This document shows positions 1 to 64,000 of a stretch of 64,000 nt of DNA, one piece after another; the stretch's first letter is position 1; every line of letters begins with the position of its first letter. The stretch comes from an uncultured Erythrobacter sp. (lineage in GTDB: Bacteria; Pseudomonadota; Alphaproteobacteria; Sphingomonadales; Sphingomonadaceae), in contig CAJXTZ010000003.1 in NCBI GenBank assembly GCA_913061345.1, forward strand, positions 10,244-74,243, read 5' to 3'. The notes below the pieces were generated by a model, which saw only the letters and a program-made list of their open reading frames with translations, had not been told where the DNA came from and did no database searches. The position numbers and the translations under genes are program-made.

Positions 1-753
1 GATTTGGCGATCCTCACGACGGATCGTCATATATTCGAGCATGGTCTGATTGGTGACAAGGATCGGCGGAGGGTTGGCTCGGAGGGTTTCGCGGTAGAGG
101 ACCTGATGCGGGATCTCGTGTTCGGCCTTGTCGCGATTGGATTTTCGTGCCGTTCCCATCAAGCCGTTGTAGAGCGCAAACCGGACATCGCCGCGAAGCG
201 GCTTTGTCCAGGCCGTCAGGCGCTTTTCCTGGCTCGCGATCAGCGCATTGAGCGGATACAGCATCAAGGCTCGTACCCCGGTCAGCGGACCTTCTGTTGC
301 CGCTTCACGAACCAGATCATCCAGCATGGGAACAAGAAAGCATTCGGTCTTCCCCGAGCCCGTGCCGCTGGAAACCAAAACAGATTGCGGGTCTTTAGCG
401 CTTAAGAGCTCCCAAGTGCTCAGCTGGTGTGCATAGGCCTCATAATCGAAGCGCAGGTCGGTGACTGGCGTTTGGCTGATCGCATCAATTGTTCGCGGGT
501 GCAGGAGCGTCTGCAATTGGTCAGGGCGTTTGCCAGACGACACGTAGCCTGGGGCCGCCTGAAAAAGTTGCTCGGACAGAAGACCACCCTGCTGCGGTTC
601 TGTTCCGGCCAGGTTTCGTCGGAGAAAAGCATTGAGGCCTTCATGCCGGATGCCGGCCCGGGAAACGACCGCTTCGGCAAGACCGGTCCGCAACCGCTGG
701 TGGACCTCCATTGGAGATAAGCGTGAAAACTGGGAGGCATCACTAGCGGCCAT
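1..753 (-). CDS. druE: DruE-like DEAD/DEAH helicase of Druantia type III (N-terminal 251 codons; runs off left edge)
   Basis: Reading the minus strand from the ATG at 753-751 gives an open frame to the window edge. Near residues 126-136 it has a Walker A (SSGTGSGKTECF), followed by a motif I-like LYPLNALIASQ and later VTNQTMLEYM. These are typical of very large DUF1998-class helicases such as DruE and DpdJ. The start overlaps the stop of druH by 11 bases, so the two are translationally coupled. DruE proteins are normally near 2000 residues, so most of the gene lies outside the window. The druH partner upstream favours DruE over other DUF1998 helicases; the family call is by motif memory, not a search. 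Confidence 0.75.
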   Translation of the reverse strand, partial: MAASDASQFSRLSPMEVHQRLRTGLAEAVVSRAGIRHEGLNAFLRRNLAGTEPQQGGLLSEQLFQAAPGYVSSGKRPDQLQTLLHPRTIDAISQTPVTDLRFDYEAYAHQLSTWELLSAKDPQSVLVSSGTGSGKTECFLVPMLDDLVREAATEGPLTGVRALMLYPLNALIASQEKRLTAWTKPLRGDVRFALYNGLMGTARKSNRDKAEHEIPHQVLYRETLRANPPPILVTNQTMLEYMTIRREDRQI

Positions 754-3700
754 TTTTGAGCTCCGAGAGGGCATAGCCATAGGCTTTTGCGAAATAATCA
801 GGGTGGCGTCGCTCGACGTCCTTGACGGTCAGGATCTGTTTCTTGTCGAGAACGACAGAACCAAAAGTCGAAATGGCGGCGGCAAAAGGTGCATCGAAGA
901 CCCGCATCAGGCCTTCAACGAAACTTTCCTTGGGTAGCAGGTCGCCGAAATCATCGCGGAAGGGATTGAATCCGGCGGCGCCGATATTGATGCTCTCGCT
1001 GGTATGGCTCGTGAAATGCTGGAGAACCTCTTCATACCCGAGCGGCGAATAATCGCGGCAAATCAGCGGCGCCAATTGCGGAGCCCGAGCGGCAATTTCG
1101 TTCTGGCGCTCGGAGATGTTGGCCAATGCCCATTGAGGGTCGTCGAGCCTGCTCACCAAAAAGGTGCCCTGTGCCTGGAAGGCCGCGTCCCAGACTTCGA
1201 TGGGGAGAAGTGTCCAGCTCGAACACAGTCCGTCGAACAGTTCAAGGATCCCTGAAAGGTCCTGCTCCTCGCAGCGATAGAGAAGCAGGGGCGCAAGAGG
1301 GCCAGCGGCATCGAACTTGCTGAATATCTCGAAGGTTTGTGGAGGCAGGCCGTTCAGTGAAAGGGCCAAATCCATGACAGCCCTGATAGTCTTTATGGCT
1401 TCGGGCGAGGCAGGGTCGGCAATGATATCATTTGTTATGCGGGTGAGCTCTTCGCGCGCCAGTAAAATTGGCTGTGCCATTGCACGCCCGAGCCTGTGCT
1501 GGGGAAGGTCGTGGACAGGATCGCCGTCAATGAACTTGGGCCTGGTCAGGACACGCGAGCCTTCGCGCAGGTATATGAGCCATGGGCCACGCAGGCGTGG
1601 GAGCTGAATGAGCTGCCCGCCCAAACCCACATTCAATCCGTCAAAGCCGCCGTAGTCGATTTCCTTCTCGGGGCCCCCCAAGAAACGGCCGCAGATCCGC
1701 ACAGCTTCGCCGACAATGCCAGTCCTTGGTCGCCACCCTCCCGAGGGCTCCCACTCCAGGACATTCCCGAACTCCGTCACATACCAGTTGTCGTTGCTGC
1801 CATTGTGAAAGTCGAGCCTGACCTGTGCATCAATACCGAGCGGTCGCATAAGTGCCGCTATGTCGTTCCGCAGAGCCGAGAGGCCCAGTTCGCCATCGAG
1901 TTTCCAGCTCACTTCAAGCGATGCTCCGGTGTGATGGGCAACCTCGCCCATCAGGACAGCACTCGCTGGCGCTCGGGCGACAGTATCGCGCAGATCGGCC
2001 AGACCAAGTACCGCATCGCGCTTCAGCAGCTCTCCACCCCAAGTCGTAAGCCATTCTTTTGATCGTAGCGGAACGCTGAGCTCGAGAGCCGAACCCTGTG
2101 GTATAACGAGATGCAGTGGAAGCAGCGCGCGGCGAGGCGGATCGATCCGGACTGTCCACTGGTGCTCAACATCATGGACGTCATCCCCGAGCGTGGCCTT
2201 CCCGGTCCATCCCTCCAGAGTGATTTGGGCATGAGATGCATTTATCCTTTGGGTCAGCGCGAATTCGCTGGGGAGCACAACGGCAGTGACACGGTCGCGC
2301 ACATGTCTCGTCGAACCGTCGAGCCAGGCGAATTCGCAAGCGCCAGGACCTGCGCTTGCCAGGTCTTCACGCCAGGATTTCTCTCCAACGAAACGCCAGC
2401 ATACTTCCCCGCGGGATCCGGTCCGCCGCGAAACGCCATCTTCCACCTGTGCGTGCAACGGATGCTTCAACAGCCGCTCACCACTTGGCGCCTGTACGCC
2501 GGAAGCGGTATCGGCCACGATTGTCAGGCGATCCTTCCTGTCCACGCTCTGCCCTGTCCGGACCAGGTATGTATCGCCATTCGGCTTTTCGGCGACAATC
2601 TGGCCAGCACAGCGGTAAAGCGAACGACCGGCTGCAAACACGAAGTCTTCAGGCTCAATTTCGGTATTGCTGTCTTTGCCGCGAAGAGCCCAGTCATGCG
2701 GCACATCGATGAAGACCGCTTCTGAGCGGTAGCCACCGGATCCTTGCCCGATGAGTGCGAATACGCTATCGTCATTTTCTCCGCGGCGGCGTTCAAATAC
2801 GCGTAATCCATTCGAAACCGGTTTTCCGCCAGGCAGAATAAATTCGCGGGACAGGCGCTCACCGCGCGAGTGAAACTCAGCTGCTACGGCAAGGTCGAGC
2901 GGATACTCGATTGCTGTCTCGCTTCGCATGGCACGGGCAATCCAGCAGTTCCCGGATTCGAACTCCAGATACGCGAGACGACCCGAAACGCGGTCCGCAA
3001 GACCACCTGAGGGCCGGAGAAAGACCCGAACACTATCATCGACCGCAAGACTGCCATCCTTGTCTTCCCAACGACCGTTGAGATGGAAGTCGAGGCACTC
3101 ACGCCAATCGCCGCCGGAAAGACGCATCAACCGTCCTACACGAATGCTGCCCGTGCCGGTAAGCGTTCGGGCCTCCAAAAGTGTATCGATAAGGCCGGCC
3201 GCTGCTCCATCAAGCGTCATCGGAAGCTCATCGCGCCAGTCTTCATAGGCTAGGTCGAGGCGGGCCGAATAAGGCCGGCCGTCAGACGGCAGCGCTTTAT
3301 CAACGAATGCGCGCAACTCCACGATCTTTAGAGAGAGTTCTCCGCAAATCGCGTGCATTTCCTGGCTACGCCAGATTGACGGGAGCAGATACTCGTTGCG
3401 TTCGCAGATCCCCACCGCGGTTGTGATATCCTGGATGTCCGACCCGAGAAGCTCGCCGACTGCTCGCTCAAGGAAGCGGCGTGGCCAACTTGCTCCGCTG
3501 GAAATCGCGGCAGCAGGAAATCCGCCATGGCGCGCAAGATTGGCCAGGCGCTGATTGCCATGCGCCGTAACCAGCGGATCTATCTTCCACGCGCGAAAAC
3601 CGCGGTCGGCAAGATCACGCCATTCCGATTGCGGTAAAGACAGCCCAAGCGCGTCTTCGATATCCCTCCAGCGCTGCATGCCGCCCTGATAGGATCGGCG

Positions 3701-4039
3701 AAACCAGTCGGCCGCCCAGACGACAAATGCAGCAGCCAGAGTGGGTCGGATCAGATCTGAATGCAGGTTTGAAACGAGCTTTTTCTCGATCCTGTCGAAA
3801 ACGCCTGGAGCCAATTTGTAACGGTAGAGGGGCAACCCTTCAGGCCTCGGCAAACCGAGATTTTCAGAGATCTTTCCTAAAGGATGCGGACCATTATCTG
3901 CCGCCCGCGCTAGCTGAATAGCCTTGATCATGAGCAGACGGGATGCTCCTGCATCCTGGATGTCCTGCGCAATTTTCCGAAGCGCTGCTGGATCGCCGCG
4001 CGCCGCGTCAATTTCTGACTTAAAGTCGCGGCCGTCCAT
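743..4039 (-). CDS. druH: DruH-like large protein (Druantia type III partner; STY4851-like)
   Basis: This 1098-residue protein has no enzymatic motif that I recognise. Its length, its position directly upstream of a DUF1998-type helicase, and its place beside a Zorya operon fit DruH, the helper of DruE in Druantia type III. The family is known in databases under STY4851-type names, and its biochemical role is not established. There are no signal peptide or membrane segments, and the middle (roughly 300-700) looks beta-rich with many short charged strands. It starts at an ATG 107 bases after zorD, with a GGTAGAG-like ribosome site. Alternative: another helicase-associated protein of unknown function. 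Confidence 0.65.
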   Translation of the reverse strand: MDGRDFKSEIDAARGDPAALRKIAQDIQDAGASRLLMIKAIQLARAADNGPHPLGKISENLGLPRPEGLPLYRYKLAPGVFDRIEKKLVSNLHSDLIRPTLAAAFVVWAADWFRRSYQGGMQRWRDIEDALGLSLPQSEWRDLADRGFRAWKIDPLVTAHGNQRLANLARHGGFPAAAISSGASWPRRFLERAVGELLGSDIQDITTAVGICERNEYLLPSIWRSQEMHAICGELSLKIVELRAFVDKALPSDGRPYSARLDLAYEDWRDELPMTLDGAAAGLIDTLLEARTLTGTGSIRVGRLMRLSGGDWRECLDFHLNGRWEDKDGSLAVDDSVRVFLRPSGGLADRVSGRLAYLEFESGNCWIARAMRSETAIEYPLDLAVAAEFHSRGERLSREFILPGGKPVSNGLRVFERRRGENDDSVFALIGQGSGGYRSEAVFIDVPHDWALRGKDSNTEIEPEDFVFAAGRSLYRCAGQIVAEKPNGDTYLVRTGQSVDRKDRLTIVADTASGVQAPSGERLLKHPLHAQVEDGVSRRTGSRGEVCWRFVGEKSWREDLASAGPGACEFAWLDGSTRHVRDRVTAVVLPSEFALTQRINASHAQITLEGWTGKATLGDDVHDVEHQWTVRIDPPRRALLPLHLVIPQGSALELSVPLRSKEWLTTWGGELLKRDAVLGLADLRDTVARAPASAVLMGEVAHHTGASLEVSWKLDGELGLSALRNDIAALMRPLGIDAQVRLDFHNGSNDNWYVTEFGNVLEWEPSGGWRPRTGIVGEAVRICGRFLGGPEKEIDYGGFDGLNVGLGGQLIQLPRLRGPWLIYLREGSRVLTRPKFIDGDPVHDLPQHRLGRAMAQPILLAREELTRITNDIIADPASPEAIKTIRAVMDLALSLNGLPPQTFEIFSKFDAAGPLAPLLLYRCEEQDLSGILELFDGLCSSWTLLPIEVWDAAFQAQGTFLVSRLDDPQWALANISERQNEIAARAPQLAPLICRDYSPLGYEEVLQHFTSHTSESINIGAAGFNPFRDDFGDLLPKESFVEGLMRVFDAPFAAAISTFGSVVLDKKQILTVKDVERRHPDYFAKAYGYALSELKNGR

Positions 4040-4146
4040 GTTGTCGCTCTACCCCTGGCCCCTGTTGTAATCAGAATGCACTCATGCATGCCAATTCAAT
4101 AACTAACTCTTATCAGTAGTTTATAGACAAGCAAGGAAACTCACTT
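4040..4146 (-). promoter_or_regulatory. Spacer between zorD and druH, possible druHE promoter
   Basis: These 107 bases are the only real gap in the whole zorA-to-druE run; all other joints overlap. The spacer is more AT-rich than the genes around it and contains a small palindromic patch (TGCATGAGTGCA on the minus strand). No convincing -35/-10 pair stands out and no terminator hairpin is visible. It may let druHE be transcribed separately from Zorya. Confidence 0.3.
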
Positions 4147-7100
4147 TTACTGCAATCGATGTCCCCGTAATCCGGTGCCTGCCGGGCTCTTGTCATGAAA
4201 CGCGTTGACGACACATGACCATTTGGCATTCATAACTCCGTCGATTCCCCGTCCCAAGTCCCATATGACGGCGTCGCCATTCTCCAGCTGGGCTCTTACA
4301 AATCGGTCGTGCAAATCGCCCCGCGAGCGGCGTGACCGCTGGATCAGATGCAGAGGGGTCGATCCTATCCTGTTTCTCCAGCGGCTCTCGAGATCGGCAC
4401 GCTGATCTCCATTGGTTTCCGGAACTCGCTTATCAACCGAGTCTGCATCGAAGGTCACAATCTGCACCTCATCAAGCTTCGCCGCGAGTTCACAGAACCG
4501 GTTGACGAAATTGAGCAGGCGTCCTCGAGCCTGCTCGTCCGCACAGCAATAGGGATCCTGGACTTCGAGACGGTCGATTTTGGCTTCGCGGACGAATTGC
4601 TCGAAGATCGTCCAGTCTCGCGGACCATATTGTTCGTAAACCACACGTTGGACACTGGGTGTGCGAGCTTCGGCTGCCTCGACAGGCGTCCGGACCGACA
4701 AGACGGGTCGTCGAGGTTCGGGTGCGGGTGCTTCGGACGCCGCCTCTACAGTGAGAGGAACCGCAGACGCAGCGTCTGCAGCATCCTCCGGGCTGGCCTG
4801 TGTATCTCCCTCAGACTTCTCGGATGCGGTTCTCGGGACATTAATTGCCTGAGACTCCGAGGAAGAATAAACCAACGAAGAGGCAGATTCCGCATCCTCT
4901 TCGGTGCCGCTCTTTCGTCCATCGAGAACATCCGAAAGCAAATCATCGACGTCGCGCGCGCTCTCGGGCGGCATGAGCAGCCCCCTGCTCAGCGAGCGCT
5001 TACGCTCCATCAGGGCATCGAGCCGTTTGTCGAAGCTCGATGGTCCAATCGCTTCATCCGGATGGACAGCCATCGGAATGTGGATCGTTACCGGTCTGGT
5101 CTGACCGATCCGGTATGCCCGGTCCGTTGCCTGATCTTCAACAGCAGGGTTCCACCAGCGGGAAAGGTGGATCACGTTGTTCGCGGCAGTGATCGTAAGC
5201 CCAACACCGCCGGCCTTGGGTGAGAGTATGAGAACATCGAAGGGTGCAGACGAAGTCTGGAAAGCAGTGACCATGTCCTGTCTCTTATGGCCAGCAACCT
5301 TCCCGCTGATGCACATCGGCCGCCGGTCGAGGGAAAACCGATCCTGAATGGCCATGGCAAGGAAAGCCTGCATTTCTAGATCTTCGCAAAACAGCAGTGT
5401 CTTTTCGCCGCGCTGTTCGATCTCTTCGAGAATCTCGAAGGTCTTTTTCAAGCGTGCAGACTGGTCGATGTAGCCATTGATATCGGTTATACCGCGCGGC
5501 GGTAACGGATGGAGCGACGTTCCGCGGAGCATGTGCAGCACTTTGAGCATCGCGCCCTGTTCGCCGCTTTCCCTGAGCGCTCGTGCTCTGGCGAGCACAA
5601 GATCGTAGGCCTGTGCCTGTGCAGACGGCATCACGACAGGGTATTTCCGCGCCGTCTTCTCCGGCAGGCCGGTCAGAATCTCGTCCTTCATCCGGCGCAG
5701 CATGAATGGCGGGAGGTTCTCGTCGCGCTCGATCAGGCGTTGCTGAAGATCGCCAAGGCGCTCTAGGTCATGAGCGGGAAAGCTGTTCTCAAATTCCCGG
5801 CTTGAGCCGAGAAATCCTGGGTAGACCGTATCCGCAATTGACCAGAGATCCTGCAATCTGTTCTCGACCGGAGTGCCCGTCATGGCGATCTGGAGACGCC
5901 CATTAAGGGCTTTGGCCGCTCGCGTCATCTGGCTGGCCGGGTTCTTGAGCTTCTGGATTTCGTCGTAAACGATGGCCGCGAATGGAATGCGCGCAAAGCT
6001 CATGTGATAATCGCGCATCGTCTCGTAGGTCGTCAGAACGATGCCCGCCTCTTCCCATTGCGACACGTCCAGTCGCGAGGTTCCTCCGCGAATGTCGCTC
6101 CCGGCTTCGAGGCGAAAGTCACGCAGGTTTGTGCCAAACGCCTCTACCACCGGCCCCATGAGATCAGCTTCGATGTGTTGGGCCAGCTCGGCTTGCCAGT
6201 TACGCAGCAAACCAGTGGGGGCAACGATCAGAACAGGCTTCGGATGCGGAGAACTCCGGCGTAGCCAGAGCAGAAACATCAGGGCCTGGAACGTCTTACC
6301 AAGACCCATATCGTCGGCGAGCAGAACGCCGGGCAACCGCCGCTGCCATGCTTCGGTGAGCCAGGCAAACGCCTCGATCTGGTGGGGCTTCGGCTCAGAC
6401 TTTAGGCCTTCAGGAAGTTCCGGAGCGTCAAACGGTTCAGCGCTGGTATTGGGCCGAGGCAGGCGCGCATAGTCGAGTTGCTCAAAATTCTCCCCGACCT
6501 GAAGGAAAAAAGTGTCGACGGCCTCGCGTTCGCTCGTTTCAGAAGGTTGCTCGTCGGTGTCGGCAGCAATCTGATGTTCGAGGTCTGCAATTGCGCGTGC
6601 AGCCTGCAGTGTCGCGGGAGTGGCGGGGATGCTCTCGTCATGCCAGGCGATGGATTCATTGCCCGTCGCGATAGCCGTCTCGATCTCGCCTGCAAGCGCT
6701 TCGGCTTCGCCCGGAGCCAGCTCGACATGACGCGCGTCAGGCGGATCGCCAATGCGCAATCCGAACCCTTCTGGTAGCCAGCTGTTCGGCTTGGGCTTTA
6801 TCCAGGGAAGGACGGGCTTTTGCCAGACCTCGATCCCGCTGACCCGCTCGGAAAATTGCTGTGTTTCGATGAACAGACGGTCGGCGGCCTCGTCGTCACC
6901 GCCTGCGTCAAGCTTCAGCTCCTCGCGCAGGACACGCTGCGGCGAACGCAGGAACTCACGCTTCTCGTGGGACGTACCAGTCTGCTTTGCCCGCACGATG
7001 TCGAGGGCTTTGCCCAGAAGTGGGTCAAGGAAAAGGAGAGTACCATCCGAGAGCAAATAGCTTCGCCGGCCACCTTCCTGCCCCTTGAACCGGCGCTGGA

Positions 7101-7854
7101 AATGCTGGTTATCTTGCGGCGTCAGAAGCGATGCTTCTTCTTCGTCGACCAGGTCTCCATCAGCGGTTTCGCTCACGTTTCTCGAGAAAAGAACTGGATC
7201 AAAATCAAAGCGCCCGTGATCGGTCTTGGCGTTCAGCGAGAAATTTGCCGCATAGGCGATCCGCACACGCTCGAGAAAGCCGTCTGCCTCTATCCCTGTG
7301 CCAATCTCATCGCCGAGGGCTGAGCGAAGCTCGGCAAAGGCCGCCCGGCGCTCATCGGGGTCTTCAGCCGCGTTGACTGCGAGCGCGGCCTGGAACGCCG
7401 AGTAGATCGGTTCAGGGATTCTTCCCACCTTTCCACCTTCGCGCACGCGCGCACCGGCGATATCGGCTCGAACCGGGAGCCCGCCCCGGCGGACCCATTT
7501 TGTGTCGACCTTGATTGTTCCTTCGGCGAGCGATCCGCCCGAGTTAAGCTGAAGCGTCAACGGCGTGGTTGGTGGAAGCCCGATAGCGAATGCATCGGCC
7601 TCGTCGAGCTGCGCCACGATCTCTGGCGGAAGGACAATGCCGTCCTTGTCCTCGCTAATCCGGCTCTCATCGTCGAGAGCCCGGGCGAGCGCAAGAGAAG
7701 CCTGACCAGCTTGAGGCGCAACCCTTGGCCACTCCGAAACTGGAGCCATTTCACTGGAAGCCCGACGGAATAGTCCGCCCGGCTGTTCGCGTAGCAGGGC
7801 AATGGTCTCTCCGCCATTCGCATGCGGGGTGGCAATGAACTTTGTCGTCACCAT
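4147..7854 (-). CDS. zorD: ZorD: SNF2-family helicase with C-terminal MIT_C/PLD-like domain
   Basis: This 1235-residue protein is the effector ATPase of Zorya. In the SNF2/Swi2 core it shows a Walker A (LADDMGLGKTFQALMF, about 515-530), a DEAH-equivalent VYDEIQKLKN (about 630), TGTPVENRL, and motif VI near DRAYRIGQTRPV (about 925). A low-complexity acidic and Ala/Pro linker (about 985-1080) is followed by a C-terminal domain with DPY, NRFCEL, LHDRF and WDLGRGID. That pattern matches the MIT_C phospholipase D-like fold. In known Zorya I systems ZorD is a nuclease-helicase acting on invader DNA after ZorAB is triggered. The start overlaps zorC by 7 bases. Confidence 0.88.
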   Translation of the reverse strand: MVTTKFIATPHANGGETIALLREQPGGLFRRASSEMAPVSEWPRVAPQAGQASLALARALDDESRISEDKDGIVLPPEIVAQLDEADAFAIGLPPTTPLTLQLNSGGSLAEGTIKVDTKWVRRGGLPVRADIAGARVREGGKVGRIPEPIYSAFQAALAVNAAEDPDERRAAFAELRSALGDEIGTGIEADGFLERVRIAYAANFSLNAKTDHGRFDFDPVLFSRNVSETADGDLVDEEEASLLTPQDNQHFQRRFKGQEGGRRSYLLSDGTLLFLDPLLGKALDIVRAKQTGTSHEKREFLRSPQRVLREELKLDAGGDDEAADRLFIETQQFSERVSGIEVWQKPVLPWIKPKPNSWLPEGFGLRIGDPPDARHVELAPGEAEALAGEIETAIATGNESIAWHDESIPATPATLQAARAIADLEHQIAADTDEQPSETSEREAVDTFFLQVGENFEQLDYARLPRPNTSAEPFDAPELPEGLKSEPKPHQIEAFAWLTEAWQRRLPGVLLADDMGLGKTFQALMFLLWLRRSSPHPKPVLIVAPTGLLRNWQAELAQHIEADLMGPVVEAFGTNLRDFRLEAGSDIRGGTSRLDVSQWEEAGIVLTTYETMRDYHMSFARIPFAAIVYDEIQKLKNPASQMTRAAKALNGRLQIAMTGTPVENRLQDLWSIADTVYPGFLGSSREFENSFPAHDLERLGDLQQRLIERDENLPPFMLRRMKDEILTGLPEKTARKYPVVMPSAQAQAYDLVLARARALRESGEQGAMLKVLHMLRGTSLHPLPPRGITDINGYIDQSARLKKTFEILEEIEQRGEKTLLFCEDLEMQAFLAMAIQDRFSLDRRPMCISGKVAGHKRQDMVTAFQTSSAPFDVLILSPKAGGVGLTITAANNVIHLSRWWNPAVEDQATDRAYRIGQTRPVTIHIPMAVHPDEAIGPSSFDKRLDALMERKRSLSRGLLMPPESARDVDDLLSDVLDGRKSGTEEDAESASSLVYSSSESQAINVPRTASEKSEGDTQASPEDAADAASAVPLTVEAASEAPAPEPRRPVLSVRTPVEAAEARTPSVQRVVYEQYGPRDWTIFEQFVREAKIDRLEVQDPYCCADEQARGRLLNFVNRFCELAAKLDEVQIVTFDADSVDKRVPETNGDQRADLESRWRNRIGSTPLHLIQRSRRSRGDLHDRFVRAQLENGDAVIWDLGRGIDGVMNAKWSCVVNAFHDKSPAGTGLRGHRLQ

Positions 7855-9254
7855 CGGTCATTCCAGTTGCGCCCCCGGCCTCGCCCAAAATGAGGGTGAG
7901 CGATTGATGTGCGTCGGTAAATGATGCCTGCGAATTTGCCTTCCCAACCCGGGCTCGCGGGAACGTGCGATTCATATTCGAAGTCCGCCCGGCCGACGGT
8001 GGTACGCAGCTTTCCGCCCTCGTAAGTCTTGGCGTAAAGTTTCGGGGCTCCTGGATCGCTGTCGCTCCAGAATCGGCATGACCCGTTGTCGCTCCACTCG
8101 GAAATCCGCAGATCACCTATCTGCATGACAATCGAGGAGGAGGACGCGTTCCCTCCCCGGATAATGCCATACTCGGGTCGTTCGCCGCTCTGGCGGATGA
8201 GATCCTCAATCCTGTTGCGTGCCCGGTTCCCGAGGGCAGGCCAAGCGTCGGTGACCAAGCCTTCGTCGAGATAGGCCAACCAGAATTTCTCGCGCTGGGC
8301 CCACTGATCCGGTCGATCGGTTGTTTTTGCGATAGCGCGGAAAAACTCGCGCATGGCGACTTCGGTAAGCCAGCGCTTGAAAACCTGGGTGACTTCGCGC
8401 GCTCGTTCCTCGCCGATCGATTCCGCGAGCGAACGTACGATCCTGTCCCAGCGTGTGCGCTGGAGGCGCGGGTCACCAACCTGATCGAGCAATAGCTCCG
8501 AGATTGCCTTGCGATGTTCGGGGTCCGGTTTGGTCCTGATCCAAGGTTCGAGCAAAGCGCGGACAACAAGCTCCAATTGTCCCGCCTGAGCCTCGGTGTC
8601 GAACAATCGCATTATGTTGCGCTGCGCACTGACTGCCTCGTCAGGTTGAAGCTCAGCGGTCGCTATACAGGTCTCGGAAAAGACTGCCTGGCCAAAGCCA
8701 CTTGCAGCAAGATTTGCACCCAGCCCGGTTTCGCGCATCAAAAGGGATACACGCTCCGCATCTCGGGAGACGAGATCCCTTGCCACTTTGGCTGGACCTC
8801 TTTGCGGCAAAAACAGATCCCATCGGGAACCACGCTCACGCCAGACCCAGTCATGACGGCCAGCGGCGCGGGAAGCAGCCTCAGCGAGCTTTGGCATGAT
8901 CGGACGCTCGGTCGGGAAATACGTCAGATATCCATCGATTACAGCCTGGTCAGAACTGCGTCGATGTTCGCTACCGGCGCGCTCAAGTGCTGCTACGCCC
9001 AAGTCATCGAATTCAGAGTCACACCAGGCGCCGCGCAAAACCCGGTTGAGCTGAAAACGCGGCAGCCCGCCTGTGCCTCTATTGGCTGCTCCCCGCAGAA
9101 ACGGCTTCAGCTCAACAACCGGTTCGGCTTCGCCGACGCTGGCATCAAGCTTTGCCAGTTGCCGCTGCAATTCAGGCTGCGTTGTCGGAGGTTTCGCAAG
9201 TCCGGATGAACCCAGGGCTTCCATTCGGGCGATTGCAGATCGAAGATAAGTCAC
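7848..9254 (-). CDS. zorC: ZorC: EH-signature-domain protein of Zorya type I
   Basis: This 468-residue protein sits between ZorB and ZorD, the position of the EH_Signature protein ZorC in Zorya type I. It is rich in W and R with a glycine-rich C-terminus (GIIRGGNASSSS, then GWEGKFAG). ZorC is known to bind DNA and is thought to link ZorAB activation to ZorD. There are no membrane segments and no signal peptide. It overlaps zorB by 4 bases and zorD by 7, so it is co-translated with both. Identification rests on gene order and general resemblance, not on a catalytic motif. Confidence 0.82.
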   Translation of the reverse strand: MTYLRSAIARMEALGSSGLAKPPTTQPELQRQLAKLDASVGEAEPVVELKPFLRGAANRGTGGLPRFQLNRVLRGAWCDSEFDDLGVAALERAGSEHRRSSDQAVIDGYLTYFPTERPIMPKLAEAASRAAGRHDWVWRERGSRWDLFLPQRGPAKVARDLVSRDAERVSLLMRETGLGANLAASGFGQAVFSETCIATAELQPDEAVSAQRNIMRLFDTEAQAGQLELVVRALLEPWIRTKPDPEHRKAISELLLDQVGDPRLQRTRWDRIVRSLAESIGEERAREVTQVFKRWLTEVAMREFFRAIAKTTDRPDQWAQREKFWLAYLDEGLVTDAWPALGNRARNRIEDLIRQSGERPEYGIIRGGNASSSSIVMQIGDLRISEWSDNGSCRFWSDSDPGAPKLYAKTYEGGKLRTTVGRADFEYESHVPASPGWEGKFAGIIYRRTSIAHPHFGRGRGRNWNDRW

Positions 9255-9979
9255 TGCTCCTGCCTCAGGATGTCAGGATCAAGACCAGAAGTCGGCGTGG
9301 CCATAAGAAAGCGCAAGTCGATACGGCGATTGCGTTTCTTCGCTTCCTCCGAGTCACCCCGATCCACAGGACGGTCGGGCCCATAACCGCTCAGACTCAG
9401 GATTGGTGCCGAACCGTCTTCTCCGGCCGGTCTGTTTAGGAAGCCCCTCAAAGCCGGTTGATTGCGCTGCAGCATTGTAAACGTAGTTTCGGCTCGGCGC
9501 ACCGAAAGCCCATAGTTGTTCATACCGCCAGACATGAGGTCCGAATCCGTGTGTCCCTCGACAAAGACGGCATCGATGAGGTGCGGTGATCGCTCGCCCT
9601 CGCACAGAGCAGAAGTCGTGTAGCAAGGCAAAACGGCAACCATAGCATTAGCAACCTTGCTGATGGCCTCTTGCCCTCTCCCGGTCAGTTCCCACTGACC
9701 CTTGTCGAACAGGACATCGTCAGGGAGCCGCAAAACCCCGCTTTTTGTGTCGATTTCGACCTGGAGTCCTCTGTCTTTGAGCGATTGCTGCAGGTCGTTG
9801 AGGATTTCCGCGCGGGTTCTGTTTGCGCCGGTCAGTTCTTCAGTCTTTGTCTGCAGGTTCAGTGCAAAATAGGCCAGCAGAATGATAAAGATGAGCAACA
9901 GGCCAACCATCATGTCCGTCATGGACATGAAATAGCTTTCGCCTTCCTCAGGGGGCCTTCGGCGAACAGCGCCTTCCAT
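9251..9979 (-). CDS. zorB: ZorB: MotB/OmpA-like peptidoglycan-binding ion-channel subunit
   Basis: The 242-residue protein has one N-terminal membrane helix (MVGLLLIFIILLAYFAL, about residues 24-40), preceded by MSMTDMM. The Asp there corresponds to the ion-carrying Asp of MotB-type stators. A C-terminal OmpA-like domain follows, with FVEGHTDSD (about 139-147) and an SVRRAETTF helix typical of peptidoglycan binding. ZorB forms with ZorA a proton-driven motor anchored in the envelope that senses phage-induced perturbation. It overlaps zorA by one base. Confidence 0.93.
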   Translation of the reverse strand: MEGAVRRRPPEEGESYFMSMTDMMVGLLLIFIILLAYFALNLQTKTEELTGANRTRAEILNDLQQSLKDRGLQVEIDTKSGVLRLPDDVLFDKGQWELTGRGQEAISKVANAMVAVLPCYTTSALCEGERSPHLIDAVFVEGHTDSDLMSGGMNNYGLSVRRAETTFTMLQRNQPALRGFLNRPAGEDGSAPILSLSGYGPDRPVDRGDSEEAKKRNRRIDLRFLMATPTSGLDPDILRQEQ

Positions 9980-11904
9980 TATTCAGCGGCTTCCTGGTTC
10001 TGGCTGGCAAGGATGCCTGCCAGTTCCTCGACGGTATCACGCAGAGTGGTCAGCGGTTCGAGAGCACCTGCGAGCTGTGCCACACCATCGCCCAGTGCTT
10101 GGTCGATCTGACCAACCCGCTCGTTGAGGTTCGAAGCGTGGTTTCCGGCCGCATCGGAGATTTTGTCGATGGCGTCTCCAAGCGCACGGTCCACGTCCTC
10201 GAAACGGGCACGATATTCCGACCACGCCGACGAAGCGGCCGAAGCAGTGTCATTGAGAGCTGCCGCGAGCTGACGCATTTCATCGCGGGCGCTCTCCGAC
10301 GAATCTGCATTCTTCGAGACGATCGATTCCACCGACTTGACTGCCTCGGCGATCGAAACCGCCGACTGGCGAACCGGCGCAGTCGCAGCTTCGACATCAT
10401 TAGCGACCGTTCCGAAGGCTGTAGCAAGATCGTTCGAGCGAGCCGCCACTTGCTCGATTGCCCGCGTATGATCGCCAATCGCGCTTTGCGCGCTCGAAAG
10501 ATGATCTGCGGATGTCGATATGGCGTTGCCAGCATCTTTCATGCTGCCGACCAGCGGGGCTCCAGTCTTATTGAATCTCTCGACAAATTCCGAGAACGAC
10601 TTCTCCATCGCCTCTTGACCGATTCGGGCCGCATCATTCGCCGCCCGCGCCGAAGCTTCGCCCATCTGGCTTGCCGCCGACGCAAGGCCGGACTTCATGT
10701 CATCAAGCGTGTTGCCGAGATTGCTCAGCAATTCATCCATCCGCTGCCGCGCCAATTCACTTGCCTGCTCGTTTTCTTCACGCATGCGATCGGCCACGAC
10801 CCCAAAATTGCGATTAAGCTCCCCGAAAGCGGAGCGCATTTCTTCGGATGCCTGGCCGAAGCGTTTAACCGCCTCTTCTATCTGACGGTCGGCCTCGCCA
10901 GTCTGCTTTTCGAGGCGCTCCGACATGGCGGCCATGGAAGCAGTCATTGCTCCAATAGCGTCTGCCAGTCCGGCCATCTCTGCACCGGCGCCGGTAGCAA
11001 TTGCGTCGCGAACAGCTTCACCGCCCCCGCCGCTTATCTTGTCGATTCCCTGCTGAATCGATCCCAGATGCGTGATCATAGGCGCCATCTGCTTTTCTAA
11101 AGCTCCGTCAAGCGCCGCAGCTAGCTGCTCGGAGAACGTGCGAAGCGCCGGGGTTTGCTCTTTGAGCTGCTCAAGTTGATCGCTCGCAATCCGCTGGGGA
11201 GGTAAATAGGCCATGCCATGCTCGAGCTTGTCGCACAGCATCGAGAGACCATCATTGATCCGCTTGCCGAACCGGTAGTCGTATGACCGCAAGACGATCG
11301 AGGCCACGATGCCGCCGACCGAAGCCCAGAATTTGGCTCCGGCGACTTTCATGAGACTGTTAAGCTTGTCCTGCATTGCGGCAGTGTCGCCGCTGAAATC
11401 GAGGGTGGAGAGCGCAGCGATGATGCCAAGGAAAGTGATCAGCAGTCCAATGGCGATAAAGATGTTCGCAAACCAGTTCAGCCCGCGATGACGGTCGCCG
11501 AGGTTGACGAAGAAGTGTTCAGGTCGGGCAGAGTTCTGAAGAACCTCGGCCGACGGATCGACGATAGTCTCGCGGTATTCTTCCCAGGTTCTGCGAAGGG
11601 GAAGCGCCTCGGAATTTTCTGCCTCCATCATTTGTGCATCGATGTCATTGAAGCGGCGCGCGAATTGGAGCCGTGCTTCATCGACATCGGCCGTGCTGCC
11701 GCCGGTTATCTCATCAAGCAGCCGAACGCGGGCGTCGATCGCGACCGCAAGTGGCGTGTGGTATTCGCGCCTGTAGCGATACGCGATCGCAAATGCGGTT
11801 CCGATCAGCACAATTGCGAGAAACGCCGCCATCGCATCGCCGATGAGCGGAATTTCTGTGAAAAAGTATATAAGCCCGTGCCCGAGCCATTCGGTAATTT
11901 CCAC
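9979..11904 (-). CDS. zorA: ZorA: MotA/TolQ/ExbB-like motor subunit with long coiled-coil tail
   Basis: The 641-residue protein has an N-terminal helix (about residues 18-40), then two more (FANIFIAIGLLITFLGIIAA and ASVGGIVASIVL, about 146-200), as in MotA/TolQ proton channels. From about residue 250 on it is almost entirely Ala/Glu/Ser-rich heptad sequence, the long cytoplasmic tail of ZorA that is thought to relay the signal to ZorC and ZorD. The start is a GTG at 11904-11902 with a strong AGGGGGT Shine-Dalgarno. It is the first gene of the zorABCD operon. Confidence 0.93.
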   Translation of the reverse strand: MEITEWLGHGLIYFFTEIPLIGDAMAAFLAIVLIGTAFAIAYRYRREYHTPLAVAIDARVRLLDEITGGSTADVDEARLQFARRFNDIDAQMMEAENSEALPLRRTWEEYRETIVDPSAEVLQNSARPEHFFVNLGDRHRGLNWFANIFIAIGLLITFLGIIAALSTLDFSGDTAAMQDKLNSLMKVAGAKFWASVGGIVASIVLRSYDYRFGKRINDGLSMLCDKLEHGMAYLPPQRIASDQLEQLKEQTPALRTFSEQLAAALDGALEKQMAPMITHLGSIQQGIDKISGGGGEAVRDAIATGAGAEMAGLADAIGAMTASMAAMSERLEKQTGEADRQIEEAVKRFGQASEEMRSAFGELNRNFGVVADRMREENEQASELARQRMDELLSNLGNTLDDMKSGLASAASQMGEASARAANDAARIGQEAMEKSFSEFVERFNKTGAPLVGSMKDAGNAISTSADHLSSAQSAIGDHTRAIEQVAARSNDLATAFGTVANDVEAATAPVRQSAVSIAEAVKSVESIVSKNADSSESARDEMRQLAAALNDTASAASSAWSEYRARFEDVDRALGDAIDKISDAAGNHASNLNERVGQIDQALGDGVAQLAGALEPLTTLRDTVEELAGILASQNQEAAE

Positions 11905-12081
11905 GCAGACCCCCTAAAGCCCTATTCCTGTTGGGCTCCTGCGTTCCATTGCGGAAGCAGAACTGACTTGCTGACAACAAGAGATAGAGGAACCCATTCC
12001 GCGACCTACGGTATCGAGCCGTGATGCCCACGCCAAGAGAAGTTCCGCTTAAACCATGAGAAATTCGTGATTATCAGAACA

Positions 12082-12264
12082 CTATTGGAGAGGGCCTACC
12101 GATTTGAGATAATTCTCAACCTTCTCGATAGTCCTCCTGCGCGGCCTGCGCCCTGCTCTCAAGTCAAGCACGAAGCGGGGATCTCCCACCGCTCGCCGGC
12201 CAAAGCGCGTCGCCGACATGTGCGATTCCTTTAGATGACGCTCTATCCTATCCAACAATTTCAT
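12082..12264 (-). CDS. Small helix-turn-helix-like protein, 60 aa
   Basis: A 60-residue basic protein (LLDRIERHL at the start, ATRFGRRAVGDPRFVLDL in the middle, TIEKVENYL at the end). The spacing of helices resembles compact XRE-like DNA-binding proteins common in Alphaproteobacteria. It has a good GAGGAAGG ribosome site before the ATG. It lies 177 bases upstream of zorA on the same strand and divergent from the S24 repressor, so it could be a local regulator of the defence operon. No database family is claimed. Confidence 0.7.
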   Translation of the reverse strand: MKLLDRIERHLKESHMSATRFGRRAVGDPRFVLDLRAGRRPRRRTIEKVENYLKSVGPLQ

Positions 12265-12376
12265 GGCCTTCCTCGACTCACTGAACTCTTGCGTTCTTGT
12301 TTCGTTCTTAGTAGGAAGGTTCCGGCGAGTCTAGGAGATTTCCTTTTCCCCCAAGACCGTCAGAAGGAACCAGGCA

Positions 12377-13012
12377 ATGGAACATGTCAGAGAGGAGCTC
12401 GATCGGCTGATCCAGCAGCGACGGCTCGGATATTCCTCGATTTCGCGGTTGATCGGACGCAATTCGTCCTACATCCAGCAATTCATAAAACGCGGATCCC
12501 CGCGCAAACTGGATGATGGTGACCGGCGCACACTCGCCAGCTTTTTCGGGGTCGACGAGCAGGTCCTGGGCGGCCCACCCACCCCGATGCGCGACGGGTT
12601 GGTCGAAATTCCGGTACTCAATGTCGATGCATCGGCAGGTTTCGGAGCGATTGCCGAGAGTGAGAGCGCGCATACCCGTTTCGGGTTCGACGAACGCTGG
12701 CTCGCCGGGCTGACCCGGGCGAAGAGCGCCAGTCTCTCGATCATCCATGTTCGGGGCGATTCCATGGAACCGACGCTCAGCGATGATGACGAAGTGCTGG
12801 TCGATGCGTCGGACGAGGGCTCACGGCTGCGGGATGGCATTTACGTGCTGCGCGCTGACGATGCGCTGGTGGTCAAGCGCGTGACCCTCAAGCCTGGCGG
12901 TCGCAAGATCACCATCAGCAGCGACAATTCGGCCTATCCTAGCTGGGACGATGTCGACAGGTCCGAGATTCAGATCGTGGGGCGGGTCATCTGGTTTGGA
13001 CGCGCGGTCTAA
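12377..13012 (+). CDS. S24-family (LexA/CI-like) transcriptional repressor
   Basis: The 211-residue protein has an N-terminal DNA-binding part (about 1-65; SSISRLIGRNSSYIQQFI) and a C-terminal S24 peptidase domain. The catalytic Ser is in HVRGDSMEPTL (about 133) and the Lys in ALVVKRV (about 175). Such repressors cleave themselves in response to RecA filaments or DNA damage and commonly control excision or defence genes in mobile elements. It is divergent from the 60-aa HTH gene across a 112-base spacer where operators would be expected, and convergent with the HNH gene. The self-cleavage site was not pinned down. Confidence 0.9.
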   Translation: MEHVREELDRLIQQRRLGYSSISRLIGRNSSYIQQFIKRGSPRKLDDGDRRTLASFFGVDEQVLGGPPTPMRDGLVEIPVLNVDASAGFGAIAESESAHTRFGFDERWLAGLTRAKSASLSIIHVRGDSMEPTLSDDDEVLVDASDEGSRLRDGIYVLRADDALVVKRVTLKPGGRKITISSDNSAYPSWDDVDRSEIQIVGRVIWFGRAV

Positions 13013-13023
13013 TCCCTGGCCGG

Positions 13024-13998
13024 TCAGAAACCGGCAAAGCGCGCGCGATGCTTCGCCACAAAATCGGGGCGGGGATGATCCCGTGGATCGGCCGGCAGTC
13101 TGATCCGCTTTCCTGAAGGTGGAAACAGCGTCAACAGTTCGGACGGCACCTTGTTGTGCGATACGAGCAGGCAGAGGTTATCGTCGAAACTGATAAGGTG
13201 GCGATCAAATAGCCAATGGGCTGTTGCTGAGAGCGCCACGCCGTTGGGCACCACATCGGGCCCGCCATTGGCGACAGACCAGATATGGGCCGCCTGTGCT
13301 TCCGCTTTTCCGCCGCCATTGATGATCCGCAAACCTGTAACGGCGCAAGTGCTCTCATAGGCGTCGAGCACCTGATTTCTGAAAGCGGCCGATCGGATCT
13401 TCTTGTTTACCAGAACCTGCTCGATCCGGCGTTCGCCGAATTCCTCGGCCAGCAGCCCAGCGGTGACATCGTCGATGTACCGCTCATCGAGCTCGAGTCT
13501 GATCCGATTCTCCGGGTCCAGCGTCTCGCTCAGCCCGTGATTGACGATGGCGACGAAATCGTCGCCATCTAGCGTTCTCACCGATTTGCCGCGCAGCGTC
13601 CTTCCGGCATCACCCGGACGTGCCATTTCGCGCAGAAAACGCTCGGCAAAGCGTCCGTCCTTGTCACGATAGGAAACCGCATCATCGAATGGCAAATAGT
13701 CTCTGACGCGCGCATAATAGTGGGTCGGATCGGCTTCGTCGGCATCGATCCGTTCAACGAAGGCTGTCGCAATATAGGCCATCCGGCCGCCGGAGACGCG
13801 GGTCTCGCGGTAGAGTATCCAATCGTTCTCAAGGCGCCTGGCTTCGGACAGATATTGCGACGGGAAATGGTACCGCTCGGTGATGAGGTCGTCGTAGCGC
13901 GAATTGCCGCTGATCTCGAACACACCCTTCACCGACAATACTCCGCATTTCTCATTTGAAAGCATCGTGCCTGGTAACAGTAAATCCGTCCAGGCCAT
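13024..13998 (-). CDS. HNH endonuclease domain protein
   Basis: 324 residues. The C-terminal third holds an HNH_2-type core: CAVTGLRI (about 217), AAHIWSVANGG (about 236) and ALSATAHWLFDRHLISF (about 255), the ordering of restriction-like HNH nucleases. The first 190 residues probably form a recognition domain of unknown fold. It starts 6 bases after the traI stop on the same strand, so it is probably co-transcribed with the conjugation genes. It could be a modification-dependent restriction enzyme or a homing-type nuclease; the sequence alone does not decide. Confidence 0.85.
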   Translation of the reverse strand: MAWTDLLLPGTMLSNEKCGVLSVKGVFEISGNSRYDDLITERYHFPSQYLSEARRLENDWILYRETRVSGGRMAYIATAFVERIDADEADPTHYYARVRDYLPFDDAVSYRDKDGRFAERFLREMARPGDAGRTLRGKSVRTLDGDDFVAIVNHGLSETLDPENRIRLELDERYIDDVTAGLLAEEFGERRIEQVLVNKKIRSAAFRNQVLDAYESTCAVTGLRIINGGGKAEAQAAHIWSVANGGPDVVPNGVALSATAHWLFDRHLISFDDNLCLLVSHNKVPSELLTLFPPSGKRIRLPADPRDHPRPDFVAKHRARFAGF

Positions 13999-14004
13999 CG
14001 GCCG

Positions 14005-16929
14005 TCAAATGCCGATTTCAAAGGGCTTTACTCTTTCCTTCACGAGCTCCGGTGTATCCTTGGCAGGCGAAGCGCTCTCATTGGCCTTGCCTTGCGCAAG
14101 TCCTTTGGCAGCCGCGATCTTGAGGCGCTGCGTCACCTCGAGAGCCGAAGACTTTTCTCCGCTGTTGGCCTTGATGGCCCGGCCGAGCTTCTCGGCACTG
14201 TCAGCGACCAGCGTAAGACCGTCGCGAAGCCTGGTGACGGTTACGAGGAAGGTTTGTCGGTTGGCGAGATTGCGCTCGCGGCTGTCCATCACTGCAATAC
14301 CCCGATCCGAAGTCAGTCCCTGCGCCATGTGTGCGTTCAGGGCGTAGGCCAGGTCGAGGTGCTTCAACATGGGGTCGAGGCGCGACAAGCGAAGTGCATT
14401 GCCTGCCGAGGTTTCGACTGTAACGCCCTTGGTATCCACCGCGACGATCCTGGCCTGGTCGGCATTGAAGAGAGCGCGCTTGTGATCATTGTCGGTCCAG
14501 CGGATCTTGTCGCCCTCAAAAACCTCCAGCGATTTAAGCTCGAAGAGCGAAAATCGGTCATCACTCGCACCTGGTCTCAGTCGCGAAGGGCTGAATCTAT
14601 GCTGCCGTCCCTTCCTGTCTTCGAGCATCACGCGCTTTTTTGCGTGGTCGATGGATTTCACAGTGTAATCGCCTTTGGAAAGCTTCTGGCTGCTGTCGCG
14701 CGAACGGACATTCAGAACCATGCCTGCCCGATATGTGCCTATGTACCGAAGCTCCTCCCGCGTGGCATTGACCCGGGAGTGAACGGTCAGTTTCGCGGCA
14801 CGCGATCCAAGCTCACCGTTCGCCTTCAGTCCCTGCTGCACCGCCTCATTGACCGCAGAGCGCAATACGCGTCCGGATGCATAGATCGAAGTCCTTTCGC
14901 GCTCCGCAGGACTGAGAGAAAGCCATTGTTCGGCGGCAACGATGGCGCTGTCGCCTTTGGCCTCAACTGTCGCTGGTTCGAGCGCCTTCAGGGCGTCGTC
15001 GATACGGCCTTCCTGAGCCGCTGCTTGGGCGCGCCGCAAGACCGGGTCGCGGCCGCGCAGGTTGACCTCCATATTTGCCCGCTCGATGCCCGCCTGCTGC
15101 ACCAGTGCAAACGGCTTGCCGGCGTCGACCGCGCCAAGTTGCTGCCGGTCGCCAACGAGCACCAGCCTTTTGACTTCGGCGAGGTTTGCGAGGCGGATCA
15201 GCTTTGCCTTGTCGTCATTAGAGACCATCGAGGCTTCATCGAGGACAAGGATATGGTCACCGAGTGCGCTCTTCGCCTCGCGGACCAAGGCTGTGTTGCC
15301 AGGCTCTTTCAACAGGCGGCCCCATTGCGACAGGAAGCGGGCTATGGTCATCGAACGGATGCCAGTATCGCGTTCGAGCATCTGGACAAGCGTGTTCTGC
15401 ACGGCGAGGCCCAGCACTTGCTTGCCTTCCTCGCGTAGAAGCTGTGCAACCGGCTTCATCACGCTGCTCTTCCCGGCACCTGCAACGCCCTGGATCGCGA
15501 CGATCCGGTCGCGCGATGAGAGCACAAGGCTGGCCGCCTCTTCCTGACCCGGATTGAGCGTGATTCCGTGATTGATCGCTGACACCGCCTGAACGCGCGA
15601 ACCGGCGTCCTCGCGTTCGAGGATTGGCGCTACAGCGCTGCGCCCCTGGTCGACACCGGCAAGGATCACACCTTCAAGCTGCAAAGCCTCCTTGCTTGCA
15701 AGCCAGTCGGCATGCGCACCGGTCCCCCGCACCAGCGCGCCCGTTCGCACCAGTGCATTCACCTGCCTTTCGACCCGGTCCACTGTCGTTGGCAGCCCGA
15801 AATCCAGTGCTGCTTTGAGCAATCCGTCGCGTGGGAAAGCTGCCTCCCGCTGCGAGAGGTGTCGCACCGCGGAAGCAACAGCCTGCGCAGCCGCGATGGT
15901 AGGCGCATCTTGCTTGAGCACGTGGGCAGGGATCAGCGGGTCTGCCGGATCGCCTTTAATCCGCCGCGCAAACTCTCTCAGTTTTGTCATCCCACGCTGA
16001 ATGAAGCTGCCCTGTTTTGAGCTGGTGTTGGCGGCTGCGGCGGCACGCATGTGAGATGCTGCGATCATGGCTTGCAGATCGAGCCCGACCTCTCCTGCGC
16101 TTTGCTGCCACTGCTCGAGGAGGCCTTCGCGGTCCCTCACAGGTGCCTTGCTTTTCCTTGTATCAAGCACGGCAATGTCACGCGCTTTCGGAGAATTCTC
16201 GCCAAGTTGCCGGACCGCGTTGAGGACCTCTTCGCGGCGCGAAGAGAACGCCATGACCTGCTCGCGTGTGATAGCTGCGACTTCAAAATTTCCGTGCTTG
16301 CCCGCGGGACCAGCGGCATATCCCATTGTCTCGACCGCCATGCGAAAGCGGGCCATGGTCATCGAGTTAAGGAGAGTGTTGAAAGACCAAAGTTTGTCGT
16401 TGCGCAGTGCCCGCCACTTGCCGTCGGGCCCTTGCGTAGCGTTGGCGACAACCGCGTGGAAATGCAGATTGGGTTCCTGGTTGCGATTGGTATCGTGCTG
16501 GAAGAGACCAATTGTGAGGTTGTCAGTCGGGACCTTTCCGTAACCTTCCTTACTGCCCATCCGGGTCTGCGCCGCGTTTGTTTCGGCCCAACGCAACGTC
16601 TCGGTCACTGCCTCGCGATATGCTTCGATTATCCGCTTATCGCCGCCAACGAGCGCGAGGAGCGACCAGCTCTTAGGAAGAGAAAAAGTCAGGTCGGTAC
16701 CGGGCCTGTGGGACTGCCCGGCGTTGCCGACCTGGATGCTGCCGGGCAGTTCTCCGCGCAGTAGAGCATCGAACTGTTCGGTACTGACGCGGCCGCTAAG
16801 ACCGAGCCGTTCCGCACCTTTGCCGACCCAGGTTCCGGAGCGATCGGCATCTACACCGGTGTAGTAATTGTCGGCGGCAAAATAGCTTGCTGCAGCCGAG
16901 GGGGAGCGCACATTGGCAACGGAAAGCAT
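14005..16929 (-). CDS. traI: MobF-family conjugative relaxase/helicase TraI (TrwC-like)
   Basis: The 974-residue protein begins with the TrwC/TraI relaxase domain: N-terminal ASYFAADNYYTG with the Tyr pair, DLTFSLPKSWS, and the metal-binding NLHFHAVVAN near residue 155. A RecD2-like helicase follows with GVAGAGKSS as Walker A (about 482), LVLDEASMVSN as Walker B (about 560) and LVGDRQQLGAVDAG. Its C-terminus has LAYALNAHMAQGLTSDRG, a motif VI-like signature. It nicks at oriT, stays attached to the T-strand 5' end and unwinds it. It lies 58 bases downstream of traD. Confidence 0.95.
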   Translation of the reverse strand: MLSVANVRSPSAAASYFAADNYYTGVDADRSGTWVGKGAERLGLSGRVSTEQFDALLRGELPGSIQVGNAGQSHRPGTDLTFSLPKSWSLLALVGGDKRIIEAYREAVTETLRWAETNAAQTRMGSKEGYGKVPTDNLTIGLFQHDTNRNQEPNLHFHAVVANATQGPDGKWRALRNDKLWSFNTLLNSMTMARFRMAVETMGYAAGPAGKHGNFEVAAITREQVMAFSSRREEVLNAVRQLGENSPKARDIAVLDTRKSKAPVRDREGLLEQWQQSAGEVGLDLQAMIAASHMRAAAAANTSSKQGSFIQRGMTKLREFARRIKGDPADPLIPAHVLKQDAPTIAAAQAVASAVRHLSQREAAFPRDGLLKAALDFGLPTTVDRVERQVNALVRTGALVRGTGAHADWLASKEALQLEGVILAGVDQGRSAVAPILEREDAGSRVQAVSAINHGITLNPGQEEAASLVLSSRDRIVAIQGVAGAGKSSVMKPVAQLLREEGKQVLGLAVQNTLVQMLERDTGIRSMTIARFLSQWGRLLKEPGNTALVREAKSALGDHILVLDEASMVSNDDKAKLIRLANLAEVKRLVLVGDRQQLGAVDAGKPFALVQQAGIERANMEVNLRGRDPVLRRAQAAAQEGRIDDALKALEPATVEAKGDSAIVAAEQWLSLSPAERERTSIYASGRVLRSAVNEAVQQGLKANGELGSRAAKLTVHSRVNATREELRYIGTYRAGMVLNVRSRDSSQKLSKGDYTVKSIDHAKKRVMLEDRKGRQHRFSPSRLRPGASDDRFSLFELKSLEVFEGDKIRWTDNDHKRALFNADQARIVAVDTKGVTVETSAGNALRLSRLDPMLKHLDLAYALNAHMAQGLTSDRGIAVMDSRERNLANRQTFLVTVTRLRDGLTLVADSAEKLGRAIKANSGEKSSALEVTQRLKIAAAKGLAQGKANESASPAKDTPELVKERVKPFEIGI

Positions 16930-16987
16930 CGTGTCTGTTCCTCGTCACGGCTCCCCTTAAGCCGGCAATCCCTCCTCTCTTTGCACT

Positions 16988-19303
16988 TCACATGTCGGGC
17001 TCGAACTCTCCGAAATCCTTCGCAGGTGGATCACTTACGGCGCCTTCACGCAGGTCCTTTTCAGCGGGCTTGATAGGCTTGGGTCCACTCTCCGGAGATC
17101 TGCTCTGGGACGAGGGATCGGCCTTGTTTTGGTAATCCCCGCCATCAATGCTGGCTTCGCGCTTGTCCTGCGCGATAGTCGAGACCGCGGCATCCTCGCC
17201 CGTTTGCACGGCAGAGGGCGGCAGGGTCGGTGACGTGCCAACGACAGCATCGGCGCTGGCTTCAGGTTTGGCCTCACCGGACTGTCTCCACGCCTCCAAC
17301 TGCTCACGAGAGTCGATTTCCGGACGATCCCGCGCCTCACAAACGGGCCTATCTGGTCTCGGCAGCTTCAGCTTGAGTTGCTTTGGATCGACAGGCTTGC
17401 CAGCGCCGTCATCGTTGGAGGCAGGATGCTCACCGTCCGTTTTAGGGCTGGGCTTTCGATTGGTCGCTGAAGCGTTGGCTGGGGCCCTTCCACTCTTAGC
17501 GGGCGATATCTCGCGAGGGATGAAACCCTCAGCGATCCGGTCGCGCGAGCGGGGTATGAGCGATACCGGCGCGGCAGGGAAACCATCGGGAAACTTGATG
17601 TAGGCCGACAGCCGCGGAAGGTTCATGAACTGGTCTGGCAGGAGCAAGGGTTCAACCTGCCGTCTGGGCGTCAGGCTGACCGCGTCGCGGGCATTGTTAT
17701 ACCCGTAGCTATAGCCCTCTTCCATGTCCCGCACCTGCCGGTGACCGATGAAATCGGAGCACCATGTCGCTGTCTCACGGTCAGCTGTCGCCAGGATAAG
17801 TTTGGTCCGTGCGAGCGAGGACAACGTCATGGCCATGTTCTCGCCGTAAACTTCCTTGAGCTTGGCATAAGCATGCACGCCGGTGACGATCGCCCCGCCA
17901 AAATTGCGCGCGGTCTGCAGGCCTTTCTCGAGTGCGGGCAAGCGGTGGAGAGCACCGAGCTCGTCGATCAGGAACCACATTCTCAGGTCCTGCGTGCGAT
18001 CGAGGGTCATCAGCGTGTTCATCGCCGTATCGAGCCACAGCGTGAGCAGTTGCGAGGAAATGCTCATGTCGACATAGCGCGCCGAGAGGAACAGGATCGA
18101 GCCCGTCTCGCAATCGCCCTTAACCCAGTCGCGGACCGAAAAGTGCGGCCCCTCCGAGGGCAAAAGCTTGAGTACTTTGGCATTGGCATTGAACACCGCG
18201 CGGATCGATTCCGCCATGCGGGCAGCCTCCGGAGCGGTCAGCGGATCGGCCATTGTCCCGCGCATCAGCTTGTGCACCTCGGACAGGTCCGCCGTCATCA
18301 ATTTCTGCGCCAACGCCTCATTGGTCGCTGTTCCTTTACGGGAGAGATGGAGGCACATCTCGACAAACAACATGCGCGCTGCAAGCACCCAGAACTGTTC
18401 CGATCCGCCGCCATCATGAGGAACGAGCGCTTCGGCTGCGGCATGGAACTCGGCTTCGCTCGAGCAGTCGTTGAACACGCTCCATAAGGGGCAGCGCGCA
18501 TCGATTGGATTGAGAATGATGTCGCGCGCGGAATCATAATAAGTCTCGATAAAGGCACCGGTCAGATCGAAGATGACCGCGCGGTGGCCGCGTTGGCGGG
18601 CCTCAGTCACGAGCTCGGTAAGCGCTAAAGTCTTGCCGGTTCCGGTCGTGCCGATGAGCATTGTGTGGCTCTGCTCGAGCCGCCATGGCCAGCGCACTCC
18701 AGCAAGGTGCGCGGGTTCGTAATGGCCGGCCTCAGTAAGGGCTGACGAGCTTGCCAGCCGCCACTTCCAGCCGAACTTTCGGCTGAGCTCTTCAGCGCGA
18801 TACTTGCCGTTATAGCGCTCGATTTCGTCCTCAAGCTCATCGAGCGAAACAAGCATGGCACCGCGCTCGTGCTTGCGCTCTTTGGCGCGTCCTCCGAAGC
18901 GTTCAGCGAACCACCAGAAGAACACAAAAGCCGGACTGAGAAGGACAGCCGACGTGAGCAAGCCTTGCTTCGCCGCGGTACGGAATGCATCGATCGTATC
19001 GCGCATCGGCGGGAAATCGCGTACCACCGCGAAGGGCAGACCGACCTTATCTCCGTCGGCCAGCGTGAGGTTGACGAGCTTGGCTGGATCGAACTCCATG
19101 AAAGCGTAAAGGCTGGCATAGACATGCATCCAGACCAGGTAGAACTGGTGATCGGTCAGGGTCGTTCGCACCTCCCAGTAACAGGTACCTAGAACCACAA
19201 GTGCGGTGACGATCACAGGACCCTTCAAGCCCGCTGCAAACATGAAGGCAAAGTGGCCGAGCAGCTGGCTTCCGCGAGTGAAGTTAAGGAGGTTATGCTT
19301 CAT
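16988..19303 (-). CDS. traD: Type IV coupling protein TraD (VirD4/TrwB-like)
   Basis: 771 residues. N-terminal membrane helices lie at about 10-45 and 125-145, then a VirD4-type ATPase: Walker A LIGTTGTGKTLALTELV (about 220) and Walker B WFLIDELGALHRL (about 440). The C-terminal 200 residues are a low-complexity Pro/Ser/Lys-rich tail, as in TraD proteins that dock relaxosomes. It recruits the TraI-DNA complex to the secretion channel. It overlaps the upstream ribbon-helix-helix gene by 11 bases. Confidence 0.93.
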   Translation of the reverse strand: MKHNLLNFTRGSQLLGHFAFMFAAGLKGPVIVTALVVLGTCYWEVRTTLTDHQFYLVWMHVYASLYAFMEFDPAKLVNLTLADGDKVGLPFAVVRDFPPMRDTIDAFRTAAKQGLLTSAVLLSPAFVFFWWFAERFGGRAKERKHERGAMLVSLDELEDEIERYNGKYRAEELSRKFGWKWRLASSSALTEAGHYEPAHLAGVRWPWRLEQSHTMLIGTTGTGKTLALTELVTEARQRGHRAVIFDLTGAFIETYYDSARDIILNPIDARCPLWSVFNDCSSEAEFHAAAEALVPHDGGGSEQFWVLAARMLFVEMCLHLSRKGTATNEALAQKLMTADLSEVHKLMRGTMADPLTAPEAARMAESIRAVFNANAKVLKLLPSEGPHFSVRDWVKGDCETGSILFLSARYVDMSISSQLLTLWLDTAMNTLMTLDRTQDLRMWFLIDELGALHRLPALEKGLQTARNFGGAIVTGVHAYAKLKEVYGENMAMTLSSLARTKLILATADRETATWCSDFIGHRQVRDMEEGYSYGYNNARDAVSLTPRRQVEPLLLPDQFMNLPRLSAYIKFPDGFPAAPVSLIPRSRDRIAEGFIPREISPAKSGRAPANASATNRKPSPKTDGEHPASNDDGAGKPVDPKQLKLKLPRPDRPVCEARDRPEIDSREQLEAWRQSGEAKPEASADAVVGTSPTLPPSAVQTGEDAAVSTIAQDKREASIDGGDYQNKADPSSQSRSPESGPKPIKPAEKDLREGAVSDPPAKDFGEFEPDM

Positions 19304-19625
19304 GAGAGTTGCCTCCCATCTGCGTGCTCACCGCCAGGCCGAGCCGTTCAAGTCGGCGGCGATAAGCCTCGTGGGTCCGATCCCGTAGGCTCGCGTCCGG
19401 ATGGCCCGCTAGCAGGGCATCGAGCGCGACGGAAATGAAGACATTTTGCCGCGCCGGATCGAGCGCAACCGGCCTGTCCTTTGCTGCGTTGTCGCGATGC
19501 CAGGCCGCAACAATGAGGTCGCGAATGAAGACGCTTACGCTTTCGCCCTGGTCCGCAGCAGACTGGCGAACCCAGTTGCCTACGGGGAGCGATACGAATG
19601 TCTGAAGCCGATCTTGTCGGGTCAT
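19293..19625 (-). CDS. Ribbon-helix-helix relaxosome accessory protein (TrwA/TraM-like)
   Basis: 110 residues from the ATG at 19625, which has an AAGGA ribosome site; an upstream in-frame extension is less likely. The N-terminus (RLQTFVSLPVGNWVRQSAAD, then VSVFIRDLIVAAW) fits a ribbon-helix-helix DNA-binding fold. In MobF systems a protein in this place, upstream of the coupling-protein and relaxase genes and next to oriT, binds oriT and stimulates TraD and TraI. It overlaps traD by 11 bases. The role is inferred from position and fold. Confidence 0.75.
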   Translation of the reverse strand: MTRQDRLQTFVSLPVGNWVRQSAADQGESVSVFIRDLIVAAWHRDNAAKDRPVALDPARQNVFISVALDALLAGHPDASLRDRTHEAYRRRLERLGLAVSTQMGGNSHEA

Positions 19626-19742
19626 GAAACAGGTTCCTTGTCGGGCCGACGGAACCTGGCTCACCTTGCGGAAGGTGATGATGAGAATAAATCGTGAACA
19701 ACTCGCAGTCAATCGAAAGTTTAAGTAGTGATTACAATGCAC

Positions 19743-20027
19743 TATAGCGATGTGAGTTGTACACGGATCAGCGCAAAGCCGCTCTACTCGCAGACGGGTT
19801 GATTCCGCCCAAAACCGAATTTCTCAATCATATCATAATGATAAGTCCCGAATTCGCGGGGTAGGGTGTGCTCCCTTGTTCCCATATGCGCGAGGGAGGA
19901 CCAGACAATCAGGGGTCTTGATCTCGGACGCCTTTTTCCAACCTTCATGTTGGAGCGCGAGCAAGCGAGGCTGGGCAGGTCTTCCGGCTCAGTTCGTTGG
20001 CATTCGGGAGCCTTTGAGAAGACAACT
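19743..20027. other. Candidate origin of transfer (oriT) region
   Basis: Non-coding DNA directly upstream of the relaxosome gene. It is AT-rich at first and then has short inverted repeats: ATCAT...ATGAT around 19838-19853, and CTCCCT (19871-19876) paired with AGGGAG (19893-19898). Between them and the upstream GC step is GGGTAGGGTGTGCTCCC, whose GGTGTG at 19865-19870 recalls the F-type nic context. Leading-region genes to the right and tra genes to the left both point leftward, as expected if the plus strand is transferred rightward from here. The nic position is a guess. Confidence 0.45.
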
Positions 20028-20134
20028 GCACCTGCGAAAGAGGCAGCGGCAAAGGGCGCGTGGGAAGCAAGGCAAGCGGGGCATGTCGCTTGGCTGGCTT
20101 CCCGCCGCCCGACCCGTTGCCGGTTCGCAAGTGC
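20028..20134. repeat. Long imperfect inverted repeat (about 107 nt hairpin)
   Basis: The two arms pair over most of their length. GCACCTGCGAA at 20028 matches TTCGCAAGTGC ending at 20134, GGCAGCGG matches CCGTTGCC, and the inner GGGAAGCAAGGCAAGCG matches CGCTTGGCTGGCTTCCC with two mismatches. The loop is about 8 bases. No ORF with a ribosome site lies in it. Position between the candidate oriT and the first leading-region gene suggests a role in single-stranded DNA (single-strand initiation site or promoter), or a structured RNA. Confidence 0.6.
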
Positions 20135-20310
20135 ATGCAGGGCCCGGATACTTAAAACGCCGCACCCTCAGGAGCGCATCGCATGATGCGCGGGACAGAG
20201 TGCGTCCATAGCCCTGCTCCGTTTTCGGGCGCCGCTGCAAAGCGCGCGGTGCCCGTCAGCCCGGCACTATACCTGTTGACGACCCGCTATCACCGACCCC
20301 AGCGAACATG

Positions 20311-20346
20311 AAAAAAGGGCAGGAACCGTTCCCGGTTCCCGCCCTG
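20311..20346 (-). terminator. Rho-independent terminator after the 73-aa gene
   Basis: On the minus strand GGGCGGGAACC pairs with GGTTCCTGCCC and is followed by six T. It begins about 10 bases after the stop codon of the gene ending at 20356. Confidence 0.8.
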
Positions 20347-20355
20347 CCGATAGCC

Positions 20356-20577
20356 TCAGAACTCGTCGAGCATTCCCCCGTGGACCGTGTGGACCACCCG
20401 CGCCGTAAGATACGCTGGTAATGCGTTGTAGTCACCCTCGTCGAGAGCAACGTATCCAAGCTCGTCATCCTCGATAACGTGCTGGTCGAAGAAACTGTGA
20501 AGCGCTCTTTTCTCGGCGGTTTCAAGGGCCTCGAAGTAGCTGCGCGATGGTAGAGTGCAATGTGTAGAACAAGCCAT
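20356..20577 (-). CDS. Small acidic protein of the leading region, 73 aa
   Basis: Starts at the ATG 20577-20575 with an excellent ribosome site (ATCAGGAGGATTACC) that is closely shared by other leading-region genes. The product is acidic (YFEALETAEKRALHSFFDQH, then DDELGYVALDEGDYNALPAYL) and has no motif I recognise. It is the first gene after the putative oriT and has its own terminator. By analogy with other leading regions it could be an anti-defence or anti-SOS protein, but this is inference from position only. Confidence 0.7.
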   Translation of the reverse strand: MACSTHCTLPSRSYFEALETAEKRALHSFFDQHVIEDDELGYVALDEGDYNALPAYLTARVVHTVHGGMLDEF

Positions 20578-20649
20578 GGTAATCCTCCTGATATCTGTCG
20601 TGAGACGACAGGAGATCGCGCGATGGTCTTGCGTATTCCGGGTCACAGG

Positions 20650-20760
20650 ATCGCCCGAACGGGCGACCGCGGGAGCGGCGGTGGGGGCAACGATTTTGTC
20701 CGATGCCGGATGCAATCCGGTGGCGGCCAAAATGGTGGGGCCCCGCACGTCCTTGAGGCG
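20650..20760. repeat. Structured inverted-repeat element C (weaker relative of elements A and B)
   Basis: Upstream of the 73-aa gene. CAACGATTTTG (20688-20698) pairs with CCAAAATGGTG (20727-20737) with mismatches, enclosing a strong hairpin GCCGGAT/ATCCGG (20705-20724). A CCGC-GGGA-GCGG tetraloop hairpin lies just to the left, like the CCGC-GTGA-GCGG hairpin of element B. Sequence similarity to A and B is low; the likeness is in layout and in position upstream of a leading-region gene. Confidence 0.4.
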
Positions 20761-20923
20761 GGATATGCAAGGCCATCATGCTGGGAGAACCGTGAGCCAG
20801 GACCCACCACCTCCGCCCCAATATCAAACGCCCGCTAGGCACGAATTGCCTTTCCTACACCCTGATGACGCGTGCATGGAATTCACCGGGAGCAGATCTG
20901 AGGGGTATGAAAGGACAAAAAAC

Positions 20924-21190
20924 ATGCCCCGAAACAGGAGCGCGATTGCAGCCCTGCAGAAGCTCGAAGCGGATCGCGAAGCGCTTGACGCCAAACAGCG
21001 AGAGCTTGAGGCGCAAGCTGCAAAAGAACTCGGGCAAATCATCCTTGGAACCGGCCTTGAGACGTTCTCAAAGAAGGGATTGAAGCAGGTCGCCGAGGCG
21101 CTTGGAAAGCTCGGCGAAACAGCTGCAATTGCGAAGCTGGCGGAGCGCAGTGCACCACGAACTTCGACTGCCTCACCGGGCACCGAGTAA
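20924..21190 (+). CDS. Small helical conjugal-transfer-associated protein (TraC-like), 88 aa
   Basis: Starts at the ATG 20924, shortly after an AAAGGAC ribosome site. The sequence is a charged N-terminal coiled coil (ALQKLEADREALDAKQRELE) followed by KELGQIILGTGLETF and KGLKQVAEALGKLG. This is the layout of small TraC-like proteins beside oriT in Agrobacterium-type and sphingomonad elements, so an oriT-processing accessory role is possible. It is the only native leading-region gene here on the plus strand. Confidence 0.7.
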   Translation: MPRNRSAIAALQKLEADREALDAKQRELEAQAAKELGQIILGTGLETFSKKGLKQVAEALGKLGETAAIAKLAERSAPRTSTASPGTE

Positions 21191-21195
21191 CCACA

Positions 21196-21235
21196 AGAGA
21201 AGAGGCCCTGCCGCTTGCGGCGGAGCCTCTTCCCA
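21196..21235. terminator. Bidirectional terminator between the 88-aa gene and ssb
   Basis: GAAGAGGCCCTGCCGC and GCGGCGGAGCCTCTTC form a long stem with a TT loop between two convergent genes. There is no long T run on either side, so strength is uncertain. Confidence 0.6.
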
Positions 21236-21256
21236 AGGGTCCGATCACCTGCAGCT

Positions 21257-21643
21257 TCAGTCGATCGGGGGAGCGTCCTGGTTGTCGCTGCCAGCCGCGC
21301 GCGAGAGGAAGTCGACCTTATCGGCAAGGATCTCGCAGCCGTACCGCTTGATGCCGTCTTCGTCTTCCCACTGGGTGTAGTGGAGGCGGCCCTGGACCGA
21401 TACCAGCTGGCCCTTCGAGCAGTATTCGCCGACGGTTTTGGCGAGGCCATTGAAGCAGGTCACCCGGTGGAATTCGCTGTCCTTGGCGGTGTAGCCGTTC
21501 TCATCCTTGTAAGTCTTGCCGTCCTTGTCCCGCGCTGGGCGGTCGGTAACCACGGTGATGCCGGTAACGCTGGTCCCGCCTTTGGTTTCGCGGGTCTCGG
21601 GATCGCGGGCGATGCGGCCGGTGAGGATAACGAGATTGGTCAT
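21257..21643 (-). CDS. ssb: Single-stranded DNA-binding protein
   Basis: 128 residues from the ATG at 21643, with AAAGGAG 8 bases upstream. The OB-fold is clear (MTNLVILTGRIARDPETRET, then EFHRVTCFNGLAKTVGEY and GQLVSVQGRLHY). It lacks the long linker and the DDDIPF-type acidic tip of housekeeping SSB and ends in DNQDAPPID. Plasmid and ICE ssb genes of leading regions coat the entering strand and blunt the SOS response. It has a structured leader (element A) and a small hairpin (AAGCCGGAA/TTTCCGGTTT) just before its ribosome site. Confidence 0.95.
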   Translation of the reverse strand: MTNLVILTGRIARDPETRETKGGTSVTGITVVTDRPARDKDGKTYKDENGYTAKDSEFHRVTCFNGLAKTVGEYCSKGQLVSVQGRLHYTQWEDEDGIKRYGCEILADKVDFLSRAAGSDNQDAPPID

Positions 21644-21715
21644 GATAAATTCTCCTTTAGCTCTCAAACCGGAAACCACTTCCGGCTTGCGAACGTCGAA
21701 GAGAAACAGGGCATG

Positions 21716-21838
21716 GGAGGACTGCACCGCAGGCCCTCAGGCAAGCCTGTGGGCCAAGGGAAACCTGTTCATGACGGGTGGTGCGGGCAGCCCGCGCAGC
21801 GGGCAACACGGCCGGAAAGGAACAGGTTGCAGCGCCTC
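21716..21838. repeat. Structured inverted-repeat element A upstream of ssb
   Basis: Three nested parts are visible on the plus strand. An outer stem pairs GAGGACTGCA (21717-21726) with TGCAGCGCCTC (21828-21838), with a bulge. A side hairpin GGCCCTCAGGC/GCCTGTGGGCC spans 21732-21755. The inner stem pairs AACCTGTTC (21762-21770) with GAACAGGTT (21820-21828) and encloses GCGGGCAACACGG. Element B has the same layout, including AAACCTG, GCGGGTAACACGG and CAGGTTGC. On the minus strand it would be a 5' leader of ssb about 75 bases from the start codon. Confidence 0.7.
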
Positions 21839-21924
21839 AGCTGACCTGGTTCAGACAGGTTCGCAAGGAAAGCCGGAGTGGAGTCCGATTGGGCATAAAG
21901 GTAACTCGGAGATCCAATGTGTCT

Positions 21925-22197
21925 TCACTCTTTCGCATTGCCTTCGCCGCGCGCGAGAAGGTCCATGAAATTGCGGGCCGCCTCACGGTCATCATCATCT
22001 TCGAACGCCACTTCGAGGTCAGGGGCTGACCCAAGCATGTGGAGCAAGGCCCATAAGGCGAAACGCTTTCCGCGATCCTGCTCAAGGCCAAGATCGACCA
22101 GGCAGCGTTCAATGCCCGTAGCGAGGGTGTCGGGGGTAACGGAGGACACGTCGGTGTCATAGAAATAGCGGCTTAGCAGGTCATCGAGTTGCATCAT
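21925..22197 (-). CDS. Hypothetical acidic protein, 90 aa
   Basis: Start at 22197 (ATGATG; a start three bases later is equally possible); the ribosome site is weak. The product is an acidic helical protein (LDDLLSRYFYDTD, then GKRFALWALLHMLGSAPDLEVAF and DDREAARNFMDLLARG). I do not recognise a family. It lies between the ssb and DUF2493 modules on the same strand and probably belongs to the leading region. Confidence 0.65.
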   Translation of the reverse strand: MMQLDDLLSRYFYDTDVSSVTPDTLATGIERCLVDLGLEQDRGKRFALWALLHMLGSAPDLEVAFEDDDDREAARNFMDLLARGEGNAKE

Positions 22198-22422
22198 TGT
22201 GTCCGATGAGGCTTCGTGTTGGTGGCAGGCGTTAGCGTCATGAGAACGCCCCAAGGGACGATAAATGAGCCAGACATTTAGAGGAGAATTGGCGGGCGGT
22301 CGCTCAAAAGCGACACAGGGCCTATGGGGAAGTACGATCCCAAGAGAGCAGCACACAGCCACACACCAATCCGCCATTCAGCCATGCACCGCAAGAGGGC
22401 CAACCCCAGAGTAAGAAGCGGG

Positions 22423-22446
22423 AAAACGAGCGGCCGAAGCCGCTCG
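22423..22446 (-). terminator. Rho-independent terminator after the DUF2493 gene
   Basis: CGAGCGGC-TTCG-GCCGCTCG followed by TTTT on the minus strand, a perfect 8-bp stem with a tetraloop, beginning 16 bases after the stop codon. Confidence 0.8.
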
Positions 22447-22461
22447 CATTCAGGTCGGCTA

Positions 22462-23385
22462 TCAACCACCGGTGGGGTATCGACGATCGACCACAGTAAT
22501 CCGCTGAGCCTTGGCCTCGATGACCAGACGCTCGAGTACACCATTGCCCGGAAACGCAATGACGTAGCGGGGCTTCAAGCTCAGCATCTGCTCATTGCGC
22601 TTAAACCCAGCGCGGGCGCCAAGACGCCTGTCGAGGGAAAATACCAGTTGCTGGATGTCGCGTCGTTCGGCCCAGCTAGCTGCCAGCCGATCAACACCCT
22701 TACTGTCGCCGCCATGCACGAGAAGCATGTCGGGAACCTGATCGTAGACCTTGTCGAGGGTTGCCCAGACGGTTTCAGCAAAAGCTTTGGCTTCGTCAGT
22801 GGTTGCAAAGGATGATCGACCGCCTGCAAAAACGATTGGCGTGCCTTCGGGTGAGTGAGCGGCTCGGCGCCGTTCGGCGCGGGTGCGTAGAAAATCGCGG
22901 GCATCAACAACGGCTGATGTGATCTTGGCGGAGTGGTTTGGCCGGGAGCCGGACATGGGCTTCCATGAAGATCCAATCTCGTCGAGGTACAGACCAGCCG
23001 CGGTTTCCCGCATCTGTTCAAAAGCGATCATGCTGGCTTCTGCCGCCTGCGCGCGCTCAACCTGCTCGTCGAGATTGCTCGAATGGATTTCCGACCCATC
23101 GGCGGAGGCAAGCAAAGCGCGGATCTCGTCGCTCGCGCGGTCGAGCCGGGACGATTTGCGGCTGGCTGCGCGATGGAAAAGATTGACGAAACCCCAAGCG
23201 ATATCCTCGGCATCGGCCTCAAGAGCGGAATCTGCAAACATCGCAAAGAGGTCTGACCAGGCTCCGGCAAGCGTCTGATTGATTGCTTCGTCACAAGGAA
23301 AATCGGTCTGGGTAAATGGCGCGGGCTTGATGCTGAAGCCTGACAGGTCAAGGCCTGCGAGGTGGTCAATGAAGGTGTCATACAT
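22462..23385 (-). CDS. DUF2493 (SLOG-superfamily) domain protein
   Basis: 307 residues from the ATG at 23385 with AGGAGATTTGACC upstream. The C-terminal third is a DUF2493/YAcAr-type Rossmann-like domain: IVFAGGRSSF (about 182), VPDMLLVHGGDSKGVDRLA (about 218) and YVIAFPGNG (about 280). These domains are thought to bind nucleotide-derived ligands. The N-terminal half is helical with no known motif. The protein is common in sphingomonad conjugative elements. It has structured element B in its upstream region and a CTGATC/GATCAG hairpin directly before its ribosome site. Confidence 0.85.
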   Translation of the reverse strand: MYDTFIDHLAGLDLSGFSIKPAPFTQTDFPCDEAINQTLAGAWSDLFAMFADSALEADAEDIAWGFVNLFHRAASRKSSRLDRASDEIRALLASADGSEIHSSNLDEQVERAQAAEASMIAFEQMRETAAGLYLDEIGSSWKPMSGSRPNHSAKITSAVVDARDFLRTRAERRRAAHSPEGTPIVFAGGRSSFATTDEAKAFAETVWATLDKVYDQVPDMLLVHGGDSKGVDRLAASWAERRDIQQLVFSLDRRLGARAGFKRNEQMLSLKPRYVIAFPGNGVLERLVIEAKAQRITVVDRRYPTGG

Positions 23386-23464
23386 GGTCAAATCTCCTGA
23401 TCTTTTCGAGGGATCAGAAGACGCGACTTGATTGACTCGCTCCCGATCCGCCGGAGCCCGATCA

Positions 23465-23576
23465 GGGCCGGGACAAGGGTGAAAGCGCACCGCGTGAGCG
23501 GGAAACCTGCGGCCCTAGGCTGGCGCGGGTAACACGGGCCGAAGGGCCGCAGGTTGCGCCTTCACCCGACCGGCCC
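23465..23576. repeat. Structured inverted-repeat element B upstream of the DUF2493 gene
   Basis: The outer stem is GGGCCGG (23465-23471) with CCGGCCC (23570-23576), then GGGTGAAAGCGCA (23477-23489) with TGCGCCTTCACCC (23555-23567), one mismatch. A CCGC-GTGA-GCGG side hairpin sits inside it. The inner stem AACCTGCGGCCCT (23504-23516) pairs perfectly over 13 bp with AGGGCCGCAGGTT (23543-23555), around a loop containing GCGGGTAACACGG. The layout equals element A although the stem sequences differ, which looks like compensatory variation. Confidence 0.75.
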
Positions 23577-23678
23577 AGGGCCTCTCCCGGCGGAATGGGT
23601 TGAGACAAATCAGTGACTCTTTACCGAAATGGGCCGGAGTGCGACCTTTGCTGCCAATGCGAAACTGCCGAACCGATG

Positions 23679-24113
23679 TCATGGCGAAGCATTCGCGCGC
23701 TCGAAGATCGCCTCGCCATTGGAAAATCGTCCAACGAGACGGAGCTCTCCAAACACTTTGATGAATCTGTCAGACACCTGGGTGAGCCATTGCTGGGCAC
23801 GGCCCGATCTCGCATTTCGGTAGTCGGCCTCCCAATAACGGCTGTCGTCGCGTTCAACGATCCAGATAGCGGCGAGACCGCAATAGGTTGAAACCCCGCA
23901 ATCCGCGAAAGCGTTGCGAAGGAGGATGCGATCTTCACGGCCACGCCAGCCATCAAATGGCTCGAGTGATGGAAAGCAGGATCTGACCGTTTCGACGATG
24001 TCCTCAACGAGGCATTCGTAGGCCCAGTCGTCCTCCGCTTCGTCGACCAGACGAAATGCGACGATGGCACCCGTCGGATAGCTCACAGAGCGTCCAATGG
24101 TGGTCTCCTTCAA
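23679..24113 (-). CDS. Hypothetical protein, 144 aa, coupled to ardC
   Basis: Start ATG at 24113 overlaps the ardC stop by four bases (ATGA), so it is translated with ardC. It is a soluble protein rich in Trp and Asp (DEAEDDWAYECLVEDIV, FDGWRGREDRILLRNAFADCG, QQWLTQVSDRFIKVFGELRLVG). I do not recognise the family. Its tight coupling to an antirestriction gene in the leading region makes an anti-defence role possible but unproven. Confidence 0.7.
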   Translation of the reverse strand: MKETTIGRSVSYPTGAIVAFRLVDEAEDDWAYECLVEDIVETVRSCFPSLEPFDGWRGREDRILLRNAFADCGVSTYCGLAAIWIVERDDSRYWEADYRNARSGRAQQWLTQVSDRFIKVFGELRLVGRFSNGEAIFERANASP

Positions 24114-25045
24114 GCTGCTTGTTCGAGATCGTTGTCGTCTTCAGACGACTGGCGCTTATCCAGACCGCCAAGGCGCATCAGCAAGCTTGCCGCCTCCTCG
24201 GCCTTTGTTGCGGCTGTCAGGATTGCCCTGTCGTCGGACCTCAACAACTTCAGCCAAGACGCAATATAGCTCGCGTGATGGTCGAGGTGAGTCACGGGAA
24301 GACCAAGTTCTGCGCCGAGAATTGCCGAAGATAGTTCGGCTACGAGTTCTTCGGCCGCATAGGCCTCGCTGCCAAAGCGGTTCTTCAGATCGCGATCGAG
24401 TCGCGATGAATGTCCGGTCCAATGCGAAAGCTCATGCGCGAGCGTTGCGTAATAGTACTCGTATGCGTCGAAAAGATCACTCGGCGGCATTGTGACCCGG
24501 TCACGAACCGGTTCGTAATAGGCTTCGCAGCCGTGGTGGCGAAGATTAGCGCCGACAGACCCGAAGAAGTAATCGAGCCGTTCCTGTCGCCCTTCCGGCT
24601 CTACGGGTGCGAGGAGCGGTTGCGGATTGTACATTTGCGGCAGGCCATCGCACTGGTCTGCATTAAAGACGGCGTAAGCCTTAAGGACGCGGCGCGTCTC
24701 AGTGTCATCTTGGCCGCTGGGATCTTCGACCTCCTTTTCGTAGGTCTTGTAGAAGATCGCGATAGTCGACTTTTCGCCTTTGCGGACTTGTCCGCCCAGC
24801 TTCTGGCATTGCCGGTATGTCATCCAGTAGGGCGAGGAATAACCAGATGCATCAGCGATCATCCAAAGCCAAAAGGTGTTCATGCCCTGATAGGGCGTTC
24901 CACACGCACGAAGAGGGCGGGAGACGGGTAGCCCTCGCCATGGCTTGACCCAGGGCTTGGTGCCCTGTTCGAGCTTCTCGATGATTGTGGCTGTTATCCG
25001 CTGTGCGGGAGACTGCGACGAGGCTGAGCGCTTGAATTTCGGCAT
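24110..25045 (-). CDS. ardC: ArdC-type antirestriction protein (ssDNA-binding plus zincin domain)
   Basis: 311 residues from the ATG at 25045 (CAGGAGATCTTCC upstream). The N-terminal ArdC domain (AQRITATIIEKLEQGTKPW, GLPVSRPLRACGTPYQGMN) binds single-stranded DNA. The C-terminal zincin-like domain has the HExxH motif in LAHELSHWTGH (about 217) and EELVAELSSAIL with the third ligand. ArdC of IncW plasmids protects incoming DNA from restriction during conjugation. Its gene here points toward the putative oriT, as expected for early expression. Confidence 0.92.
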   Translation of the reverse strand: MPKFKRSASSQSPAQRITATIIEKLEQGTKPWVKPWRGLPVSRPLRACGTPYQGMNTFWLWMIADASGYSSPYWMTYRQCQKLGGQVRKGEKSTIAIFYKTYEKEVEDPSGQDDTETRRVLKAYAVFNADQCDGLPQMYNPQPLLAPVEPEGRQERLDYFFGSVGANLRHHGCEAYYEPVRDRVTMPPSDLFDAYEYYYATLAHELSHWTGHSSRLDRDLKNRFGSEAYAAEELVAELSSAILGAELGLPVTHLDHHASYIASWLKLLRSDDRAILTAATKAEEAASLLMRLGGLDKRQSSEDDNDLEQAA

Positions 25046-25194
25046 GGAAGATCTCCTGAATGCCGGGACGAGATTGTCCCAGAGCACTCAGAAAGAGCCC
25101 ACTTTCCTCTCTATTTTTGGTCGGCTTTGCGCCCCAAAGTCAGAAATAACAGGACATCGCAGCGTTTCCCAATAGCAGACATTTGGCTCGAGCC

Positions 25195-25238
25195 TTGCCA
25201 AGGTGGGATTGGGCGTTCGAATCGCTTCGCCGGCTCCA
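25195..25238 (+). other. 3' half of a tRNA-Gly(GCC), att-like remnant inside the ICE
   Basis: From the anticodon loop TTGCCAA onward the sequence follows tRNA-Gly(GCC): variable region, an intact T-arm with GGGCG-TTCGAAT-CGCTT, and an acceptor ending in CCA at 25236-25238. The 5' half is not tRNA-like, so this is not a functional tRNA. It resembles, but is not identical to, the tRNA-Gly fragment at 57610-57654. Such a 3' half is what a tyrosine-integrase attachment site in tRNA-Gly would leave or carry. Confidence 0.75.
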
Positions 25239-25260
25239 TGTTCTATGCTGAATTCAAGTA

Positions 25261-25290
25261 AAAATGGCCCGGCTGATGCGTGGGCCGTTT
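25261..25290. terminator. Terminator-like hairpin downstream of the tRNA-Gly fragment
   Basis: AAAATGGCCC and GGGCCGTTTT pair around an 11-base loop, giving a hairpin with an A run on one side and a T run on the other (can act in both directions). It lies 23 bases after the tRNA CCA, as a native tRNA terminator would, suggesting it travelled with the tRNA end. Confidence 0.65.
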
Positions 25291-25408
25291 TGCGCTGTGG
25301 ATTAATTGCACTGAGCTTACGTGCCCAGCTTCCAATACGCGGCCAACCAAGAAAAAAATTACTGCTATCATCTAGATAAACGTCGATGGGTCATCGAAGA
25401 AGGATCAC

Positions 25409-26038
25409 ATGAGCAAGTTCGCAATTACGATGGCCGATTACAATCGGGTTCACCAGATCGTGCATGGCGTAATTAAGGACGAAGGAACCGTTGAGCGTGG
25501 ATGCACCTTCTTCGCAATCGTTGGCTCATACCTGCTGAACAAGCATTTCGGCATCGCAGCCACGGCGATTGGGGGTGGCTTCGCTCTCTGCGTTGAGGAA
25601 GGTCCGAAGTGTATCTTCTACGGCAAAGATGATGACGGCAAGTTCACGTGGGGTGACGATGGTTTCCATATGTGGGTTCAGACCGAGGAACACATCGTCG
25701 ATTTTATGGCTCCGATCTATCGTGAGGCATTCGCAGTTGCCCAACCAGATATCGAGATACCGCGGAAGATGTTTCAAAAGCGGCAGATCGACGAGAGTGC
25801 CAGTTTAGATGAGCTATCTATTGCCGGTGACTTCATCGCTTTTCCTGACCCAGACTTGAGCGAACAACTGATCGACCGATTCTTGAGTCGACCAACCAAC
25901 ACGGACCTTTTACACGTTTGCGAGGCTTGGTTCGGTAGCCGCCGAGGCAAGCAAAAGCCAACGATGAGCATGGGTAGCAATGATGGAATTGTGCGCCATC
26001 TAACCTTGCCGCCGACCATCGCCCGAGGTTCATGGTAA
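25409..26038 (+). CDS. DUF2026-like protein, 209 aa
   Basis: The product begins with ADYNRVHQIVHGVIKDEGTV and CTFFAIVGSYLLNKHFGI, with GFALCVEE and FHMWVQTEEHIVDFMAP further on. This is the pattern of the DUF2026 family, whose function is unknown. The Cys and the HMW...D residues look like a papain/transglutaminase-like arrangement, but I cannot confirm that. It starts at an ATG after a GAAGGA ribosome site and precedes the SIR2-HerA pair by about 110 bases; it may be a cassette companion. The text looks more AT-rich than the ICE backbone. Confidence 0.7.
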   Translation: MSKFAITMADYNRVHQIVHGVIKDEGTVERGCTFFAIVGSYLLNKHFGIAATAIGGGFALCVEEGPKCIFYGKDDDGKFTWGDDGFHMWVQTEEHIVDFMAPIYREAFAVAQPDIEIPRKMFQKRQIDESASLDELSIAGDFIAFPDPDLSEQLIDRFLSRPTNTDLLHVCEAWFGSRRGKQKPTMSMGSNDGIVRHLTLPPTIARGSW

Positions 26039-26151
26039 CAATAATGAACCTCGCTCTATCCAACAATTTGAGAAGAAAGCGTGACTCATAATTCACTCGC
26101 CCGCTAGTATGATTGCGGAGATGCCGGATTCTTTTCGTGAGCGGGGAAACT

Positions 26152-27345
26152 ATGAGAGTTAGATCATACAGAACGGGCGGGGAATGGCTCTCTGAAAAAG
26201 GCGCCGAAGACGAAGACCAAAATCTGCTTGCAGCCGGTGACGATCAACAAGATGATGGCCCGGACAAAGCTCGCCAAGATATTGATCGTGTTCTTTCTGA
26301 CATTCTTCGTTCTCACAATTTGAATGTTCTATCAGGTCTTGGCACATCGCTATGCGTTGATGGCGCACCGACAATGGGCAACCTGTGGGATGCCGTGAAG
26401 GACTCATATGAGCAGGTGCAGGAAGGAAGGCCCACATGGGCTGAGGTTCTCCAAATAGCACGTCATCCTGAAGACAACGAAGATATTGAAGAACTACTTT
26501 CACGTTGTAAGAGCGCGGAGGCCTTCGAGACCGGGGACGCCAAGGCGAACATCCGACGCTTCGTGGGGGATGCGGAGGCCATCATTCGGGATAGGGTCGA
26601 TTTCCTCGCAGCAGATCCGCTGCCTACTCATGAGGCCTTCCTCCGGAGGTTGGCTAGACGCTCGGTGAGGAGGGATCGGCTAAAGCTCTTCACGACAAAC
26701 TATGATCGATGTTTCGAACATGCCGCTCAGCGCGGCGGCTTCGTCGTCATTGACGGCTTTTCTTTCTCGCAACCGTCGGTATTTGACCCAATGCATTTCT
26801 CATACGACATTGTGCGACGCGGCAGCGAGCCTGACGCCCCCGACTACATCGAAAACTTGTTCCATCTCTACAAAATCCATGGCTCGATCGATTGGCAAGC
26901 AGATGAAGTCGCGAATAGAATTCAGAAGTTTCCAAAGACTAAGAAGCCGCTGCTGATCTACCCTCGTAACACCAAATATGAACTTGCCTTTGCGCAGCCG
27001 TATCTGGAGATGATGTCATCATTCCAGGCCTCGATCCGGCAGCGCGATGTTGGCTTGTTCGTTGTGGGCTTTGGATTCAATGACAATCACATCGCGGAAC
27101 CCATACTGGCGGCGATTGAGACAAACTTGGCAATGAAGGCGGTCGTAATTGCACCGGGACTTGAACAGCAGGCGGCGCAAAATGCTCATCTCAAAAAGAT
27201 GGTTGGTTTGATCGATAGAGGTGACACCAGACTGGCGCTAGTCGATGCGACATTCGAGGATATCGTGCCGATCTTGCCCGACGTGACGGCAATGACCGAT
27301 CTCGAGCGTCACGTGGACCGTGTGCGCGCTGTTCGAGAGAGCTGA
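26152..27345 (+). CDS. SIR2-domain NADase-like defence protein
   Basis: 397 residues from the ATG at 26152; a TTG further upstream would add 13 residues but has no better ribosome site. SIR2-like features are NVLSGLGTS (about 62-70, the G-x-G nucleotide site), LKLFTTNYDRCFE (about 170), KIHGSIDW with the catalytic-type His (about 240) and VVGFGFNDNHI (about 306). In SIR2-HerA systems the protein degrades NAD after phage infection as part of a complex with HerA. The downstream herA follows with a 2-base gap. Confidence 0.88.
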   Translation: MRVRSYRTGGEWLSEKGAEDEDQNLLAAGDDQQDDGPDKARQDIDRVLSDILRSHNLNVLSGLGTSLCVDGAPTMGNLWDAVKDSYEQVQEGRPTWAEVLQIARHPEDNEDIEELLSRCKSAEAFETGDAKANIRRFVGDAEAIIRDRVDFLAADPLPTHEAFLRRLARRSVRRDRLKLFTTNYDRCFEHAAQRGGFVVIDGFSFSQPSVFDPMHFSYDIVRRGSEPDAPDYIENLFHLYKIHGSIDWQADEVANRIQKFPKTKKPLLIYPRNTKYELAFAQPYLEMMSSFQASIRQRDVGLFVVGFGFNDNHIAEPILAAIETNLAMKAVVIAPGLEQQAAQNAHLKKMVGLIDRGDTRLALVDATFEDIVPILPDVTAMTDLERHVDRVRAVRES

Positions 27346-27347
27346 TC

Positions 27348-29033
27348 GTGACGCTTCCAACATCACCATTCGAAGCAACTCGATATCTAGGATCGGTGGT
27401 ACATGTCGAGCCGACATTCGTGCGGGTGAACTTGCCCTTTGGCAGCGAGGCAGCGTCCTCTGTCTATTCCGGACATCGGCTTGGCAAAGGCGTCGTCGGC
27501 GAATTTGTTTTCATAGAAGGCGAAGGGCATGCAGTGCTTGGCCGTTTGACACAAGTGCGATTGCCGGAAGGAGATCGTCTAACGGTCGAGCCCGCTAGGA
27601 GTTCTGACAAGACCATAGCTAACCCGGTCGGCACGTTACAGCTTTTGCTTTCGATTGAGCTAGATACCGGGAAGATTGTTCGCGGCATTCCAGAGCACCC
27701 TCGGATCGGCCAATATGCATACGCTGCCCATCCGCAGCTTGTGAAATATGCGATTGAAGACGAAGCCAACGACGATGAGCGCCACGTCGCCCTAGCCCAC
27801 ATAACGGATTCCGAAACTACCGTTTTGACATTTGCTCCGTCGGCCATTTTCGGACGGCACTGCGCCGTATTGGGAACGACGGGGGGCGGGAAAAGTTGGA
27901 CCGTCGCCCGACTTCTAGGTGAGGTGGCGAGACATCAGGGTAAAGCAATCTTGTTCGATGCGACCGGAGAGTTTCGAACTCTGAGCGAACGGGTCCGACA
28001 TGTATATTTGGGTGGAACACCAGAAGGTGACGATGACGATCGCGAGTTCGTTTGCTTCCCATATAAGCATTTGTCTGAAGGCGACTTATTCGCGATGTTT
28101 CAACCCAGCGGAGGCTCCCAATCTCCCAAGCTACGTGAAGCACTAATTAGCTTAAAGTTGGCACATCGGGCACCTGCGCTTGCCCAGAACGGGCTGATCG
28201 TAAAAGCTAACAGTCCCAAGGCAGCGTTCAACGCTTCATTAGCTCAACATGCTGGAGCAATCCGCGAACCCGGTGCCGAGTACGATATTCAGAGCCTACC
28301 TGACCAGATTTACGAGGAATGTGTCTGGCCGACAGGACAAGGTGGTAATGCGAACAATTGGGGAAATTATGACCAGAATAGCCGCGGCTACTGCACGACT
28401 CTCGTTAGCCGCATCGCCGTGCAAATCGGCTCCAATGAGATGGCCCCGATTTTCGCGCCGGGTAATGCTAATGACCTAACCGAAGTGCTGGAAGAATTTC
28501 TCGCAGAGGCCAATCAGAGCATCCTTCGCATTTCGATGGAGAATTTGCCCTACGAGCATAGCACCCGGGAGCTTGTTGCTAATGGCTTCGGACGTTACCT
28601 GCTCACAAAGGCACGTGCGGGTGCATTCCGTGCCCAGCCTCTGCTCACCGTCCTTGATGAAGCGCATCAGTTCTTGAACAAGTCTGTTGGTGATGAGTTC
28701 AATCGGTTTCGATTAGAATCCTTCGGCTTGATCGCGAAGGAAGGACGGAAATACGGATTGCTGACCGTACTAGCGACTCAACGACCGCGCGATATTCCTG
28801 AGGACGTGTTGAGCCAAATGGGCATGTTCATCGTTCATCGGCTCATCAATGAAAAAGATCGACTGATTGTCGAAAGAGCTTGCGGCAGCTTGGACACCTC
28901 GTCTGCATCGTTCCTGCCAATTCTCGGGCAAGGAGAGGCGCTTGTTATCGGATTGGACACTCCAATGACCATGCCTGTGCAGGTTTTGCTCCCTACCGAC
29001 GAACCGGATTCTACAGATATTGCCCTCTGGTAG
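27348..29033 (+). CDS. herA: HerA-like hexameric ATPase (DUF87/FtsK family), SIR2 partner
   Basis: 561 residues from a GTG two bases after the SIR2 stop, so the pair is coupled. An N-terminal HerA barrel domain is followed by Walker A VLGTTGGGKSWTVARLL (about 178), Walker B LLTVLDEAHQFLN (about 432), a TQRPRDIPEDVLSQ sensor region and an arginine-finger region near IVHRLINEKDRL. HerA assembles as a hexameric ring; with SIR2 it forms a defence complex that depletes NAD and may process DNA. No NurA partner is nearby, which supports the defence rather than repair role. Confidence 0.88.
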   Translation: MTLPTSPFEATRYLGSVVHVEPTFVRVNLPFGSEAASSVYSGHRLGKGVVGEFVFIEGEGHAVLGRLTQVRLPEGDRLTVEPARSSDKTIANPVGTLQLLLSIELDTGKIVRGIPEHPRIGQYAYAAHPQLVKYAIEDEANDDERHVALAHITDSETTVLTFAPSAIFGRHCAVLGTTGGGKSWTVARLLGEVARHQGKAILFDATGEFRTLSERVRHVYLGGTPEGDDDDREFVCFPYKHLSEGDLFAMFQPSGGSQSPKLREALISLKLAHRAPALAQNGLIVKANSPKAAFNASLAQHAGAIREPGAEYDIQSLPDQIYEECVWPTGQGGNANNWGNYDQNSRGYCTTLVSRIAVQIGSNEMAPIFAPGNANDLTEVLEEFLAEANQSILRISMENLPYEHSTRELVANGFGRYLLTKARAGAFRAQPLLTVLDEAHQFLNKSVGDEFNRFRLESFGLIAKEGRKYGLLTVLATQRPRDIPEDVLSQMGMFIVHRLINEKDRLIVERACGSLDTSSASFLPILGQGEALVIGLDTPMTMPVQVLLPTDEPDSTDIALW

Positions 29034-29052
29034 GGCGTGAGTAAGCTCACTT

Positions 29053-29259
29053 CTACCGTCCGACGCCCACTACTCCCAGAGTGATATATTCCGACGCTGA
29101 ATAGGCAAGCGCGAGCGCAATCGCCAAGTCGGCTTGATGCCCCGTAGCGGAATGGCGGCTGTCCGCGTGGGTCCTGACCAAAAGCTGATTGTCCGCAACC
29201 GGCCCAGAAGCAGTCACGAAATTAGACGGCCCGTCCTCGAAGGACGGACCGCCTGCCAA
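29053..29259 (-). pseudogene. Possible terminase-like C-terminal remnant, 68 codons
   Basis: The frame encodes LLVRTHADSR followed by GHQADLAIALALAYSASEY. The H-x-D-x-A-I-A-L-A-L pattern recalls the C-terminal nuclease end of some phage large terminases. There is no clear ribosome site and no other phage gene nearby. It lies inside the right arm of the SIR2-HerA cassette. It may be a chance frame. Confidence 0.25.
29230..29252. terminator. Palindromic hairpin between herA and parB
   Basis: GGCCCGTCCT-CGA-AGGACGGACC forms a 10-bp stem with a 3-base loop between two convergent genes. No T run follows, so it may be a weak terminator or a protein-binding palindrome. Confidence 0.45.
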
Positions 29260-29283
29260 GGGGCCTAGACCTGTCAGGAGGGA

Positions 29284-31254
29284 TCAGGCAGCCTGCTCGA
29301 CAATCTCGTTATCGCCTTTATCTTCGCTGGTGAGTCCTTCTTCAGCATGGTCCAGAACCCCAGCGGTACCGAACCGCATGATCGCAGGAATCCATGCTTG
29401 GGCCCGGTCCTTGACATCCGTGTCGCCAATGAAGTTGCCCGAGAAAATGCGCTCGGCAGCGCTTGCCAATTCAGCCTTCTTAGACCCGGTATACCGGGTC
29501 ACCAGTTCGGGGCCGCCTGCTGCATCGAGCGCCTCGAGCGTCCGGGCCTTGGCTACGCGGTCGAAATAGTTCGCCGCCGTGGGACGCCACCAATGTGCGG
29601 TCTCGATTTCGAGCAGAGACCCAAGCATTTCATGCAGTGGCACTGAACGTTCGCCCTCGCAGGCGAGGCTGGCAGTGAGCGTGCGGGAGACGACGTGGCC
29701 AAGCCACGCCGAGCGAGCGTCGTCCGACAGAGCGCGAAACCTCTCGAACCGTTCGACATCATTCTCGCCCGATCGCCAGCTCTCGTCGAGTGATCCAGCA
29801 AACTCAGCCAGCGCAGCACTTGCCGGGGCATCCTTTGCTTCGAACCCTGTAACCGGGCCGGAAGCCACCGAACCGATAAGCGTCGATGCCTTCTTCGCAC
29901 GCCAGTCGTGACCGTCAGCATCGGCAAGTGTGAAGACCATGAAGTCGAGCGCAAGCGCCTGGTCATTGGCCAGATGGATCGCAAGGATATCGCGGCGCTG
30001 CATGGCAAGCTCATCGAGCAGGCGCTGCGAAAGCGCTCCGCCTTTTGGCGCTACCGTTTCACTCTCCGAGACCACTTCAAGCGCACCTTCGCCTTCGGAA
30101 ACAATCTCGGTCTCGGTGTAGAATTGCGGCACCAGCGCCGGCTCGCCATTGCGCGAAAGGACGAGGAAGGCTCCTGCTCCAGCCTTCAGTTCGTCAGCAA
30201 GCACCGGAGGTCGGTCATTGAGCGCGCGCATGGCACGGTCGATCACCACCAGTTCCTGTTCGGCCTTTGCTACCTCTTCCTCGTCGCTATCCTCATCTTC
30301 GAGAATGGCGGCCACGCGGTCGTAATCGGCTTCGAGTTCGCCGAGTTTCTGGGCTTCTTCCGCGGTCATTGGCGCGGGCTCGCTTGGCAGGCGATTGAGG
30401 CCTTCGACGAGGTCATGGCTGACATAATTGCCAAGCGTCGGTCGCACCCAGGCAAGGCCATATTCCTGCGCCGTCTTCGACGCTGCTTGCTCCATGGCCT
30501 TGTGTGCAAGGTCCTCAAGCAGGGCTACATCGATCCAGCTTTCACTGGCATCATCGTCGAAGAGTTCGCGCTCAATACGGCCACCTGCGCCCAGATAGGC
30601 ATCGCGCCTCACGAGAATGGCACGCGGGTCGGAGCCTCGCACGGTGGCATCGAGCACCATCCGGCGGATCGTGTCAGGCGTGATCTGATACCAGGCGTCC
30701 TGCAATTCGGCATAGACATGGGCTTGGCGCTCGACATCGGAGATTGCGCCATAGGCCTTGGCCATGTCGAGCGTGATCGTGCCTTCCGCGAGAGCTTCGA
30801 AAACGCAGGGTGCGAGACCTGCAAGGCGCAGGCGCCCCTCAACAAAGCGGACGGTGAGACCAAACCGACGGGCGACGTCTTCAGGTGTTGCTCCTGCCTC
30901 GATAATCGCGGCAAAAGCCTGCGCCTCGTCGGCCGGATTCATCGCAAGACGCTGAAAGTTCTCGGCGAGACTGACTTCGCGCACTTCGCTTTCCTCGCCT
31001 TCGATAACCAGGCAGGTCACTTCATGGCTTTCGGGCAATGTGCCTTCTCCGGCGAGCGCTTGCAGCGCTGCGAGGCGGCGACCTCCAGCTTCGACTTCGA
31101 ACTTTCCGCGTTTGCCTTTGCGCACAACAAGGTTTTGCAGCAGGCCGCGCGCTGCGATGTCTGCTCTTAATTGGAGGTCGGCAAGAACATCGCTCGACTT
31201 GCGAACGTTGCGCGGGCTGGGGACGAGCTTCTTCAATGCAATAGACTGGATCAT
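29284..31254 (-). CDS. parB: ParB/Srx-type partition-like protein, large
   Basis: 656 residues from the ATG at 31254 (ATCAGGAGAAAAGCC upstream). The N-terminal ParB nuclease/CTPase-type domain shows LVPSPRNVRKS, LLQNLVVRKGKRGKFEVEAGGRRL (read in two parts) and SLAENFQRLAMNPADEAQAF. A helix-turn-helix follows, EDVARRFGLTVRFVEGRLRLAGL. The long C-terminal part is unlike chromosomal ParB but typical of ICE and plasmid ParB proteins in Alphaproteobacteria. No parA is adjacent, so the role may be DNA binding or gene regulation rather than segregation. It points toward oriT, like its neighbours. Confidence 0.9.
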   Translation of the reverse strand: MIQSIALKKLVPSPRNVRKSSDVLADLQLRADIAARGLLQNLVVRKGKRGKFEVEAGGRRLAALQALAGEGTLPESHEVTCLVIEGEESEVREVSLAENFQRLAMNPADEAQAFAAIIEAGATPEDVARRFGLTVRFVEGRLRLAGLAPCVFEALAEGTITLDMAKAYGAISDVERQAHVYAELQDAWYQITPDTIRRMVLDATVRGSDPRAILVRRDAYLGAGGRIERELFDDDASESWIDVALLEDLAHKAMEQAASKTAQEYGLAWVRPTLGNYVSHDLVEGLNRLPSEPAPMTAEEAQKLGELEADYDRVAAILEDEDSDEEEVAKAEQELVVIDRAMRALNDRPPVLADELKAGAGAFLVLSRNGEPALVPQFYTETEIVSEGEGALEVVSESETVAPKGGALSQRLLDELAMQRRDILAIHLANDQALALDFMVFTLADADGHDWRAKKASTLIGSVASGPVTGFEAKDAPASAALAEFAGSLDESWRSGENDVERFERFRALSDDARSAWLGHVVSRTLTASLACEGERSVPLHEMLGSLLEIETAHWWRPTAANYFDRVAKARTLEALDAAGGPELVTRYTGSKKAELASAAERIFSGNFIGDTDVKDRAQAWIPAIMRFGTAGVLDHAEEGLTSEDKGDNEIVEQAA

Positions 31255-31358
31255 GGCTTTTCTCCTGATGGGATGAAGGCGCATGTGACGATCACAAGGC
31301 CCACAAGCCCAAAGGGCTCTCTCCACTCTCATCTTTTGGTCCGGACCCATCCACGGGA

Positions 31359-34300
31359 TCAGGCTGCCAGTGCAGGCAGGACGGACGACGCCTTAGAGAC
31401 CGGCACGAACAGCCGTGTGCGATATCTGATGATCTCGGTGAAGCAGCCCTTGGTCTTGTACCAGTCGAGCCGATCCGGCGCGTAGCCAGTGAGTTCGAGC
31501 CGTTGCTCGCCTCCGACCAGCGAGCGTTTGACCATGAGCGCGTCATGACTTGCGAGTGGCTGCGGAGTCCCGCCTGCAAGAACGAGCTTCCCGAGTTCGT
31601 CAGGTGCGGGATCGGTTACCGCGACTAGGCCAAAGGTTTCGGCGATCTTCGCAAGGTCGATGTCGAGGACTTCCCGGCCGATGATCGACTGGCCGTCTTC
31701 AGCAACGAGCCGGGTGACGCGAACATGATCGCCGGGTAAGCGTTTCCACACTGGTAGCAAGAGTCCGGTGGCAAGATGGACCCGCTCGGTGACGGATGAG
31801 TTCGCGGCCTGCTCTTCTTCGGTTCGCCAGGCTTTCGCGAACTCGGTCACGCCGATCTCTTCCCACAGGCTTTCACCAAGCGCGTCACACGTCCAGTTGG
31901 CCGATTTAAGCGGGCGCAGGAGCCGCCGGCGTTTAATCACCGCGCCGTCATCCGCAATGAACCGCCGGGCTGGAACTGAGAGTGCAATTTTGCCTGAGCG
32001 CGCATTGCGCAAGGGGATGGCGTGCCGGGTTCCTATTTCGTGCATCCGGACGAGACGTTTAGAACGCAAGGGGCGAAGGTGCCGCTTCACTTCGAGCGAA
32101 ACGAGGCGGGTTTCTGCGCCAGTGACAGGATCGGCACGCAGAAGTTCATCCCCTAGGACTTCGAAACTGTCGACGCGAATTGTTTCCAGACCAAGATCGA
32201 GGGATCCGGCTTCGCGAGCGGCCTCAATCCGCGCTTCGACCAGTCCCATATATTCATCGAAGATGGCGTTCTGAAGCGCAATCGGCAGCGCTAGGATACG
32301 GTTTAGCCAACGCTGGACGGTCGGCAGGTTGTCAGTCAGCCCGCCATCGGGATTCTCGAGACGGAGACCGGTGCGTAGGGCGAAGTCACCGAAGCTCGTG
32401 GCCTCGAGCTTTCCGTCATAAAGCAGCTGGAACCAGCGGGTGAGCGCATCGCGGGCATAGTCGCTCTCGAGATTGTCAGCTGGATCGAACAGATTCTGAC
32501 CCCCGGTTTGACGCTGCCCGCGCGTGAGGGCACCCAGAGCATCGAGTCTGCGCGCGATTGTCGAAATGAAGCGGCGTTCGCCCTTCACATCGGTCGTCAC
32601 GGGGCGGAAGAGCGGAGACGATGCCTGGTTGGTGCGGTTGGTCCGTCCTAGCCCCTGGATCGCGTTGTCAGCACGCCATCCCGGCTCGAGCAGGAAATGC
32701 ACACGACGTTGCTGGTTCTGGCACCCGAGATCGGCATGGTAGGACCGCCCAGTCCCTCCTGCATCGGAAAAGACCAGGATGCGCTTGGTCCCTTCCATGA
32801 AGCTCTGCGCTTCAGCCACGTTGGCGCTCTGGCTTCGCCGTTCGACGCGCTGCTGGTGATCGCAGCCGATAACAAGCCTTCGGGTCCTCCCTGTGACCTC
32901 CGCTACGGCTTCGGTCCCGAAATGCTCGATGATCGCATCGAGCGCGGTCGCAATTGGCGGCAGAGCACAAAGCTGTTCAACGAGAGCATCGCGCGCTGCA
33001 ATAGCGCGCGCGCAAATGACGGGGTTGCCCTCGTCATCGCTCATCGCTTCTGACCGCAGATTGCCGTCCTCGTCGGTGAAGACCTGCATTAGGCGTACGG
33101 GAAAGCTCTTGGCGAGATAGTCGATGACATATTCACGCGGTGACAAGTCGATATCGAGCGCTTCGCGTTCGTCGTCAGAAAGATCGGCGAGACGCCGGTC
33201 AAGCATGGCCTCTGACGTTGACACCAGCTGCACGACCACCGAATTCTCCTCGCCAAGCGCTTCTTCCATGGCTGGGATAAGGCTCGGCAGTTTCATCGAT
33301 AGCAGGAGCTGTGCAAAGAAGCGCTGCTTCGTGCCTTCAAATATCGAAAGTGCAGCAGCTTTTGCGTTGCGGTTCAGCGTATCGCCGCTGTCCTCGTCGA
33401 CCACCCGCGTTGCCTCGAGCGCCGCTTCGAGGTTGCGGTGAATGATTGCCCAAGCCTCGGCATAGGCGTCATAGATTCGCACCTGTGCTTCGGTCAGCTT
33501 GTGCTCGAGAATATCGTACTCGACCCCGGCGAAGGACAGCGCGCGGGCAAGATAGAGGCCCTGGGCCTTGAGATCGCGGGCGACGAGTTCCATCGCCGCG
33601 ACCCCTCCGGCCCGGATGTCGGTAATGAACGCCTCGTGGGTCGGGAATGCGGTTTCCGGTCCCCACAAGCCAAGCCGGGCGGTGTAACCAAGATTGGCGA
33701 TATCCGATGCACCGGTGGCCGAGGCATAGAGAATGCGGGCGCGCGGCAAATTGTTCTGTAGCCGGAGGCCCGCCATACCCTGCTCTGAGCCCTTGAGCTT
33801 ACCGCGCGTGCCCGATGAGCCAAGGGCGTTGGCCATGGCATGCGCCTCGTCAAAGGCAATCACACCATCAAAATCCGCAACCGCCCAGTCGAGGATCTGG
33901 TCGAGCCGGGTATCTTCCGCGCGTCCTGACCGCAGCGTCGGGTAAGTTACGAAGAGAATACCCTCAGGCATCGTAACGGGCTGTCCGATTTTCCAGCGCG
34001 AAAGCGGCTGGATGTCGAGCGCCATCCCACCAAGCGCCTCCCAGTCCCGGCGAGCGTCCTCAAGCAATGCTTCATTCTTTGTGATCCAGATATGGCGGCG
34101 CGCGCCCGAGAGCCATCGGTCCATGATAATCCCGGCGATCTGCCGTCCCTTGCCCGCTCCGGTCCCATCGCCGAGGAAAAAGCCTTTGCGGTAGGAGCTG
34201 CCGTCCTCGGTGAGCTCAAGCAGGGTGCCTTCCTGGCTCGGCCGGAATTGACCTGGCAGGTCGCGCGCAAACGCCTGCGCAGCATAGATGAGTGTCTCGC

Positions 34301-35606
34301 ATTGCGCTTCGGACAGCAGGCAGTCTGCCTGCCAGTTTGCAGGAAGAAGCGGACGCGCTTCGGGAATCGGGGCCGTGACCGATCCCATAGCGACCGATTC
34401 AACGAGAGGTGTCGGATGCGCCGGAGCATTGGCAAACCTAATGCGGCTGGGGCGATAGGGGAGATAGATGCCTGTTTGCTCGGGCACCGGTGCGGACTCG
34501 GTGAGGGCGGAATAGCCTAGTTCGGCCACGTCGGTCGCGGAGCTTCGTTCCGAAGCAAACGGCGCCGACGGCCTAATCGCTGAGATATGCTTTGGTACTT
34601 TGACTTGGGGGCGCAACGAGCTGCGCATCCCCGGATGAAGGACGCTTGCGGAAATCGGTGCGCGAGGCGGTAGAAGTGTGAGAAGGTCATCGAGTTCGAT
34701 AAGGTCAGAGGTATCACCTGTGAGCTCTGGAACCGCAGCATCCGGAATCTTGTCGAACACGACCATCCGGACGGCGATTCCCGTGCCCGTTCGGGAAAAC
34801 ATCTGCTGCAAGCTGACATCGAGACAGAGCGAGGTATCGCTTTCTGCATCGCGAAAGCGCGATGCGTTGAAGCTTTCGGGCATGATCGCGACGATCCTGC
34901 CGCCGGTAGCACAAGTCCGGATCGCGCTGCGCAGATGACGGTGAGCAGTAGCGCCATCTTGGCCGCGCTCCTGGCTGCGGGCAAAAGGAGGGTTCATCAG
35001 CACTACGGAGGGGGCCGGACCGCGATGCAAATCGGCGATCAGCTCGCCATCGTGTGCGGTTATTTGAGCCTCTGGAAAGATATGCCTCAAACTGTTCCGC
35101 CTGGCGAAATCGATCTCGTTGAGCTGCAAAGATGCCTGATGAGCACTCATCCAAATCGCAATTGCACCATTGCCTGAAGATGGCTCGAGCACGGAGTCTT
35201 GCGGAGAAATGGCGGCGGCCTTGGCCATCAGCCAGGCCAGCATCGGCGGAGTTGAAAACTGCTGGAGTTTGACCTGAGCTTCGCTTCGAACATGCCGGGG
35301 CGGCAGTGCTGCGTTCAGCCAGTCGAAGCGCGCTTCCGCTCCGCGCATGCCTGTCGTCAGGTCGATCCGCGCATGATCGCGCAGCCAAAGCAGTGCTCCG
35401 ATCTCGGCGGCGTTGTTATAGTCGTCAATCGTCCATGCGCTTCCCCAATCCTGCACTCCGGTCTTTTCTGAGAACAGGGCCGAGATATCGGCACGCGTGA
35501 GATGACCACCAGATGTGAGATGTTCGGCAATTTTGGTGCCAATGGTATAGGCCAGCGGATTTGAATGCAGTTGCTGGCTGTCGGAAAATAAGTCTGGGTG
35601 AAACAT
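31359..35606 (-). CDS. Bifunctional DNA methyltransferase / strawberry-notch helicase
   Basis: 1415 residues from the ATG at 35606 with a strong AATCAGGAGGACG leader. The N-terminal third is a SAM-dependent methyltransferase: SVLEPSSGNGAIAIW (about 135) as SAM motif and VVLMNPPFARSQ (about 210) as the catalytic NPPF. A strawberry-notch type helicase follows, with FLGDGTGAGKGRQIAGI (about 480), VIAFDEAHAMAN (about 590) and the SNO C-terminal domain (FMEGTKRILVFSDAGGTGRS, GLGRTNRTNQ). It may both modify and unwind the newly entered ICE DNA. A decayed copy of its C-terminal region is found at 63683-63950. Confidence 0.9.
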   Translation of the reverse strand: MFHPDLFSDSQQLHSNPLAYTIGTKIAEHLTSGGHLTRADISALFSEKTGVQDWGSAWTIDDYNNAAEIGALLWLRDHARIDLTTGMRGAEARFDWLNAALPPRHVRSEAQVKLQQFSTPPMLAWLMAKAAAISPQDSVLEPSSGNGAIAIWMSAHQASLQLNEIDFARRNSLRHIFPEAQITAHDGELIADLHRGPAPSVVLMNPPFARSQERGQDGATAHRHLRSAIRTCATGGRIVAIMPESFNASRFRDAESDTSLCLDVSLQQMFSRTGTGIAVRMVVFDKIPDAAVPELTGDTSDLIELDDLLTLLPPRAPISASVLHPGMRSSLRPQVKVPKHISAIRPSAPFASERSSATDVAELGYSALTESAPVPEQTGIYLPYRPSRIRFANAPAHPTPLVESVAMGSVTAPIPEARPLLPANWQADCLLSEAQCETLIYAAQAFARDLPGQFRPSQEGTLLELTEDGSSYRKGFFLGDGTGAGKGRQIAGIIMDRWLSGARRHIWITKNEALLEDARRDWEALGGMALDIQPLSRWKIGQPVTMPEGILFVTYPTLRSGRAEDTRLDQILDWAVADFDGVIAFDEAHAMANALGSSGTRGKLKGSEQGMAGLRLQNNLPRARILYASATGASDIANLGYTARLGLWGPETAFPTHEAFITDIRAGGVAAMELVARDLKAQGLYLARALSFAGVEYDILEHKLTEAQVRIYDAYAEAWAIIHRNLEAALEATRVVDEDSGDTLNRNAKAAALSIFEGTKQRFFAQLLLSMKLPSLIPAMEEALGEENSVVVQLVSTSEAMLDRRLADLSDDEREALDIDLSPREYVIDYLAKSFPVRLMQVFTDEDGNLRSEAMSDDEGNPVICARAIAARDALVEQLCALPPIATALDAIIEHFGTEAVAEVTGRTRRLVIGCDHQQRVERRSQSANVAEAQSFMEGTKRILVFSDAGGTGRSYHADLGCQNQQRRVHFLLEPGWRADNAIQGLGRTNRTNQASSPLFRPVTTDVKGERRFISTIARRLDALGALTRGQRQTGGQNLFDPADNLESDYARDALTRWFQLLYDGKLEATSFGDFALRTGLRLENPDGGLTDNLPTVQRWLNRILALPIALQNAIFDEYMGLVEARIEAAREAGSLDLGLETIRVDSFEVLGDELLRADPVTGAETRLVSLEVKRHLRPLRSKRLVRMHEIGTRHAIPLRNARSGKIALSVPARRFIADDGAVIKRRRLLRPLKSANWTCDALGESLWEEIGVTEFAKAWRTEEEQAANSSVTERVHLATGLLLPVWKRLPGDHVRVTRLVAEDGQSIIGREVLDIDLAKIAETFGLVAVTDPAPDELGKLVLAGGTPQPLASHDALMVKRSLVGGEQRLELTGYAPDRLDWYKTKGCFTEIIRYRTRLFVPVSKASSVLPALAA

Positions 35607-35684
35607 GGCAAATCGTCCTCCTGATTGAGGCATCGGGACATGCGCCCTCTGCCGGATCAGAAATTCAAAAAGCTTTCTCTCCTC

Positions 35685-36599
35685 TCAACGCGCCGTCTTA
35701 CGGCGCAGCCATGCCTTTAGTTCGTCGTTCCAATCGGTATCGCTTGAGCGAGGTTTGCGGACTTGGATCGTCCGACCATCCCGGACATAAGCAGCGAGGC
35801 CACGTGTCGCAGCGAGCTCGCCGCCAGCGTCATTGTCCACAAACAGATGAAGCTCGGCCACGCTCTCAGGAATGGCCACGAGGCCAAACCGCTCGTTGCC
35901 TAGTGTAGCCCAGCACGGAATGCCGGTAAGCGCATAGGCTGACATCGCGCTTTCTATTCCCTCGGCAAGTCCAAGCCTGCCAGGAGCCGGTGCAAAGAGG
36001 CGGACAGCAGCTTCGCCGAGAGAACCCAGCGCGCGTTTCGGTTTGTCGAAGGCAGCTTTCGCAGAGGACTGCTGCGACAGGAATGTGCGGTGGATGGCAA
36101 TTGGCCCCTCGTCGAGACTGACCGCTGCAATCATGGCCGGAAGGAAGCGCGTGCGACCCTTGGGCCCAAGCGGTGTTCGAGGATGGAAGCGAAGCGCCGG
36201 GGATGCAGCCAAAAGCCCGCGACTTTCGAGATAGGCCTTTGCGGGACTGGCACGCAACGGATCGGCTTCGCGCCAGATTCTCAGCGCTGCTGCTGACGGC
36301 TTGCGAGACCTGTTTGGCTCGGAGTGATCGGTATTCTTCGAGCCTGAAAATAATGTGGCCGCGCCAAAACCTTCGCCTGCCAGAGCGGAAAGCACGGCCT
36401 GTTGATCGCAGCCCGCAAAGCAATGGAAGAGTATAGCGTGTCGCCCGAGCGACACGCCAAGCGAAGGCGTGCGATCATTATGCGCAGGGCAGCAGGCCAT
36501 GCCCTTTGTTCCCGACCATTTTCCGCCGCGTGATTCGCAAATGTGGCGAGCTGTCTCGGCGAGGGACGAAGTGGGATGAGTTTGGACATACAGAGACAT
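35685..36599 (-). CDS. Toprim-domain primase-like protein (DUF7146-type)
   Basis: 304 residues. An N-terminal CHC2-like zinc finger (CCPAHNDRTPS, then FHCFAGC, about 35-66) is followed by a primase-like middle and a Toprim domain with GLAEGIESAMSAYAL (about 207) and LHLFVDNDAGG (about 244). These ICE and plasmid proteins are thought to prime complementary-strand synthesis of the transferred strand. The start has GAGGAG nine bases upstream. It is the last leading-region gene before plus-strand genes start. Confidence 0.85.
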   Translation of the reverse strand: MSLYVQTHPTSSLAETARHICESRGGKWSGTKGMACCPAHNDRTPSLGVSLGRHAILFHCFAGCDQQAVLSALAGEGFGAATLFSGSKNTDHSEPNRSRKPSAAALRIWREADPLRASPAKAYLESRGLLAASPALRFHPRTPLGPKGRTRFLPAMIAAVSLDEGPIAIHRTFLSQQSSAKAAFDKPKRALGSLGEAAVRLFAPAPGRLGLAEGIESAMSAYALTGIPCWATLGNERFGLVAIPESVAELHLFVDNDAGGELAATRGLAAYVRDGRTIQVRKPRSSDTDWNDELKAWLRRKTAR

Positions 36600-36727
36600 G
36601 CGAGCTCCTCAGCTTGCGAAGTGGCCCCTTCAACACGCCTCCTCTCCTCTCCCTAGGTTAGCATCTGCCGCTTTCCTACAGGCGTATGTTCTATGTATGT
36701 TCCATTTTGATTCGAAGCAATGGAGCA

Positions 36728-37321
36728 ATGAACGAGATGACTGAACCCAAACGTTTGACGAGACTAGCGATCACCCTTGCGGGCTTGATCGTGACTGCGT
36801 TTCACCCAGCCAGTGCTCAGGAGTTCAGCCTCTTCGAACATGCCATCATGCAACCGAAAGGCGAGGAAGTGTCCGTCAGGCAGCACCTCCCTGCAGTCTA
36901 TAAAAGTAATCGAGCAGATGTTTCTTACCGGGAAGGTTTGTACATGGCAGCGATCGCCGAGGCTGAACGCCAATACGGCCTGCCAACCAACTTGCTGCGC
37001 GCTCTGATTTGGACCGAGTCGCGCTTCAATCCAATGGCTGTCAGTCCGGCGGGTGCGGCCGGACTTGCCCAACTCATGCCTGGCACTGCGCGGGAACTGG
37101 GTGTTCGAAATCGACATGATCCCATCGCTTCGATCAACGGCGGCGCGCGCTATCTGCGCGATATGTTAAAACGCTTCGAAGCGGTCCACCTGGCTTTGGC
37201 CGCTTATAATGCCGGTCCGGGTGCTGTGTCCCGATCACAGGGTATTCCGAAAAACGGTGAAACACCGCAGTACGTCAGAACAGTGTTGGCAAGATGGCGC
37301 GCAATTGGCACATACAATTGA
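36728..37321 (+). CDS. Lytic transglycosylase (SLT, VirB1-like)
   Basis: 197 residues from the ATG at 36728; an ATG nine bases later is also possible. A signal peptide ends near PASAQ (about 29). The SLT domain has the catalytic Glu in LIWTESRFNPMAVSPAGAAG (about 97) and LAQLMPGTARELG, then ALAAYNAGPGAV. It opens peptidoglycan for the conjugation channel. The presence of this VirB1-like gene suggests that a T4SS is encoded elsewhere on the element. Confidence 0.92.
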   Translation: MNEMTEPKRLTRLAITLAGLIVTAFHPASAQEFSLFEHAIMQPKGEEVSVRQHLPAVYKSNRADVSYREGLYMAAIAEAERQYGLPTNLLRALIWTESRFNPMAVSPAGAAGLAQLMPGTARELGVRNRHDPIASINGGARYLRDMLKRFEAVHLALAAYNAGPGAVSRSQGIPKNGETPQYVRTVLARWRAIGTYN

Positions 37322-37384
37322 AGAAACGGCCTGATTTATGGCTATTATCTGAGGGGAATTGCATAGTGATCTCGGACGGCGCCA

Positions 37385-37936
37385 GTGAGTGAAGCACCTG
37401 GTGAGCCGTTCGACTTTCGCAAAGCTTTGAAAGCAAAAAAGCGCCGCAAGTGGCGTAGGGAGATTATGTTGGGCTTTGGGGCATTCTCAGTAGTACTCGC
37501 AGCAGGGATGCTGGCGCTGAACTGGCCAGTCGGAAACGCGAGAGTTGCAGACGTCGAGCAACAGCCCCAGACGCTATTTCAACAAGCAAGCTCTCCACTA
37601 TTTGCGATATGCGGCACGGTCAGGCGGACATGTGTCGTCGATGGCGATACTTTTTGGCTTGATGGGAACAAGATCCGCATCGCTGACATCGACACTCCAG
37701 AAATCAGCCAGCCTAGATGCGACTACGAATATGAGCTTGGAATGCGAGCGACATATCGATTGGTCGATCTGCTCAATGTTGGGCCCTTCGAGCTCAGGAC
37801 CATTGGAAACCGGGATGAAGACCAGTACGGGCGCAAACTGCGGGTCGTGATCCGCGATGGTCGGTCACTCGGCGATCAGCTGGTCAGCGAAGGACTAGCG
37901 CGGACCTGGACTGGGAGACGCGAACCTTGGTGCTGA
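37385..37936 (+). CDS. Membrane-anchored thermonuclease-like protein (SNase fold)
   Basis: 183 residues from a GTG at 37385; the ribosome site is weak. An N-terminal basic stretch (KALKAKKRRKWRREI) and a membrane helix (LGFGAFSVVLAAGMLAL, about 30-46) are followed by a staphylococcal-nuclease domain: VVDGDTFWLDG, IADIDTPEI, EDQYGRKLRVV and VSEGLARTW. The active-site Arg/Glu pattern is only partly present, so activity is uncertain. These proteins are common in sphingomonad ICEs. The next gene overlaps its end. Confidence 0.85.
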   Translation: MSEAPGEPFDFRKALKAKKRRKWRREIMLGFGAFSVVLAAGMLALNWPVGNARVADVEQQPQTLFQQASSPLFAICGTVRRTCVVDGDTFWLDGNKIRIADIDTPEISQPRCDYEYELGMRATYRLVDLLNVGPFELRTIGNRDEDQYGRKLRVVIRDGRSLGDQLVSEGLARTWTGRREPWC

Positions 37937-38121
37937 ACCGCGACCAAGAACTTTGGGCTGTGGCGCTGTGGGTTGAAAAGAACCACGGTGCAGCAGGGCC
38001 TGCTTATATGGCAGAGCAAGTCAAACGATTGGCAAACGAGGGCGATGAGGCAGGCGTAGAAACCTGGAAAACAATCGCGGACCGTTTCGATCAGCTCAAA
38101 TGCCAGAACGCCATAAACTGA
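37927..38121 (+). CDS. Small soluble protein (DUF6961-like), 64 aa
   Basis: Starts at TTG 37927 or GTG 37930, overlapping the nuclease stop, with GGGAGACG upstream. The product (DQELWAVALWVEKNHGA, then YMAEQVKRLANEGDEAGVETW) is a helical protein found next to nuclease genes in alphaproteobacterial elements. Function is unknown. Confidence 0.65.
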   Translation: MVLNRDQELWAVALWVEKNHGAAGPAYMAEQVKRLANEGDEAGVETWKTIADRFDQLKCQNAIN

Positions 38122-38133
38122 GGCCTTGTAGCG

Positions 38134-38238
38134 ATGCGCAAATGGCTTGCAGATCTGGGATTCAGGATTGAGTTCGGTTTGCTCACGTCAGTGTCGCTGC
38201 TCGGGATGCTCCTGAGCCTCAAGTCCTGTTTTGGCTGA
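38134..38238 (+). CDS. Candidate 34-aa membrane peptide
   Basis: A short frame from the ATG at 38134 encodes a basic N-terminus (MRKWLADLGFRIEF) and a hydrophobic helix (GLLTSVSLLGMLLSLKSC). It follows the DUF6961-like gene by 12 bases with AGG eight bases before the start. Real expression is uncertain. Confidence 0.3.
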   Translation: MRKWLADLGFRIEFGLLTSVSLLGMLLSLKSCFG

Positions 38239-38259
38239 TTAGCATTGCAATTGATTCGC

Positions 38260-39483
38260 TCAGCCTTTTGCAAATTTGGCCTTTATGACCTTTCCGCCTG
38301 ACCGGAGTTCGTCGAGATAGTCGCTCCACCATTGGGCCATGCGCACCCGCTCGTCCCAGTGCTTGCCCCGGTGGTAGATACCGCGCACGACATTGCTATC
38401 GCCATGCGCCAGTGCGCGCTCGATCGCGTCCGGATTCCAGAGCCCGGACTCGTTCAGAAATGTCGATGCGGTCGCCCTCAAGCCGTGCGCAGTAACTTCC
38501 TCCTTAGAGTAACCCATCCTGCGGAATGCTGCGTTTAGGGAGTTCTCGCTCATCGGGCGCTGCGAGGTGCGTGCCGAGGGAAACACGTAGCCATCCTGGC
38601 CCAGCAATTCAGCGAGGTCGGTTAGATAGCCGACGACTTGCGTCGAAAGCGGAACCGCGTGCGTGCGCCGCGCTTTCATCTTGCCTGCCGGGATTTTCCA
38701 AACCCGGTCTACCAGATCGATCTCGCGCCATTCGGCATGTCGCAGTTCGCCCGGGCGAACAAAGACATGAGGCGCGATCTGCAACGCGAACCTTGTGATC
38801 AGATGGCCGGTGTAGTCGTCTATCGCACGTAAAAGACCACCAAGCTCCTTGGGCTCGAGGATCGCTGCGTAATGCGTAGCCCGCGGCGTGATCAAAGCAC
38901 CCTTGAGCATGCTCGTCGGATCGGATTTGCACCGGGTCGTGGCGACGCCATACCGAAAGACCCTGCCTGCAAAGGAACGAGTCTTCTTTGCAGTCTCGTG
39001 CTTCCCACTGGCTTCCAGACGCTTGAGCGGAGCCAGAACCTCAAACGGCTCAATCTCATGAATTGGCCGGTTGCCGATGACCGGCGCAAGCTGATCGAGG
39101 AAGTAATTTGCCTTGATGATCGTTCCTTCGGCACGGCCATTCTGGACCATCATCTGTTCGATGTATTCGCGGGCAACGGCTTCGAAGGTCTGGGCAGACA
39201 GGAACTCCTCGCGGATCTTTTTCTTCCGTTTGTCGAAGGCAGGATCCCCGCCTGATGCAACGGTCTGCCTTGCTTCGTAGGTCGCGTCACGCGCCTCCTT
39301 AAGGCTGACCTCGGGGTAGCTCCCGATTACGAGCTTCTTCTCGAGCTTGCCGAGCCGGTATCGAAATCGCCAGTGTTTGCCACCGGCTGGGGTAACCTCA
39401 ATATAAAGGCCTCGCTGGTCAGCGACCTTGTAAGGTTTGTCTTTCGTCTTGAGAGCGCGGAGCCGCGTTTCGGTCAGAGGCAT
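38260..39483 (-). CDS. int: Tyrosine recombinase/integrase of the ICE (P4 type)
   Basis: 407 residues from the ATG at 39483. The N-terminal DUF4102 arm-binding domain (MPLTETRLRALKTKDKPYKV, GLYIEVTPAGGKHWRFRY) is followed by a SAM-like core-binding domain and a catalytic domain with RPGELRHAEWREID (first Arg), HGLRATASTFLNE (His-x-x-Arg) and the nucleophile Tyr in VRGIYHRGKHW. It lies immediately beside the 3' end of tRNA-Leu, so it catalyses insertion there. Upstream is a set of GGCCCGCAAA repeats. No excisionase was seen. Confidence 0.95.
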   Translation of the reverse strand: MPLTETRLRALKTKDKPYKVADQRGLYIEVTPAGGKHWRFRYRLGKLEKKLVIGSYPEVSLKEARDATYEARQTVASGGDPAFDKRKKKIREEFLSAQTFEAVAREYIEQMMVQNGRAEGTIIKANYFLDQLAPVIGNRPIHEIEPFEVLAPLKRLEASGKHETAKKTRSFAGRVFRYGVATTRCKSDPTSMLKGALITPRATHYAAILEPKELGGLLRAIDDYTGHLITRFALQIAPHVFVRPGELRHAEWREIDLVDRVWKIPAGKMKARRTHAVPLSTQVVGYLTDLAELLGQDGYVFPSARTSQRPMSENSLNAAFRRMGYSKEEVTAHGLRATASTFLNESGLWNPDAIERALAHGDSNVVRGIYHRGKHWDERVRMAQWWSDYLDELRSGGKVIKAKFAKG

Positions 39484-39540
39484 TTGCGGGCCTTTTCCAA
39501 ATGTGGTTTTCGCAAAGGCCCGCAAAAGGCCCGCAAAAAT
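39482..39540. repeat. Arm-type-like repeats upstream of the ICE integrase
   Basis: AAAGGCCCGCAAA occurs twice in tandem near 39513-39538 and once inverted as TTTGCGGGCCTTTT at 39483. Such clusters next to an integrase gene are typical arm sites bound by the DUF4102 domain. Confidence 0.55.
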
Positions 39541-39649
39541 GTCTGGAACCCCCGAGAACAAACGGGACGATCCGGAACTACCAAAGGGCCAAATCCCTAG
39601 GGTTTCTGCGGGTTTTATAGATTATCTGGGAGAACAAGAGAAGAACAAA

Positions 39650-39736
39650 TGGTGCCCAGAAGAGGACTCGAACCTCCACGCCCTTGCGAGCGCCGCCACC
39701 TGAAGACGGTGCGTCTACCAATTCCGCCATCTGGGC
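39650..39736 (-). tRNA. tRNA-Leu(CAG), ICE attachment site
   Basis: An 87-base tRNA including a coded CCA. The anticodon stem CCGTC/GGCGG encloses TTCAGGT with anticodon CAG, and there is a long class II variable arm (GGCGCTCGCAAGGGCGT). The 3' end faces the ICE integrase, so the element has inserted in the tRNA 3' end and restored the gene. The right-hand sequence is chromosomal. Confidence 0.95.
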
Positions 39737-39991
39737 ACCGGAGCAGCCGGCCATGTGAGTCCGCCTGCAGGTAGGGGCGGGCCGATAGGACAGGTGGTCC
39801 GTCAAGTCAACGCAGGTCATGCTGCCAGGACGCAATTTTCATCTGGCGGACAGTAGGGGAAGCCCGCAAAATCCGGCGCGTTGCCACACTGACTGCAAAG
39901 CAAGGCATTGCCCGAAACATATGCCTTGTGCCAAGGAGAAGGCTGACACTAATTCCGCTGTATTTTGATCCAATTCTTGTCCCAGGTGCCC

Positions 39992-40939
39992 ATGACCAAG
40001 TCATCTCCACTCGAAGGAAAGCTCGTCACTCTAATTGGGGGGAGCGGGTTTATCGGATCTCACGTGGCACAGGATCTGCTCGAGCGTGGCGCCCGTGTTC
40101 GGATTGCCGCCCGTGAGCCGGAGAAGGCCTTCAAACTGAAACCGCTCGCCAATCTGGGCCAACTGCAGTTGGCCCGATGCAATGCAATGGACAGCAACAG
40201 CATCGAAGCCTGCGTTGCAGGTTCTGACGCGGTGGCATATCTGATCGGCACGTTCGAAGGCGATCAACAACGCTTGCAGGCGGATAGTGCAGGGGTCGCA
40301 GCCAGGGCCGCAGCGCAGAATGGAGCAGACAGCTTTGTCTATATTTCCGCGATAGGCGCCAGCCCCGCTGCCGCGACCGGCTATTATTCTACCAAATGCG
40401 ACGGCGAACGACAGGTTTGTGAAGCTTTCCCCAAGGCGACGATCATTCGCCCATCTGTTGTTTTTGGTGAGGAGGCCGGTCTTGTGCCGATGTTTGCCCA
40501 AATGGTGCAGATGATGCCAGTCATGCCGGTTTTCGGTGCAGATTCCAAATTTCAGCTGGTCTGGGTGGCCGATGTTGCCGCCGCTGTCGTCAAGGCATTG
40601 GAAGAACCGGGCAAGCACGGTGGGAAGGTTTTTGAAGCTGCGGGGCCGGACACACTTTCGATGATGAAAATTCACGAAATGATTGCGCAAGGCCAGAATC
40701 GCAAACGCAATTTTTTTCCTATGCCCGACATGCTGGCAAGGCCTTTCGCCGCTTTCCCGCTGACACCGATCAATTCGGATCAGCTCGCCATGCTGGAAAG
40801 CGGCAGCGTTGCCAGCAAGGATGCATTGCAACTTACAAAGCTGGGCATCACGCCAAGGCCGTTGTCACTGTTTCTCGACCGCTGGATGGTGCGTTACCGC
40901 AAGCATGGGCGGTTCGGGCAGAAGCCTGCTATTGGCTAA
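39992..40939 (+). CDS. NAD(P)-binding complex I NDUFA9-like protein
   Basis: 315 residues from the ATG at 39992; an upstream TTG in the same frame has no ribosome site. The atypical SDR nucleotide site TLIGGSGFIGSHVAQ is near residue 15, with RLQADSAGVAARAAAQ, VYISAIGAS, YYSTKCDGERQV and IIRPSVVFGEE following. This is the pattern of the NDUFA9-type accessory subunit of NADH:ubiquinone oxidoreductase in Alphaproteobacteria. It is the first chromosomal gene beside tRNA-Leu. Confidence 0.88.
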   Translation: MTKSSPLEGKLVTLIGGSGFIGSHVAQDLLERGARVRIAAREPEKAFKLKPLANLGQLQLARCNAMDSNSIEACVAGSDAVAYLIGTFEGDQQRLQADSAGVAARAAAQNGADSFVYISAIGASPAAATGYYSTKCDGERQVCEAFPKATIIRPSVVFGEEAGLVPMFAQMVQMMPVMPVFGADSKFQLVWVADVAAAVVKALEEPGKHGGKVFEAAGPDTLSMMKIHEMIAQGQNRKRNFFPMPDMLARPFAAFPLTPINSDQLAMLESGSVASKDALQLTKLGITPRPLSLFLDRWMVRYRKHGRFGQKPAIG

Positions 40940-41070
40940 TCGGACTGCTGGCCGCAAACCGCTCGGATCTTGACCCAGCCACACAGGATATTGGGCTGTG
41001 CAGGGTGGCGCGGCAGGCTGCCCATTGCCTATAGGGCTGGCATCAATTTCCTCAATAAGGTGATTCCTTC

Positions 41071-41724
41071 ATGAAGTTCTTTGTCGATACCGCCGAGATC
41101 GCTGACATCCGTGACCTGGCATCCACTGGCCTCCTGGACGGCGTCACTACCAACCCGTCACTGATCGCGAAATCGGGCCGCGATTTCATGGAAGTGACCA
41201 AGGAAATCTGCGGCATTGTCGATGGCCCGGTCAGCGCAGAGGTGGTCGCGCTTGATCACGAAACGATGATAAAAGAGGCAGAGGTCCTGCGCAAGCTGGC
41301 AGACAATGTCTGCATCAAGGTTCCGCTGACGGTTGACGGGCTGAAGACCTGCAAGGCGCTGACCGATGACGGTACGATGGTGAATGTTACCCTGTGTTTT
41401 TCCGCCAATCAGGCGCTGTTGGCAGCAAAAGCCGGTGCGACATTTGTTTCCCCCTTTGTGGGCCGGCATGACGACAATGGCACTGATGGAATGGATCTCA
41501 TCCGCGACATCCGGCTGATTTATGACAATTATTACTTCGACACTGAAATCCTCGTCGCCAGCGTGCGTCACACCGTCCATGTGCTGGAATCCGCGCGGAT
41601 CGGCGCAGACGTGATGACCGCACCGCCAAAGGTCATCCACGCATTGTTCAACCACGTGCTGACCGACAAGGGCATCGAAGGCTTCCTCGCAGACTGGAAG
41701 AAAACCGGACAATCGATCATCTAG
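41071..41724 (+). CDS. fsa: Transaldolase / fructose-6-phosphate aldolase (TalC/FSA type)
   Basis: 217 residues, the usual length of the short transaldolase subfamily. Key features are [27 protein letters not shown], the Schiff-base Lys in [15 protein letters not shown] (about 86), [18 protein letters not shown] and [11 protein letters not shown]. It interconverts sugar phosphates of the pentose phosphate pathway. It has an AAGGTG ribosome site. Whether it acts as transaldolase or aldolase cannot be decided here. Confidence 0.93.
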
Positions 41725-41820
41725 CTCGCTTTTGCGGGCTGATTGATCCAACCGTCGGCAATTTCCGGCGGGAACAGGTGATGCTGTCCGGCCATTGTCC
41801 GTCCTGAGGGGGGAGGCGAC

Positions 41821-41997
41821 ATTCAGACCATCCTGCAGCTTTTCGTCCAGATTCTGCTCGCGCTATTTGGCGCCATAGGCACAGCCCTGGCGACAGTCGG
41901 CATTGCGGGCCTGCTGTGCGGCGGCGGCGCATTAGGCGGAGGCTGGTGCTGGCGAGTGTGGCGAAAGCGCGGCACAAACCGCCCACCCAAGGAATAG
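41821..41997 (+). CDS. Candidate small membrane protein with non-standard ATT start
   Basis: An open frame without ATG, GTG or TTG near its start encodes a hydrophobic protein (ILQLFVQILLALFGAIGTAL, then VGIAGLLCGGGALGGGW) and a basic end (RVWRKRGTNRPPKE). A very strong GGGGGGAGG sits seven bases before an ATT codon at 41821; a CTG at 41833 is an alternative. The codon pattern fits a real gene, but the start is unusual, so this is offered tentatively. Confidence 0.4.
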   Translation: MQTILQLFVQILLALFGAIGTALATVGIAGLLCGGGALGGGWCWRVWRKRGTNRPPKE

Positions 41998-42003
41998 TTG
42001 TGC

Positions 42004-43629
42004 TTACGTATTCTGTGAATCATTCGCTGCAATCCACTGATCGCGCAGCTTGAACTTCTGGATTTTGCCTGATCCAGTAAGCGGCCACTCGCTGACATTT
42101 TCCCAATAAACCGGGCATTTCTGCGGACTGATCTGAGCGCGGCAATGGCTGCGCAGCGCCTCTGCATCGAAAGCAGCGCCATCTTCCATGCGAACATAGG
42201 CGGCAACCACTTCGCCCAGCATATCATCCGGCACGCCGACCACCGCACATTCTGCAATGCCATCGGCCTCGAGCAGCACATTCTCGATCTCTGCCGGGAA
42301 GAGGTTTTCACCCCCGCGGATAATCATATCTTTTACGCGGCCTGTTATCTTCACAAAACCGCGGTCATCCATTGAACCAAGATCGCCCGTGTGCAGCCAG
42401 CTCTGACCATCGACAGCCTCCGCAGTGGCTTCTGGATCGTCATTATAGCCAAGCATGGTGGCATAGCTGCGCGCCCGGATTTCGCCGATGGTGTTGCAAG
42501 GCAAGAGTTCGTTGGTTCCAAGATCAAAAATGCCTACTTCGCAGCCCAGCGCCGGACGGCCGATGCTTGAGATGATGTCTTCGTCCGTATCATCGGGGCG
42601 CGCGCAAGTGATGAGTGGGCTACTTTCAGTCTGCCCATAAGCTACCTGCACCTTGGCTCCCAAAGTGTCCTTTATGGAGCGGGCCAGTTCGGGGGCTACC
42701 ATGGCACCGCCCATTCCAAATAACTTGAGCGAGGATAGATCGCGCGGCTTCGCCTTTTGCGCCGCCACCATCGCCACTGCCATGGTCGGAACGCAGATCG
42801 TCCAGCTTACCTTTTCACGTTCGAACAGATCAAGCGCGGCATTGGGATCGAATGCCAGCAATGGGCAATAGGTCGATCCCGATTGCAGAGCGCCCAACAC
42901 TCCCATTGAGCATCCCATCGTGTGGAACAGGGGTGTCAGGCCGAGCGTGGCCTGGCCGCCTCCGGTTTTGCCAACCTTCATGAACAAGCGCGCATTGTTG
43001 GTGAGATTGCGATGCGACAGGACTACGCCTTTGGGAAAGCCAGTAGTACCGCTGGTATACTGGATTTGCGCCGGATCATCGGTGTCTACTTCGGGCAGGG
43101 TGCCCGATGGATCGGTGAAGAGAGCAGCCTCATCCTGCATGTCGATGATTTCGCGCAAAGCGGGCAGGTCCTGCGCCACGCTGGCTGCCGTCGCGCCCAT
43201 CGGGTTGCCGCGAAATTCATTTATGAGCAAAAGTCCTGCACTGTTCGATTGGCGCAGAACGAAGTCCAGTTCCCGCTTCTGATAGGCGGGATTGATGGTT
43301 ACAAGCGTCAGCCCTGCCAACGCAGCCGCATATTCGACCAGCACCCATTCAGGCATGTTCGGTCCCCAGACAGCAATCCTCTCACCCGGTTGAAAGCGCG
43401 CCGCCAGGCCCTTGGCCATCCGCTCTGCATCGGTAAGTAATTGCGCATAAGTCCAGCGGCGACCACTGGTGCCGTCGGGCAGCCCTTCGGCCAGGGCGTC
43501 ATAATCGCCGATCGCCGCTCCCTGCGCGCGCAGCAGACCTCCGATCGTGGTGTCGAGCACCTCTTCATCAGCGTAATAGTCACACAAGGCCATATCGAGC
43601 CTGTGCCCCGACCCACCATTATCAGCCAT
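42004..43629 (-). CDS. AMP-binding acyl-CoA synthetase
   Basis: 541 residues from the ATG at 43629 (GGAGAG upstream). The AMP-binding signature IQYTSGTTGFPKGVVLSHRN starts near 185, with YGQTESSPL (about 334), SWLHTGDLGSMDDRGF (about 422) and the adenylation-domain tail GRVKDMIIRGGENLFPAEIE. It activates a fatty or aromatic acid to its CoA thioester. Substrate cannot be told from the sequence; similarity in general layout is to medium-chain or FadD-like enzymes. Confidence 0.9.
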   Translation of the reverse strand: MADNGGSGHRLDMALCDYYADEEVLDTTIGGLLRAQGAAIGDYDALAEGLPDGTSGRRWTYAQLLTDAERMAKGLAARFQPGERIAVWGPNMPEWVLVEYAAALAGLTLVTINPAYQKRELDFVLRQSNSAGLLLINEFRGNPMGATAASVAQDLPALREIIDMQDEAALFTDPSGTLPEVDTDDPAQIQYTSGTTGFPKGVVLSHRNLTNNARLFMKVGKTGGGQATLGLTPLFHTMGCSMGVLGALQSGSTYCPLLAFDPNAALDLFEREKVSWTICVPTMAVAMVAAQKAKPRDLSSLKLFGMGGAMVAPELARSIKDTLGAKVQVAYGQTESSPLITCARPDDTDEDIISSIGRPALGCEVGIFDLGTNELLPCNTIGEIRARSYATMLGYNDDPEATAEAVDGQSWLHTGDLGSMDDRGFVKITGRVKDMIIRGGENLFPAEIENVLLEADGIAECAVVGVPDDMLGEVVAAYVRMEDGAAFDAEALRSHCRAQISPQKCPVYWENVSEWPLTGSGKIQKFKLRDQWIAANDSQNT

Positions 43630-43764
43630 TTCTCTCTCCATTCCAGGCAGGCGTGCTGAAAGCCCCGCCCCGATTGGTCAAGTACTAAAACGGGATCGGC
43701 TTTATGGCCAAGGGAATGCGAACTCTGCATGCGACAGCAGGCCTGTTGCAATTGCGCCGGCCGC

Positions 43765-43800
43765 AAAAAAAAGGCCCCGCCGGCGGATGGACGGCGAGGC
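43765..43800 (-). terminator. Rho-independent terminator after the DUF4168 gene
   Basis: On the minus strand GCCTCGCCG pairs with CGGCGGGGC (one G-T pair) around a nine-base loop and is followed by CTTTTTTTT. It begins 43 bases after the stop codon. Confidence 0.9.
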
Positions 43801-43842
43801 TCAGTAATGCGGCCCTAGGGCTTTATTTTGAATTGGCTCCGG

Positions 43843-44304
43843 TCAGCTGCTGGGCTCCTGACTGTTTGCCTGAACGGCCAGCTGGATGCGCTGGGCAAGT
43901 TCGGCATCATCCCGTGCCGCCATGCCGATGGCCGAATAGGTCTCGGCATCAATCCCGGCTTCAGACACTATTGCCTCTGCGCGCGCCTGCTTGTCGGCAT
44001 CTTCAAGGCTGGTGTCCGCATGCAATTCGCGCATCTGCATTGCCGCAGAGGCAAAAGCCATGACCTGCCCATCAGTAAATGCAGACGCTTCTGCCGAAGG
44101 GCTTTCTGCGGAAGGGCTTTGTGTCGATGGTGTCTGCGTAGGCCCTTCTGCCTGCGATGGCGGAATATCTTCCACCTGGATCGCTTCGGGCGCCTGCGCG
44201 GAGCCGGCCTGTTCGGTGCCGGGAGCGGGAATATCCTGTGCAAAGCCGCTGGTCGCCAGCAGCAGCGCGCCGGTTCCGGCAAGAAATGTAACAGTCTTCT
44301 TCAT
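43843..44304 (-). CDS. Secreted DUF4168-domain protein
   Basis: 153 residues from the ATG at 44304 with GGAG ten bases upstream. A signal peptide (MKKTVTFLAGTGALLLATS) is followed by a Pro/Gln/Ser-rich linker with repeats of SPSAESPSAEA type and the DUF4168 region (FTDGQVMAFASAAMQM, then AIGMAARDDAELAQRIQ). It should be periplasmic; its function is unknown. Confidence 0.85.
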   Translation of the reverse strand: MKKTVTFLAGTGALLLATSGFAQDIPAPGTEQAGSAQAPEAIQVEDIPPSQAEGPTQTPSTQSPSAESPSAEASAFTDGQVMAFASAAMQMRELHADTSLEDADKQARAEAIVSEAGIDAETYSAIGMAARDDAELAQRIQLAVQANSQEPSS

Positions 44305-44862
44305 CAGTATCTCCAAGGGTGTCATCATGCCCCCGAGACAAATGGTGTGCCGCACATGAGATTGTCGCAATCTGCAATGTGTCAGAACGCTTTATGAAAC
44401 AGATGGGTGGAGGAATATGTGCACCACGCGCGATGAAATGCGGTGTCTGACTGCGATGACAAATCAATGCGATGACGTCGCAGGATCGCCCTGCCGACGA
44501 AGGATGTCGCCCTATCGCCTCACGCGGGATTGCGTCGACTCAAAAGGCAGCGATTTTCTACAATGACGCGAAAAGTTCTCTCCAGGAAGCACTGCCCGCC
44601 CACGCATCTGCCAACTTTCCATGGCCCACACCGATCACCGCCTTGTCGCAGAAACTGACAGTAACCTATGATCCGCTATCAAGGTCACCGCGCCGATAGC
44701 GGCATTTATCGCTGCTCATCAGGCGTGGCCAGCGACAGGACGATGGTGGGGCGATTCATCCCAACAGCCCCGCGCGCATCCAGAATGCGCTTCCAATGCG
44801 CCCAATCCGCCACTGTCCCGCCAATGGCGGCCTCGTTCGGCAAAACAGCGCCGGCCAATGAA
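44305..44862. other. Intergenic stretch without a recognisable gene
   Basis: 558 bases between the DUF4168 gene and the dienelactone hydrolase gene, both on the minus strand. Short frames exist on both strands but none has a good ribosome site or a protein-like sequence. Promoter DNA for the DUF4168 gene is expected at its left end; no RNA structure stands out. Confidence 0.6.
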
Positions 44863-45738
44863 CTACAGGCGTGAATAGAGAGTCAGCATATTGGCCCAGG
44901 CTCGCTCTGCCTCTGCCTCGTCATAAACCGGGCTGTCGAGCACGGTCCAGCCGTGGTCGCCGCCATACACTTCTACCGTGATATCGGCCTGTGCAGCCGC
45001 ACCAGCAGCGGAAAGCGCGGTTTTCGCACCTGGCTCCTGCGCATCGTCATTGCGCGCAATCGCTATCAGCGCAGCACCGTCAGCCGCCATGTCATCAAGC
45101 AGGTTTACAGGGGCAAGATCGCCTTCTCCGACAAGGCCGCCGCCGTGAAAGCTGGCAGCAGCCTTGACGCGCGTTGGTACTGCGGCAGCAGCAAGGATGG
45201 TCCAGCTGCCGGTCATGCAATACCCCTGGTTACCAATGCCGCGCGCGCTGTCCACGGCGTCTTGCGCATCGAGCCAGCTGACCACGTCGCGCGCGGTTGC
45301 CATGATCGCTGCGGGCGTATTCGCATCGCGCCACGGGGCTACTCTGTCGAATCCACCGCCATTGCGAAACGCATCAAAATCGGCAAATTGCTGTCCTGCT
45401 ACCGAACGGTAATACGGATTGGCGACAAATACCGCGTAACCGCTTTGCGCAAGCCTCCGCCCCATTTGCAGTTTGGCCGGGCGCAGACCAGCGATGTCGG
45501 GCCACAGGATGACGCCGGGATTGCTCTCACCTGCTCGATAGATGAACACGCCGTCCATTGTGCCACCATCGGCGGCGAAGGTTACCGCAGTTTCTACCAA
45601 GGCACCAGCCGCTGCGCCACTGCCTGTATCCATCGGCGTGCATGCGGCGACTGCTCCTGCTGCACCGCCAAGCCCAAGCTTGCTGAACTGGCGGCGGTTA
45701 ACACGGCCCATTGCCGCAAGTTGATCCTGATCACACAT
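44863..45738 (-). CDS. Exported dienelactone hydrolase-family protein
   Basis: 291 residues. A Tat-type signal (RRQFSKLGLGGAAGAVAAC) ends in a possible lipobox Cys near residue 33. The alpha/beta-hydrolase core has a Cys nucleophile in GNQGYCMTGSW (about 170), an Asp near IARNDDAQ and a His in YGGDHGWTV (about 260), the Cys-Asp-His triad of the dienelactone hydrolase family. Physiological substrate is unknown. Good AAGGAAG ribosome site. Confidence 0.88.
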   Translation of the reverse strand: MCDQDQLAAMGRVNRRQFSKLGLGGAAGAVAACTPMDTGSGAAAGALVETAVTFAADGGTMDGVFIYRAGESNPGVILWPDIAGLRPAKLQMGRRLAQSGYAVFVANPYYRSVAGQQFADFDAFRNGGGFDRVAPWRDANTPAAIMATARDVVSWLDAQDAVDSARGIGNQGYCMTGSWTILAAAAVPTRVKAAASFHGGGLVGEGDLAPVNLLDDMAADGAALIAIARNDDAQEPGAKTALSAAGAAAQADITVEVYGGDHGWTVLDSPVYDEAEAERAWANMLTLYSRL

Positions 45739-46148
45739 GGCATCTTCCTTCTTCGAGATTTAGTCGGGGGATAGCAGCCTTCACTGGAGCAATACAAACC
45801 GGCAACTCGTTATCAGCCATCATGCGAGCGGGCCGATTCTCCGAGTCGCGGGCCATTTTCGAAACGAAAATACTCATTGTCTCATTTTGCGGAATGATGA
45901 TGAATGTGCGCCTATCCGATTCATTCGCCTTGCCATCATAAGAGATGTCGAATGGGTGTCTTTATTACTTAGGTCCCACGACGACATATTTTTGCCTCTT
46001 CACCAATGTATCGATCCAAATGACCAACATGTTCCGCAGGCATCGAAGACCGATCGACCTTGGATCGAGCACACCGTACAATTACTGGGACGCCTTTGGC
46101 GCGTTAATTCTGTGGCCGATCATCTTTTTCGCTAGAAAGGATGATCCG
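45739..46148. other. Intergenic stretch before the TonB-like gene
   Basis: 410 bases. The frame of the downstream gene stays open upstream to 45945 and encodes a stretch with YNYWDAFGALILWPIIFFARK. No ribosome site precedes its possible starts, so I treat it as leader. AT-rich patches suggest promoters for the divergent genes. Confidence 0.45.
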
Positions 46149-46673
46149 ATGAATAATATTATCAAAGCAACAATTGCTCTACCCTTTGCAGGGATAATTT
46201 TCTCTGTCCCGCTTCAGGTGCAAGACCGTTCGGCGGACATGCAGGATATTCTGGTCCTGCCGATCTCCGAACAGGCGGTAATTGCCGCGCGCGTCGCAGG
46301 TGCGCTGGATGAGGAGCTGCAAGGCAAACGCTTCAACTCGCGGATGACGCGCTCAGGCATTGTGAAGGTTCGCTTCGTTACAAATGGTGCGGGGGTTGCA
46401 GACAATATTTCGCTATATGATGGCTCCGGCACCAACCAGCTTGATCGTGCCGCATTGCGGGCGATCCGGAGGATGAGCGATCTTGCCCCCTCACCCTTTG
46501 CCGATGGCCATGGGCAGCTTATGCAGGCGAACATAATCTTTGCCGGTAGCGGACATGAGGCAGAGCGTCTGGCACGTCGTCTAAACCGCGAAGAAGCCAC
46601 CCGCATCGCATCGCGCCGTTCAACAGAGCAAGCCGTGCTTGCCTTGACCATCGCCGCTTCACCGCACTCCTGA
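46149..46673 (+). CDS. Secreted protein with TonB C-terminal-like fold
   Basis: 174 residues from the ATG at 46149 (AAAGGATG upstream). A signal peptide (IIKATIALPFAGIIFSVPLQ) is followed by a domain with RFNSRMTRSGIVKVRFVTNGAG and SGTNQLDRAALRAIRRMSDLAP. The GIVKVRF...LDRAALRAIRR order is that of TonB C-terminal domains. It lacks a transmembrane-proline-rich spacer, so it is a TonB-like periplasmic protein rather than a full TonB. Confidence 0.75.
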   Translation: MNNIIKATIALPFAGIIFSVPLQVQDRSADMQDILVLPISEQAVIAARVAGALDEELQGKRFNSRMTRSGIVKVRFVTNGAGVADNISLYDGSGTNQLDRAALRAIRRMSDLAPSPFADGHGQLMQANIIFAGSGHEAERLARRLNREEATRIASRRSTEQAVLALTIAASPHS

Positions 46674-46792
46674 ACAGGGTGTAACGACCTGGCGACCGGT
46701 CATTGCCGATTGCCGTGCTGCGGGCGGTGAACAGCGGCGACGGGGCACTGGTGCCTGTCCTTGTCCGACACGAACCGGGGTTTCCCGCATCA

Positions 46793-46957
46793 TCAATGAT
46801 GCGAATCTGCGCCGCTTCGCGAACGATGATAGCTGCCCTTTCCGCGCCGGATCTCTCGTTCGCGCCTGCGACGCCGGCGGGTCGCAATCAGCAGCGAAAT
46901 TGCGCCGATAACAATTATTGCAATGAGGAAATACGCTATGATTTCGCGAGTAGCCAT
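46793..46957 (-). CDS. Small single-pass membrane protein, 54 aa
   Basis: From the ATG at 46957 the product has one helix (IIAYFLIAIIVIGAISLLIA) followed by a very basic tail (RRRRRREREIRRGKGS). Ribosome site is weak. It looks like a positively charged inner-membrane peptide of unknown role. Confidence 0.5.
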   Translation of the reverse strand: MATREIIAYFLIAIIVIGAISLLIATRRRRRREREIRRGKGSYHRSRSGADSHH

Positions 46958-47085
46958 GTTGTTTTCGCCCGAATCTTCCCATGCTGCATTGCAGCATGTT
47001 AACATAGGATCGGGTGCGTCAAAGCGAAAATTTTACAAGGCTTATTGAGCCCTAAGCGGCTCTGACTACGTTGGGCCTCGCGTTT

Positions 47086-48096
47086 TCAACGCCGCAGGAG
47101 TGCATCTTCGCTTTCCGCCATCAGCTTTGCAATGATGTCGGCAGCCGGTTCTTCTTCTTTCAGCATGCCTACGCTTTGCCCCGCCATCAGGCTTCCGTTC
47201 TCAATGTCACCATCGATTACAGCCTTGCGCAAAGCACCTGCCCAATAGCGCTCAATCTGCAATTGCGCTTCGCCCATATCGACCTTGCCCTGGTCGAGCA
47301 GGACGCCGACTTCGCGCTGCTTGACTGTGAATTCCTCTGTGCCCTTGTTCTTCAGCGCGCGCACCGGGATGACCGGAAGCCGCGCATCGAGCTGGACGCT
47401 TGCCACCGCATCGCGGGCATTGGCGCGAAAAAAAGCACGCTTGAAATCGGCGTGGGCTATACTTTCGCTGGCGCAGGCGAAACGCGTGCCCAATTGCACG
47501 CCGGACGCGCCCATTTCCAGATAGCCGGCGATCGCCTCGCCGCGGCCAATTCCGCCGGCCACGAAGACAACATGATCTCCTGCCAGTGCAGGCAGGAATT
47601 CCTGCGCCAATACGCTAGTGGAAACGGGGCCAATATGCCCCCCCGCCTCGCTGCCTTCAATCACCAGCGCATCCGCGCCCGATCGCAACAGCTTTTTCGC
47701 CAGCGCTAACGTAGGTGCAAAAACGATAACCTTGGCGCCGAAGACCTTGATCGCCTCAACACTGCCCTTGGGCGGGATACCGCCCGCCAGCACCACGTGA
47801 CTGACGTCATGCCTGCCGCATATAGCGATAAGATCGGTCAGGTCCGGATGCATGGTGATAAGGTTCACGCCAAACGGCTTGTCTGTCATCGCCCGCGTCG
47901 CAGTGATTTCAGCGTCGAGCAGATCGGGCGTCATCGCCCCGCAGGCAATAACACCGAAGCCGCCGCCATTACTGATGGCGGACACGAGGCTGCGTTCGGA
48001 CACCCAGCTCATCGCGCCGCACATGATTGCATGTTCGGTGCCGAGGAAATCGCGACCGCGCGCCATCAGCGCATGGGTTTTGGCAAGATCAGTCAT
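47086..48096 (-). CDS. Nitronate monooxygenase (2-nitropropane dioxygenase-like)
   Basis: 336 residues from the ATG at 48096 (AAGGGG upstream), preferred over an ATG two codons earlier. The FMN-barrel signatures are IMCGAMSWVSERSLVSAISN, GGFGVIACG, LVIEGSEAGGHIGP (about 145, with the catalytic His) and VFVAGGIGRGEAIAGYLEMG. It oxidises nitronates, such as propionate 3-nitronate, using FMN. Lies divergent from nothing; next gene lysC is 52 bases upstream. Confidence 0.9.
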   Translation of the reverse strand: MTDLAKTHALMARGRDFLGTEHAIMCGAMSWVSERSLVSAISNGGGFGVIACGAMTPDLLDAEITATRAMTDKPFGVNLITMHPDLTDLIAICGRHDVSHVVLAGGIPPKGSVEAIKVFGAKVIVFAPTLALAKKLLRSGADALVIEGSEAGGHIGPVSTSVLAQEFLPALAGDHVVFVAGGIGRGEAIAGYLEMGASGVQLGTRFACASESIAHADFKRAFFRANARDAVASVQLDARLPVIPVRALKNKGTEEFTVKQREVGVLLDQGKVDMGEAQLQIERYWAGALRKAVIDGDIENGSLMAGQSVGMLKEEEPAADIIAKLMAESEDALLRR

Positions 48097-48148
48097 GGCC
48101 AAACCCCTTAAGCAGAGCCTTGGCCCGCGACAAGCGCCTTACATATAA

Positions 48149-49429
48149 TCAGGCTGCCTCGTCTTCTGCATCCAGGCCATAGGCAGTATGCAGCACACGC
48201 ACGGCCAATTCCGTCTCGTCTTCGTCGATCAACACGCTGACCTTGATTTCCGATGTGGAAATGGCTTGCACATTGATCCCGCGATCGGCCAGCGCCTTGA
48301 ACATGGTCGCAGCAACGCCTGTATGGCTTTTCATGCCCATGCCTACGACCGATATCTTGGCAACCTTGCTATCGGTGATGACGCGATTGTAGCCCAGCGC
48401 ATCTCGGCGATCATCCAGCAGCGCCTGTGCCCGCGCCAGTTCAGCCTGCGGCACGGTGAAGGTCACGTCAGTCTCCCCCTTTTCGCGGCCCACGTTCTGG
48501 ATAATCATATCGACATTGATGCCCGCTTCGCCCAGCGGCGTGAAGATATCGGCGACTGCGCCCGGCTTGTCCGGAACACGGGTCAGCACGACGCGCGCCT
48601 CGTTCTTGTCATGCGCGATTCCGGTAACCGATTGGCGTTCCATTGTGCCTTCCTCCAGTAATTGGGCCATCTCGCTTTCCGAGACGATCATCGTGCCGGG
48701 CAGACTGTCTGCGGACGGGGAGCCATCTTCCACAAAGGAGGACAACACCTGCAACCGGACATTGTGTTTCATCGCCATGCTGACAGAGCGGGTCTGCAAG
48801 ACCTTCGCGCCGACAGAGGCCAGCTCCAGCATCTCTTCATAAGCGATATATTTGATTTTGCGCGCGCGCGCTACGATGCGCGGATCGGTGGTGTAGACGC
48901 CGTCGACATCGGTATAGATATCGCAGCGATCCGCGCCAATGGCAGCCGCCATCGCCACTGCCGACGTATCCGATCCGCCGCGGCCCATGGTGGTGATGCG
49001 CTGCGTTTCGGAAACGCCCTGAAAGCCTGGAATGACCGCGATTTCGCCCGCTTCCATCGAAGCGATCAATCGCTCTCCCTGAATATCCTCCACGCGGGCG
49101 TTTGCATGGTTGGCAAAAGTCCTCACCGGCAATTGCCAGCCCAGCCAGCTGCGCGCCTTGCAGCCCATCGCCTGCAGGGTGAGCGCGAGCAGACCGCTTG
49201 TCACCTGTTCACCACTGGATACGACCACATCATATTCGGCCGGGTCATAGAGCGGATTGGCCTCGCGGCAGAAATTTACCAGACGATCGGTTTCGCCAGC
49301 CATGGCCGACACCACGACAGCGACCTGATTACCATCAGCCGCCTGCGCGCGCACAATGTTGGCGACGCGGCGAATTCGCTCGGTCCCGGCAACAGATGTG
49401 CCGCCGAATTTCATCACGATGCGTGCCAC
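48149..49429 (-). CDS. lysC: Aspartate kinase
   Basis: 426 residues, standard for the class with two ACT domains. The kinase domain begins with IVMKFGGTSVAGTERI and contains SSGEQVTSGLLAL and TTMGRGGSDTSAVA (about 165). The ACT tail has ARVVLTRVPDKPGAVADIF and ISVVGMGMKSHTGVAATMF. It phosphorylates aspartate in the first step to lysine, threonine and methionine, with feedback sensing by the ACT part. Confidence 0.97.
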   Translation of the reverse strand: MARIVMKFGGTSVAGTERIRRVANIVRAQAADGNQVAVVVSAMAGETDRLVNFCREANPLYDPAEYDVVVSSGEQVTSGLLALTLQAMGCKARSWLGWQLPVRTFANHANARVEDIQGERLIASMEAGEIAVIPGFQGVSETQRITTMGRGGSDTSAVAMAAAIGADRCDIYTDVDGVYTTDPRIVARARKIKYIAYEEMLELASVGAKVLQTRSVSMAMKHNVRLQVLSSFVEDGSPSADSLPGTMIVSESEMAQLLEEGTMERQSVTGIAHDKNEARVVLTRVPDKPGAVADIFTPLGEAGINVDMIIQNVGREKGETDVTFTVPQAELARAQALLDDRRDALGYNRVITDSKVAKISVVGMGMKSHTGVAATMFKALADRGINVQAISTSEIKVSVLIDEDETELAVRVLHTAYGLDAEDEAA

Positions 49430-49482
49430 GATTTCCCCTCAAGCAACTGGCTGTATTACTCGCGCGCTGTTAGGGATAGAGA

Positions 49483-50232
49483 ATGAGCAACGCAACTGTC
49501 ACAAATGCAACCAGTTCAACCACAATCCGTCCTGATGAAGCTGCCCATTTCGGGAAGTTGGCGCGTGACTGGTGGGACCCGAAGGGGTCCTCTGCCATGC
49601 TGCACAGGCTCAATCCGGTGCGATTGGGCTTCATCCGCGACGCGATTGATCTGCATTGGGCATGCGATGTGGAAAGCGCGAACCCGCTCGCGGGCAAGGC
49701 CGTGCTTGACGTGGGATGCGGCGCTGGGCTGCTGGCAGAGCCGCTGGCGCGGCTGGGCGGCGCCGTAACCGGTGTCGATGCCGCGCCAGAAAATACAGCG
49801 GTCGCCGCGCTGCACGCCGAGGGAGCGGACTTGGATATCCGATATACGCCGGGCGAATTGGGATCGCTCGGTCTGGGCCATTTCGATCTCGTCACCTCGA
49901 TGGAAGTGATCGAGCATGTGGCCGACAAGCAGGCGTTCTGCTTCCAGCTTGCCGCGCATCTTGCATCCGGTGGCCTGCTGGTCATCTCTACTCCCAACCG
50001 TACATTGGCGAGCCGCGCGCTGCTGGTGGAAGGTGCAGAGGCCTTGGGCATGGTGCCAAGGGGCACCCATCACTGGGATGATTTCATCACGCCGGAGGAA
50101 CTGGCAGAATTGCTGGAAGCAGCGGGCCTGACGGTGACGCAGACCAGGGGTATCGGTTTTTCACCTCTCAAGGGACTGCAGCTGGGTGAAGATATGTCGC
50201 TCAATTACATCCTCACCGCGCGCCATCGCTGA
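49483..50232 (+). CDS. ubiG: Ubiquinone biosynthesis O-methyltransferase UbiG
   Basis: 249 residues with the UbiG layout: DEAAHFGKLARDWWDPKGSS at the N-terminus, VLDVGCGAGLLAEPLARLG as SAM motif I (about 79), VTSMEVIEHVADK (about 137) and GLLVISTPNRT. It methylates two hydroxyls in the ubiquinone ring. Divergent from lysC, as in many sphingomonads. Confidence 0.96.
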   Translation: MSNATVTNATSSTTIRPDEAAHFGKLARDWWDPKGSSAMLHRLNPVRLGFIRDAIDLHWACDVESANPLAGKAVLDVGCGAGLLAEPLARLGGAVTGVDAAPENTAVAALHAEGADLDIRYTPGELGSLGLGHFDLVTSMEVIEHVADKQAFCFQLAAHLASGGLLVISTPNRTLASRALLVEGAEALGMVPRGTHHWDDFITPEELAELLEAAGLTVTQTRGIGFSPLKGLQLGEDMSLNYILTARHR

Positions 50233-50310
50233 GACATTATTGCATCATCCACGCTTAAGAGAAATGCTGCCTCCATGCCGCGCGGTAAATATATGATACA
50301 GAAGACTTAA

Positions 50311-50667
50311 TCAGAGGATCGTGTTCTCCCATTCGCTGGCGTTAAAGCCAACCACAATGCGATCCCCATCCTGCGTCTCTGCCACGGGTCGCTTGATCAT
50401 GCTGGGGTATTCCACCATCAGCGCCAGCGCCCTGTCACGGGTAATGTCGGCCTTCTGCGCGTCGTCCAGTTTACGGAAAGTCGTGCCGCGCCGGTTGAGC
50501 AGAACTTCCCACCCGCAGCGATCCGCCCAACGCGCCAGATTGTCTGCGTCAACGCCTTCCTTCTTGTAGTCGTGAAAAATGTATTCCACGCCCTGCGCAT
50601 CCAGCCACTTGCGTGCCTTTTTGACGGTGTCGCAGTTTGGAATGCCGTATATTTCGATGTTGGCCAT
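50311..50667 (-). CDS. ArsC/Spx-family reductase-like protein (YffB type)
   Basis: 118 residues with the thioredoxin-like start IYGIPNCDTVKKARKWLDAQ. It has a single Cys in NCDTVKKAR, FHDYKKEGVD, RRGTTFRKLD and SMIKRPVAE with the conserved Arg-Pro. This matches the ArsC-family YffB group, thought to be glutathione-dependent thiol reductases rather than true arsenate reductases. Confidence 0.9.
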   Translation of the reverse strand: MANIEIYGIPNCDTVKKARKWLDAQGVEYIFHDYKKEGVDADNLARWADRCGWEVLLNRRGTTFRKLDDAQKADITRDRALALMVEYPSMIKRPVAETQDGDRIVVGFNASEWENTIL

Positions 50668-50831
50668 TGAATTGTTTGTCTCTTCGATTTTGATGCGTTT
50701 CGTGTTCAGCTCGGTATCGCATAAAACTATGGTCGCAGAACTATTTCCTCCGCGAAAATCAGGGCTTCGCTAACAACCGACTAACGGAGATTGCGTTAAT
50801 GGGTCCCAACTGATCCTCTAAATAACTTTGG

Positions 50832-51182
50832 TCAAAAGCCGAGCTTTTGGCGTCCAAGCAACTTCAAGACCGCACTACGCCCTTTTCTAAGTAAACCATA
50901 ACTACGCTTTGCGCGTTCTTGCGACGAGAAGAATACGCCGTGAGTCATGCCTCCCGAAAGCATCGAGATCGCTTCGGCACCATGCACAATCTCTTCGTCA
51001 TCCACTATCGCCATTCCATCATCGATCAGCATTCCACTTACGCGAACAATTCGCACGGCATCATGGTCAGGGTGCTCGCGGGCACTCAGCAATTCAATGT
51101 CTGGAAAGCGCTTCTTCAAATTCAGATAATCGACATAGCGCGCGCAAAAGGGGCAGTCCCCATCATATATCAGATAGCGCAT
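50832..51182 (-). CDS. DUF393 thiol-disulfide oxidoreductase-like (DCC) protein
   Basis: 116 residues from the ATG at 51182, overlapping the end of the membrane-protein gene by 20 bases. The DCC motif is YLIYDGDCPFCARYVDYLN at the start, followed by ELLSAREHPDHDAV and GMAIVDDEEIVHGAEAI. It is a thioredoxin-like fold; such genes are often fused to or beside HTTM membrane proteins, as here. Confidence 0.85.
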   Translation of the reverse strand: MRYLIYDGDCPFCARYVDYLNLKKRFPDIELLSAREHPDHDAVRIVRVSGMLIDDGMAIVDDEEIVHGAEAISMLSGGMTHGVFFSSQERAKRSYGLLRKGRSAVLKLLGRQKLGF

Positions 51183-52182
51183 GGAGTTTCTCTTGATTTG
51201 GGTGCGTGCCTCGCTGCTCAAGAAGCGAAGTGAGTATTCTCCCCAGCAGCGGTAGATGAAGCAGGGTATTCCAGCGGAACCAAGGCTCACGTTGGAACGG
51301 GGAGGCGATCATCAAGATGAGCAAGATTACAATGTGCGTTGGAAAAGCGATCTCCATCAGGAGAAAAGTGCCTGTATGGAAGACGATGAGAAACCAGCCC
51401 CAAGCCTGGTGGAGGCTGGGGCGGAATGCCACTGCAATCGCTACCAGTTGCGCGTAGATAACGCCGAGGAACATTGGCCAGGCAAGCATGGAGTTCTCTA
51501 CAAGGAAGGGACCAAGCAATGGTTGGGTATTGGTCTGGGCCATACGGTCTGCCAGCGTCCACCCAAGAGCATCGGGCGAGAAGTTACCTGGGATTCCTTT
51601 CGCCAACGACATGAAGCCCGCAAAAGCCTTCCAGAAGCCTGCCATTGTATAGAACATTAGGATCAGCGCCTGCGCTGCGCCGAAAGTCAAACAGTAAGAC
51701 AGTTTGCTCCAGCGCCCGGCATGTTCGCCGTCTGTCGCAGGCAGGAAAACGAAAATAAATGCGATCCAGATCCACTCGTGAAAGCCGTGATTTATAGCGC
51801 CGAGCGAGACGGGGACGGCCGCGCACAGAAGAATAGTGATAGCAAAGCCTACGCGCCAAACGAGGCTCTCGGGTTTCCAGAACGCCAGGGCTGCAAAGGT
51901 CGCACAAGCGACGCTAATGATATCGATGACAGCAAGTATTGGCAGCCCGGCAGCCCATTTCAAAGGCCATGCGAGCTCAAGCGGCGGCTCAAAAAGTACG
52001 GAATCATGTAGGTCCGGCAGGATGAGCCAAACATAGAGTGCGGACGCGAGATAAAAGTAACGCACATTCTGGTGCGCTAGACGGTAAGCTTTGGAGAGCT
52101 TTTCAAACGGCTGCGAACCGAAACGGTCGCCGCCACCCAGAAGGCCGCGAAGCGTGCGCATGTAGTTGGGAGGCATTGTCAT
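51163..52182 (-). CDS. HTTM-like multi-pass membrane protein
   Basis: 339 residues with about seven or eight hydrophobic helices (for example YFYLASALYVWLIL, PILAVIDIISVACATFAALAFW, WIWIAFIFVFLP, LILMFYTMAGFWKAF, HIVILLILMIASPF). The layout and the His/Trp-rich loop GFHEWIWIA recall the HTTM/vitamin K-dependent carboxylase-like membrane family. It sits between a short secreted-like protein and DUF393, overlapping both, so the three are one operon. Confidence 0.75.
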   Translation of the reverse strand: MTMPPNYMRTLRGLLGGGDRFGSQPFEKLSKAYRLAHQNVRYFYLASALYVWLILPDLHDSVLFEPPLELAWPLKWAAGLPILAVIDIISVACATFAALAFWKPESLVWRVGFAITILLCAAVPVSLGAINHGFHEWIWIAFIFVFLPATDGEHAGRWSKLSYCLTFGAAQALILMFYTMAGFWKAFAGFMSLAKGIPGNFSPDALGWTLADRMAQTNTQPLLGPFLVENSMLAWPMFLGVIYAQLVAIAVAFRPSLHQAWGWFLIVFHTGTFLLMEIAFPTHIVILLILMIASPFQREPWFRWNTLLHLPLLGRILTSLLEQRGTHPNQEKLHALSDI

Positions 52183-52664
52183 CCCTTAGTGTATCTGGCG
52201 AAGACCTCGACGGACCGAAGCTTGCCCTGCCTGTAACGCTCGAATGGATGATACCTGACGAGTGCGACTTCATATTCGACATGCGCGGCGTCACGCATGA
52301 AGTGTTCTTCGACAAGACCACGAAACGCCCGAATCTTTGCTTCATCTCCACGGTCGATTGCCAAGGCGAACTGGTCCATCAGCTTCATGAATAGAGCGTC
52401 GCGCGCTCTTGCTGCGGCAAACTCCTCTGGCAAATCGTAGAAGCTGACAGGCTCGGAAAGTTCTTCACCATTAATGGCGTGGACAAGTGCGATCACGTCA
52501 CTCTTCTCATCGCTCGTCTGGCTGAACAACGTCCAGTTGAAGAACGGGAAGTTTTCCAGGCTTCCAGCTGGTGGCGGCACCAATGCGATAGCAACATAGG
52601 CCGCGCCAAGCAGAGGGAATCCGAATGCACGATGTCTGTAGGATCGTTGGCTGCTCATCATCAT
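52179..52664 (-). CDS. Membrane-anchored protein of the DUF393-HTTM operon
   Basis: 161 residues from the first of three ATG at 52664; the start choice is arbitrary within three codons. One N-terminal helix (AFGFPLLGAAYVAIALVPPP) is followed by FPFFNWTLFSQ, a motif common in proteins next to HTTM genes, and a charged helical domain. Its stop overlaps the start of the membrane-protein gene by four bases (ATGA). Confidence 0.7.
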   Translation of the reverse strand: MMMSSQRSYRHRAFGFPLLGAAYVAIALVPPPAGSLENFPFFNWTLFSQTSDEKSDVIALVHAINGEELSEPVSFYDLPEEFAAARARDALFMKLMDQFALAIDRGDEAKIRAFRGLVEEHFMRDAAHVEYEVALVRYHPFERYRQGKLRSVEVFARYTKG

Positions 52665-52958
52665 GACACGTAATGAAGAATGGTTAATGTTTAGTTTTTC
52701 TTCGGATCGCCCCCATCTCATTGGCAATCCGCGAAAACGCTAGAATCATCGATATTATCGCTGCCCCTTAGTATAGAAACTGGCAGACATTTCAGTATGT
52801 CGAGACCTTCTTCACCTAAAAGTCGTGAAAGCCAGCCTTATACTTGCCCAAGAGCAGTCCTTCGCCTTCACCTTTGTTTGCAACCCCGGCAACTTGCTCA
52901 CAATTGGCAATGCCATGGATATCCAGCCACACCATCTCTCTCATTTGCGACAATAAAT

Positions 52959-53273
52959 TCAGTTCTGATCGCGCGCGACGAACCTTCTGGTGTGCGGATT
53001 GTCGCAGGCATAGAGCGTGTAATCGGCATACCATTCTCTCTGGCCGCGCGCTTGCATAACAAGGTGTTCGGCTTGCCGGCCCCAGCTTCGCGCCGATGCC
53101 TCGTCCCGCCATTCGGAAATTGCCACCACCTCGCCATCAGCGGCCTCGTAGCTCTTGAAAGAGAGGTAGCCCCGCTGTTGGCTGGCCAGTTCTTCCATGC
53201 GTGCTGCCTGTCGATCATAGGCTGCGGCATCAATGCCGGTGCGTTTGCGATTGCGGAAGACGACAAGGTACAT
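52959..53273 (-). CDS. Antibiotic biosynthesis monooxygenase (ABM) family protein
   Basis: 104 residues from the ATG at 53273 with GGTGGAGG upstream. The dimeric alpha-beta barrel signature is MYLVVFRNRKRTG, YLSFKSYEAADGEVVAISEW and RSWGRQAEHLVMQARG. Such proteins include heme-degrading and quinone-modifying enzymes; the function here is not determined. It directly follows ruvC. Confidence 0.85.
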   Translation of the reverse strand: MYLVVFRNRKRTGIDAAAYDRQAARMEELASQQRGYLSFKSYEAADGEVVAISEWRDEASARSWGRQAEHLVMQARGQREWYADYTLYACDNPHTRRFVARDQN

Positions 53274-53282
53274 TGCCTCCAC

Positions 53283-53747
53283 CTATCCCAGATGCGCGTC
53301 AGCTATGGCAACTGCCAGCGCATCTGCCGCGTCGGCCCCGGCAATCTGCGCGCCCGGCAGCAGAATCTTGAGCATAGCCTGTACCTGCGTTTTGTCCGCC
53401 GCGCCGGTGCCTACAACCGCCTTCTTGACCAGCCGCGCCGCGTGTTCGCGCACCTCCAGCCCTGCGGCGCCGCACGCGGCCAGCACCGCGCCGCGCGCCT
53501 GTGCCAGCTTGATCGTGCTTTGCGCGTTCTTGTTGACGAAGACTTCCTCCGCCGCAGCCCTGTCGGGCATATGTGTCCCGATGGCAGCGGCCACAGCCGC
53601 ATGGAGATGGTCGAGCCGCAGCGCGACAGGCGCCTTTGCATCGGTCTTCACCTGCCCGTTGGCGATGTGCGAAATGCGGCTGCCTTCAACCCTGATCACG
53701 CCCCAGCCGGTGCAGCTGAGCGAAGGATCGAGGCCGAGGATCAGCAT
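53283..53747 (-). CDS. ruvC: Holliday-junction resolvase RuvC
   Basis: 154 residues. The acidic catalytic residues are visible in LILGLDPSLSCTGWGV (Asp near residue 6), AAAEEVFVNKNAQS (Glu near 66) and GADAADALAVAIADAH (Asp near 139-142). It cuts Holliday junctions during recombination together with RuvAB, which are not in the window. Confidence 0.96.
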   Translation of the reverse strand: MLILGLDPSLSCTGWGVIRVEGSRISHIANGQVKTDAKAPVALRLDHLHAAVAAAIGTHMPDRAAAEEVFVNKNAQSTIKLAQARGAVLAACGAAGLEVREHAARLVKKAVVGTGAADKTQVQAMLKILLPGAQIAGADAADALAVAIADAHLG

Positions 53748-53771
53748 GGAAAGACAGGACGCGCCATCGCG

Positions 53772-54122
53772 CTACAGCCGGATGCCGATGCGCGGACCAA
53801 ATTGCACCATCAGCAGATATAGCCCCACAGTCAGCGCGCAGCCGAGGGTCAGTGACAGCCAGAAGGGCATCCCGGCGCGCAACATCATCGGGATCGCGAG
53901 GAACATCGGCAGACTGGGCAGGACGAACCAGAATGTGGCCTCGCTATGGCGTGCCATGTTTTCTGTGTCGGGGCGTGCGTGCCACAAGAAGAGCATTCCC
54001 AGAACCGACACTAGTGGCAGGCTTGCTACCAGCGCCGCCATTCCCGGCAGACGTTTCCCGATTTCCGCAATTGCCGCGATCATCGCCCCGGCCAGTGCTG
54101 CCTTGGCGATAATCTGCCACAT
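53772..54122 (-). CDS. DUF3147-family membrane protein
   Basis: 116 residues with four hydrophobic helices (IIAKAALAGAMIAAIAEI, MAALVASLPLVSVLGMLFLW, FWFVLPSLPMFLAIPMML, FWLSLTLGCALTVGLYLLM), the layout of DUF3147 inner-membrane proteins. Its start overlaps the yebC stop by a base. Confidence 0.85.
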   Translation of the reverse strand: MWQIIAKAALAGAMIAAIAEIGKRLPGMAALVASLPLVSVLGMLFLWHARPDTENMARHSEATFWFVLPSLPMFLAIPMMLRAGMPFWLSLTLGCALTVGLYLLMVQFGPRIGIRL

Positions 54123-54868
54123 CAGTCGGAGACCTTCTCCATCACCTCATCAGAGATATCGTAATTGCCCCACACTGTCTGCACATCGTCGTCATCATCG
54201 AGCACGTCCATCAGCTTGAGCAGAGTCGAAGCGTTCTTTTCGTCCATGTCGACGGTGAGGTTGGGCTTCCAGGCCAGCTTCACGGTTTCAGCCTCTCCTA
54301 AAACCTTTTCAAGGTCGGCTGCAACCTGATGAAGATCGTCTGCTGCGGTCCAGATTTCATGGCCGTCTTCCGACGACGCGATGTCTTCCGCACCCGCCTC
54401 CATTGCCGCTTCGAGCACCTTGTCCTCACTGCCTGCGGTGGCAGGATAAAGGATGAAGCCCAGCCGCTCAAACCCGTGAACAACGCTGCCTTCGGTGCCC
54501 AGATTGCCGCCATGTTTGGAAAATGCCGTGCGCACGGCGGTGGCGGTGCGGTTGCGATTGTCTGTCAGCGTTTCCACGATGATCGCGCTGCCACCGGGAC
54601 CATAGCCTTCATAGCGGACCTCTTCGTAATTCTCGTCATCCCCTGCGGTCGCCTTGTCGATGGCGCGCTGGATATTGTCCTTGGGCATGGACTGCGCCTT
54701 GGCGGTATTGACCGCGAGGCGCAGGCGTGGGTTCATGTCCGGATCGGGCGTGCCCATCTTCGCCGCCACCGTGATTTCGCGGGAAAGCTTGGAAAAGAGG
54801 TTGGACCGCTTTTTGTCCTGCGCACCCTTGCGGTGCATGATATTCTTGAATTTGGAATGGCCTGCCAT
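54122..54868 (-). CDS. YebC/PmpR-family protein
   Basis: 248 residues with the family start [20 protein letters not shown] and [20 protein letters not shown] in the middle. The acidic C-terminal region has [16 protein letters not shown]. The family is described as transcriptional regulators and more recently as translation factors for proline-stalled ribosomes. Good conservation. Confidence 0.95.
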
Positions 54869-55181
54869 GGGTTTCGCTAGTCTCGAGATTTATTGTGGGA
54901 TTAGCCCTTATCGCAGCATTGCGCTGGGTAGCAACCCGGAGGAAAGACGATTCCGCCGGGATGGGACGACGTCAACATCCCCACAGGCGGCATGCGCTAA
55001 ACGCTAGCGTTTTCGAAGATGTGCTGTGCCTTCGTGCCCGGGCAAGCGGGCATGCGATCACCGAGCTCGATAATCGCGCAGCTAAGGATGTCCGGCAGAT
55101 TTTCCAGCACGGACCCGATCGCCCGGACCGGGCTTCACTTCCGCAATTACTGGCCATCACCCCTGCGGCGCAGCGGGCGCC
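54869..55181. other. Intergenic stretch before yebC
   Basis: 313 bases between the yebC start and the end of the GapR gene, both on the minus strand. I see no ribosome-site-preceded frame and no hairpin with a T run. The yebC promoter should lie here. Confidence 0.6.
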
Positions 55182-55418
55182 TCAACCCATGCCGAGCGCG
55201 GCCTTATAGGTATCGAGAATCATTTCCTGCTCGCTGCGATCATTGGGCTCCATCTTCCGCAGGCGCACAATCTGGCGCATGATCTTGGCATCATATCCTA
55301 CTGCCTTCGCCTCTAGATAGACGTCGCGAATATCATCGGCGATGCCCTTCTTTTCCTCTTCGAGGCGTTCAATGCGCTCGATCAGCAGGCGCAGGCGGTC
55401 GTCGGTGGCTTCGGCCAT
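55182..55418 (-). CDS. DUF2312 protein (GapR-like nucleoid protein)
   Basis: 78 residues: [21 protein letters not shown] then [20 protein letters not shown] and [16 protein letters not shown]. This is the GapR family, which encircles overtwisted DNA in Alphaproteobacteria and supports replication and transcription. Marks the host as alphaproteobacterial. Confidence 0.95.
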
Positions 55419-55664
55419 GGTATAACTCCATAAATGCGAGAATCAGTTGGCCCGTCGTTAGCGGGGCATTCTGGCGCGGTGAAGGCGCTGCATGTCTTCT
55501 CCACGCGATTTTACTCCGCGGGCATCACGCCACATCCCAGCCGCATTGCCCGTTACTTGCACCATGAGGGTCAGAAGAGCGCATTCTGATGGTCGTTGAA
55601 AAGATCCGCTGCGTAGCTGACGCTCAACCGCTGGAACTTAGGTTTCGCCGTCAGCAAGTTTGCC

Positions 55665-55982
55665 CTAGCGAAGATCGGCTGCGTTCTTATGCAGACTGGC
55701 GGCCATCGCCTCAATCTGTTCGCGCGTCGCCTCGCTCTGGCGTGTCGCCTTCCATTCATCCATCGGCATGCCGTGGATCAACTCCCGTGCAGCTGCCTTG
55801 TCACCATCAAACCCCGCGTCGATTATCCAGTCGGACAGGCAATTGCGGCAAAAACCGGCAAGCCCCATCAGCTCTATGTTTTGTGCATCATGGCGATGGC
55901 GCAGATGGCGTACCAGCCGCCGGAATGCCGCGGCCGCCACATCATCGGGCAAGGTGTCGATTGGATCAGGTTGCTCACGCAT
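55665..55982 (-). CDS. DUF1244-domain protein
   Basis: 105 residues from the ATG at 55982 with AAGGA upstream, preferred over a much longer frame that overlaps pyk. Two Cys lie in GFCRNCLSDW (about 44-47), with AAFRRLVRHLRHRHD before and MDEWKATRQSEATREQ after. The family has unknown function and is divergently placed from pyk here. Confidence 0.85.
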   Translation of the reverse strand: MREQPDPIDTLPDDVAAAAFRRLVRHLRHRHDAQNIELMGLAGFCRNCLSDWIIDAGFDGDKAAARELIHGMPMDEWKATRQSEATREQIEAMAASLHKNAADLR

Positions 55983-56051
55983 ACCAATGTGTCCTTGAAC
56001 ATGGTTAGAGGATGCTTGTCTTGTCGCATGCCAATGGCATAGGCACAATGC

Positions 56052-57536
56052 ATGGAACAGCAGCAAAATCCGAGACTCGATCCTCGCGGTCGCAAGGTCA
56101 AGATCCTTGCCACAACCGGGCCAGCCACCGCCAATCCAGATGTGCTCCGCAATTTGTTCCTTGCTGGTGCCGATGCTTTCCGCGTGAATATGAGCCATGG
56201 TGAACATGAGGTCCACGCACAGACAATCGCAAACATCCGCGCGCTGGAACGCGAATTCAGGCGGCCCATCGCAATTCTGGCCGATCTTCAGGGCCCCAAG
56301 CTTCGTGTTGGCAAATTTGCCGATGGCCGTGCCACTATCGCGCATGGTGCCAGCTTCACCTTTGATCGCTCAACTGAACCAGGTAATGCGGCCCGCGTAG
56401 AACTGCCGCATGCAGAGATTTTCAATGTCATCGAGGAAGGTCAACGCCTGCTGGTCAATGACGGGAAAATCCGCCTGCGGGTAAAGTCGGTCAGCGCCGA
56501 TGCCATTGTCTGCAAGGCGGAAGTTGGCGGCGTGATATCGGATCGCAAGGGGGTGAATGTCCCCGATGCCGAAATTCCCATTCCCGCGCTCACCGACAAG
56601 GATCGCCGCGACCTCGCTTTTGCGATGGAGCAGGGTGCCGATTGGATCGGCCTGTCATTTGTCCAGCGCCCCGATGACCTTGCCGAGGCGCGCAAGCTGA
56701 TGATCGGCGCGGACGGAAAGCCGCGCGGCGCGCTTTGTGCCAAGATCGAAAAGCCGCAGGCAATCCATCGCCTGCACGAGATCATTGATCTGGCAGACGG
56801 TATCATGGTCGCGCGCGGCGATCTGGGCGTAGAGCTTAATCCCGAAGAAGTGCCACCGCTGCAGAAGAAAATTGTCAATGCCACCCGCCTGACCGGCAAG
56901 CCAGTTATCGTGGCTACGCAGATGCTCGAATCCATGATTGAAAGCCCTGCGCCAACCCGCGCAGAGGTGTCCGATGTTGCCAACGCCGTCTATGACGGTG
57001 CCGACGCAGTAATGCTCAGCGCAGAAACCGCAGCTGGTGACTGGCCCGAAGAAGCCGTCTTAATGATGGCCAATATCGCAAAACAGGTGGAACAGGACGA
57101 ATCCTACCTGCCCCGCGTGCGCATGCTGGACACCCCGCCTGACGCAACCACTGCCGATGCGCTGGCACATGCCTGCATGACGATTGCCGATACGGTGAAG
57201 ATCAATGCGATTACCGTCTTCACATCATCAGGCAGTTCTGCCCGCCGCGTCGCACGCGAACGGCCGGCTGTTCCTGTCATGGTGCTCACCCCCAGCGATG
57301 AAGTCGGAAGGCGCGTGGCGCTGCTATGGGGCACACATCCCGTCATCACCCGCGACATCGGCAGTTTTGAGGAGATGATCGCCAAGGGTAAACGCATGGC
57401 GCTGCGCCACGGTTTTGGTGGATCGGGCAGCCGACTTGCGGTGATGGCAGGCGTGCCATTCGGCCAGTCCGGCGCCACCAACCTCGTCCACGTGGTTTCG
57501 GTGCAGGGTGACGAATTGAAGAATTACGAAAGCTGA
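56052..57536 (+). CDS. pyk: Pyruvate kinase
   Basis: 494 residues. Features are KVKILATTGPATANPDVLRN, FRVNMSHGEHEVHA, the active-site region GIMVARGDLGVELNPEEV and ATQMLESMIESPAPTRAEVSD (read in parts), and a C-terminal allosteric domain. It converts phosphoenolpyruvate and ADP to pyruvate and ATP. It is the last chromosomal gene before the second island. Confidence 0.97.
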   Translation: MEQQQNPRLDPRGRKVKILATTGPATANPDVLRNLFLAGADAFRVNMSHGEHEVHAQTIANIRALEREFRRPIAILADLQGPKLRVGKFADGRATIAHGASFTFDRSTEPGNAARVELPHAEIFNVIEEGQRLLVNDGKIRLRVKSVSADAIVCKAEVGGVISDRKGVNVPDAEIPIPALTDKDRRDLAFAMEQGADWIGLSFVQRPDDLAEARKLMIGADGKPRGALCAKIEKPQAIHRLHEIIDLADGIMVARGDLGVELNPEEVPPLQKKIVNATRLTGKPVIVATQMLESMIESPAPTRAEVSDVANAVYDGADAVMLSAETAAGDWPEEAVLMMANIAKQVEQDESYLPRVRMLDTPPDATTADALAHACMTIADTVKINAITVFTSSGSSARRVARERPAVPVMVLTPSDEVGRRVALLWGTHPVITRDIGSFEEMIAKGKRMALRHGFGGSGSRLAVMAGVPFGQSGATNLVHVVSVQGDELKNYES

Positions 57537-57609
57537 TCCAGCCGCGGGGCAATAATGGTCCCCTGCCGCCCCAAAGGGCAATGCTGCTTTTCGACGAGAT
57601 GGAAGACAA

Positions 57610-57654
57610 TGGAGCGGGCGAGGCGATTCGAACGCCCGACCCCAACCTTGGCAA
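57610..57654 (-). other. 3' half of tRNA-Gly(GCC): attachment scar of the second island
   Basis: On the minus strand the sequence runs from the anticodon loop TTGCCAA through anticodon stem GGTTG, variable region, T-arm (TTCGAAT loop) and acceptor to CCA at 57612-57610. The anticodon-stem partner CAACC and everything 5' of it are absent; beyond 57654 the sequence is island DNA. The 5' half with a restored 3' end should lie at the island's far end, right of the window. Confidence 0.85.
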
Positions 57655-57785
57655 AACGCCCGTGCGGGATTTTCATGTTTACGCCAGAAATCGCCGCCCT
57701 CCTCTATAGCACTGTTATCACAATATATTATGGAACCATCACTACGTTAGCAGGCCCTGTCCTACGCCAGCATTTCTCTTTGCTT

Positions 57786-57830
57786 GCTTACAATGTGCTT
57801 ACATTGCCATGGCGACTCGCTTGTGTAAGC
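57786..57830. repeat. Arm-type-like repeats upstream of the second integrase
   Basis: GCTTACAATG at 57786-57795, GCTTACATTG at 57797-57806, and an inverted TGTAAGC at 57824-57830. Clustered repeats directly before an integrase gene fit arm-site binding by its DUF4102 domain. Confidence 0.5.
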
Positions 57831-57855
57831 AAATTGCCAGGAAAGGCAGAACGGC

Positions 57856-59115
57856 ATGGGCAAGCTCACAAAACGAAGCGTCGACAACATGGAAATTCCC
57901 GCAAAAGGGCAGGCATTCTTATGGGATGATGAGCTTCGCGGCTTTGGTGTCAGGACGATGCCGTCCGGTCTCAAGGTCTTCGTTCTCCAGTATCGCAATG
58001 ACGAAGGGCGCAGCAGGCGCATTGTGCTGGGACGCCATGGCGTATTGACCGTCGAGCAGGCGAGGAAACAGGCGTTGATCAAACTCGGCGCTGTTGCCGG
58101 GGGAGCTGATCCGGCTGAAGAACGCGCACAGTCCCGGGCTGCAATCACGATCCGTGAGGTTTGCGATTGGTATCTTGAGATCGCAGAGTCTGGTAAACTA
58201 TTGGGTCGGAAACATCGGTCGATAAAAGCTTCGACGCTGGCCATGGATCGCAGCCGTATCGAAACGCACATCAAGCCGTTGATCGGAACCCGGCAGGTCC
58301 GCTCGCTCCGCATGTCCGACATCGAGAAGATGCAGATGGATATCGTTGCCGGTCGAACCGCAAGGAAAAAGCAGGATGGTGGACGCGGAGGGCGGACCAC
58401 AGGTGGTCCCGGTGTTGCGGGCCGGGCCGTCTCCACACTGCATAGCTTGCTCGCTCATGCCATGCGGTATGATATCGTGGAGAACAATCCCGCTGCCGGC
58501 GTTAGGAAAATAGCAGGCAAACCGCGTACCCGGCGATTGAACGCTGAAGAAATACGCGCGCTCGGAAAGGCGATAACGATTGCCGAGCGCAATGGCGAGA
58601 ATCTCACCGGGCTCGTGGCAATCCGGGTGCTCCTTCTCACCGGATATCGGATATCCGAAGTCATCGGGATGAAGCGTAGCTGGCTATTTGCTGAAAGAGG
58701 CTTGGTCCATTTCCCGGATACCAAGACGGACGGCCAGCTCAGGCCGATAGGAAAAGCCGCTATTGCTGTGCTTCAAGCCGTCCCGGAGAAGCGAGGGTTG
58801 CCGCTCTTCTTCCCATCGGATTTCGTTGACCGGCCTTTCTCCGGTGTTCCTGACGTGCTTCGTGCGCTTTGTACAATCGCAAATATCGAAGGCGTCACGC
58901 CGCATGTGCTGCGCCACACCTTTGGAAGTGTCGCGGGTGATATGGGCTTTTCTGAACTGACCATCAAAGGCTTGCTCGGCCACGGAGCGCGCGGATCAAC
59001 GCAGAACTATGTCCATCTCGACGAGGCATTGCGGCTCGCCGTTGATCGGGTGTCGGGAAAAGTCGCGGATCTGATGGATGGAACTGACGTTACAATCCTC
59101 AACGCCGCTGCTTGA
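57856..59115 (+). CDS. int: Tyrosine recombinase/integrase of the tRNA-Gly island
   Basis: 419 residues from the ATG at 57856 (AAAGG upstream). The N-terminal DUF4102 arm-binding domain (MGKLTKRSVDNMEIPAKGQA, FLWDDELRGFGVRTMPSGL) is followed by a catalytic domain with LTGYRISEVIGMKRSW (first Arg), HVLRHTFGSVAGDMG (His-x-x-Arg) and Tyr in GARGSTQNYVHLDE. It is intact and probably active. Target is tRNA-Gly(GCC), from the adjacent tRNA fragment. Confidence 0.94.
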   Translation: MGKLTKRSVDNMEIPAKGQAFLWDDELRGFGVRTMPSGLKVFVLQYRNDEGRSRRIVLGRHGVLTVEQARKQALIKLGAVAGGADPAEERAQSRAAITIREVCDWYLEIAESGKLLGRKHRSIKASTLAMDRSRIETHIKPLIGTRQVRSLRMSDIEKMQMDIVAGRTARKKQDGGRGGRTTGGPGVAGRAVSTLHSLLAHAMRYDIVENNPAAGVRKIAGKPRTRRLNAEEIRALGKAITIAERNGENLTGLVAIRVLLLTGYRISEVIGMKRSWLFAERGLVHFPDTKTDGQLRPIGKAAIAVLQAVPEKRGLPLFFPSDFVDRPFSGVPDVLRALCTIANIEGVTPHVLRHTFGSVAGDMGFSELTIKGLLGHGARGSTQNYVHLDEALRLAVDRVSGKVADLMDGTDVTILNAAA

Positions 59116-59170
59116 CCGGCAGATGCCAAGCGATAGCTGACCATAAATAGACACGATAACTGTGCCAGTT

Positions 59171-59764
59171 CTATGTCTTGAGAGTAGCAATCAACCGCGA
59201 AACATTTGCGAGACATTCTTCAGTGTACCGGGTGAGTGCTTCAAGCCGGCCAGCAGTTGAGGCATCAATGCTTTTTTCCAGTTTCTCCATGAGTTCGCCA
59301 GCATTCGGCAAGATTTCGGATTCCCTGCTTCGTACGAGGTAAAGCCTGTCATTCAGTCGTCCGACGACGTAGCCCAAAATCCTATTATCGGCGCCCGACG
59401 CCAGATTAGAGAAAATGGTGGCGAGGCGTCCGGCGTACGTCGCGTACGGTCGCTGCTCCTTATCTAGCGCTACATTCGGTTCGCCAATCTTGATTGCTTC
59501 TTCGAGCAAAAGACGATTCAACCGCAGCATATCGCGAAGTACCTGCTCGGTGAGAAAAGCCACCCTGAAACCTTCGCCGGGCGTGAGTTCAACCAGACCT
59601 TCCCCGACAAGTTGATTGAGGCAGTCGCGCACCGGCGTCATGCTGACGCCGAATTCGTCCGCCAGACGCATGGCCTCCAGCTTTCCACCTACTGGCCAGG
59701 CTCCATCGAGCAAGGCTTGCTTGAGGCGCAGGTAAGTCGGCTCGAGAACATGAGCCGGGCTCAC
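59171..59764 (-). CDS. GntR-family regulator, copy 1
   Basis: 197 residues from a GTG at 59764, which overlaps the stop of the upstream phyH fragment; longer in-frame versions would run into phyH. The winged-helix domain is LEPTYLRLKQALLDGAWPVG, then MRLADEFGVSMTPVRDCLNQ and LTPGEGFRV. The rest is a helical effector domain, where copy 2 differs more. With its phyH partner broken, it may still be translated or be decaying. Confidence 0.8.
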   Translation of the reverse strand: MSPAHVLEPTYLRLKQALLDGAWPVGGKLEAMRLADEFGVSMTPVRDCLNQLVGEGLVELTPGEGFRVAFLTEQVLRDMLRLNRLLLEEAIKIGEPNVALDKEQRPYATYAGRLATIFSNLASGADNRILGYVVGRLNDRLYLVRSRESEILPNAGELMEKLEKSIDASTAGRLEALTRYTEECLANVSRLIATLKT

Positions 59765-60322
59765 GGCATGCTTCGCTGTGACTGCGCGAACTCCCGAACG
59801 GCCTCTTCCTGATCGGGTCGCAAGGTGTCGGTCGCCTGCGGATATTCGGGGACCTTGTCGCGGAGCAGAACCGAAGGACACTGCCCTTCGTAATTCCCGA
59901 GATTGGGGCGATGCTGCGCGTAACCCGCCAGTTCGGCAAGTTCTGGCGAAAAGCCTCGAGCAACTTGCGGCGGGTAAGCCAGCCAGAGGTTTTCATAGGA
60001 CTTGAGCCAGCCAAGACTGTAGCCGATCACGATGCCCCTGCGAACATCGCTGGTCTTGTTGGCACCGGCCCCATGAACCGTAGAGCCGAGAAAGCATATC
60101 GCATCTCCTGGTTCGCATTCGGCGGAAATGGGTTCGCCGAGCTCATCAAGGGATTCGATCCGCTGCTTGTGCGTGCCGGGATATACCCGCGTTGCACCGT
60201 TGGCGTGCGTGAATTCGGTGAGCGGCCAGATGACGTTGAGGAGATATTCGTGATCGCCTTTGGTGCCGCCCCACATATCGTGGTCGCAATGAGGGACTGC
60301 TCAATTTCGCCCGGATGAATGG
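59761..60322 (-). pseudogene. Truncated and frameshifted phytanoyl-CoA dioxygenase, copy 1
   Basis: The last 171 codons align along their whole length with the intact copy at 61630-62490. Just upstream, one base is missing relative to copy 2 near 60293-60297, which shifts the frame at the Fe-binding HCD motif. Homology stops near 60322, where the integrase pseudogene starts in the opposite direction. About 100 N-terminal codons are lost. The distal His in STVHGAGANKT is still present. Confidence 0.85.
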
Positions 60323-61053
60323 CATGCGGCGGCTCTTTCGCTGGGCGGTCAGTCGCGGCGATGTCGAGCGAAGCCCGATGGAGGGGATGGAAACGCCGTC
60401 AACGGTCAAGCCGCGAGATCGTTGGCTCAATGACAATGAGCTGCGCCTCGTTTGGAATGCGGCTCCTAAATGCCATCCCTGTTTCGGGCCGATCGTTCAC
60501 TTGCTCATCGCCACCGGACAGCGCCGCGAAGAGGTTTCTGGAATGCATTGGCAAGAGCTTGATCGGAGCGAGCGGTTGTGGACTCTTCCAGGCTCGCGAA
60601 CCAAAAAATGGTGAACCCAATTCGATCCTGTTAAACGACCTTGCGATTGCAGAACTGGACCGACAGGCGCGCGGCAACGTTTGGCCGCGCAAAGGCAGGA
60701 TATTTGCAACATCGACCGGAGCGGGTTTCACGGGCTACGCCAAGGGCAAGAAGACGCTTGATAGCGCAATCGAGGCGGAACAGGGGGATCCGTTACCTGC
60801 TTGGCGGTTGCACGATCTGAGACGAACGCTGGCCACAAACTTCCAGCGTCTAGGTGTGCAGTTCGAAGTCACCGAGGCTGTGCTCAACCACGTCGGTGGT
60901 TCGCGTGCAGGGGTTGCTGGAGTCTATCAAAGGCATGATTGGAAGCACGAGAAGCGCGAGGCGTTGGATGACTGGAACAGCCATCTAGAGCAAATCCTGT
61001 CCGCATCAGGCTCATTGAGGAGCGAGAGCAGATCGAACTCTACAGGAAGCTGA
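60323..61053 (+). pseudogene. Integrase pseudogene (C-terminal part, one frameshift)
   Basis: Begins abruptly within a tyrosine-recombinase catalytic domain: LIATGQRREEVSGMHW (first Arg) in one frame, then after six A at 60603-60608 the frame shifts and continues with NSILLNDLAIAELDRQ, HDLRRTLATNFQRLG and LNHVGGSRAGVAGVYQRHDW. One A fewer would restore the frame. Both the N-terminal loss and the frameshift argue it is dead. It overlaps the end of gntR copy 2 on the other strand. Confidence 0.85.
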
Positions 61054-61627
61054 TGAGTTGCGACACCGCCGAGCGGCACTGCTCGTGGTACCTGCGTATC
61101 GCTTCGAGTTGCTCACCTCGAGTTGCTGTTACACTGGCCTCGATCCGATTGAGCATATCAATCGCTTTCGGCAAAACCTGCGGTTCGAGCTTCCTGGCAG
61201 GATGAAGGCGCTCGTTTATCCTCTCGACCAGATGGACGAAATACCCGTTGTCTGATCCGCGCGCGAGACCCAGAAAAGCTGCGGCGAGGCGGTCGGGATA
61301 GGTATCAGAGGAGGGATGATCGTCACTTTGGCCCACCTTCGGCGTATTTTCCGACGATGAAGTTTCGAGGAGCAGCGCGTTCACATCGAGGATATCCCGC
61401 AAAGCTTGCTCGGTTAGAATGGGGACCCGAAACCCTTCTCCGGGCGTCAGGTCGACAAGGCCTTCCCCAACGAGCTGGTTCAGGCTGTCCCGTACGGGCG
61501 TCATGCTCACACCGAAGTCGTCCGCGAGCCTCATTGCCTCCAGTTTCATTCCGCCTCGCCATGCTCCATCCATCAGTGCCCGCTTGAGGCGGCGATAGGT
61601 GGGTTCGAGAACGTGCGCGGGGCTCAC
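61040..61627 (-). CDS. GntR-family regulator, copy 2
   Basis: 195 residues from a GTG at 61627, the same site as in copy 1; a TTG two codons upstream is possible. The DNA-binding half is nearly identical to copy 1 (LEPTYRRLKRALMDGAW, MRLADDFGVSMTPVRDSLNQ, LTPGEGFRV), the effector half is diverged. It follows phyH directly, so it is the third gene of the luxI-phyH-gntR operon and may control it. Confidence 0.88.
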   Translation of the reverse strand: MSPAHVLEPTYRRLKRALMDGAWRGGMKLEAMRLADDFGVSMTPVRDSLNQLVGEGLVDLTPGEGFRVPILTEQALRDILDVNALLLETSSSENTPKVGQSDDHPSSDTYPDRLAAAFLGLARGSDNGYFVHLVERINERLHPARKLEPQVLPKAIDMLNRIEASVTATRGEQLEAIRRYHEQCRSAVSQLISFL

Positions 61628-61629
61628 GG

Positions 61630-62490
61630 TCAATCACGCTGCGCTTCGGCAAATTCGCGAACGGCCTCCTCTTGGTCCGGACGCAGGCCGTCAGTAGCCT
61701 GCGGAAAATCGGACAAATCATCACGCAGAAGCATCGAAGGACATTGGCCCTCATAGTTTCCGAGATTGGGGCGATGCTGAATATAACCTGCCAGCTCGGC
61801 GAGCTCAGGCGAGAAGGTTTTGGCGATCTGGGGCGGATAAGCGAGCCAGAGATTTTCGTAGGGTTTAAGCCAACCGAGGCTGTAGCCAATCACCACACCG
61901 CGTCGGACTGTGTTCGTATGATTTGGCCCGGCACCGTGCACGGTCGATCCAAGGAAGCAGATCGCATCACCCGGCCCGCATTCGGCCACTATCGGATCAT
62001 CGAGCTGATCGAGGCTTTCGATCGCTTGCTTGTGCGTACCGGGATACATCCGCGTTGCGCCGTTTTTAGCGGTGAACTCGGTGAGCGGCCAGATGACGTT
62101 GAGGAGATATTCGTGATCGCTTTTGCGGCCCGCCCACATGTCGTGATCGCAATGCGGAAATTGTTCGATCTCTCCGGGATGTATTGCGATGGCCTGCGCG
62201 ACATTAAGCTGGATCTTGTCGCAGGCATCGCCAAGAATCTCCCGAGCGAGCGCCAGGACCAGAGGCTGGAGCACGAGATCGCCCGCCCATCTTGACCGGA
62301 GTAGCAGTCGCCCGAAACGCTGAGTCCGGTGACCGTAGAAGTTGCCTTTGCCCATCGGCGTTTTCTCGAACGCGTCTTCAAGGTCCGCATTGAGCCCGGC
62401 GATAGTGGCATCAGGCATCAGGCGAGGGATTATGCAGTAGCCATCGGACCGTAGTTGCTCCAGCCATGGGGTGTGCGCTTTGTCGGTCAT
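61630..62490 (-). CDS. Phytanoyl-CoA dioxygenase-family protein (PhyH), luxI partner
   Basis: 286 residues. The Fe(II)/2-oxoglutarate site is visible: HCD in EQFPHCDHDMW (about 118-120), distal His in LGSTVHGAGPNHT (about 187) and Arg in VRRGVVIGYSLGW. Its ATG overlaps the luxI stop by four bases. In sphingomonads a PhyH-type hydroxylase gene is often found beside luxI, where it may hydroxylate the signal or an acyl precursor; this is inference. Confidence 0.9.
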   Translation of the reverse strand: MTDKAHTPWLEQLRSDGYCIIPRLMPDATIAGLNADLEDAFEKTPMGKGNFYGHRTQRFGRLLLRSRWAGDLVLQPLVLALAREILGDACDKIQLNVAQAIAIHPGEIEQFPHCDHDMWAGRKSDHEYLLNVIWPLTEFTAKNGATRMYPGTHKQAIESLDQLDDPIVAECGPGDAICFLGSTVHGAGPNHTNTVRRGVVIGYSLGWLKPYENLWLAYPPQIAKTFSPELAELAGYIQHRPNLGNYEGQCPSMLLRDDLSDFPQATDGLRPDQEEAVREFAEAQRD

Positions 62491-63113
62491 GCGGCCAGCT
62501 CCATGCTGGCATTGGCGACGCGGTATGCCTCGCCGCAGTAGATGCCGGTGCTTTCGAGATCCTCGCGCGTATTTCGACCGATATCAATCTGCAGCGCGAC
62601 CAACTCCTGACCATCGATCATTTCGCCCGGTCCGAGCTGATGGCATTGCCAGCCGAAGTCTGCGATCTGGCGGAACCAAGGCATCGGAGCCACAGCCGTG
62701 TAGCCCGCAATCCCGTTCGCCAAGGCATGGTCGGCCAGCGCAGAGACAAGTTGGTTGCGAGCCTTCCGCCGATCGCCGCGCGGCAGCGTCGGCTCAATGC
62801 AGAAGCGGGTGATCTCGCGGAAATTGCCATGTAATGGCACAGGTCCAGCACACAGATTCGGGAACAGATTTTTGAGAATATGAGGGCCGTCAGACCTCAA
62901 CAACCGCGCCGAAGCCCGGTGTCCGAAATCGTTGGCGGTCAGAACCAGATAGCTGGCTGACGGCGTGTCGAACTGATCGATTTCGTAGGCGTCCTCCAGA
63001 ACGGGCACATCCCAATTGAGGAGGTCAACGAAGACCCGCTTGCGCGCCTCGAACATTACGCGAAGTGCCGGATCGGCGAGACTGGCGCGAATTGCGCCCA
63101 TTTTTTGCTGCAT
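62487..63113 (-). CDS. luxI: Acyl-homoserine-lactone synthase (LuxI family)
   Basis: 208 residues from the ATG at 63113 with AGGTGG upstream. The conserved LuxI residues are seen in ARKRVFVDLLNWDVP (Arg, Phe, Trp), YEIDQFDTPSASYLVL (two Asp), ASARLLRS (Arg), LFPNLC and FREITRFCIEP (Glu, Arg). It makes an acyl-homoserine lactone signal from SAM and an acyl carrier. No luxR is in the window; one may lie to the right or elsewhere. Confidence 0.92.
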   Translation of the reverse strand: MQQKMGAIRASLADPALRVMFEARKRVFVDLLNWDVPVLEDAYEIDQFDTPSASYLVLTANDFGHRASARLLRSDGPHILKNLFPNLCAGPVPLHGNFREITRFCIEPTLPRGDRRKARNQLVSALADHALANGIAGYTAVAPMPWFRQIADFGWQCHQLGPGEMIDGQELVALQIDIGRNTREDLESTGIYCGEAYRVANASMELAA

Positions 63114-63121
63114 TGGGTCCA

Positions 63122-63141
63122 CCTGCAAAATTGACGACAGG
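63122..63141. promoter_or_regulatory. Lux-box-like dyad overlapping the luxI ribosome site
   Basis: CCTGTCGTCAATTTTGCAGG on the minus strand has CCTG/CAGG ends like lux boxes, though two bases longer between the ends than the Vibrio fischeri box. Its position right before the start codon would suit repression or autoregulation rather than activation. Confidence 0.35.
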
Positions 63142-63682
63142 CGGCATCTCAACAAATTCGCTCAATTGCAGACATACCAAGAACTGGGGATGGTGATCTT
63201 TTCCTCCTGCTAAGCCGACAATTGATGGCGTGGTTGCCCAGATTTTCTGTAGCGGAAATCAGGTGGCCCGTTGTCGCATTTTGTTGGGCGTAACCATTGG
63301 CTTCATCCAGAAGCTCCAGGTGGCCAAAATACCCAGCGGTTCAATCCATCAACCGCGATCCACCCTCCGCCACTAAAACGATTGGAAAAACTCGTCTGCT
63401 CAAAGCAGTAAGGGCCTCGAACATCGATGGGATAGTTGGAATGTTGGTCGCCTTCGTCTATCATCAGTCTAGTGCTCCTGCCTGGTTCGAACTTCTAACG
63501 AAGTCGCACTCTTCAATATTGGGGGAGGTGCGGGCCATGGAGGCGATGCCGGAGACCTGAGGGGGACCTTCGCGCGCGCCGGTAGGCTGCTCGACGAACC
63601 CTATATTGGGAAGGCCGTGATATCCGTCGAGAGGCTGGACGAAGACTTTTTTCGCTGCCGCCATGCCGATCTTGGCGCAAGC
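63142..63682. other. Stretch without a gene upstream of luxI
   Basis: 541 bases. The left part should contain the luxI promoter. The rest contains only short frames without ribosome sites and probably is decayed DNA, since a helicase fragment starts right after it. Confidence 0.5.
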
Positions 63683-63950
63683 TTCATGGAAGGGACCAAG
63701 AGTATCCCGGCCTTTTCGGATGCCGGCGGCACCAGCGTTCCTGCCGTGTCGACCTTGGCTGCAAAAGCCAGCAGCGCCGGGCGCATTTGCACGGGCAGTG
63801 CCACTCAGGGTATCGGTCGTACCAACCAGGCCTCAGCACCACTGTTCTGTCCGGCGACCACCGACGTAAAAAGCGAACGCCGGTTCATCTCGAGCATCGC
63901 AAGCAGGCTCGATGCATTGTGCGCGATGCGCTCACCTGCTGGTTCTAGAG
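63683..63950 (+). pseudogene. Decayed fragment of a strawberry-notch helicase
   Basis: From 63683 the plus strand encodes SFMEGTKSIPAFSDAGGT, then GIGRTNQASAPLF and TTDVKSERRFISSIASRLDA. These correspond in order to SFMEGTKRILVFSDAGGTGR, GLGRTNRTNQASSPLF and TTDVKGERRFISTIARRLDA of the intact protein at 31359-35606. Part of the middle is scrambled. Near 63924-63950 the homology resumes after a deletion as RDALTCWF, with a stop codon in place of the next Gln. No start or full domain remains. Confidence 0.85.
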
Positions 63951-64000
63951 CGGTTTTCGTTCATTCCGGTTCATATCCGCACGAGCTGAAGTAGTTGGCG

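Follow-up and report, generated by a model that had tools for sequence, protein, structure and literature searches.

Upstream of ssb and its neighbouring genes, an uncultured Erythrobacter sp. carries large inverted repeats, and this raises the question of whether such repeats act as structured mRNA leaders or as folded DNA of the T-strand, the strand that enters a recipient. Plasmids of the F and ColIb type that carry Frpo/ssi sequences are known, from the available text of earlier reports, to express genes early from single-stranded DNA as it comes in. Three elements (A, B and C) were compared here within the window, the whole stretch of 64,000 nucleotides that was analysed. Three models were used: R1, built from B only; R2, from A-type and five distant B sequences; and R3, from C (24 seeds). 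The features concerned are as follows.

19861 to 19871, plus strand: nic-like motif GTAGGGTGTGC, putative nic of an oriT, within the wider GCGGGGTAGGGTGTGC (19856-19871).
20356 to 20577, minus strand: p73, gene for a 73-aa protein, preceded by C; homologues in syntenic loci.
20578 to 20615, minus strand: hairpin covering the p73 ribosome-binding site, TCTCCTGTCG..CGACAGATATCAGGAGG.
20622 to 20777, plus strand: element C, predicted four-way junction of the T-strand, model core 20630-20766 (matched by R3 at E 1e-25, with window C among the seeds).
21257 to 21643, minus strand: ssb (Pfam SSB, 1e-27), preceded by A.
21689 to 21864, plus strand: element A, predicted three-way junction of the T-strand, model core 21712-21842 (matched by R2 at E 5e-23, with window A among the seeds).
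22462 to 23385, minus strand: DUF2493/YspA-like gene of the SLOG family (Pfam YAcAr, 1e-19), preceded by B.
23386 to 23425, minus strand: hairpin at the ribosome site of DUF2493, CTGATC..GATCAGGAG.
23447 to 23594, plus strand: element B, predicted three-way junction of the T-strand, core 23475-23569 (matched by R1 at E 2e-25, with window B among the seeds).

Each element is predicted to form a junction in which a closing stem encloses a central stem and one or two small hairpins at its side, together with unpaired sequence that is conserved. The original prediction had located A and B correctly, with inner stems of 9 bp in A (AACCTGTTC/GAACAGGTT) and a perfect 13 bp in B (AACCTGCGGCCCT/AGGGCCGCAGGTT), and the loop text it gave as common to both is present. 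The elements are longer than it proposed, with outer arms beyond the earlier limits at 21689-21694/21859-21864 in A (closing GCGAAC/GTTCGC), 23447-23458/23583-23594 in B and 20622-20632/20767-20777 in C. The unpaired sequence of A and B, TGGYGCGGG...ACACGG, is conserved more than pairing requires. Exact matches to CGGGYAACACGG occur twice in the window, namely in A and B, and allowing up to one mismatch raises the number of sites to four. In 100 shuffles the mean was 0.44, and four was never reached.

Element A is conserved across 28 aligned sequences. For C, two-sided changes were found in 12 of 42 pairs, with a covariation score of 0.237 against 0.095 in shuffled alignments (0/500 reach it). 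Among 19 B sequences, such changes affect 12 of 50 pairs, a count matched by 6 of 500 shuffles, and the score is 0.176 against 0.087 (0/500), while further pair types are no more numerous than in shuffles (456/500 reach their number). The compensatory changes anticipated in homologous copies are thus present for B and C, the two elements counted singly. Conservation and covariation together rule out chance inverted repeats. Folding with RNA parameters gave z-scores (plus/minus strand) of -2.4/-2.9 for A, -4.7/-6.2 for B and -3.7/-2.4 for C. Fold energy alone is unspecific, because a sliding scan of 13801-34910 found further structured windows besides the three elements. In the RNAalifold structure of alignment A3, GCCGC pairs with GCGGTGC and the side hairpin is not formed.

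A and B look like one family. Within the window, R2 finds both and misses C; its match to B (E 6e-9) is to a sequence outside its seeds but offers no independent proof of homology, because R2 holds five distant B sequences. R1 detects A before ssb solely in loci L059 (E 0.008) and L058 (E 0.8). C, judged by the sequence models, is a separate, strongly conserved class: R3 finds C alone in the window, the next match having an E of 0.7, and misses A and B. Its earlier description as a weaker relative of A and B was therefore given up.

The sequence GTA[CG]GGTGTGC lies beside a gene for a 149-aa protein, on the T-strand, in all 18 loci examined (window included), with one further window copy on the minus strand near 46069. 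The nic-like motif resembles F/R1 oriT oligonucleotides carrying GCGTGGGGTGT. The T-strand is probably the plus strand, the nic itself being assigned by similarity. Since the nic-like site is kept in 18/18 loci, the proposal that the plus strand enters rightward as template for the minus-strand genes gains support. An R388-type nic (GTGCGTCC/ATAGCCC near 20206), compared with the R388 oligonucleotide excerpted from PMC4814116, was rejected, as just three of the 18 loci (L087, L091 and the window) have its exact text.

Three kinds of evidence then bear on which strand folds. In the element helices, 182 alignment cells (63 column types) hold A-C on the gene strand and G-T on the T-strand, against 52 (34) of the reverse, cell-count p-values overstating significance because related sequences are not independent. 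In pairs outside the elements, mostly ribosome-site hairpins, the polarity is reversed, with 9 cells (3 column types) of T-strand G-T against 31 (10). By element, the column types (T-strand:gene-strand G-T) are 16:10 in A, 23:17 in B and 24:7 in C, so the polarity of A and of B is weak singly. Part of that of C could reflect strand-biased mutation, because G>A exceeds C>T in its unpaired columns (0.146 vs 0.066). When 36 copies were folded with Watson-Crick pairs only, 1x1 mismatches favoured T-strand G-T by 32:6, each copy entering twice, against 50:46 in the control and a composition expectation of 0.95.

Loop type points the same way. Small T-strand loops are GN(N)A in 108 cases and TN(N)C in 4 (control 476 vs 436), out of 398 small hairpins of which 286 have other loops. 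The corresponding counts are 19 vs 1 in 17 divergent copies, with the lone TNC loop in L113, and 27 vs 0 in 40 ssb-adjacent pattern matches. The T-strand also has a better fold energy than its complement in 35 of the 36 copies and a better z in 29 (Wilcoxon p 1e-5), although in element B the two strands are close to equal in fold quality. Wobble polarity, loop type and fold energy together suggest that the fold sits in the single-stranded T-strand and not in mRNA.

How such a fold might work is best pictured from the incoming strand. As the T-strand enters, A, B and C would fold into their three- or four-way junctions, with GNA/GNNA mini-hairpins holding the fold as the strand becomes covered by host SSB. 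In this folded state it would draw in a polymerase, most likely host RNA polymerase, which would begin RNA synthesis with the T-strand as template and proceed leftward into p73, ssb and the DUF2493 gene while there is as yet no complementary strand. The same RNA may also prime second-strand synthesis, and the element would vanish once the DNA turns double-stranded. We put the probability that A, B and C act in this way, as folded T-strand DNA recruiting polymerase for early leftward RNA, at roughly 55%. What the computation shows is that the elements are conserved, that B and C covary, that folding is biased to the T-strand and that the elements lie before leading-type genes; resistance to SSB, recruitment of a polymerase and transcription at an early stage are inferred.

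Frpo/ssi of F and ColIb-P9 offers the closest likeness: both lie in the leading region, directly upstream of ssb or establishment genes, with the T-strand as template and folded single-stranded DNA (here computed). F also resembles this locus in the gene content of its leading region, with ssb, a ParB-like gene and an antirestriction gene. In F, Frpo2 lies before ssb and is required for early expression in vivo, according to the consulted part of PMC9849209. The elements here differ in being compact, GC-rich three- or four-way junctions with many GNA/GNNA loops and no recognisable -35/-10 boxes. This last test has little power: the best match in A, B and C is 6/12, equalled in 200/200 shuffles, and the F Frpo control does no better than chance (8/12, equalled in 173/200). 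Against F 48000-67500, F being the sole plasmid compared, R2 found no sequence similarity up to E 1 and R3 gave 12.5 bits at E 0.91. On balance, the elements look most like promoters or priming sites for single strands, Frpo-like in role but of a new and apparently unrelated design, whose GNA hairpins would be expected to withstand SSB.

Two further systems share parts of this design. N4 virion RNA polymerase recognises a template-strand hairpin with a three-base loop and a sheared G:A that SSB does not melt (PMC4496689, in part). The likeness lies in a template-strand hairpin with a GNA-type loop; the N4 promoter, however, is a single small hairpin served by a polymerase of the phage, whereas here the hairpins sit within a larger junction. 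GNA/GNNA loops closed by at least two G-C pairs form extraordinarily stable DNA mini-hairpins (PMC4686876, in part). Of the small hairpins, 108/398 follow this rule of loop and G-C stem, as in d(GCGAAGC), although it describes a physical motif and no gene-regulatory family.

The same wobble, loop and fold-energy evidence would fit equally well if the elements were single-strand initiation sites, where a primase or primosome protein recognises the folded T-strand and starts the complementary strand, nearby genes gaining by being double-stranded first. Frpo too is described as a maker of primer RNA, reportedly by Masai and Arai in 1997, going by their title. However, several same-orientation copies each lie directly upstream of a separate gene, and since the copies outnumber what one origin needs, expression fits better; priming as the sole role appears unlikely, if still a serious contender.

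The original prediction had named a structured mRNA leader, riboswitch-like or protein-binding, as its alternative. Position upstream of start codons, a stable gene-strand fold and the covariation of B and C would agree with this, as would the RNA-type hairpins between element and start codon; in that of the 73-aa gene (pairs 224-255 to 234-238 of the C alignment), wobbles are mostly gene-sense G-T. But it is precisely outside the elements that wobbles are RNA-like, the elements having the opposite polarity and GNA/GNNA loops on the other strand; where RNA leaders of the Rfam kind would have G-U wobbles on the gene strand, 52 gene-strand cells stand against 182 T-strand cells. No Rfam 15 family matches A, B or C, which bears out the claim that no listed RNA family covers them: in the window, Rfam 15 gave only a tRNA at gathering score and one sub-threshold match (E 3.9) outside the elements. 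A leader is improbable on these grounds.

Binding sites for an element-encoded protein such as ArdC, SSB or a ParB-like protein, on extruded or single-stranded DNA, would serve to protect the incoming strand or to regulate the genes, with no role for a polymerase. The excess conservation of unpaired bases is in keeping with this, as is the co-occurrence of the elements with ssb and ArdC; the elements are nevertheless found in plasmids differing in gene sets and relaxase classes, and this option seems slightly less credible still. An antisense or trans-acting plus-strand RNA is very improbable, for although the plus strand folds best and carries G-T (G-U) pairs, 13 of 16 distinct GNNA hairpins are GNYA and just 3 follow GNRA, the rule for RNA, the GNA triloops follow the DNA mini-hairpin rule, placement tracks the downstream minus-strand genes, and the lone sigma70-like site in 19700-25400 is on the minus strand, weak evidence in a GC-rich alphaproteobacterial element.

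The placement of copies before such genes supports the single-strand promoter reading. Among 41 sources (the window and 40 fetched out of 52 R1 places), 40 have a full R1 copy immediately ahead of DUF2493. An A/B-type copy (R2) lies directly upstream of ssb in 8/8 non-F plasmid stretches of several relaxase classes, chosen from 60 listed, the count, for MOBP/MOBQ plasmids too, being one of adjacency to ssb alone; two of the eight have a second R2 copy before DUF2493. Copies in divergent loci precede ssb, p73-like or DUF2493 genes, and candidate copies occur in two Burkholderiales records as well. The 73-aa protein itself matches no Pfam family. Other matches count against the reading. Two genomes hold four to five alike 70-nt copies among the R3 matches. 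Around R3 matches, no recognised leading-type gene was seen in the stretches of L115, L140-L143, L145 and L146, and the gene directly downstream has no identification in L112, L113, L114, L138, L139 and L144. L116:9479 and L117 lack a clean junction in the minimum-energy DNA fold.

Some rows were dropped: L072 from A, because its ssb is interrupted; L090 from the wobble counts of A, because it has an insertion there; and six A/B sequences and L066 for a missing search string. Alignments A5 and A6 were kept out of the models, their inner loops or side hairpins being misaligned. A plasmid listing by SSB, with Escherichia making up 3145/5000 among the matches listed, was not used.

A broader, tentative proposal, which we hold somewhat less probable than not, is that alphaproteobacterial (perhaps some betaproteobacterial) conjugative elements have single-strand promoters of a class of their own, with no sequence relationship to Frpo, lacking sigma70 boxes and recognised through an SSB-resistant GNA-hairpin junction with conserved unpaired bases. 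At least two classes (A/B and C) would then act side by side in one leading region, switching on ssb and establishment genes from the strand that enters. As far as their available text goes, two surveys relied on BLAST with Frpo sequences, known or candidate, and one of them added sigma70 boxes; searches of this kind would probably miss elements of the A, B and C type. If the proposal is true, single-strand control in leading regions occurs more widely and follows more than one design. Tests of GNA loops and wobble polarity offer a means, from sequence alone, of separating single-stranded DNA elements from RNA leaders.

Three folded elements lie upstream of genes in the leading region: A before ssb, B before the DUF2493 gene and C before p73, which encodes a 73-aa protein. 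A and B were found where and as the original prediction had described them, and an Rfam search returned no match to the elements, in keeping with its view that the motif belongs to no listed RNA family. Under RNA parameters, at most 2 of 200 shuffles fold as well as any of the three elements, on either strand; with DNA parameters, every combination of element and strand is significant except the minus strand of A (15 of 200 shuffles as good). On the strand that would be transferred in conjugation (the T-strand), A and B share the core GCACC-[side hairpin]-GGGRAACC-[stem]-TGGYGCGGG..ACACGG-[stem']-GGTTGC, with the side hairpin reduced to about CC-GNA-GG in one group, as read off alignments. C forms a four-way junction that carries two side hairpins. 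A TGTAGGAAA-like motif upstream of C (20851-20859, gene strand, 74 bases past its end) recurs in most of the relatives shown. Between its element and its start codon, each of the three genes also has a hairpin that covers or adjoins the ribosome site.

20622-20777: element C
21689-21864: element A
23447-23594: element B
20578-20615: ribosome-site hairpin, p73
21644-21690: ribosome-site hairpin, ssb
23386-23425: ribosome-site hairpin, DUF2493 gene

The conjugative module of the window lies on the minus strand, and to the right of its coupling protein lie ssb, the DUF2493 (SLOG) gene and the genes for ArdC and a ParB-like protein, which are all directed leftward.

14005-16929, minus strand: TrwC relaxase
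16988-19303, minus strand: TrwB-like coupling protein
19861-19871, plus strand: nic-like motif GTA[CG]GGTGTGC, adjoining the start of the 149-aa gene (p149)

The DNA 3' of nic is the first to enter the recipient. The nic-like motif stands on the plus-equivalent strand beside the start of p149 in 18 of 18 loci (17 relatives and the window), so the plus strand would be the T-strand, entering rightward, and the template for p73, ssb and the DUF2493 gene. The direction originally predicted thus gains support from the motif, with nic itself assigned by similarity and read with the exact F cleavage position. A second occurrence of the motif, the only other one in the window, is on the minus strand near 46069. 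The nic-like motif resembles F/R1 oriT oligonucleotides with GCGTGGGGTGT (PMC4949242, PMC5422253). An R388-type nic at 20160-20225 (plus strand) was considered and rejected, as a distant group is without it; the hairpin GCGCATCGCATGATGCGC followed by GGGACAGAGTGCGTCC at this place is partly kept in the window's nearer relatives. Further structure lies at 20028-20141, between the nic-like site and p73; it is also partly conserved in nearer relatives, and a sliding DNA fold scan gave a plus-strand z of -3.8 at 20001-20160. Between ArdC and the ParB-like gene, a SIR2-like and HerA-like gene pair (26113-29033, plus strand; PADLOC 2e-91 and 4e-174) lies on the opposite strand, so that it looks like an insertion in the leading region.

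The elements recur with their genes in related genomes. A DNA search with B found matches in 14 of 99 genomes near G001, a genome with several loci, and the covariance search proposed with the original prediction, run with a model of 19 B copies (R1), gave matches at 52 places, in 46 of the 396 genomes searched in the order. Forty of these were taken as contexts of 9.0-16.2 kb. Within the reach of each stretch, and allowing for loci in which genes are absent or displaced, the common order is ParB, ArdC, p144, B, DUF2493, p150, A, ssb, C, p73 and the nic-like site, then p149, coupling protein and relaxase. In these contexts and the window (41 sources), R1 gave 45 matches. In 40 of the sources a complete copy stands immediately in front of DUF2493, the one in L057 being below threshold; two matches precede ssb (L059 at E 0.008, L058 at E 0.8), and the remaining three are partial and antisense.

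Compensatory change, which the original prediction expected among copies, is borne out for C and, by score, for B. Covariation in C is clear: 97.5% of cells are paired against 89.8% in shuffles, 12 of 42 pairs change on both sides, and the score is 0.237 against 0.095 (0 of 500 shuffles). For B, the corresponding values are 97.2% against 91.9%, 12 of 50 pairs (as many in 6 of 500 shuffles) and 0.176 against 0.087 (0 of 500); further pair types in B do not exceed shuffles (456 of 500 reach the count). In A, 21 of 59 pair columns, flanks included, have at least two Watson-Crick types.

Expression from incoming single-stranded DNA has a known precedent in the Frpo elements of F (PMC11541004, PMC9849209), and the N4 virion RNA polymerase relies on a hairpin of the template strand that has a sheared G:A loop and stays folded in the presence of SSB (PMC4496689). 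A, B and C may combine features of both, as SSB-resistant folds on the T-strand, each of which would start RNA for the gene to its left; here the transcription, the resistance to SSB and the polymerase are all inferred. The conserved ribosome-site hairpins suggest that RNA begins upstream of them, which would fit a start at or near the element. The elements may also prime second-strand synthesis, a role that could coexist with that of a promoter.

The other reading offered originally, a structured mRNA leader, predicts that the mismatches which its helices tolerate are G-U when read on the gene strand. On consensus structures computed without G-U, element helices instead hold A-C on the gene strand (G-T on the T-strand) in 182 cells (63 types) against 52 (34) for the reverse (p 0.004 for types; A 16:10, B 23:17, C 24:7), a polarity opposite to that of RNA. 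Pairs outside the element spans, from A and C only and mostly in hairpins between element and start codon with a few upstream or flanking, show the opposite polarity (9 cells, 3 types, against 31 and 10), and wobbles in the hairpin near the p73 ribosome site are mostly of RNA type. Unpaired columns have no such bias in A and B, and some in C. In Watson-Crick-only folds of 36 diverse copies, folded from both strands so that counts are doubled, mismatches lean toward T-strand G-T by 32:6 at 1x1 positions and 77:21 at helix ends, other mismatches being commoner (116 at 1x1); 202 control windows gave 50:46 and 375:385, and composition predicts a ratio of 0.95. A second set, of 38 copies next to ssb that come in part from those genomes too, gave 26:6 and 62:35. 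T-strand DNA folds were stronger in 35 of the 36 copies, with a better shuffle-corrected z in 29.

Loops show the same strand preference. DNA mini-hairpins that have a GNA or GNNA loop and two or more G-C pairs are extraordinarily stable and resist nucleases (PMC4686876). Among perfect hairpins (stem at least 4, loop 3-4) in 28 A, 40 B and 27 C sequences, GN(N)A on the T-strand occurs 108 times (37 distinct, counted per element) against 4 (1 distinct) for TN(N)C, and another 286 hairpins have loops of other types; outside the element regions, the loci gave 476 against 436. Seventeen divergent copies, L140 included, gave 19 against 1. Only 3 of 16 distinct GNNA hairpins fit GNRA, which speaks against RNA made from the plus strand.

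The model of A-type and some distant B sequences (R2; 17 A and 5 B seeds) detects A and B in the window, and that of C (R3; 24 seeds) detects only C, below E 0.1. Across 385 genomes of the class, R2 matched 3 and R3 matched 6; in one further family R3 matched 12 of 82, and in two of these the 70-nt copies are repeated and look like a different repeat. G001 alone holds six R2 and five R3 matches at several loci (L091, L090, L120, L121, L122, L119). Divergent copies precede ssb in L116-L119, a p73-like gene in L119 and L137, and DUF2493 in L137 and, weakly (E 0.04), L119. In L112-L114, L138, L139 and L144, matches to DUF2493, ParB, ArdC or coupling protein lie in the stretch at places other than directly downstream; a search for leading-type genes in the stretches of L115, L140-L143, L145 and L146 found none.

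Eight plasmids were examined among 60 listed of 196 plasmid records with a match.

MOBF: Aurantiacibacter, Novosphingobium pCAR3, Croceicoccus
MOBP: Sphingobium cloacae, Marinibacterium
MOBQ: Nitrobacter
No relaxase typed: Sphingomonas hankookensis, S. naphthae

In all eight, R2 matches close upstream of ssb, on the strand opposite to the gene, at E 4.4e-5 or better (a partial match in Marinibacterium), and in two a second match stands before DUF2493. In the F plasmid, the leading region gave no significant match to R2 or R3. Two surveys relied on BLAST queries made of known or candidate Frpo sequences, and one of them on sigma70 boxes as well. A literature search on leading regions, ssDNA promoters or Frpo in Alphaproteobacteria or sphingomonads found nothing, a weak negative with most subscription journals outside its coverage; a paper on pLS20 reportedly mentions ssDNA promoters.

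A pattern scan with one genome per species (GTGCGGGCAG, gap, CAACACGG[CT]C) hit at least 119 stretches, and the 80 readable ones held 82 matches. For 31 of the matches listed, an SSB reading frame follows downstream on the opposite strand, and 9 more were assigned as ssb-adjacent by overlap with an over-long frame. In these 40, the variable inner hairpin has GN(N)A loops 27 times (14 distinct) against 0 (other loops 12, no hairpin 1). Among the other 42 listed, the count is 15 against 0; some of these sit at the end of a contig, and many of those found in other phyla seem to be chance matches. One Rhizobiaceae copy precedes an ArdA-like gene (E 2e-4, below cut-off), and one Burkholderiales copy a 765-aa ParB-like gene (Pfam E 9e-5, below cut-off). 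Two Burkholderiales records (L179, L211) carry the T-strand core motif twice each, 4.1 kb apart.
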